Positions 1-24,385 of a DNA stretch of 24,385 bases are shown piece after piece; position 1 is the first letter of the stretch, and each line of letters starts with the position of its first letter. A program made the position numbers and the translations under genes. The notes beneath the pieces were generated by a model that searched no databases, was not told the DNA's origin, and worked only from the letters and a program-made list of their open reading frames with translations. The DNA comes from a virus, in the IMG/VR virus record IMGVR_UViG_3300003937_000120, positions 1 to 24,385 of that record; one strand, written 5' to 3'.

Positions 1-99
1 TTATGACATTTTCAAATATCATGGAGGATTATATTGCCGACATTTTTGGACCCGATATAGAACATATAAAACTGCTGACAATAGAGATGTTGTAATAGA
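1..99. repeat. Left copy of 99-bp terminal direct repeat (circular closure)
   Basis: Bases 1-99 are identical to bases 24287-24385. A 99-base identical overlap at contig ends is what a k-mer assembler leaves on a circular or circularly permuted molecule, so I read it as an assembly overlap and not a biological terminal repeat. The unit genome is then 24,286 bp. An open reading frame passes through the join without interruption, which supports true circularity. Confidence 0.93.
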
Positions 100-583
100 A
101 GAAGGACCAGCAAGAGGTGTTGCAGGTATTATGACTGAAGATCAAAGAAATGAAGGTAGAATGACTTTTAATGAATCAAGTCAATGGCATTTTTCAGATG
201 ATGAGCAAATGAAAATAGTTGGACCGGCGATGGTGCCTGGAATGATGATCCCAAGATATGATAAAGATGGTAATATGTTCCATGTATATTTTAGTAAAGA
301 AACTGTTGAAAAGATTGCACAAAAATTCTTAGAAGAAAACAATCAACATAATACTGATATTAACCACGACGATAATATTAGCACAGAGAACACACTGCTT
401 GAATCCTGGATAGTCGAAGATCCTGACATGGATAAATCTAAATCAATGGGATTCAACGTACCAGAAGGCACGTGGATGACTAGTTACAAAATAAATAACC
501 AAGAAACTTGGAAACAAATTAAAGAAGGTAAATTGAATGGTTTTAGTATAACTGGCCAATTTATAGAATCAACTGTAAAATAA
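1..583 (+). CDS. Head maturation protease (XkdF-like), 3' part of a gene crossing the contig join
   Basis: This is the C-terminal part of the gene starting at 23232. The frame enters at base 2 and is open to the TAA at 581-583; joined across the circle the product is 545 residues. An ATG at 131 is internal and should not be taken as the start. The last ~130 residues resemble the XkdF-like putative phage serine protease family. They contain a conserved opening (DEQMKIVGPAMVPG, about residue 419), a histidine in DINHDD (about residue 474) and a serine in the terminal GFSITGQF (about residue 534) that would be catalytic. Such proteases process scaffold and capsid during prohead maturation, which fits the scaffold and capsid genes 1.4 kb downstream. 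Assignment to XkdF is from motif memory; the circular fusion is read directly. Confidence 0.8.
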   Translation, partial: YDIFKYHGGLYCRHFWTRYRTYKTADNRDVVIEEGPARGVAGIMTEDQRNEGRMTFNESSQWHFSDDEQMKIVGPAMVPGMMIPRYDKDGNMFHVYFSKETVEKIAQKFLEENNQHNTDINHDDNISTENTLLESWIVEDPDMDKSKSMGFNVPEGTWMTSYKINNQETWKQIKEGKLNGFSITGQFIESTVK

Positions 584-744
584 TGAATGAACTAAAAGAT
601 TCAGTAGCTAACGTAACCACATTAGGTGGTTTAGGTGCAACAATGTTGTCATGGAATGATATACTAACAGGAGTGCTAATCCTCACAGGTATTGTCTTAA
701 ATATCATGAGGATCAGAGCACATAGAAAGAAATTAGAAGACTAA
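583..744 (+). CDS. Small single-span membrane protein, holin candidate
   Basis: A 53-residue protein whose ATG overlaps the stop of the protease gene (TAATG), so it is translationally coupled and ends the tape-measure/protease operon. One hydrophobic segment spans about residues 27-44 (ILTGVLILTGIVLNIM) and is followed by a basic tail rich in R, H and K. This size, single span and charged C-terminus are typical of small phage holins, which open the inner membrane at lysis. No family is recognised, so holin is inference from topology and position. Its stop ends at 744 and the convergent minus-strand gene begins at 745, leaving no intergenic base. Confidence 0.55.
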   Translation: MNELKDSVANVTTLGGLGATMLSWNDILTGVLILTGIVLNIMRIRAHRKKLED

Positions 745-1266
745 TTATTTATATTTAGCCTTGTAAACTGGAAGAACTGTATTTAATTCTTCTTTAGTAA
801 ATAAATGGTGTGTTAGTTGACCATAATGTTGTTGAAAAGCACGAGCATCTATTTCCCATGGTGCATTTAGATAGTCACCTTTATACTCTTCGCCTTTCCA
901 ATCACCTCTTAATTCTTTACCCCATCGCTGACGATGTTCAGTATGACCACTAAACCAACCTTCTTGAAATTGTAATGCATGTCTTAGCTCGTGACCAATA
1001 GTTTCGAGTGCACTACTAAGAGTTTGACCATAATTAGCAGAGAAGTTAAAGACACATAAAGTGTCTGATGGTTTATAACAACCCATATACCGTGCTGCTG
1101 GTCCATATATATGCTTACGCTCATATAATAATGGTACATCTACACCAATCTGATCACAGATGTATTCGTGTGCGATTTGTAAATTCTTTGCAAACATCTT
1201 GTCTATGTCAGAGTATGCATAAATACCATTAACTCGATCTTTTCTAATTCTTTTTTTAGTTGCCAT
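745..1266 (-). CDS. Zincin-like metalloprotease domain protein
   Basis: A 173-residue protein read on the minus strand. It contains HELRH at residues 92-96, an HExxH zinc-binding motif, in the helix-like context ETIGHELRHALQF. About 40 residues later PWEIDARAF supplies a glutamate (E138) that could be the third zinc ligand, as in gluzincin-type folds. There is no signal peptide or membrane segment. It follows the acetyltransferase gene after 28 bases, so the two form a minus-strand pair outside the structural operons. Possible roles are cleavage of a host or cell-wall protein; no classical endolysin is seen, so a lysis role cannot be excluded. The metalloprotease fold is well supported by motif; the substrate is unknown. 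Confidence 0.65.
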   Translation of the reverse strand: MATKKRIRKDRVNGIYAYSDIDKMFAKNLQIAHEYICDQIGVDVPLLYERKHIYGPAARYMGCYKPSDTLCVFNFSANYGQTLSSALETIGHELRHALQFQEGWFSGHTEHRQRWGKELRGDWKGEEYKGDYLNAPWEIDARAFQQHYGQLTHHLFTKEELNTVLPVYKAKYK

Positions 1267-1294
1267 TTGATTATTTATTTATTGTTTATACTAG

Positions 1295-1807
1295 TTATAC
1301 AGACCAAGTGGTCTTTGTTTCATATTTATATTTCATTACTGGACTAAATGCACTGTGATCAAACCCAAGATCATAATACCACTGACGCAAGAACGATAAG
1401 TATTGTGGGTCATTTTGATTTTTATATGCAGTAGGTATTAGAGTAACATCTAAACCAAGATCATCTGCAAGATCAAGTACTTGTTCCATAACTCGAGTAC
1501 CAACACCTTTACCTTGTTTTTTAGTTTCGATCATATAAACTTCTATAGAGTCTGTAGTGCCTTCGCCAAAGATAATATTAAAGGTTTTGTGAAAAAGACC
1601 AATTAGTGCACTATTTTCTTTTGTATTGTACCACTCTTTGCCTTTCCAATATGTAGCAGTATTTTTAGATTCTGCTATTTCTGCTTTTACTTTAGAATGG
1701 TCATAACCATATTTGTCTACGAAAGCACCCATAAATACCTGTAATACGTTTTTAGGATCTTCTAAATACTTTTCTAATTCTTGTTCTGTTAATTGTACTT
1801 TTGTCAT
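1295..1807 (-). CDS. GNAT-family N-acetyltransferase
   Basis: A 170-residue minus-strand protein. Residues about 89-125 contain the acetyl-CoA-binding motif A of GNAT enzymes: a beta strand (IEVYMIE), then KKQGKGVGTRVM with the Q/RxxGxG/A pyrophosphate loop (Q98, G101, G103), then a helix ending LADDLGLDVTLIP. The C-terminal FLRQWYYDLGFD resembles the usual end of the fold, where a tyrosine and a GF turn close the site. The first ~60 residues are not conserved in my memory. The substrate is unknown; phage GNATs can modify host proteins or small molecules. It is the first gene of a two-gene minus-strand unit behind a promoter-like sequence at 1845-1858. Confidence 0.75.
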   Translation of the reverse strand: MTKVQLTEQELEKYLEDPKNVLQVFMGAFVDKYGYDHSKVKAEIAESKNTATYWKGKEWYNTKENSALIGLFHKTFNIIFGEGTTDSIEVYMIETKKQGKGVGTRVMEQVLDLADDLGLDVTLIPTAYKNQNDPQYLSFLRQWYYDLGFDHSAFSPVMKYKYETKTTWSV

Positions 1808-1838
1808 TTTAATTTAGTTTAGTGAGGTAGTAACCTCC

Positions 1839-1855
1839 ATTAGTATACTACTAAT
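1839..1855. promoter_or_regulatory. Palindromic operator candidate between divergent operons
   Basis: ATTAGTA, a 3-base spacer TAC, then TACTAAT: perfect 7-base arms, with the nested 10-base palindrome TAGTATACTA at 1841-1850. It lies just upstream of the acetyltransferase gene and overlaps the minus-strand promoter-like motif. A dimeric repressor site is a possible reading, but AT-rich DNA produces such palindromes by chance. Confidence 0.3.
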
Positions 1856-1858
1856 ATA
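1845..1858 (-). promoter_or_regulatory. Variant of the structural-operon promoter motif, facing the minus-strand genes
   Basis: Read on the minus strand this is TATATTAGTAGTAT. Compared with the 15-mer TATATTTAATAGTAT found four times on the plus strand, it lacks one T and has G for A at one position; otherwise it is identical. It sits 38 bases upstream of the acetyltransferase start, so both divergent operons here would have the same promoter type. The distance to the gene and the orientation support it; the shortened spacing is a reason for caution. Confidence 0.4.
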
Positions 1859-1866
1859 CCACAAAT

Positions 1867-1916
1867 AATTGACATAAAAAAATTATTTAGCGTTTATTTT
1901 CAAACTTTTGTCAATT
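1867..1916. promoter_or_regulatory. Spaced inverted repeat upstream of the capsid operon promoter
   Basis: AATTGACA at 1867-1874 is repeated as its exact reverse complement TGTCAATT at 1909-1916, 34 bases apart. The downstream arm lies about 12 bases before the TATATTTAATAGTAT motif at 1928, where an activator or repressor could contact polymerase. The arms contain TTGACA, but no minus-10 hexamer follows at the right spacing on either strand, so a sigma-70 minus-35 reading is weak. Confidence 0.3.
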
Positions 1917-1927
1917 CCGTTGCAACA

Positions 1928-1942
1928 TATATTTAATAGTAT
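1928..1942 (+). promoter_or_regulatory. Late-type promoter motif of the scaffold/capsid operon
   Basis: Copy 1 of TATATTTAATAGTAT, identical to copies at 4600, 13472 and 21286. The TATATTTA core resembles the Bacteroidota minus-7 element TAnnTTTG. If it occupies positions -13 to -6, transcription would start near 1941 and leave a leader of about 45 bases before the scaffold ATG at 1986. No conserved minus-33 element accompanies the four copies. Confidence 0.6.
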
Positions 1943-1985
1943 AGGTGAAACACATCTATAACTAAACTAAAAATACCTATAAATT

Positions 1986-2564
1986 ATGAATGTAAATGAC
2001 GTAATTGGAAAGTTGAAAGTTATGCTTTCAACTGAGGTTGTTGAAACTAAAATGGCTGAGGCTACTTTAGTTGATGGCGTCCAGGTATATACTGAAGGTG
2101 AACTAGAAGCAGGAGCAATCTTGTTTATTAGAGCAGGTGAAGGTGTATCTGAAGACCCATTTGCTCCAGCTGGAGTACATGAAACAACTGATGGTTTATT
2201 GGTTACTGTCGGAGAAAACGGTGAAATTACTTCTGTCGAAGAAAAATCAGCTGACGTTGAAGCTGAAAAAGAAGAAGAAGTAAAGATCGAGATGGAAGAA
2301 GACGAAGACATCAAAATCGAAGTTAAAGAAAAAGACTTTGATATGGATGAATTAGTTGAAGCTATCGTTGAAATCGTTAAACCTCAAGGCGAAGTAATCG
2401 AAGAACTAAAGAAAGAGCTAAATCTTTTAAAAGAAAGGTTTAATACAGTAGCAGGTGAACCAGCTGCAAAACCAGTACGCAACACTTTCTCTGAGAACAA
2501 AGTTATTAGAGATGAAATGTTTGCAAAAAGAATGGATGCATTAAGAGCTATCCGCAACAAATAA
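1986..2564 (+). CDS. Capsid scaffold protein
   Basis: A 192-residue acidic protein directly before the major capsid gene, the usual place of a scaffold. Residues about 23-88 form a small beta-rich module (ATLVDGVQVYTEGELEAG ... HETTDGLLVTVGENGEI) of a kind I associate with scaffold-like proteins of Bacteroidota phages. Residues 88-120 are a highly charged E/D/K-rich stretch, residues 120-150 a predicted amphipathic coiled coil (VEIVKPQGEVIEELKKEL), and the end is basic (KRMDALRAIRNK). An acidic middle and a basic helical C-terminus that contacts capsid are typical of scaffolds. It would be removed by the XkdF-like protease. Start chosen at AAATTATG. Confidence 0.72.
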   Translation: MNVNDVIGKLKVMLSTEVVETKMAEATLVDGVQVYTEGELEAGAILFIRAGEGVSEDPFAPAGVHETTDGLLVTVGENGEITSVEEKSADVEAEKEEEVKIEMEEDEDIKIEVKEKDFDMDELVEAIVEIVKPQGEVIEELKKELNLLKERFNTVAGEPAAKPVRNTFSENKVIRDEMFAKRMDALRAIRNK

Positions 2565-2591
2565 ATTTAACTAAAAAAACAATTAATTATT

Positions 2592-3491
2592 ATGGCATTT
2601 GGATTTGACATATCAGCACTACCAGCCTATACTGACCAGGAATCACTTTCTTTAATCAGTAAGGTCGTGCTTAAAACAGACTTATTAGACTACGTAGATT
2701 TAAGATCAGGTTTCAGCAGTGGAACAGTAGCAATTAACTTAGTTGATGCAGACTTACCTGTATCAGCATTATCTTGTGGATGGACTTCAGACGGTGAAGT
2801 AACTTACTCGCAAGTAAACGTCACAATTGAGTCTCTCCAGAGCAAGACGGAAATGTGTATCGAAGATTTGAGATCGGTGTACCAAAGTTCTTTTATGAAC
2901 GCAGGTACTGGTAACGACTTCTTACCATTTGAGAACGTCATTGCGGAGAGTTATACTGACAAATTAAGAAAATACAATGAAGGTTTCTTAATCAATGGTT
3001 TCGGTACAACTACAGGATTAAAAGCACAGATTACTTCTGCAAACGGAGCTAATTTACAAGCAGGTACTCCTGCAGCATGGACTGCAGCTAATGCATTTTC
3101 TCAAGCACTTGATTTATATGATGCAATCGACGAATCTGTAAAAGACAGAGACGATTTAATCATGACTGTTTCTCCTGATGCATACAGAGCATTAGTTAGA
3201 GCTTTAGTAGCACAGAACTTATACCACTTCAATTCAGTTGAAGGTAATGATATTCTTATCTTACCAGGAACAAATATCACTGTAGTGCGCTCGTCAGGGC
3301 TAGTTGGTTCTGACTACAAATTTGCTGGACCAGGTAAAATGATCCTTGCAGCTACCGGATTGACAGATGAGCTAGATAGCTTCCGTTTCTTCTATGATGA
3401 AGCAGCTGATGTAATGAAGTTTAGAGCAGCTTGGAGACTTGGAGTAGGAGTAGGAGAGGTTAACGTCTTCGCTACAAACGACATGGCTTAA
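2592..3491 (+). CDS. Major capsid protein (HK97-fold type)
   Basis: A 299-residue protein 27 bases after the scaffold gene. Its pattern matches major capsid proteins of Bacteroidota siphoviruses as I recall them: an N-terminal arm (SLSLISKVVLKTDLLDYVDL), the segment QSKTEMCIEDLRSVYQSSF, a central domain with FINGFG-like FLINGFGTTTGLKA and DLIMTVSPDAYRALVRAL, and a C-terminal part GPGKMILAATGL ... MKFRAAWRLGVGVGEV. No cleavage site is obvious. Codon use is locally richer in C/G-ending codons than neighbouring genes, which fits high expression. A strong hairpin lies 12 bases after the stop. HK97 fold is inference from family resemblance; the capsid call is also backed by order scaffold-capsid-tail tube. 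Confidence 0.8.
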   Translation: MAFGFDISALPAYTDQESLSLISKVVLKTDLLDYVDLRSGFSSGTVAINLVDADLPVSALSCGWTSDGEVTYSQVNVTIESLQSKTEMCIEDLRSVYQSSFMNAGTGNDFLPFENVIAESYTDKLRKYNEGFLINGFGTTTGLKAQITSANGANLQAGTPAAWTAANAFSQALDLYDAIDESVKDRDDLIMTVSPDAYRALVRALVAQNLYHFNSVEGNDILILPGTNITVVRSSGLVGSDYKFAGPGKMILAATGLTDELDSFRFFYDEAADVMKFRAAWRLGVGVGEVNVFATNDMA

Positions 3492-3503
3492 TAAATAACC
3501 TTA

Positions 3504-3546
3504 AATTAGGAGTGTTTTTGCTGCATAGGCATTGACACTCCTAATT
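3504..3546 (+). promoter_or_regulatory. Strong hairpin downstream of the capsid gene
   Basis: AATTAGGAGTGT (3504-3515) pairs perfectly with ACACTCCTAATT (3535-3546), a 12-bp stem with a 19-base loop that can form a further TGC/GCA pairing. No uridine run follows, so it is not a classical terminator. It could stabilise the capsid mRNA 3' end or partly terminate between capsid and tail-tube genes to set their ratio. Confidence 0.6.
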
Positions 3547-3576
3547 ATAATTAACTTAAAAAAACACGAATAAATT

Positions 3577-4095
3577 ATGGCTTGTAGTAATATCGTTGCA
3601 GGACTATCTAGAGATTGTAATACTAACCAGGGAGGTATAGAAAGTATCTATATCGCTAATGGTCCAGTACAATCAATCACAGAAACGTCTGGAAATGTAA
3701 CAGCAATCACCGTAGGTGGGAGCTCAATCGGACCATCGGATTTCTTTGAGTTTCAAACACCAAGACAAACTTCTAACTTAAATAGTACAATTACAGTTTC
3801 ACAAGAAGCTGGAACTGCTACATTTGATCAACAATTAACTATGGTATTCAACAAGATGAATACTGATATGAGAAACCAATTACTTTTATTATCTGAAGCA
3901 ACTGATTTAATTATCATCGCTAAAGACAATAACGGAGTATTCTGGTCAGTTGGATTAGAAAGAGGAGGATATATGATTTCTGGAACTGCGGCTAGTGGAA
4001 CAGCATATGCTGACGCTAACCAAATGCAGATCATTGTCGGAGGTATTGAAGCACACCCGATGTACACTGTAGATTCATCAATCGTAGTAGCATAA
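3577..4095 (+). CDS. Major tail protein / tail tube
   Basis: A 172-residue protein third in the scaffold-capsid operon. It begins with ACSNIVAGLSRDCNTNQGGIESIYIAN and continues with a beta-rich pattern (FFEFQTPRQTSNLNSTITV, ATFDQQLTMVF, LIIIAKDNNGVFWSVGLERGG, MQIIVGGIEAHPMYTV). This resembles tail tube proteins of Bacteroidota phages as I remember them: a small beta protein with an internal RDxNGxxW-like strand and a final strand near the C-terminus. The phage has a tape measure but no sheath, so this is the tube of a long non-contractile tail. It ends just before a clear terminator at 4124. The family call is recall-based. Confidence 0.7.
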   Translation: MACSNIVAGLSRDCNTNQGGIESIYIANGPVQSITETSGNVTAITVGGSSIGPSDFFEFQTPRQTSNLNSTITVSQEAGTATFDQQLTMVFNKMNTDMRNQLLLLSEATDLIIIAKDNNGVFWSVGLERGGYMISGTAASGTAYADANQMQIIVGGIEAHPMYTVDSSIVVA

Positions 4096-4123
4096 GCTAC
4101 ATAGATTGTCTCTATATATGACG

Positions 4124-4152
4124 AAGAAAGAGGACTTAGGTCCTCTTTTTTT
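4124..4152 (+). terminator. Rho-independent terminator after the tail tube gene
   Basis: AAAGAGGAC (4127-4135), loop TTAG, GTCCTCTTT (4140-4148), followed by T residues to 4152. It closes the scaffold-capsid-tail tube operon. The T run merges into the stop codon of the convergent gene at 4151, and because the stem is preceded by A residues it may also work on the minus strand. Confidence 0.85.
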
Positions 4153-4579
4153 ATATCAATTGTTTAGGTGGATTTATAGTCTTTATAGGTGATCTTTTCC
4201 ATCTCAAGTTACCATCACCTAATTTACCACATAATAGTTTTTTATTACCTACTAATAACATACTAGGTGGGTACCCTGACAGCAGAGGTGAGCCTGGTTG
4301 TGTTAACTGTTCTAGTGTTTGGTACTTTATATCTGGTTCTATTTGTAGTTCAAACGCTGTCTGGTACATTCCATCTAAAAGTAGTCTAATTCTATCAGGA
4401 TTCCATGGACCTACTAAACTAGCATCTAAATCTCTAGTTATTGGTTTGTGTAATATACCACCATATACCCATAATTCATAGTCAGACCAGTCCATTTGTT
4501 TTACTTGATCTAACCATTGAATGAATCTTGCGTCATCCATACTGGCAATAGGTAGAAATTTATCACATTTTAAGATCAT
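4151..4579 (-). CDS. Nucleotidyltransferase-fold protein (putative)
   Basis: A 142-residue minus-strand protein standing alone between two structural operons. Residues 40-41 are GG in ELWVYGGILH, then TRDLDASL gives D50-x-D52, then EPDIKYQ gives D83. GG followed after about ten residues by DxD and about 30 residues later by another Asp is the minimal catalytic signature of the Pol-beta nucleotidyltransferase superfamily. The rest (SPLLSGYPPSMLLVG, WKRSP) is not recognised. It might transfer a nucleotide to a protein, RNA or small molecule, for example in takeover or anti-defence, but the target is unknown. The fold call rests on motif spacing only, and the GG pair is less strict than the usual GS. 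Confidence 0.5.
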   Translation of the reverse strand: MILKCDKFLPIASMDDARFIQWLDQVKQMDWSDYELWVYGGILHKPITRDLDASLVGPWNPDRIRLLLDGMYQTAFELQIEPDIKYQTLEQLTQPGSPLLSGYPPSMLLVGNKKLLCGKLGDGNLRWKRSPIKTINPPKQLI

Positions 4580-4599
4580 ACACCAACTTTTATGTTTTT

Positions 4600-4614
4600 T
4601 ATATTTAATAGTAT
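4600..4614 (+). promoter_or_regulatory. Late-type promoter motif of the portal/fibre operon
   Basis: Copy 2 of TATATTTAATAGTAT. With TATATTTA at -13 to -6, transcription would start at about 4613, leaving a leader of about 21 bases before ATG 4634. The motif overlaps an in-frame ATG at 4592, which would therefore lie upstream of the transcript. This is the reason for choosing the later start. Confidence 0.6.
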
Positions 4615-4633
4615 AGAAACAAAGTTAATTAAC

Positions 4634-5002
4634 ATGACGTTATACGCTATTGAAGGTAGTCTTCAAACTTACATATATTTAAATCTAGCTAATCAAACAT
4701 TGACAGATTATATATTCACTTTAACTAGTCAGTATAGTCATCAACCATTGGAGTTAACTGCAACTGCGTTAACTACGGGAGATAGATATACAAAGTACAG
4801 TATAACTTTTCCAACTGGATTTGGTGATGAACACAAGAACGGTGTATATAATTGGTCATTATCTATTAATGATAATCCAATATCATATGGTTTAGCCAAA
4901 TTAATTACAGAACCAGGAGGAAGTATGGGAACAGTTGCTTATGATTCAGGAACAGACACTGAAGAAAGAGTAGCAGATGTATATTATAGACCAAATTATT
5001 AA
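4634..5002 (+). CDS. Putative virion-associated protein preceding the portal
   Basis: A 122-residue protein with predicted beta structure throughout (LTDYIFTLTSQYSHQPLELTA, RYTKYSITFPTG, GVYNWSLSIND) and a C-terminal segment ending AYDSGTDTEERVADVYYRPNY. I recall similar small beta proteins next to portal genes in Bacteroidota phages but know no defined function; a head or neck decoration role is possible. The frame is open from an ATG at 4592, but that start is inside or before the promoter motif, so 4634 (preceded by TTAATTAAC) is preferred. It is first in the portal operon, 8 bases before the portal gene. Confidence 0.6.
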   Translation: MTLYAIEGSLQTYIYLNLANQTLTDYIFTLTSQYSHQPLELTATALTTGDRYTKYSITFPTGFGDEHKNGVYNWSLSINDNPISYGLAKLITEPGGSMGTVAYDSGTDTEERVADVYYRPNY

Positions 5003-5010
5003 AAACAAAT

Positions 5011-6183
5011 ATGGAAGAAAATAACAATTTATATTCAATTAAAGGATCTCAGTTCCAAGCTATTGAATTACCAGCAATTAAAGAAGTTAGAGGAAAAGAT
5101 TACATGAGCTTTGGTGCTGATAATTTATTTCCACAATTATTAATTGATTTATATGATAACTCTGCAATGCACCATACTTGTGTAGATGCAATTAAAGAAG
5201 GTATTTTAGGAGAAGGTTTAGAAACTATTGGTGATGAATATATCAATACTGCTGGAGAAAGTATAGATGAAATACTTGAAAAAATTACATTAGATTATGC
5301 GTTATATCAGGGTTATTCTATCAATGTTATATGGAATAAAGAAGGAACTGGTATTGCTGAAATTTACCATTTACCGTTTGCTAACGTTAGATCTGGTAAA
5401 AGAGATGAAGAAGATAAAGTTAATGAGTACATGTATTCGTCTAATTGGGCGAATCTTCGTAAATATCCGTTTGAAACGTATAAATGCTTTGATGCAACAG
5501 ATAACAAAGGAGACAACGCAAGTCAAGTTTATTATTGTTTTAACTATACTCCTGGCAATGAGGTTTATCCTTTACCTGGTTATGTTGGTGCATTAAATGA
5601 TATAAATTTAGATCACAGAATTAGTGTCTTTCACAATTCTAATATATCACAAAATTTAATGCCTTCCATGATAATAAAAATGAACAATGGTATTCCTACA
5701 CCAGAGGCACAGCGTGAAATTTATAGAGAAATTCAAAATACATTTAGTTCTGAATCTAATGCTGGGAAGTTCTTTTTAACATTCTCTGATGGTTCTGAAA
5801 GAGCTATGGATGTCCAAACTATTGATGCTTCGAATGATGACTATTACATTACACTTGAACAGCGAATTTCAAGTAGAATTTTGACAAGTCATAGAATAAC
5901 TTCACCACTTTTATTGGGAATTAAAGATGCTAGTGGTTTTAGTAATAATGCAGATGAGATTGCAGTAGCTTATGCACACTTCGAGGGAACAGTAATTGAA
6001 CCTAAACGTAAAAAGATATTATCTAGTTTTGGATATATTTTAAAACTTGCAGGTTATAATGTTAAAATGAAAATTAAACCAAATAGGTTATTAAGTATGA
6101 GTGATGTTAGTGATGCACCTGGTGATATTAACCAAGATGCACCTAATACAAGAGATGCAGACGTATACCCAGACGAAATATAA
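5011..6183 (+). CDS. Portal protein
   Basis: A 390-residue protein that forms the dodecameric ring through which DNA enters the head. The N-terminal pattern FGADNLFPQLLIDLYDNSAMHHTCVDAIKEGILGEGL (positions 34-70) is characteristic of portals of Bacteroidota phages. A central segment HRISVFHNSNISQNLMPSM (202-220) and HRITSPLLLGIKDASGF (294-310) followed by NNADEIAVAYAHFEGTVIEP complete the usual order, the latter corresponding to the long clip/stem helices. The length is on the short side for portals. It lies in an operon with the connector, but is separated from the terminase genes by the whole early region, which is unusual. Start is preceded by AAAACAAAT. Confidence 0.83.
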   Translation: MEENNNLYSIKGSQFQAIELPAIKEVRGKDYMSFGADNLFPQLLIDLYDNSAMHHTCVDAIKEGILGEGLETIGDEYINTAGESIDEILEKITLDYALYQGYSINVIWNKEGTGIAEIYHLPFANVRSGKRDEEDKVNEYMYSSNWANLRKYPFETYKCFDATDNKGDNASQVYYCFNYTPGNEVYPLPGYVGALNDINLDHRISVFHNSNISQNLMPSMIIKMNNGIPTPEAQREIYREIQNTFSSESNAGKFFLTFSDGSERAMDVQTIDASNDDYYITLEQRISSRILTSHRITSPLLLGIKDASGFSNNADEIAVAYAHFEGTVIEPKRKKILSSFGYILKLAGYNVKMKIKPNRLLSMSDVSDAPGDINQDAPNTRDADVYPDEI

Positions 6184-6191
6184 TAAAACAA

Positions 6192-6782
6192 ATGGACACA
6201 GTATTACTAGTTAGTGAACAAAGAATGAAGCAATGGACTTCATTAGATAATAACATACGCATTGATGTTCTTACACCAAGCATTTTAAATGCACAAAGTG
6301 TGTATACACAGCAGTCATTAGGATCTCGTTTTTATAATAGATTAAAATCAGGAGTTGTAGCAAATGATTTAACTACTAACGAGAATAATTTCTTACGTGA
6401 CTATGTTGGACCTTCACTTATGCAATATGCATTGTATTTAGTGTTACCTAGTTTAAAATATAAATTAGTAGAAAAAGGAATTGTTAGTGGAACTTCAGAA
6501 GAAACTGCTGCATCGACATTGGAAGATATGAAATATCTTAGACAGAATGCCATGAACTTGGCACAGTTCTATGATGAAAGATTAAGGGAATATTTAAGTG
6601 ATAATCCTGGTATGTTTCCAGAATATCAAAATCCTGGAACAGATGGTATGCAACCTGATAGAGGTGAAGCATATCAAAATCAATTAGTAACTAAAATACC
6701 AACAACTAGAAATGAAAGAGATCTCTGGATATACGCAGATTGCGGGACGGATTGCGACCCCGACTGTAGCAGCTGCAACTAA
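6192..6782 (+). CDS. Head-tail connector-like protein with cysteine-rich tail
   Basis: A 196-residue, mainly helical protein just after the portal, where adaptor proteins are usually encoded. The core (ILNAQSVYTQQSLGSRFYNRL, NNFLRDYVGPSLMQYALYLVLPSLKYKLVEKGIVSG, ASTLEDMKYLRQNAMNLAQFYDERLREYL) resembles connector-like proteins that I recall from Bacteroidota phages, in which helices pack against the portal. The final residues contain C184, C188, C192 and C195 with CxxxCxxxCxxC spacing, encoded by CpG-rich codons unlike the rest of the gene. That tail may bind a metal or form disulfides and looks recently acquired or variable. The adaptor function is inference from position and helical pattern. 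Confidence 0.6.
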   Translation: MDTVLLVSEQRMKQWTSLDNNIRIDVLTPSILNAQSVYTQQSLGSRFYNRLKSGVVANDLTTNENNFLRDYVGPSLMQYALYLVLPSLKYKLVEKGIVSGTSEETAASTLEDMKYLRQNAMNLAQFYDERLREYLSDNPGMFPEYQNPGTDGMQPDRGEAYQNQLVTKIPTTRNERDLWIYADCGTDCDPDCSSCN

Positions 6783-6829
6783 GGCTACTCGCAATAATGT
6801 TAAAAAGTTAAAAATATACTTACGTAAAA

Positions 6830-7006
6830 ATGGGAACATTGGACAAAAAGTTAAATAGCTGGGTTAGTAAGAAGTTGTTTGTATTCATCATAGCAACTGC
6901 CCTCGCTGTGTTTGGTGATCTAACATCATCAGATTGGGTAACTATAGCAACAGTATATATAGGAACACAGGGAGTCATTGATGCTGTCACAAAATTAAGA
7001 AAATAA
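6830..7006 (+). CDS. Small membrane protein, second holin candidate
   Basis: A 58-residue protein. Basic N-terminus (TLDKKLNSWVSKK), one clear hydrophobic span at about residues 16-29 (LFVFIIATALAVFG), a polar turn (DLTSSD) and a second weakly hydrophobic stretch at 36-53 (WVTIATVYIGTQGVIDAV). A two-segment hairpin of this kind is common in small phage holins, and the YIGTQGVID segment is familiar from such proteins in Bacteroidota phages. It starts 47 bases after the connector gene and stops 3 bases before the next ATG. An ATG at 6797 in the same frame reaches a stop after four codons, so 6830 is the start. Holin is inference. Confidence 0.6.
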   Translation: MGTLDKKLNSWVSKKLFVFIIATALAVFGDLTSSDWVTIATVYIGTQGVIDAVTKLRK

Positions 7007-7009
7007 TAT

Positions 7010-7348
7010 ATGCAATCAGTACAACAACAATACGTATTAATTCAAAGTCAAGGAGCAGTAACAGAACCAGTTAATGGTAATTGGTTACAAGGTTATTGTG
7101 AATATTTAGGTGTTACAGAGCCAGTAAATTCAAGTTGGTTACAAGCACTTTGTATTAATTTTGGAATAACTCAACCTCTTTATGGAAGTTGGACTATTGC
7201 ATTAGCAAATTACTATGGTATTACAGCACCACAAAATGGAACATGGTGGTATGCATTATCACAAGCACCAGTTCCACAACCAACATTCCAATGGGATTTA
7301 AATACAAATCAATGGGAAGCTGAAACAAGAACATGGTCACTAACATAA
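7010..7348 (+). CDS. Protein of four tandem 18-residue tryptophan repeats
   Basis: A 112-residue protein. Residues 17-88 are four exact-length repeats of 18 residues with consensus [VI]TxPxNGxWxxALxxxxG; tryptophans stand at 25, 43, 61 and 79. The C-terminus (FQWDLNTNQWEAETRTWS) adds more tryptophans at irregular spacing. No signal peptide or membrane segment is seen. It lies between a holin-like gene and the YadA-like fibre, so it may be a virion appendage, fibre chaperone or attachment protein. I recall similar repeats in marine phage proteins but no function. Repeats of constant length with conserved W and G suggest a solenoid or repeated binding unit. Confidence 0.65.
   Translation: MQSVQQQYVLIQSQGAVTEPVNGNWLQGYCEYLGVTEPVNSSWLQALCINFGITQPLYGSWTIALANYYGITAPQNGTWWYALSQAPVPQPTFQWDLNTNQWEAETRTWSLT
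7058..7273 (+). repeat. Four tandem 54-bp coding repeats
   Basis: The four 18-residue units of the preceding protein correspond to four consecutive 54-base blocks. Protein identity between units 1 and 2 is highest (shared VTEPVN and SWLQ-like cores); units 3 and 4 have diverged. The array could expand or contract by recombination. Confidence 0.6.
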
Positions 7349-7375
7349 ATTAAAATAAATACAAATTAATAAATT

Positions 7376-8206
7376 ATGGCAACATTAACAGGACAACAAA
7401 TAGACGCTACTTATCAAGGTATATTAAAGACCTTAGATAATGCAGCTCTTGATGGAACAAACAGAGTGATCTCTGATGGTGTAGGTACAGCACTACCATT
7501 AGAAGCATCAACAACAACAATTAAGTTTACAGGAAATGCAGACTTTACATCAGCAACAGTAACTGGTGATAATAACACTACTTATACTATAGGTTCAGTA
7601 CAAGATGGATTAAATGCTGATATTAAATTAACAGATCAACTTGGAAATGAGTCTAAAGCAACTCTTGTAGCAGGAACTAATATTACTTTAACTAATAGTG
7701 GTAATGATTTAACTATAGCTGCAGCAGGTGGATCTGCTGGTATGGTAGCTGGTACTGGTTCTAATTCAGTACAGAGTGCTGTAACAGGAGCTACAGGAAA
7801 TGCAAGTGTAAGTAATTCAATCGCGATTGGTAACGGAGCAAGTGCTTCCGGAGGAACAGGAGCCATGGCTTATGGCCAAGATGCGGTCGCCAATGGTACG
7901 CATGCGGCAGCTTTTGGACAATATGCAGAAGCTACTACCTCATATGCTATTAGTTTTGGTAGAACTTCGGTCGCTTCGGGTGATGGTTCGGTAGCATTCG
8001 GGCAGCAAACATCAGCTGGTCAAGCTGGAGCGGTAGCAATGGGGCGCCAGGTTACAAGTATAAATGCAGATACTACTCACGTTAGAGCATTATATGTAGT
8101 TGCACCTGATGGTGGAACTGGTGGTAATGGTATTACAATGCTATCTCCAAACGGAACAGCATACACATTAACTGTGTCAAATGCAGGAGCTTTAGTTATT
8201 TCATAA
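7376..8206 (+). CDS. Tail fibre / receptor-binding protein with YadA-like head repeats
   Basis: A 276-residue protein. The N-terminus (LTGQQIDATYQGILKTLDNAAL) resembles attachment segments of phage appendage proteins in Bacteroidota phages. Residues about 145-225 hold repeats of the trimeric autotransporter YadA head type: SIAIGNGASA, AMAYGQDAVA, AAAFGQYAEA, SISFG-like AISFGRTSVA, SVAFGQQTSA, AVAMGRQV, roughly 14-16 residues apart, which form a left-handed trimeric beta roll. The C-terminus (GGNGITMLSPNGTAYTLTVSNAGALVIS) is a short terminal beta module. It is the last gene of the portal operon. Bases 7822-8046, encoding the YadA repeats, contain 15 CpG dinucleotides against one in the previous ~445 bases, a sign that this receptor-binding module was acquired from elsewhere. 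It lacks the YadA membrane anchor, so it is not a bacterial adhesin gene. Confidence 0.75.
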   Translation: MATLTGQQIDATYQGILKTLDNAALDGTNRVISDGVGTALPLEASTTTIKFTGNADFTSATVTGDNNTTYTIGSVQDGLNADIKLTDQLGNESKATLVAGTNITLTNSGNDLTIAAAGGSAGMVAGTGSNSVQSAVTGATGNASVSNSIAIGNGASASGGTGAMAYGQDAVANGTHAAAFGQYAEATTSYAISFGRTSVASGDGSVAFGQQTSAGQAGAVAMGRQVTSINADTTHVRALYVVAPDGGTGGNGITMLSPNGTAYTLTVSNAGALVIS

Positions 8207-8210
8207 TAAA

Positions 8211-8240
8211 TTGAAACAAAAATAAAGTAAGATATATAAT
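8211..8240 (+). promoter_or_regulatory. Promoter candidate in the control region (AGATATATAAT copy 1)
   Basis: TTGAAA at 8211-8216 is followed after 18 bases by TATAAT at 8235-8240, close to a classical minus-35/minus-10 pair. The right end carries AGATATATAAT (8230-8240), also found at 8438 and 10063. It lies just after the fibre gene and upstream of two terminators with no convincing gene between, so it could make a short RNA. Confidence 0.4.
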
Positions 8241-8304
8241 TAATATCAATCTATTTTTATCTAGCGTGATTAATGCCATTTGACCGCTATGTTTATGTTT
8301 TATT

Positions 8305-8332
8305 GAACCTTAATGGTTCTGTTATTTTTTTT
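8305..8332 (+). terminator. Terminator 1 of the control region
   Basis: GAACC (8305-8309), loop TTAAT, GGTTC (8315-8319), followed by TGTTA and nine T residues. The 5-bp stem is short, but the T run is long. It terminates the portal-fibre operon and any RNA starting near 8247. Confidence 0.6.
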
Positions 8333-8351
8333 TACTTTTACGGATTGATAC

Positions 8352-8387
8352 AAAGGGTAGAGTTTTCATAATCTCTACCCTTTTTTT
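8352..8387 (+). terminator. Terminator 2 of the control region
   Basis: AAAGGGTAGAG (8352-8362) pairs with CTCTACCCTTT (8373-8383) around a 10-base loop, and T residues run to 8387. This is the strongest terminator in the window and isolates the late fibre operon from the early region. Confidence 0.88.
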
Positions 8388-8437
8388 GCGTCTATGCTGC
8401 ATCGAGATTGACAAGTGACTTTTTTCTAAAATAACAT

Positions 8438-8448
8438 AGATATATAAT
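8438..8448 (+). promoter_or_regulatory. Early-region promoter candidate (AGATATATAAT copy 2)
   Basis: TAGATATATAAT (8437-8448) shares 12 bases with the site at 10062-10073. It is the last element before the early genes and follows a terminator by 50 bases. A TTGACA at 8408 is 29 bases from TATAAT, too far for a normal minus-35 box. The in-frame ATG at 8451 is so close that it would be at or before the transcript start, so the HTH gene probably begins at 8502. Confidence 0.5.
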
Positions 8449-8501
8449 TTATGAAACAAAGACCACCTGTCCCATATAATAATCAAACAAACATAAATAA
8501 T

Positions 8502-8678
8502 ATGGAATATCAATCACGTAAACTAAGCTTTCATCAAGCTGAAAAGATTAGAGAGCTCTATGACAAGGGAGCTACCCAGAATCAGTTAGCAAGATACTAC
8601 GATGTGTCTAAAGGAACTATTAAATCAATCGTACAGGGTAAGTCCTATGTGCGCGAGTACACTAAATATAATAAATAA
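8502..8678 (+). CDS. Mini helix-turn-helix protein, first early gene
   Basis: A 58-residue protein (75 if the upstream ATG 8451 is used). It is almost entirely one homeodomain-like HTH: SFHQAEKIRELYDKGATQNQ then LARYYDVSKGTIKSIVQGKSY, with the second helix at about residues 26-33 and the recognition helix at about residues 35-44. Such domains occur in resolvases, terminase small subunits and HNH-associated modules; alone they usually bind DNA as regulators. Being first after the early promoter, it may control early transcription or bind the origin. Start 8502 (AACATAAATAATATG) is chosen because 8451 lies 2 bases after the minus-10-like element. Confidence 0.65.
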   Translation: MEYQSRKLSFHQAEKIRELYDKGATQNQLARYYDVSKGTIKSIVQGKSYVREYTKYNK

Positions 8679-8695
8679 ACACAAACAATTAAATT

Positions 8696-8854
8696 ATGGA
8701 AATCAACGAAAAACCAAAAGGTAAATTCTTTCTAACAAACAAAGAAAGACAAACAATCTTAAAACTAAGATTACAGAAGTACAGTATTAAACAAATTGCA
8801 GATGCAACAGGTAGATCTACTACTACAGTTAAAAGAATAATCTATAACTGGTAA
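8696..8854 (+). CDS. Second mini helix-turn-helix protein
   Basis: A 52-residue basic protein: a lysine-rich N-terminus (EINEKPKGKFFLT), then NKERQTILKLRLQKYSIKQ and IADATGRSTTTVKRIIYNW, a three-helix HTH with the recognition helix at about residues 40-50. It is a distant structural partner of the gene just before it, and the two may bind DNA together or antagonise each other. It begins in the typical AAATTATG context and its stop is followed by one base before the replication initiator ATG, indicating one operon. Targets are unknown. Confidence 0.62.
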   Translation: MEINEKPKGKFFLTNKERQTILKLRLQKYSIKQIADATGRSTTTVKRIIYNW

Positions 8855-8855
8855 T

Positions 8856-9593
8856 ATGAATCTAAAACAATTAATAGGATCGCAAGCTTATTGGATAGTT
8901 AATAAAGAATTAGCTATGTCAATAGGTTTACATGAAACGATACTACTACAACATTTAGTAGATTTAGCAGATTCTTTCTTTAAAAAAGGAGAACCATTTT
9001 ATCAACAACAATCTAGACTAGTTAACGATTTACCATTATCAGAACATCAGATAAGGAAAGCTACTAAAGTATTAGTTGATAAAGGATTCATAACTGCTAA
9101 AAGATCTGGTATACCACCTAAATATCATTATGGTATATGCGAAGACAATCTATATAGGTTCTTTAACTTAACCTATAAACATGAAGAAACTGAATCTTTA
9201 AAGGTTAAGAAAGTTGACAAGAAACACCAAGAATTAACATTAACAGAAACAATTGACAATAACACTAAGTTAGTCGATACGACTGATGATATTCTCGGTA
9301 AGATCTTTTTTAAGATAGTAGAATTCTATCCTAAGAATAGAATAGGTAATCGTCAGCATGGACTAAAGAAGTTTAAACAACTGGATATTGATCAAGCTAA
9401 ACTTGCCGCTACAAACCTAAAAAGATATTTAACAGTAGCAGGACAATACGTTAAATCTTTACAAAACTATATAGATCAAGAATGTTATTCAGAAGCGTGG
9501 TTAAAAGCAGAAGAAGAAACAAAACAGAAACAAAACAATATAACAGAAAACAAAACAAAAACATTTATACAAGATTATGACAACATCAGTTAA
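8856..9593 (+). CDS. Replication initiation protein (winged-helix, DnaD/O-like)
   Basis: A 245-residue protein. Residues 8-105 match the winged-helix N-terminal domain of phage replication initiators: SQAYWIVNKELAMSIGLHET, then LLQHLVDLADSFFKKGEPFYQQ, LSEHQIRKATKVLVDKGFIT, and a wing ending AKRSGIPPKYHYGI. A charged linker (105-150) leads to a C-terminal domain (IVEFYPKNRIGNRQHGLKKFKQL ... YLTVAGQYVKSLQNYIDQECYSEAWLKAEE) that resembles DnaD-like C-terminal regions, with the typical tryptophan near the end. The next gene is a DnaC-like loader overlapping by 17 bases, as in lambda O/P-type modules: the initiator melts the origin and recruits the host helicase through the loader. The A/C-rich 3' end of the gene could be part of an origin. 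Confidence 0.75.
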   Translation: MNLKQLIGSQAYWIVNKELAMSIGLHETILLQHLVDLADSFFKKGEPFYQQQSRLVNDLPLSEHQIRKATKVLVDKGFITAKRSGIPPKYHYGICEDNLYRFFNLTYKHEETESLKVKKVDKKHQELTLTETIDNNTKLVDTTDDILGKIFFKIVEFYPKNRIGNRQHGLKKFKQLDIDQAKLAATNLKRYLTVAGQYVKSLQNYIDQECYSEAWLKAEEETKQKQNNITENKTKTFIQDYDNIS

Positions 9594-10050
9594 ATTAAAC
9601 AGAGAAGAAGCCAAAGAATGGTTACAAAAATCTAAAAATGGATCTATATTAATAGGATCTCCGGGCGTAGGTAAGACTACTCTAATTGCAAAACAAAGAA
9701 TGGTTAGTGCATCATTACTTGCTATGGAATTCCAAGCAAATGGATTAGAAGCAGTTAAAGCGTTGATACAAAATCAAGTAGAATATCAAGACAAAACCGT
9801 TATTATAGATGATTTAGGTTTAGAAGATGACGTTAAACATTTTGGTAATGGTCTAGACCCAGTTGCATATGTAGTACAAAGAATTTATGATATTAATCAA
9901 ATGTCAGATCAAAAGATTAAACTTATCTTTACTACTAACTTAGGTGAAAAGGCAATGATTGAAAAGTACGGTATTAGAGTTAAAGATAGAATATGGGAAA
10001 TGTGTGATCGTCTTGTGATAGAAGATACAAATCTAAGAGCTAAAAGCTAG
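9577..10050 (+). CDS. DnaC-like AAA+ helicase loader
   Basis: A 157-residue ATPase, overlapping the initiator by 17 bases. Walker A GSPGVGKTT is at residues 27-35, Walker B VIIDDLG at 75-81, sensor I FTTN at 118-121, and a downstream YGIRVKDRIWEMCDRL (131-146) corresponds to the box with the arginine finger (R138) in DnaC/IstB-type proteins. The N-terminal helicase-binding domain of DnaC is missing, so the protein is a bare AAA+ core and shorter than bacterial DnaC. It would load the host DnaB helicase at the phage origin. With no polymerase or primase in the window, the phage depends on host replication enzymes. Confidence 0.8.
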   Translation: MTTSVKLNREEAKEWLQKSKNGSILIGSPGVGKTTLIAKQRMVSASLLAMEFQANGLEAVKALIQNQVEYQDKTVIIDDLGLEDDVKHFGNGLDPVAYVVQRIYDINQMSDQKIKLIFTTNLGEKAMIEKYGIRVKDRIWEMCDRLVIEDTNLRAKS

Positions 10051-10062
10051 GCTGCAGAATTT

Positions 10063-10073
10063 AGATATATAAT
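10063..10073 (+). promoter_or_regulatory. Internal early promoter candidate (AGATATATAAT copy 3)
   Basis: This 11-mer is identical to the sites at 8230 and 8438, and is one of the few intergenic places in the early region (10051-10084). TATAAT lies at 10068-10073. No minus-35 is visible. It would add transcription for the genes from 10085, including the sigma-like gene and the terminases. Confidence 0.45.
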
Positions 10074-10084
10074 AAAACAAACTT

Positions 10085-10576
10085 ATGAGAGTACAAATTC
10101 CACATTGGGCTAAAGACGTTAAAGACGAATCGATATTATTATTAATTGCATTTGCACATAGAGTAACAATGAAATATGGACATGATACATGGTATAGCCT
10201 ACATAAAGAGGACGCAGGTGTTATGTGTAATAAAAGATCAGCAGGTTTATTTCAATGGTTACAAGAACAGGAAACTGGTCTAATGGAGTTTGGCGAACCA
10301 TATGATCACACTCTGGTATTTAAGATGCCATACCTACCTATGCGTGGAGGCAATCAGAAATCTGTAGATTACATAGAGTTCTCAAAAGAAAGAGAACGCC
10401 TAGTATGGATGTATATCTTAGGTTGTGTTAACCATAATATTCTGCAAGATAATATAGCAGAGACTCATGGTAGATACAGAAAGAATACATATCAAGTAAC
10501 AGAGTTTTCAATTAGCAGAGTTGCTGAAGGTTATATTAGAAAACAAGACAGAGATGAGAAGAAAAAAGCTAGATAG
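10085..10576 (+). CDS. Unknown early protein
   Basis: A 163-residue protein that I do not recognise. It begins MRVQIPHWAKDVKDESILLLIAFAHRV, has an alternating helical pattern, a central segment (TLVFKMPYLPMRGGNQKSVDY) and a basic C-terminus (RKQDRDEKKKAR). No catalytic motif, membrane span or signal peptide is visible. It follows the helicase loader and a promoter-like site, so a replication or transcription accessory role is possible but unsupported. Its 3' end overlaps the next gene by 23 bases. Confidence 0.6.
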   Translation: MRVQIPHWAKDVKDESILLLIAFAHRVTMKYGHDTWYSLHKEDAGVMCNKRSAGLFQWLQEQETGLMEFGEPYDHTLVFKMPYLPMRGGNQKSVDYIEFSKERERLVWMYILGCVNHNILQDNIAETHGRYRKNTYQVTEFSISRVAEGYIRKQDRDEKKKAR

Positions 10577-10790
10577 AATAGTCTATGATGATTATCCAAA
10601 TGCCAGTATTGAAGATCAAGAGATTGCAAAAGAAAGGGTATTTGAATATTATTATGATAGAAACAATATGAATCTAGCTGATGCTATACTAGAAATACGT
10701 GAAGATCTTTTTCTTTTAGAAGATATTGAACAGTATGAAAGGTGTGCACTACTAAACGATATATTAAAAACATTTGATACACTTGAATAG
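10554..10790 (+). CDS. Small acidic unknown protein
   Basis: A 78-residue protein using the ATG at 10554 inside the end of the preceding gene. The frame is open further upstream to an ATG at 10521, but that would add 11 residues and a larger overlap, so 10554 is preferred. It has a basic start (RRKKLDR), then alternating acidic helices (ASIEDQEIAKERVFEYYYDR, LADAILEIREDLFLLEDIEQYERC). No motif is recognised. It precedes and overlaps the sigma-like gene, which suggests translational coupling and possibly a partner of it, for example an anti-sigma or co-activator; this is speculation. Confidence 0.55.
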   Translation: MRRKKLDRIVYDDYPNASIEDQEIAKERVFEYYYDRNNMNLADAILEIREDLFLLEDIEQYERCALLNDILKTFDTLE

Positions 10791-11337
10791 ATTCTTAGAA
10801 GATAATTATGAAGAAATAATGCTTATGTCCAAAAAGATTTGTAAATCAAATAGTGAGTGGGAAGATGTTGCACACTTTTGTATTATTAAGTTTACTGAAC
10901 ATGAAAGAGCTCAAGAACTAATACAAGCAGGAGAAGCTATGAGATTTATGTCTGGAATGATACACAGATCGTTCTGGTCAAACACATCTCAATATTATAC
11001 AGAATACCATCAGAAAGGTAGAATGGAACCATGTCACACTATCTATGATGATGCACTTGGACAAGTAGAAGAGTTTGACATGGAAAAAGAAATAGCTATA
11101 GAAGCTATACTTGGTCAAATAGAAGATATGAAACACACTGATGGCGAAGGTGGTAATAGAGATATTAAGCTATATGAAATGGCAGAACTGTTACAACAAT
11201 GGTCAGAAACACCTAACTTTAGTGAATTATCTAGAAAGACAAAGATACCAAGAACAGCAATTGCACATTCAGTAAAGAGTGCTATTGAATACATACAATA
11301 CCAACTAAAACAAAACAATATAAGATATGATAATTGA
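10774..11337 (+). CDS. Sigma-70-like transcription factor (putative late sigma factor)
   Basis: A 187-residue protein. The N-terminal half (FLEDNYEEIMLMSKKIC, SEWEDVAHFCIIKFTEH, then MRFMSGMIHRSFWSNTSQYY) follows the pattern of sigma region 2: two helices, a D-x-x-H segment where ECF-type factors have DLLHDVFLKF, and an aromatic/basic helix that would melt the minus-10. The C-terminus (FSELSRKTKIPRTAIAHSVKSAIEYIQYQL, residues 149-178) is an HTH like sigma region 4. No other function is obvious. The start is TTG at 10774 (or TTG 10783), because the family usually begins about ten residues before the conserved NYEEI; the first ATG at 10819 would cut helix 1. The size equals that of phage T4 gp55, a comparison only. 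It is encoded before the late operons it might activate. Confidence 0.55.
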   Translation: MIHLNRFLEDNYEEIMLMSKKICKSNSEWEDVAHFCIIKFTEHERAQELIQAGEAMRFMSGMIHRSFWSNTSQYYTEYHQKGRMEPCHTIYDDALGQVEEFDMEKEIAIEAILGQIEDMKHTDGEGGNRDIKLYEMAELLQQWSETPNFSELSRKTKIPRTAIAHSVKSAIEYIQYQLKQNNIRYDN

Positions 11338-11551
11338 GATATTAGGAATGGCAGCATTTGGACATTTAGCTGCAGACTTTTTAGAAAACTTTGAATGGTT
11401 ACCAAACAAACCATTTAAGTGTAACCAATGTTTAACATTTTGGTTAAGTATAGGTCCATTTATGTTAGAACATGGATGGATTGGATTTGCAATGGCAGGA
11501 TGTGCCGCAATAACATCAGAATTAATTTATAGAATACTATTAAAAATATGA
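11327..11551 (+). CDS. Small membrane protein with CxxC (DUF1360-like)
   Basis: A 74-residue protein overlapping the sigma-like gene by 11 bases. It has a hydrophobic N-terminal segment (IIEILGMAAFGHLAADFL), a CNQC motif at residues 32-35 in the context KPFKCNQCLTFWLS, and a C-terminal hydrophobic stretch (GWIGFAMAGCAAITSELIYRIL). The CxxC followed by xxFW and membrane segments resembles DUF1360-type small membrane proteins that occur in many phages. Function is unknown; membrane remodelling or superinfection exclusion are possible. Confidence 0.6.
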   Translation: MIIEILGMAAFGHLAADFLENFEWLPNKPFKCNQCLTFWLSIGPFMLEHGWIGFAMAGCAAITSELIYRILLKI

Positions 11552-11766
11552 AAGCACAAGAACTAACAACAGAACAAATCCAATGGATTAAAAACAATGA
11601 GATGATATTTAAAATATCTCTAAGATTGCCACAACAAACATTACAAATGGTATTTGATATACACAACCATATAACAGGTCTTAATAAAAAGACAACATCA
11701 TGTGGTAGATGTGTAGAAAATACTAAGAAGATCGTTTACGGTCAATATCAAAAACAAACTATTTAA
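11548..11766 (+). CDS. Unknown small protein with CxxC
   Basis: A 72-residue protein that begins in an ATGA overlap with the preceding stop. The N-terminus is helical (ELTTEQIQWIKNNEMIF), followed by LPQQTLQMVFDIHNHIT and a CGRC motif (C52, C55) in TSCGRCVENTKKIVYGQY. I recall small proteins of this pattern from Bacteroidota phages, but no function is known to me. Two consecutive small CxxC proteins suggest a functional pair, perhaps sharing a metal or a redox role. Not homologous to each other outside the motif as far as I can see. Confidence 0.58.
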   Translation: MKAQELTTEQIQWIKNNEMIFKISLRLPQQTLQMVFDIHNHITGLNKKTTSCGRCVENTKKIVYGQYQKQTI

Positions 11767-11767
11767 T

Positions 11768-11899
11768 ATGAAAATAAAAGAAGTAACAATCAAAGGAATT
11801 ACTTATACAGTAAGAGGTGAAACAGATAAAGCAATTAAGAAAGCCGTAAAAGATTTGCGCACACTTAACAAAAAAACAAAAGACGAAGATGCCATTTAA
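11768..11899 (+). CDS. Short basic unknown protein
   Basis: A 43-residue protein starting one base after the previous stop and overlapping the small terminase by 11 bases. Sequence begins MKIKEVTIKGITYTVRGETD and ends in a lysine-rich helix (KAIKKAVKDLRTLNKKTKDED). No domain is recognised. The tight spacing on both sides and the A/T-rich start context support it as a real gene; a beta hairpin followed by a helix is suggested. Confidence 0.5.
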   Translation: MKIKEVTIKGITYTVRGETDKAIKKAVKDLRTLNKKTKDEDAI

Positions 11900-12227
11900 G
11901 AAGAACGATCCTAACATACAAAGAAAGGGTAGAACAGGACCAAACAAATCTACTAAGATGATGAAAGAAGCTTTTGCATTACTAGTAGAGAACAATCTTG
12001 ATAATATGACTATATGGTTATCCCAAGTTGCATCAGAAGATCCTGCTAAAGCTATGGACTTAATGATTAAGTTATCTGAAAGATTTGTACCTGCGTTAGC
12101 CAGAACTGAGGTTACAGCTAAAGATGGTGAAGATCTATTTAAGTCACTTAAGTTTAATTTCGGACCAACTATAGATTCAGATAAAAGAATACATGACGCC
12201 GAGTGGCACGAAGACTTTGAAAAATAA
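11889..12227 (+). CDS. terS: Terminase small subunit (putative)
   Basis: A 112-residue protein whose stop overlaps the large terminase start (TAATG). It begins with a basic flexible stretch typical of small terminases (KKNDPNIQRKGRTGPNKSTKMM) and continues as helices: KEAFALLVENNLDNMTIWLSQV, then PAKAMDLMIKLSERFVPALARTE, the pattern I associate with small terminase subunits of Bacteroidota phages. The acidic C-terminus (DAEWHEDFEK) could contact the large subunit. It binds the packaging site and regulates the motor. The family resemblance is from memory; position next to the large terminase supports it. Confidence 0.68.
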   Translation: MPFKKNDPNIQRKGRTGPNKSTKMMKEAFALLVENNLDNMTIWLSQVASEDPAKAMDLMIKLSERFVPALARTEVTAKDGEDLFKSLKFNFGPTIDSDKRIHDAEWHEDFEK

Positions 12228-13453
12228 TGGAAGTAACTGGATTTAATCCACATCAAGGACAACAAAGAGTAATTAATACCATAGTGAATGGTACTGAAAA
12301 GTATATCACTGTGGTTTCTCCGCGTCAACAGGGTAAATCATTACTACTAATCAACCTAATCTTATACTATGGTATAAATGACAAAGGCAGTAAGATAGGA
12401 ATAATAGCACCAATATACCAACAAGCAAGAAAACTAATGGAAGATCTATATGAAGCCATTAAAGATTCAGGTATAGTAGAATCAACTAACTTCAGTAATC
12501 ATGAGATAAAACTAAGGACAGGTAGTAAAATCTATTTCAGATCATCAGAAAGAGAGGATGGTTTAAGAGGGTATACATTTGACTACCTATTTATGGATGA
12601 GGCAGCATACCAAACAGAGGATGCATACCGTAGAGCTATAGAACCAACAGCACTTGTTCATGGTAAAAAAGTAGTCCTGTTCAGCACACCACGTGGCAGA
12701 GACTGGTGGTATAACATGTACCAACTTGGTGAGAACCCTGAGTACACCAACTATGCTAGCGTGCGCATGCACCAAGGTGATAATCCTTATATAGATCAAG
12801 AAGAAGTCTTAGCAGCCAAAAAAGTATTACCAGATGCAATATACAGAGCAGAATACCAAGGAGAGTTCTTAGAAGGAGAATCACAAGTATTTAGTAACTT
12901 CAACACTAATACATTTGACCAATATCCACAAAGAAATGGCAAAGTCTTTATTGGTGTCGATTTAGGTAGAGAATCAGATTATACAGTAGCTGTAGCAATG
13001 GATCAACAAGGAAATGTTATTGAGATCTACAGAGATAATCAAAAGGATTGGGATGTGATGCAATCTAATATCTTACAGTTAGCTCGCAAGTACAACGCAA
13101 CTATAATGATAGAGACTAACTCTATGGGTACAGTAATCTTTGAATCTATTAAGAAGCAATACCAAGATACACATCCATTTGTTACATCAAATCAAAGTAA
13201 GAAAGATATAGTAGAAAGTTTAATCCTTGCATTCAATGATAATCAAATAAGTATACCATCACAAGAGTTATTTCCAGAGTTACACCATGAATTAGAAGTC
13301 TTTGAGATGTCATATAATCCTAAAACAAGAACAGTACGTTATGCATCACGCACACCATTTCATGATGATATTATTATAGCACTCTGTATTTCAAACTGGA
13401 ATCGTTTACAAAATAAACAAACAGGTCAGTATGCATACATAGGCATCAGATAA
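12227..13453 (+). CDS. terL: Terminase large subunit (packaging ATPase and nuclease)
   Basis: A 408-residue motor protein. The ATPase has Walker A SPRQQGKS (31-38), a segment GIIAPIYQQARKLM (58-71), Walker B YLFMDEAA (120-127, D124/E125) and coupling motif FSTPRG (152-157). The RNase H-like nuclease has FIGVDLGRESDYT with D245, MIETNS with E296, and FHDDIIIAL with D380/D381. All expected catalytic acids are present, so it looks functional. It drives DNA into proheads through the portal and cuts the concatemer. It overlaps the small subunit by one base. On the circle it is separated from the portal gene by the entire early region, unlike most tailed phages. Confidence 0.95.
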   Translation: MEVTGFNPHQGQQRVINTIVNGTEKYITVVSPRQQGKSLLLINLILYYGINDKGSKIGIIAPIYQQARKLMEDLYEAIKDSGIVESTNFSNHEIKLRTGSKIYFRSSEREDGLRGYTFDYLFMDEAAYQTEDAYRRAIEPTALVHGKKVVLFSTPRGRDWWYNMYQLGENPEYTNYASVRMHQGDNPYIDQEEVLAAKKVLPDAIYRAEYQGEFLEGESQVFSNFNTNTFDQYPQRNGKVFIGVDLGRESDYTVAVAMDQQGNVIEIYRDNQKDWDVMQSNILQLARKYNATIMIETNSMGTVIFESIKKQYQDTHPFVTSNQSKKDIVESLILAFNDNQISIPSQELFPELHHELEVFEMSYNPKTRTVRYASRTPFHDDIIIALCISNWNRLQNKQTGQYAYIGIR

Positions 13454-13471
13454 TTCACAATAACCAATTAA

Positions 13472-13486
13472 TATATTTAATAGTAT
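13472..13486 (+). promoter_or_regulatory. Late-type promoter motif of the tail operon, fused to the start codon
   Basis: Copy 3 of TATATTTAATAGTAT; its last two bases are the A and T of the start codon ATG at 13485. With TATATTTA at -13 to -6 the transcript would start exactly at the A of ATG and be leaderless. It lies in the 31-base gap after the large terminase gene. Confidence 0.62.
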
Positions 13487-14162
13487 GGAGATAATAGTTA
13501 ATGATAAGACATACAAGTTTAATGACAGACTCACAATCAAACAGTGGTGTTCTGTTATGCGTTATGACTTTTCCAATGCTGCAAACTGGCCAACTATTAT
13601 TAACCTTATTACAGGAGTGGACAAAAGAGATCTAATCAAAGGTACACCAGATGTCTTAGAACTCGGAGCTGCTATCATAGTTCAAATGTGTAATGCTAGA
13701 ATTCAATCACAGATTAAACCCTTAGATACTCTAACATTCGGAGAGTTTGTAGATCTTGATAGTTACATCGCGATGGGTACACACCAACATCTCGAAGCCA
13801 TGTCAGATATATTAACACCTAATACTGAGTATGCCGATGAAGCACTATGGGCAATTGAACAGTGGACTAATTACAGACTTGGTATATTCAGACAATATAA
13901 AGAACTATTTGGTTTAGATGATGAAGATGAATATGAACCAGAGACCACCGAGGTTGACACAATACAGAATGACCTAGTAGCCAGAAACTGGTATAAGATT
14001 ATAGTAGATCTTGCACAGGATGACATACTAAGATTAGATGCAGTCACAGACCAACCATTAATTAAGACCTTAAACTTCATGGCACTCAGAAAAGAAAGAC
14101 AGTTAGAAGAGAACATGAGACAGATAGAACAAAACTCAAAGATAAAAACACAATACAGATAA
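13485..14162 (+). CDS. Putative tail assembly chaperone
   Basis: A 225-residue acidic, helical protein that begins the tail operon. The start MEIIVNDKTYKFNDRLTIKQW is a typical beginning of phage tail-related small proteins, and TFGEFVDLDSYIAMGTHQHL (residues 84-103) resembles a pattern I recall from tail assembly chaperones and related proteins of marine phages. An acidic insertion (LDDEDEYEPETTEVD) precedes a helical end (KTLNFMALRKERQLEENMRQIEQN). The order is chaperone, then terminator, neck and tail genes. No frameshift signal is seen. The start is embedded in the promoter motif. The functional call is tentative. Confidence 0.45.
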   Translation: MEIIVNDKTYKFNDRLTIKQWCSVMRYDFSNAANWPTIINLITGVDKRDLIKGTPDVLELGAAIIVQMCNARIQSQIKPLDTLTFGEFVDLDSYIAMGTHQHLEAMSDILTPNTEYADEALWAIEQWTNYRLGIFRQYKELFGLDDEDEYEPETTEVDTIQNDLVARNWYKIIVDLAQDDILRLDAVTDQPLIKTLNFMALRKERQLEENMRQIEQNSKIKTQYR

Positions 14163-14163
14163 T

Positions 14164-14628
14164 ATGTTTACCTACAAACAAATAGTAGATCTATTCAAAC
14201 AAGCTAGCTTCGACCATCTAATGATTGAAGACTTTGGTTATGGAGCGATCTCAGACATCAAGACCCGTAATGAATCCGCTAATGGCGACGAGGAAGTTAA
14301 TTACCCTTATTGCTTTCTTAATCCTACAACACATCAGAGAGCTCAGGCTACAGTAACATACCAGTTTAATATGATTATGATGGATATGGCAAGAGATGAA
14401 GAGGGTGATAAGTATGAGAACTTCTTAACTATCCAATCTCAGTGTCAACAATACTGTGATGATATTATAGCACACATATGGAATTCAGCTGGTAAACAAG
14501 ACATGCAGTTTACTGTAACTTATACACCATTTGTAGAGAGATTCCAAGATGAACTAGCAGGTATGACAGCAGGTATACAGATACAGGTGCCAATACCAAT
14601 AAACGATTGTATAACACCTTTTAACTAA
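14164..14628 (+). CDS. Putative tail completion/terminator protein
   Basis: A 154-residue protein. Its pattern (YKQIVDLFKQASFDHLMIEDF; VNYPYCFLNP; ATVTYQFNMIMMDMARDE; FLTIQSQCQQYCDDIIAHIW; ERFQDELAGMTAGIQIQVPIPINDC) matches a family I recall from Bacteroidota phages at this place: an alpha/beta protein that begins with a helix and ends in a strand after the D-x-x-A-G-M turn, like tail terminators that cap the tail at the neck. It starts 1 base after the previous stop and its own stop overlaps the next ATG (TAATG). The role is inferred from position and fold pattern. Confidence 0.5.
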   Translation: MFTYKQIVDLFKQASFDHLMIEDFGYGAISDIKTRNESANGDEEVNYPYCFLNPTTHQRAQATVTYQFNMIMMDMARDEEGDKYENFLTIQSQCQQYCDDIIAHIWNSAGKQDMQFTVTYTPFVERFQDELAGMTAGIQIQVPIPINDCITPFN

Positions 14629-15107
14629 TGGCTGATTCACTCGCAGGACTAGAAGAAAGATTAGCTGGCATGGAACAGACCATGAGAGATCTCGCACCAA
14701 TACTCACCGAGGTTGGCAATGAGATTACTAGCGAGTTACGTTCAGATGCACCACGTGGAAATGGTGAAGGAGCAGGAGCTCTTCAATCTAGTATTAGTTT
14801 GTCAGTGCAACCAACTCAGTTTGCTATTAGTATGAATGACTATGGTGTCTTTCAGAACTATGGAGTAGTTGGATATAAAGGAGGCGATAGAGCTACAAAC
14901 CCAAGAGGTGGACAAAAGATACCTGACGAGAACTTTCCACAAGGAAGTGGCGATGGCGGTAGGTACCAATTTGGTGTTAAACAACCATCAAAAGGATGGG
15001 GAGCTTACTATACAGGTTTTAATAAAAACATTGGTTGGTTCGACATAGATGAAATTACAGAAAGAGTTAAGACAAGAATACAAACAAAAATAATACAAGC
15101 ATTCTAA
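14628..15107 (+). CDS. HK97 gp10-like neck/tail completion protein
   Basis: A 159-residue protein. Core features are NEITSELRSDAPRGNGEGAGALQSSISL followed by FAISMNDYGVFQNYGVVGYKGG, which match the 'LRs-x-aP ... tGaLqsSI ... ndYg-x-fqnyGv' pattern of gp10-type head-tail joining proteins. The middle (ATNPRGGQKIPDENFPQGSGDGG) is a glycine-rich loop and the end (DIDEITERVKTRIQTKIIQAF) a long helix. It would complete the interface between tail and head. It begins in a TAATG overlap with the previous gene. Confidence 0.65.
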   Translation: MADSLAGLEERLAGMEQTMRDLAPILTEVGNEITSELRSDAPRGNGEGAGALQSSISLSVQPTQFAISMNDYGVFQNYGVVGYKGGDRATNPRGGQKIPDENFPQGSGDGGRYQFGVKQPSKGWGAYYTGFNKNIGWFDIDEITERVKTRIQTKIIQAF

Positions 15108-15110
15108 ATT

Positions 15111-16529
15111 ATGCCAACAACTATTACAATATCACAGTTACCTAATACACCATTTGATATGGCGTATGGTCCAAACCCTATTACACTATCAGGCATCTCG
15201 TCAGCAGAAGACAAGTATGTTCTTAGAATCTTTGACGGAGGAGCAACACCACTTGCAGACATCAGACAAACACCAAATTCATATGGTAAAGCCATCTTTG
15301 ATATGCAGAATATCTTGCAGTCTAAGGTAGCACCACCTGATGATAATATAGATTCTCTAGGTGTCGGACCAGCAACTAATAACTCCATTAGAAACTCAGT
15401 AGCTGAATCTGTTGTATACACTCTCAGTATAGGTTATGAAGTAGGTGGTGTGGTTACTCTGATGCCTGTTGGTTATGGACCTTATATTGCTTATGGTGGT
15501 TCTAAGAAATACTTCGAAGTGCCTTTCTATGCAGAAGCATACCAAGCAGAGGTTACTGATGGTGTTGACAACTGTAACCAAGTAAACAGAGTTGGTTTAG
15601 CACTAACAGATATTAAATGGTTAACAGGACCAGCAGACACTGGAGATGACATACAAGATTATATTACTATTAATCAGAACATATCCACACGTAATGTATA
15701 TTCAGATGATATGACTACTACGAGTTGGTTTCAGACTATAGACCGTAGAGGTAACCTTAACACTAAAGTCAGAGGTATAGAAGCTTGGAAGATATACTTC
15801 TGTACAGATGACCTAGTTCAAGGTTTACCAGTAATTGTTCCTAATACTACGAGTTATAGTGGTGGACCTAATGCATCTATTGGTGATGGCTTTGGTGTCT
15901 CAAATACTTTAGCTGCTATTACACTAGCAACAGGACCTTACAATTTACCTGGAAGTATTACTATCCCGGCGGGGACAACACACTATTACGTAGTACCTGT
16001 TGCATATGGTAACAGTTTATGTTCTACTACTGTTAATGACTTAGATGACCAAGATCTAATGCAAGCACAGAGATTTAATATAGTAGATGCTCAATGTAAT
16101 GACTTTGAACACTTTCAGTTTTCATGGTTAAACTCATTAGGATTTAAAGACTACTTTACATTTACTAAAAGAGTAGATAGCTCATCTAACACTCGTAGAA
16201 ACAACTTCCTTAAAGAGGCAGCAGATTATAATGGTACTTCATACCAAGTCAGCGAGGGACAGCGTGGCTATACTACATACTCATCTAAAATAGAAGATAT
16301 ATACACAGTAACATCTGGGTATATGAATGATGACCAAGCCAAATTATTACAAACTCTGTTTCAATCAGCAGATGTTAGAGTTAGAATGGCAGATGATGCA
16401 CCATTAGTGTGGAGACCTATTAACATTTTATCATCTACATATGATCAAAAGACAAATAGAAAGAATAAACTATTTCAATACACTGTTAGATTTAAAATAG
16501 CACATAACATAAAAGCACAAAGAGGTTAA
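15111..16529 (+). CDS. Tail protein (distal tail-like)
   Basis: A 472-residue beta-rich protein. N-terminal beta sheet strands (ITISQLPNTPFDMAYGPNPI, KYVLRIFDGGATPLADI) are followed by a domain with disulfide-type cysteines, and the C-terminal part (FQFSWLNSLGFKDYFTFTKRVD; YTVTSGYMNDDQAKLLQTLF; DVRVRMADDAPLVWRPINILSS; QYTVRFKIAHN) is a pattern I know from tail proteins of Bacteroidota phages preceding the large tail-tip protein. It probably forms the distal ring connecting tube and tip. The gene contains one copy of the CCCGGCGGG 9-mer (15965). It abuts the next gene with one base between stop and start. Confidence 0.62.
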   Translation: MPTTITISQLPNTPFDMAYGPNPITLSGISSAEDKYVLRIFDGGATPLADIRQTPNSYGKAIFDMQNILQSKVAPPDDNIDSLGVGPATNNSIRNSVAESVVYTLSIGYEVGGVVTLMPVGYGPYIAYGGSKKYFEVPFYAEAYQAEVTDGVDNCNQVNRVGLALTDIKWLTGPADTGDDIQDYITINQNISTRNVYSDDMTTTSWFQTIDRRGNLNTKVRGIEAWKIYFCTDDLVQGLPVIVPNTTSYSGGPNASIGDGFGVSNTLAAITLATGPYNLPGSITIPAGTTHYYVVPVAYGNSLCSTTVNDLDDQDLMQAQRFNIVDAQCNDFEHFQFSWLNSLGFKDYFTFTKRVDSSSNTRRNNFLKEAADYNGTSYQVSEGQRGYTTYSSKIEDIYTVTSGYMNDDQAKLLQTLFQSADVRVRMADDAPLVWRPINILSSTYDQKTNRKNKLFQYTVRFKIAHNIKAQRG

Positions 16530-16530
16530 T

Positions 16531-19500
16531 ATGATTCAATTAAAAGTATATCCAACGGTTGATAAACTGAGAACACAGCAGATCTTTTTAGATCTGTATG
16601 ATTCTGAACCTATCAAACTAAACTTAAGTATAGAAGACATTACAGATGCAGATGCCACGTCAGTATTTAGTAGACAGTTTAAAATACCCGCGACACGTAA
16701 TAACAACCTCTTTTTTAAGACAGCGTTTGAAGTAAATGGGACTGACTATGATGTTACTATTAAAAAACCAGCAGAGATCTTAGTAGATGGTCAAGAGTTT
16801 AGACAAGGACACATCAGACTTCAAAAGATATATGTTAATAATGATTTAGATAAAACAGATTATCAACTCTTATTCTTAGGAGAAACAAGAGACTTTAGTA
16901 CTGTTATTGGTGATGCACCTCTATGTCAGTTGCTAATGCCTGATTTACAAGTCGTAGATCCTCAAACAGGTGCTAACAGAAACCCTACAGTCGATGATAT
17001 AGAATTATCATGGCAAGCATTTCCTCAGACTTCTACAGTAGACAGCGAAGGTAATCCTAATGGTGGTTTATCAAATGGTAATTTATTATTTCCCTTAATA
17101 GATCATGGTAATAACTATGATGAAGAAGGTGCTGTGGTTGGATCGACAATGCAAATAGGTAATGGTGCTCAAGTTAGATCATTTACAGAGAGTCAGTACC
17201 CATTAGAAACTAGTAAACTAAAACCAATGATTCGTGCTAAGAGAATCATGGATCAAATATTCGAGGATGCGGGTTATACATATACTTCGACCTTCTTTAA
17301 TTCACCAAGATTTAATCAGATGTATGTTAGTGCATTTGGTAACGAGGCCATAACTGGTTATACAGCATCAGGTAGTGGTGAAAACCTTTGTAATGCAGAA
17401 TATAATAGACAAGATCCTCAAATGTTTGGAGATAATCTATGGTTACCTGATAATGTCTATGATCCTGGTAGTAATCTTATTTTAGGTAATATTCCTAATG
17501 GTTCTAAGTATGTTGTTGGTGGAGATGTCCCGGCGGGAGATCCTAATACAAAACTAAGAATATCTGCAGAAGCTTATGTGTTTGCTTTAGTGGATGTTAG
17601 TTGTCCTGGTGGTTGTACAGACCCAGTGCCTGCAAGACTACAATTAGTTAATGTGTCGACAGGACAAGTTTATAAATCAAGTGGTTATGGATATGATGAC
17701 ATAGTTTCATTTACATTTGATTCTGAGTTTGATGGTGTTGGTGTTTTAGCAGGTAGTTTGTTAGCACTAAGAGTAGATCCATTAACTGATCCAGATCGTG
17801 ATGAAGTAAAAGATATTAAGTTCCAAGTTCAGAACGCACCTGGTACACTCTTACCAACATCAATGTTAGATTGTGAGTATAAACAAATAGACTTCGTTAA
17901 AGACATCCTAAAGATGTTTAGGTTAGTCTTAGCACCTGATAGAAATGATAGTAAAAACTTTATTGTCGAACCATGGCAAACTTACATTAACTCAGGTAAT
18001 TTACATGATTGGTCACATAAACTAGTTAATCAAAAGGACATGGTCTTAGAACCTTTGTTTAACACACAGTCAGAAGAGATAGAATTTAGAATGCAACAAG
18101 ATGAAGATTGGATTAACAAGTTTCATTTTGATCAATTCAAAGAACCTTATGGTTATTTAAAGTTTGATAGTAATAATGAATTACTAAAAGGAACTAGAAA
18201 CATTACAACAATTGGTATAGCGCCAACACCGATGGGTACTATCCAAGAGGATGCAGTTAATACCAATCATCAAGCACCTGGTTTTATATTTCCTCAAGTA
18301 CATGTAAACGAAACAGAGGACACTGGTTTAAAACATCTACCAATGAAAGCCAAAACAAGATTGTTATTCTATAATGGTTTAGCTCCAGTGCCACAATCAG
18401 GTGGTGCTCTAAAATGGTACTTACAAACTGCTAGTAATTTTTATACTACATATCCATTAGTGAGTTCATTTGAAGATTGGCCGCAGCAAACAACAGGTTT
18501 AAATATAAACTGGTCTAATGATATAAACTATTGGGTTCAGAGTTCTCTTACACAAGTATTTAGTAATGAACAAGGTGGTACATTATACACAGAGTATTGG
18601 TCACGATATATCAATTCACTCTATAATAAATTTAGTAGACGTTTAACTGCATACTTTGTTTTAAACAATGTAGACTTACAAGATCTATCATTTGATGATA
18701 CTATCTTTGTTAATGGTAAATATTACAGACCTGAAAAGATTATCGATGTTAACATTGGTGAACGTACAGAAGTTAAAGTACAATTAATTACTGCAAATGA
18801 TTTTACACCACCTGCTTATATAGATGAACAGTTAACTAATTTTTCTCTATTACCTACAGGCGAAGTATGTGGCTGCGATGGAATAATTACAGTTGTAACA
18901 GATGGTGCAACACCATTTACATATCAACTTAGTAATGGCCAAACAGGTCAGATAGCAACTACAGGTGGTAATCCACAACAATTTGATATTGATGGTCTAT
19001 GTGCAGGAACATATAATGTTTTAATTACAGATGACTTAGGTAGATCTAATTCTGGTAGTGTTGTAATACCTGAAAATTCAGGAACACCAGTTCAGACATC
19101 AGAAGCTATCACAGGAGATACAAGTTGTGGAGCAGGAGGTAATTGTACAGGTGCAGTTACAGTCACTCCAAGTGGTGGTAGTGGATCATATGAAGTTACA
19201 TGGCAATACGGACAGTCAGGTCCAACAACAGGACCTACTCTAACAGGTTTATGTGGAAACACAGAACAACCTTATACAATTACAGATCTTGTTACTGGAT
19301 GTGTATATCCATTTACAGCATCTATACCATGTGCAGATCCTGTAGTATTACATAAATTATCACAACATCTTAATGGATGTACACAAAATTCAAGTCAATT
19401 TTATTGGGCAGAATCTCAGGTTAGTTATCAACCTGGAACTACAGTAGACTTAAATGAAATAGCAGGTTGTTTTGTTGTTATAAATAATGATCAAGGAACA

Positions 19501-21267
19501 CCACAGTATACAATTAATAACAGTTATACAAATTGTTCAGATTGTAATACTCAAACTCCACCTCAAATTTATAAAGCAGAAGCAACATGTTATAAAACAG
19601 TAATAGCTACACCAGATCTTTATATAGATGCTGCTGCAAATCCTGGTATAGAAATAGGACAATCAGTTAAATTTGTTAATAATGAAATATGTTATGAAGT
19701 AACAGAACTTATAACTGGAAACAATTCAGTTACTCAAGTAGATTCTGTATATGAAACATGTGAGGATTGTGATGCAGATGGAGTGTTTAAATATATCATA
19801 GAAGGTTGTAATGGATTTAATCCTAGTTCTCCACCACCATCAGGAGGTAGTACACCACAAACTGGACAGTTAGTAGATGATGGAGAATATGCAATCTCTC
19901 CAATATTTACATCTGCAGTTCATGATGCTGGTGATACTAACATCCCTATATGTGAAAGACAATCTCTATGGGTTTCAGGAACAGATACAGATGGAACTGC
20001 TACACCCCCGGCGGGATGGTATTGGTTTGAAACTAATTTACGACTTGATAATCTAGTTGCTTTACCAACAGATGCAGTTGTTAGTTTGGTTAGAATTAAT
20101 GACCCTGTAGGTTCAGGTGCTAATTATGGTGAGATTATAAATGTAATAGAAACTTATCAACTTCCTAATAAAGGTGCTAGTGATACAAATGTATTTACAG
20201 TACAATCAGCAGCATCTCATTATTTACCAGAAGACTCTACACAAAGATTTGCTATAATATTACACAGAGCAGACGGAGGAGCATGTGTCCAAGGTGGTGG
20301 AACTAACTCAGATTTTGCAGTAGTTAACTCGGTGACAGGTGCACCAGGTGCTGACTTTACCAATGTTGAAATGTATTGGTTAGGTGATTTTGCAACAGGA
20401 AGTGTTATGGAAGCTAACGGACCATTAAATATTGGTGATGTAGTTAATGTAAATGAATCAGAAGCACAAGGATGTTATGAGGTGATTGCACTCGCTAATC
20501 CTGATGATACTACAGAGTTTACATATAATGAAACAAATGGTGTATTTGAAGACTGTGCCACATGTACGGGTGGAAACACAGCACAGCATTGTTATCAAGT
20601 AACAGCATCTGTTGGCGGTGCAGAAATATCATACTACTTTGATGATGGTGGTGTATGTGCAACATGTGTTGGACTAGCTGAAATTACTTTAGCTTTAACT
20701 AGTAATCAAGTAGTTACTATATGTGCACAGATTAATTCTATTACTACTATTAGTGGTAGTATAGTTTCAGCAATAGATTCTGGTGAAGAATGTGACAGAT
20801 ATGTAGATCCAATAACAAGTGTAGTAGGAACTACATGTGATACACCTAGTGTAGCAACTAAATACTGTTATACAGTAACAGGTGCAGGATTCGAAGGAAC
20901 ATTCTCGACATTTACATGGCTTGAAGATAATGAATTTAGAAGAGCTCGTCTTTTATATGGCACATCTATGAGTATATGTGCAAATCAAAATTCAATTATA
21001 GAAACAAGTGGAACTATTACAGTAGTTGGAGGAACAACTGTATGTGATTCTGTTGCAGATTGTGTAGGAACTTGTCATAGATACGCATATGATGGACCAC
21101 CAAAGGTAGACTTAATAGTTAAAACATGTGATGGTGACTTAGTATACTATCCTGATTGTATTGGAGCAACACAAGGACAACCTAATAGTTTATTTCCAGA
21201 TTGTATAGCAGAAATAGTAGGAGGAACAGGACAATTCTTTGTTACAACATACAGCACATGTACGTAA
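16531..21267 (+). CDS. Giant tail-tip/adhesin protein with SprB-like and Cys-rich repeats
   Basis: A 1578-residue protein, 19% of the genome. Residues 1-770 resemble tail-tip hub proteins of Bacteroidota phages (VFSRQFKIPATRNNNLFF; ILVDGQEFRQGHIRLQKIY; IDFVKDILKMFRLVLAPDR). Residues about 777-851 and 860-935 are SprB-like repeats: CGCDGIITV, DGATPFTYQLSNGQTG, DIDGLCAGTYNVLITDDLG. SprB repeats occur in flavobacterial gliding adhesins, which supports a flavobacterial host. The remaining part to 1578 has about 29 cysteines, mostly in C[FY]xV ... CxDC units at 979-1005, 1053-1080 and 1314-1345. These probably form disulfide- or metal-stabilised receptor-binding modules. No transmembrane anchor or signal peptide is present. 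Confidence 0.75.
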   Translation: MIQLKVYPTVDKLRTQQIFLDLYDSEPIKLNLSIEDITDADATSVFSRQFKIPATRNNNLFFKTAFEVNGTDYDVTIKKPAEILVDGQEFRQGHIRLQKIYVNNDLDKTDYQLLFLGETRDFSTVIGDAPLCQLLMPDLQVVDPQTGANRNPTVDDIELSWQAFPQTSTVDSEGNPNGGLSNGNLLFPLIDHGNNYDEEGAVVGSTMQIGNGAQVRSFTESQYPLETSKLKPMIRAKRIMDQIFEDAGYTYTSTFFNSPRFNQMYVSAFGNEAITGYTASGSGENLCNAEYNRQDPQMFGDNLWLPDNVYDPGSNLILGNIPNGSKYVVGGDVPAGDPNTKLRISAEAYVFALVDVSCPGGCTDPVPARLQLVNVSTGQVYKSSGYGYDDIVSFTFDSEFDGVGVLAGSLLALRVDPLTDPDRDEVKDIKFQVQNAPGTLLPTSMLDCEYKQIDFVKDILKMFRLVLAPDRNDSKNFIVEPWQTYINSGNLHDWSHKLVNQKDMVLEPLFNTQSEEIEFRMQQDEDWINKFHFDQFKEPYGYLKFDSNNELLKGTRNITTIGIAPTPMGTIQEDAVNTNHQAPGFIFPQVHVNETEDTGLKHLPMKAKTRLLFYNGLAPVPQSGGALKWYLQTASNFYTTYPLVSSFEDWPQQTTGLNINWSNDINYWVQSSLTQVFSNEQGGTLYTEYWSRYINSLYNKFSRRLTAYFVLNNVDLQDLSFDDTIFVNGKYYRPEKIIDVNIGERTEVKVQLITANDFTPPAYIDEQLTNFSLLPTGEVCGCDGIITVVTDGATPFTYQLSNGQTGQIATTGGNPQQFDIDGLCAGTYNVLITDDLGRSNSGSVVIPENSGTPVQTSEAITGDTSCGAGGNCTGAVTVTPSGGSGSYEVTWQYGQSGPTTGPTLTGLCGNTEQPYTITDLVTGCVYPFTASIPCADPVVLHKLSQHLNGCTQNSSQFYWAESQVSYQPGTTVDLNEIAGCFVVINNDQGTPQYTINNSYTNCSDCNTQTPPQIYKAEATCYKTVIATPDLYIDAAANPGIEIGQSVKFVNNEICYEVTELITGNNSVTQVDSVYETCEDCDADGVFKYIIEGCNGFNPSSPPPSGGSTPQTGQLVDDGEYAISPIFTSAVHDAGDTNIPICERQSLWVSGTDTDGTATPPAGWYWFETNLRLDNLVALPTDAVVSLVRINDPVGSGANYGEIINVIETYQLPNKGASDTNVFTVQSAASHYLPEDSTQRFAIILHRADGGACVQGGGTNSDFAVVNSVTGAPGADFTNVEMYWLGDFATGSVMEANGPLNIGDVVNVNESEAQGCYEVIALANPDDTTEFTYNETNGVFEDCATCTGGNTAQHCYQVTASVGGAEISYYFDDGGVCATCVGLAEITLALTSNQVVTICAQINSITTISGSIVSAIDSGEECDRYVDPITSVVGTTCDTPSVATKYCYTVTGAGFEGTFSTFTWLEDNEFRRARLLYGTSMSICANQNSIIETSGTITVVGGTTVCDSVADCVGTCHRYAYDGPPKVDLIVKTCDGDLVYYPDCIGATQGQPNSLFPDCIAEIVGGTGQFFVTTYSTCT

Positions 21268-21285
21268 TTCAATAGAGTAGAAATT

Positions 21286-21300
21286 TATATTTAATAGTAT
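21286..21300 (+). promoter_or_regulatory. Late-type promoter motif of the tape-measure operon, fused to the start codon
   Basis: Copy 4 of TATATTTAATAGTAT, ending in the AT of the ATG at 21299. As at 13472, a start of transcription six bases after TATATTTA would fall on the A of ATG, predicting a leaderless message. It occupies the 31-base gap after the tail-tip gene. Confidence 0.62.
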
Positions 21301-23221
21301 GGCAGAAGAACAGATTGATATTAGTTTTAAGGTTAACGGTGTAGAGACCGCAGTTAAATCTGTAGATGAACTAAAGAAAAAGGTTAATGATCTAGAAGCA
21401 GCAGAGAAATCTGCTGAGAAACAACAGGGTTTCTTTAGTAAAAAACTAGATGATTTTAAAAATACACTGAAAGAATTCGGTGCATCATTTAAAGATCTTA
21501 AAGGTGGATTCGCATCTATGAGTAAAGGTCTGTCAGGTGTTGCCAAAGGATTTGGTTTATCTGCTAAATCTGCTAATATATTTGGTAAAGTTACTGCGAG
21601 TGCTATTGCAGCAACAGGTATTGGTTTAATAATACCATTAGTTCTTGCATTAGTTAATTACTTTACTAACTTAGAAGGTGGAGCCAAAGCACTTAAAAAG
21701 GTTATGGCAGGTCTTGGAGCTATTGTCAGTAATGTTGGTAAAGCTCTTAAGTTGTTAGTTAGTGGTGATTTTTCAGGTGCATTCAATACTTTAAAAGATT
21801 CAGTAAATGAAGCAACTAGTGCAGTAGATACTTTATTTGATGCAGAAAAGAAATTATCAGAATTACGTAAAAAGACTATTGTAGAGAATGCTAAATTAAA
21901 TCAAGAAGTTGAAGCACAAAAGAAAATACTTGAAGATACAACTCTTAGTTTAGATGATCGTATAGAAGCACTCGATAAAGTTACAGCAGCAACTAGACAA
22001 TTGGCTAAAAACCAGATTGAAGAAACTAATCTAGCATTAACTGCTGCGCAAGCACAGTTAACACTTACAAATAACTATGAAGAACGTAGAGAAGCACAAA
22101 AAGCAATTGCAGAACTACAAGCACAATTAATTGAACAAACTACTTCTTTACAAAATGTAGAGTATGATGCTGAGAAAGTTGGTAGAGAGATTAGAAAAGC
22201 TGCAGCGGATGAACGTAAAGCTGCAGCAGAAGAAAGAATAACACAAGAACGTTCTACCTTAGATCAATTACAAGCACTCAGAATAGCAGCAATAGATGAT
22301 GAGTTAGAACAATCATTAGCACAGTTTGATGCTATGGAAGAGAAAGCGATGGAAGAGTTAGATGCTAACAAAGCAACTCAAGCACAAAAGTTAGAAGCTG
22401 AAAGATTATTCGCTGAACAACGTCAAGCTATTATAGATGAATTCGCAGCTGCAGAGAAAGCCAAAACAGATGAAGCTGATACTATTGCAGAAGATAAAAG
22501 AAAGTCAGACCTAGAGATCCTGAATACGTTCCTTGAAGCTGCCAGACTTGCTAAGATAGATGATGCTATGTTATTAGCACAAGAAGAGTTACGTATAGCA
22601 GAAGAAAAAGCCATTGCAGAAGTTACATTAGCAGGTGCTACCGCAGACCAGATATTGGCAATCCAAGAACAATTTGCTAACGAAAGAAAGAAGTTAGATA
22701 AAACCTCTTCTGACTTTAAAAAGAAAATGGCACAAGAAGAAAAAGACTCTGCAATTAATGTGGCAGGTCAAGCATTTGGTGCTATTGCAAGTCTTAGTGC
22801 AGAAGGAAGTGCAGTACAAAAAGCTTCGGCAGTAGCTGCATCAGTTATCAATACATATCAGGGAGCAACATCAGCATATGCACAAACAGTTGGTGGTCCA
22901 GTAATTAAAGGTATAGCAGCAGGTGTTGCTGTAGCTGCAGGTTTAGCAAATGTTAAAAAGATCTTATCTACTAAAACACCAGGTGGAAAAGGTGGAGCTA
23001 GTGGAGGAACTGCATTACCATCAGAAGTAGCAGCACCAGCATTTGACCCGGCATTGGCACTAGCAGGTGCAGCTGAAGGACAAGAACAAAACAATGTATT
23101 AACATTAGGAGAACAAACTGGAAGTAGTAGTGCTAATGTTGTTAAAGCGTTTGTTGTCTCAGATGATATTACATCACAACAAGAAGCTGATAAGAAAATA
23201 AACGATCTCGCAAGATTATAA
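21299..23221 (+). CDS. Tail tape measure protein
   Basis: A 640-residue protein. It starts with a short beta segment (QIDISFKVNGVETAVKSVDELKKKVN) typical of tape measures, followed by a helical region, a hydrophobic segment at about residues 100-121 (ASAIAATGIGLIIPLVLALVNYF), long coiled coils rich in E, K, Q and A (about 190-480), and an alanine/glycine-rich C-terminal region (INVAGQAFGAIASL; VAASVINTYQGATSAYAQ; GIAAGVAVAAGLANVKKIL) of the usual tape-measure type. At roughly 1.5 angstrom per residue the tail would be about 95 nm. The hydrophobic segment may help DNA cross the host inner membrane. It is the only gene behind the fourth promoter motif before the protease and holin. Confidence 0.85.
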   Translation: MAEEQIDISFKVNGVETAVKSVDELKKKVNDLEAAEKSAEKQQGFFSKKLDDFKNTLKEFGASFKDLKGGFASMSKGLSGVAKGFGLSAKSANIFGKVTASAIAATGIGLIIPLVLALVNYFTNLEGGAKALKKVMAGLGAIVSNVGKALKLLVSGDFSGAFNTLKDSVNEATSAVDTLFDAEKKLSELRKKTIVENAKLNQEVEAQKKILEDTTLSLDDRIEALDKVTAATRQLAKNQIEETNLALTAAQAQLTLTNNYEERREAQKAIAELQAQLIEQTTSLQNVEYDAEKVGREIRKAAADERKAAAEERITQERSTLDQLQALRIAAIDDELEQSLAQFDAMEEKAMEELDANKATQAQKLEAERLFAEQRQAIIDEFAAAEKAKTDEADTIAEDKRKSDLEILNTFLEAARLAKIDDAMLLAQEELRIAEEKAIAEVTLAGATADQILAIQEQFANERKKLDKTSSDFKKKMAQEEKDSAINVAGQAFGAIASLSAEGSAVQKASAVAASVINTYQGATSAYAQTVGGPVIKGIAAGVAVAAGLANVKKILSTKTPGGKGGASGGTALPSEVAAPAFDPALALAGAAEGQEQNNVLTLGEQTGSSSANVVKAFVVSDDITSQQEADKKINDLARL

Positions 23222-23231
23222 TATATAAGAT

Positions 23232-24385
23232 ATGAACAAGATAGTAGAGTTATTAATAGATTGGGATAATTTAGAATTCGATGACTTAGGTGTTTCGATA
23301 ATGTCATTAGTCTCAGAACCCGCAATAGGTATTGCATGGCAAAAGTTTGCTGCACAACATTTTGTAGAAGTTAAACCAGGAGAGACTGAAGAAGAATATG
23401 TGAGTAGATGTGTACCTGTTTTAATTGAAGAAGGATTCGAATCTGATCAAGCTGCTGCTATTTGTTATGGTTCTTTTGAACAGACTGAAGAGTTTTTACC
23501 AGAAAATCCATGTACAGAAGGTTATGTTGCATATGGTACTAAAAACAAAGATGGTAGAGAAGTTCCTAACTGTATTCCTATTTCTGCTGAAATGGAATTT
23601 GAATCTTATACAGATTATCCAGATGCTGCAAGAAATAATGCTAAGAGAGCAATTGAATATAAAGAAGAGAATGGTAGTGATTGCGGCACACAGGTTGGCT
23701 GGACAAGAGCAAGACAATTAGCAGATGGTAAACCTATCTCAGAAGAAACTATAGCGAGAATGGCATCATTTGCCAGACATGAACAACATAAAGATGTTCC
23801 ATATTCAGAAGGATGTGGAGGTATTATGTGGGATGCATGGGGTGGAAGCGCTGGTGTTAACTGGGCTAAATCTAAATTAGCAAGTATTAGAGCAAGTAAA
23901 TCCTTAGAATATACTGAGGAACACATGGATAAAATTGAAGAGTTAATTAGTCAGTCAGATTTTGGTAAAACGTTTGATCCAAAGACAACATCTTATGTAG
24001 ATATGTCTAAAGAAACATTTGCTGATGATGTAGATATGTCTAAAGAAACATTTGCTGATGAGGATGAAGTTATTGACGGTATAGGAGCACTTAATGATTT
24101 ATTAAAAACTACTGAAGATATTGAAGCTAATTATGTATATAAGTATACTGAAGGAGAAAGTTCAAATAATAGAAGACGTTTCTGTACTATTCTAATGAAT
24201 GCAAATAAATTCTTTACTCTTCCTGAAATTAACCAAATGAGTGCAGAAGGTGTTAATGGTGAATTTGCTGAAAAAGGTAAAGCCCGTTATGACATTTTCA
24301 AATATCATGGAGGATTATATTGCCGACATTTTTGGACCCGATATAGAACATATAAAACTGCTGACAATAGAGATGTTGTAATAGA
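23232..24385 (+). CDS. Mosaic head maturation protease, 5' part (continues at base 1)
   Basis: The first 385 codons of a 545-residue protein that continues across the circular join. It starts 10 bases after the tape measure. Before the XkdF-like protease domain it carries several small modules: an N-terminal strand (EFDDLGVSIMSLVSEPAIGI), ETEEEYVSRCVPVLIEEG with AAAICYGSF (51-82), NPCTEGYVAYGTKNKDGREV-PNC (92-114), a VGWTRARQLADGKPIS ... IMWDAWGGSAGVNWAKSKL domain (129-216), a perfect 11-residue duplication (256-277), and NRRRFCTILMNANKFF ... YDIFKYHGGLYCRHFWTR (312-370). I recall these modules from capsid- and portal-linked proteins of Bacteroidota and marine phages. Cysteines and histidines in several modules suggest metal binding. 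Maturation of the prohead is the likely role. Confidence 0.75.
   Translation, partial: MNKIVELLIDWDNLEFDDLGVSIMSLVSEPAIGIAWQKFAAQHFVEVKPGETEEEYVSRCVPVLIEEGFESDQAAAICYGSFEQTEEFLPENPCTEGYVAYGTKNKDGREVPNCIPISAEMEFESYTDYPDAARNNAKRAIEYKEENGSDCGTQVGWTRARQLADGKPISEETIARMASFARHEQHKDVPYSEGCGGIMWDAWGGSAGVNWAKSKLASIRASKSLEYTEEHMDKIEELISQSDFGKTFDPKTTSYVDMSKETFADDVDMSKETFADEDEVIDGIGALNDLLKTTEDIEANYVYKYTEGESSNNRRRFCTILMNANKFFTLPEINQMSAEGVNGEFAEKGKARYDIFKYHGGLYCRHFWTRYRTYKTADNRDVVI
23997..24062 (+). repeat. Tandem 33-bp duplication inside the protease gene
   Basis: Two adjacent 33-base copies (23997-24029 and 24030-24062) differ only in the last base (GAT versus GAG). They encode VDMSKETFADD then VDMSKETFADE, so the reading frame is preserved. 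The near-identity indicates a recent duplication in the linker between two modules. Confidence 0.93.
24287..24385. repeat. Right copy of 99-bp terminal direct repeat
   Basis: Identical to bases 1-99. Count it only once when coordinates of the circular genome are made. Confidence 0.93.

Follow-up and report, generated by a model that had tools for sequence, protein, structure and literature searches.

A phage-encoded ECF-like protein as the probable sigma factor of bipartite late promoters in an uncultured phage lineage

Introduction

Phage-encoded sigma factors are already known. Late transcription in phage T4 proceeds from gp55 late promoters of sequence TATAAATA with the use of gp33 and the gp45 clamp, and in phage Aeh1 a diverged gp55 accompanies a diverged late promoter (PMC1524935). 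The candidate system described here resembles that of T4 in having a phage-encoded sigma-like protein, late promoters and a conserved AT-rich -10 box, and its two promoter types, distinguished by an A or a C in the box, parallel the Aeh1 divergence; unlike T4, however, this phage has an upstream element at fixed spacing and a protein with its own region 4. Because of that region 4 and the second promoter element, we consider the protein closer to a compact two-domain ECF sigma than to gp55. ECF (group IV) sigmas such as SigL and SigE, which gave the best fold matches, are likewise about 180 aa long, have a region 4 and use a bipartite promoter, and their region 2 has a putative counterpart in the phage protein, but the phage protein differs in that its region 2 has no detectable sequence match, its box is long, AT-rich and in the sigmaA -7 register, and it has no conserved neighbouring anti-sigma.

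The primary sigma factor of Bacteroidota (PMC6847099, PMC9723704) provides the second comparison. Its box, TAnnTTTG, has nearly invariant T-12, A-11, T-8, T-7, T-6 and G-5 (PMC6847099), and transcription starts 4-5 nt after it (PMC6847099, PMC9723704); leaderless mRNAs are a small minority in F. psychrophilum, at 5.5% (PMC9723704). The phage box shares the TAnnTTT, but its last base is A or C rather than the near-invariant G, and a strong phage element lies 14 nt before the box, whereas in F. johnsoniae a -33 element can hardly be made out. Q-like antitermination proteins (phrog_79, PF06530) are similar to the phage protein in the C-terminal HTH, but the phage has several distributed promoters and not one antitermination site. 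The literature we searched on ECF-type phage sigmas with late promoters yielded only work on the AR9 polymerase.

Results

The window, meaning the whole stretch of DNA analysed, covers the 24,385 bases of one virus record, and the same 99 nt recur in direct orientation at both ends. Its genes are labelled early or late here from gene content and order: early genes occupy 8451-13453, with the terminase genes at their end, and late genes run from 13485 through the terminal repeat to 8206, interrupted where genes are reversed (745-1807 and 4151-4579). An intrinsic-terminator-like sequence, GGGTAGAG-N10-CTCTACCC-T7 (8355..8387, plus strand), separates the last late unit from the early genes, its loop of 10 being beyond the limits of the terminator scan. 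One of the reversed genes (745-1266, minus strand) encodes a zinc metallopeptidase-like product with an HExxH motif (GHELRHALQ), and the gene starting at 23232 contains an exact, in-frame 33-bp tandem duplication (23995-24060).

The original prediction located a sigma factor gene at 10774-11337 on the plus strand, with a TTG start inside the preceding gene. The frame is present as a mechanical ORF, but the start used is most likely the TTG at 10783, conserved in homologues, so that the gene spans 10783..11337 (plus strand) and encodes 184 aa. Homologues mostly have TTG or ATG at the matching codon and, upstream of it, show either a stop, several of them just upstream, or non-conserved codons, which makes 10783 the likely real start; their usual start context is [TA]TGAATAA/G, with an 8-nt overlap with the upstream stop. 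The acidic 78-aa ORF said to precede the gene does so, at 10554-10790. Its suggested role as a regulator fared less well: this gene is absent or replaced in many relatives, which have a different gene directly upstream, and its product is therefore unlikely to be an obligate partner. A motif of the acidic protein, EQYERCALLNDILKTFD, recurs in relatives and on visual inspection looks like the UvrB/UvrC UVR motif; Pfam gave no UVR domain match. Behind the sigma-like gene, 11327-11551 encodes a small protein with a CxxC (CNQCLTFW) that is syntenic in nearly all relatives. Two HTH genes, at 8451 and 8696, were considered as alternative DNA-binding candidates and set aside, being present in few relatives. 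The presence of the sigma-like gene throughout the relatives compared for their neighbouring genes is by construction, since that set was gathered by this gene.

Searched alone against Pfam, PHROGs and PDB, the window protein had no credible match, and matches to PF18289 (HU-CCDC81) and multicystatin were judged to be chance. Among 52 family members, 30 matched the 'RNA polymerase sigma factor' family phrog_1740, with a best E of 1.2e-6, and 30 matched the 'anti-termination protein Q-like' family phrog_79, with a best E of 1.4e-5, the latter mainly over the HTH-bearing C-terminal two thirds. For profile-profile comparison, the reference was seven ECF sigmas of a Flavobacteriaceae MAG, and the decoys were reversed and 40 shuffled. 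The full profile aligned to these sigmas with a probability of 86 and an E of 5.1e-6 over 96 columns; in hhalign, the C-terminal half reached E 1.3e-5, the best decoy 0.018, and the N-terminal half E 0.24; at the sequence level, no region 2 could be detected.

By phrog_1740 and hhalign, the C-terminal HTH noted in the original prediction belongs to a sigma region 4 (residues 98-184; 11074..11334, plus strand), which we propose recognises the -35 element; its VIA Z to E. coli SigE region 4 is 9.2. The N-terminal half (residues 1-80; 10783..11022, plus strand) had been called region-2-like, a description that the predicted fold upholds weakly and the sequence (E 0.24) does not: its AF2 domain model (pLDDT 84.4, pTM 0.70) has weak matches, mostly to sigma region 2 (VIA Z 6.8, 6.2 and 5.7; Foldseek E 6 or more), and this model suggests a region 2 that would recognise the -10 element. 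The best PDB matches of the full-length model (pLDDT 76.7) are nearly all sigma factors, with ECF SigL first at Z 10.0, and their large rmsd is expected if the two domains differ in orientation. The 184 aa fold into two blocks with a linker of low confidence (79-96) between them, which fits the ECF size of ~170-200 aa without region 3. Given the region 4 profile match and the whole-length fold matches, the predicted sigma-factor identity is the most likely one, and we favour an ECF-like late sigma factor encoded by the phage, with polymerase binding and transcription initiation as predicted activities.

The family of these sigma-like proteins is unannotated, and the lineage that carries it uncultured. 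In four rounds of searching, the number of loci rose from 7 to more than 70, counting viral contigs and two contigs of a Flavobacteriaceae MAG, and the uncultured phages account for at least 81 distinct sequences. When three members were compared by tblastn with 50,697 phage records, nothing usable and no member was returned. The two MAG contigs (L040 and L041, ~24 kb each, in FRAM18_bin221) are of the same phage lineage, which either hints at the host or reflects binning. The product of gene 2592, a probable capsid protein, had no match in the phage records searched, and terL has 26.6% identity to the best listed phage record, so that, judged by this collection, the lineage counts as uncultured.

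The 15-mer with which the protein had been paired has four exact copies in the window, all on the plus strand (1930, 4602, 13474 and 21288). Rather than standing alone, it forms the downstream half of a bipartite element, TAATTCA-N14-TATATTTAATANTAT, that the original prediction had missed. An alignment of 39 non-redundant box copies has C at -16 in 39/39 and A at -15 in most, counted from the first T of TATATTTA, with the consensus TAATTCA from -21 to -15. CA-N14-TATATTTA occurs in the window four times on the plus strand and never on the minus strand (500 dinucleotide shuffles: mean 0.15, maximum 2), and across the family at 102 distinct sites; other spacings between 8 and 23 gave 3-16 sites, and the opposite strand gave 6. 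When TAATTCA alone is used as the seed, the -10 box re-emerges, and 20 carrier records hold 70 sense versus 2 antisense sites (reversed control, 4). The second element, at its fixed 14-nt spacing, contradicts the earlier idea of a -10-only, gp55-like promoter. Sigma-70 promoter scanning of the window found no more than in shuffles, and sequences of the host type TTG-N-TAnnTTTG are few in the window.

All four copies in the window sit at the starts of late units and are on the plus strand. Promoter 1 (1907..1942; upstream ..TTTGTCA at 1907-1913, box TATATTTAATAGTAT at 1928-1942) follows the reversed block 745-1807 and would drive 1986-4095, and promoter 2 (4579..4614; upstream ..CACCA with the CA at 4584-4585, box at 4600-4614) follows the reversed gene 4151-4579 and would drive 4634-8206. 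Promoter 3 (13451..13486; TAATTCA at 13451-13457, box at 13472-13486, abutting ATG 13485) follows terL and would drive 13485-21267, and promoter 4 (21265..21300; TAATTCA at 21265-21271, box at 21286-21300, abutting ATG 21299) would drive 21299 onward through the terminal repeat. The terminase genes had been described as the last before the first late promoter, which is true of the window's own clade and not of many relatives: there, an extra promoter copy lies inside the g11327 homologue, just before the g11548 homologue and the terminase genes, which would place terminase under late control, unlike in the window.

We assessed the association of motif and protein without bias by fetching loci through late gene 13485 rather than through the sigma-like gene. 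Such loci have a strict motif within ~60 nt upstream in 72 of 78 cases, in the same place as promoter 3, and where at least 2.6 kb of upstream sequence is available, 39 of 40 have the sigma-like gene; the sole exception, L205, is truncated, with only 3.3 kb upstream, and its longer relative L207 has the gene. These counts support the proposed pairing, the motif being a probable lineage-specific late promoter that co-occurs with the protein (39/40 spanning loci). The 149 Flavobacteriaceae genomes contain six full-motif matches, four of them on two phage contigs (reversed control, two), and in the putative host MAG all four full-motif matches fall on its two phage contigs. Motif scanning of viral contigs returned mostly members of this lineage, in which the sites precede the orthologues of 4634, 13485 and 21299, and among 28 motif records without the protein, those of the same lineage by window-gene matches show no sigma-flanking genes. 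Phage contig L122, with no match to window proteins and no detectable sigma homologue, carries one exact TTCA-N14-TATATTTAATAGTAT right before an ATG (5731-5762, minus strand), which may be chance.

The phage box is in register with the host TAnnTTTG and departs from it at the final position, generally an A but a C in the one subclade that has TATATTTC in place of TATATTTA; on the sense strand, the base after TATATTT is A at 105 sites, C at 21, G at 1 and T at 2. In the first set of genomes, a single protein column, Lys78 (codon 11014..11016, plus strand), splits the two types perfectly, being K in all A-type promoter genomes and never K in C-type ones. The larger set has K with A in 54 cases and non-K with C in 21, and no row for which a call could be made goes against this; the remaining rows were tied, gapped or without a site. 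On the tree, this pattern needs one change and is essentially one clade, and with so few independent events it is suggestive, though no proof, of a contact between residue 78 and the box base. At ~94 sites, including those of 13485 and 21299 in the window, the first T of the box is followed at 11-18 nt by an ATG, a distance that, in the host register, predicts leaders of a few nt or none.

Discussion

In this uncultured lineage of ~24-kb phages, probably of flavobacteria, a sigma-like protein and a matching two-part switch ahead of the late genes probably redirect host RNA polymerase to the viral structural genes. We regard it as likely that an ECF-like sigma from the early operon sends host core polymerase to the four bipartite late promoters. 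Such a compact sigma would be made from the early operon (8451-13453), bind host core RNA polymerase and direct it to the four TAATTCA-N14-TATATTTAATANTAT promoters, with region 4 reading the upstream element and the region-2-like half the downstream box. With A (or C) instead of the host G at -5, the box would be poor for the host sigma and good for the phage sigma. The promoters lie where late transcription would have to restart, past the early operon, each reversed block and the longest gene.

The same arrangement might be explained by a DNA-binding activator, MotA-like in effect, whose HTH binds TAATTCA and recruits the host sigmaA holoenzyme, which in turn reads TATATTT. The C-terminal HTH is all that sequence comparison establishes, and the box has TAnnTTT in common with the host -7 box (PMC6847099), but we consider an activator unlikely, since the host G at -5 is found in just 1/129 sites, conservation of the box extends past the host element (ATANTAT), the box base co-varies with N-terminal residue 78, as fits direct reading by the protein, and the whole-length fold matches are to sigma factors. 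That the motif is an ordinary host promoter, read by sigmaA or a host alternative sigma, with the protein unrelated to it, we judge highly improbable: TATATTT is compatible with the host TAnnTTT, yet the host G is avoided, and the full motif appears only six times in 149 Flavobacteriaceae genomes, four of these on phage contigs, with two in the control. We see equally little prospect for a Q-like antiterminator acting on late transcripts. The matches of phrog_79 to 30/52 members (best E 1.4e-5) and the position of the gene late in the early operon would suit one, but phrog_1740 matches as many members with a better E (1.2e-6), the HTH is common to both families, and in the phage the fixed bipartite motif marks four distinct promoters instead of one late promoter.

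Within the sigma-factor reading, we offer a more specific proposal that is tentative and, in our judgement, somewhat doubtful as a whole: the phage would have kept the host -7 box save for -5, a base that its own sigma would read through a Lys78 loop (K specifying A, other residues C), so that a single base would hide the late genes from the host sigma, with many late mRNAs starting at, or a few nt from, the AUG. If the register is right, these would be near-leaderless late mRNAs in a phylum where such mRNAs are rare. The promoter code that goes with this sigma-like family can be read from metagenomes alone. It opens promoter choice by the unusual Bacteroidota polymerase to tests at the level of a single base and a single residue, and a candidate lineage-specific promoter/sigma pair is offered for flavobacteria. 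A possible third box type, TATATTTT, lies upstream of the gene 13485 orthologue in one relative (L200), whose protein has K at residue 78.
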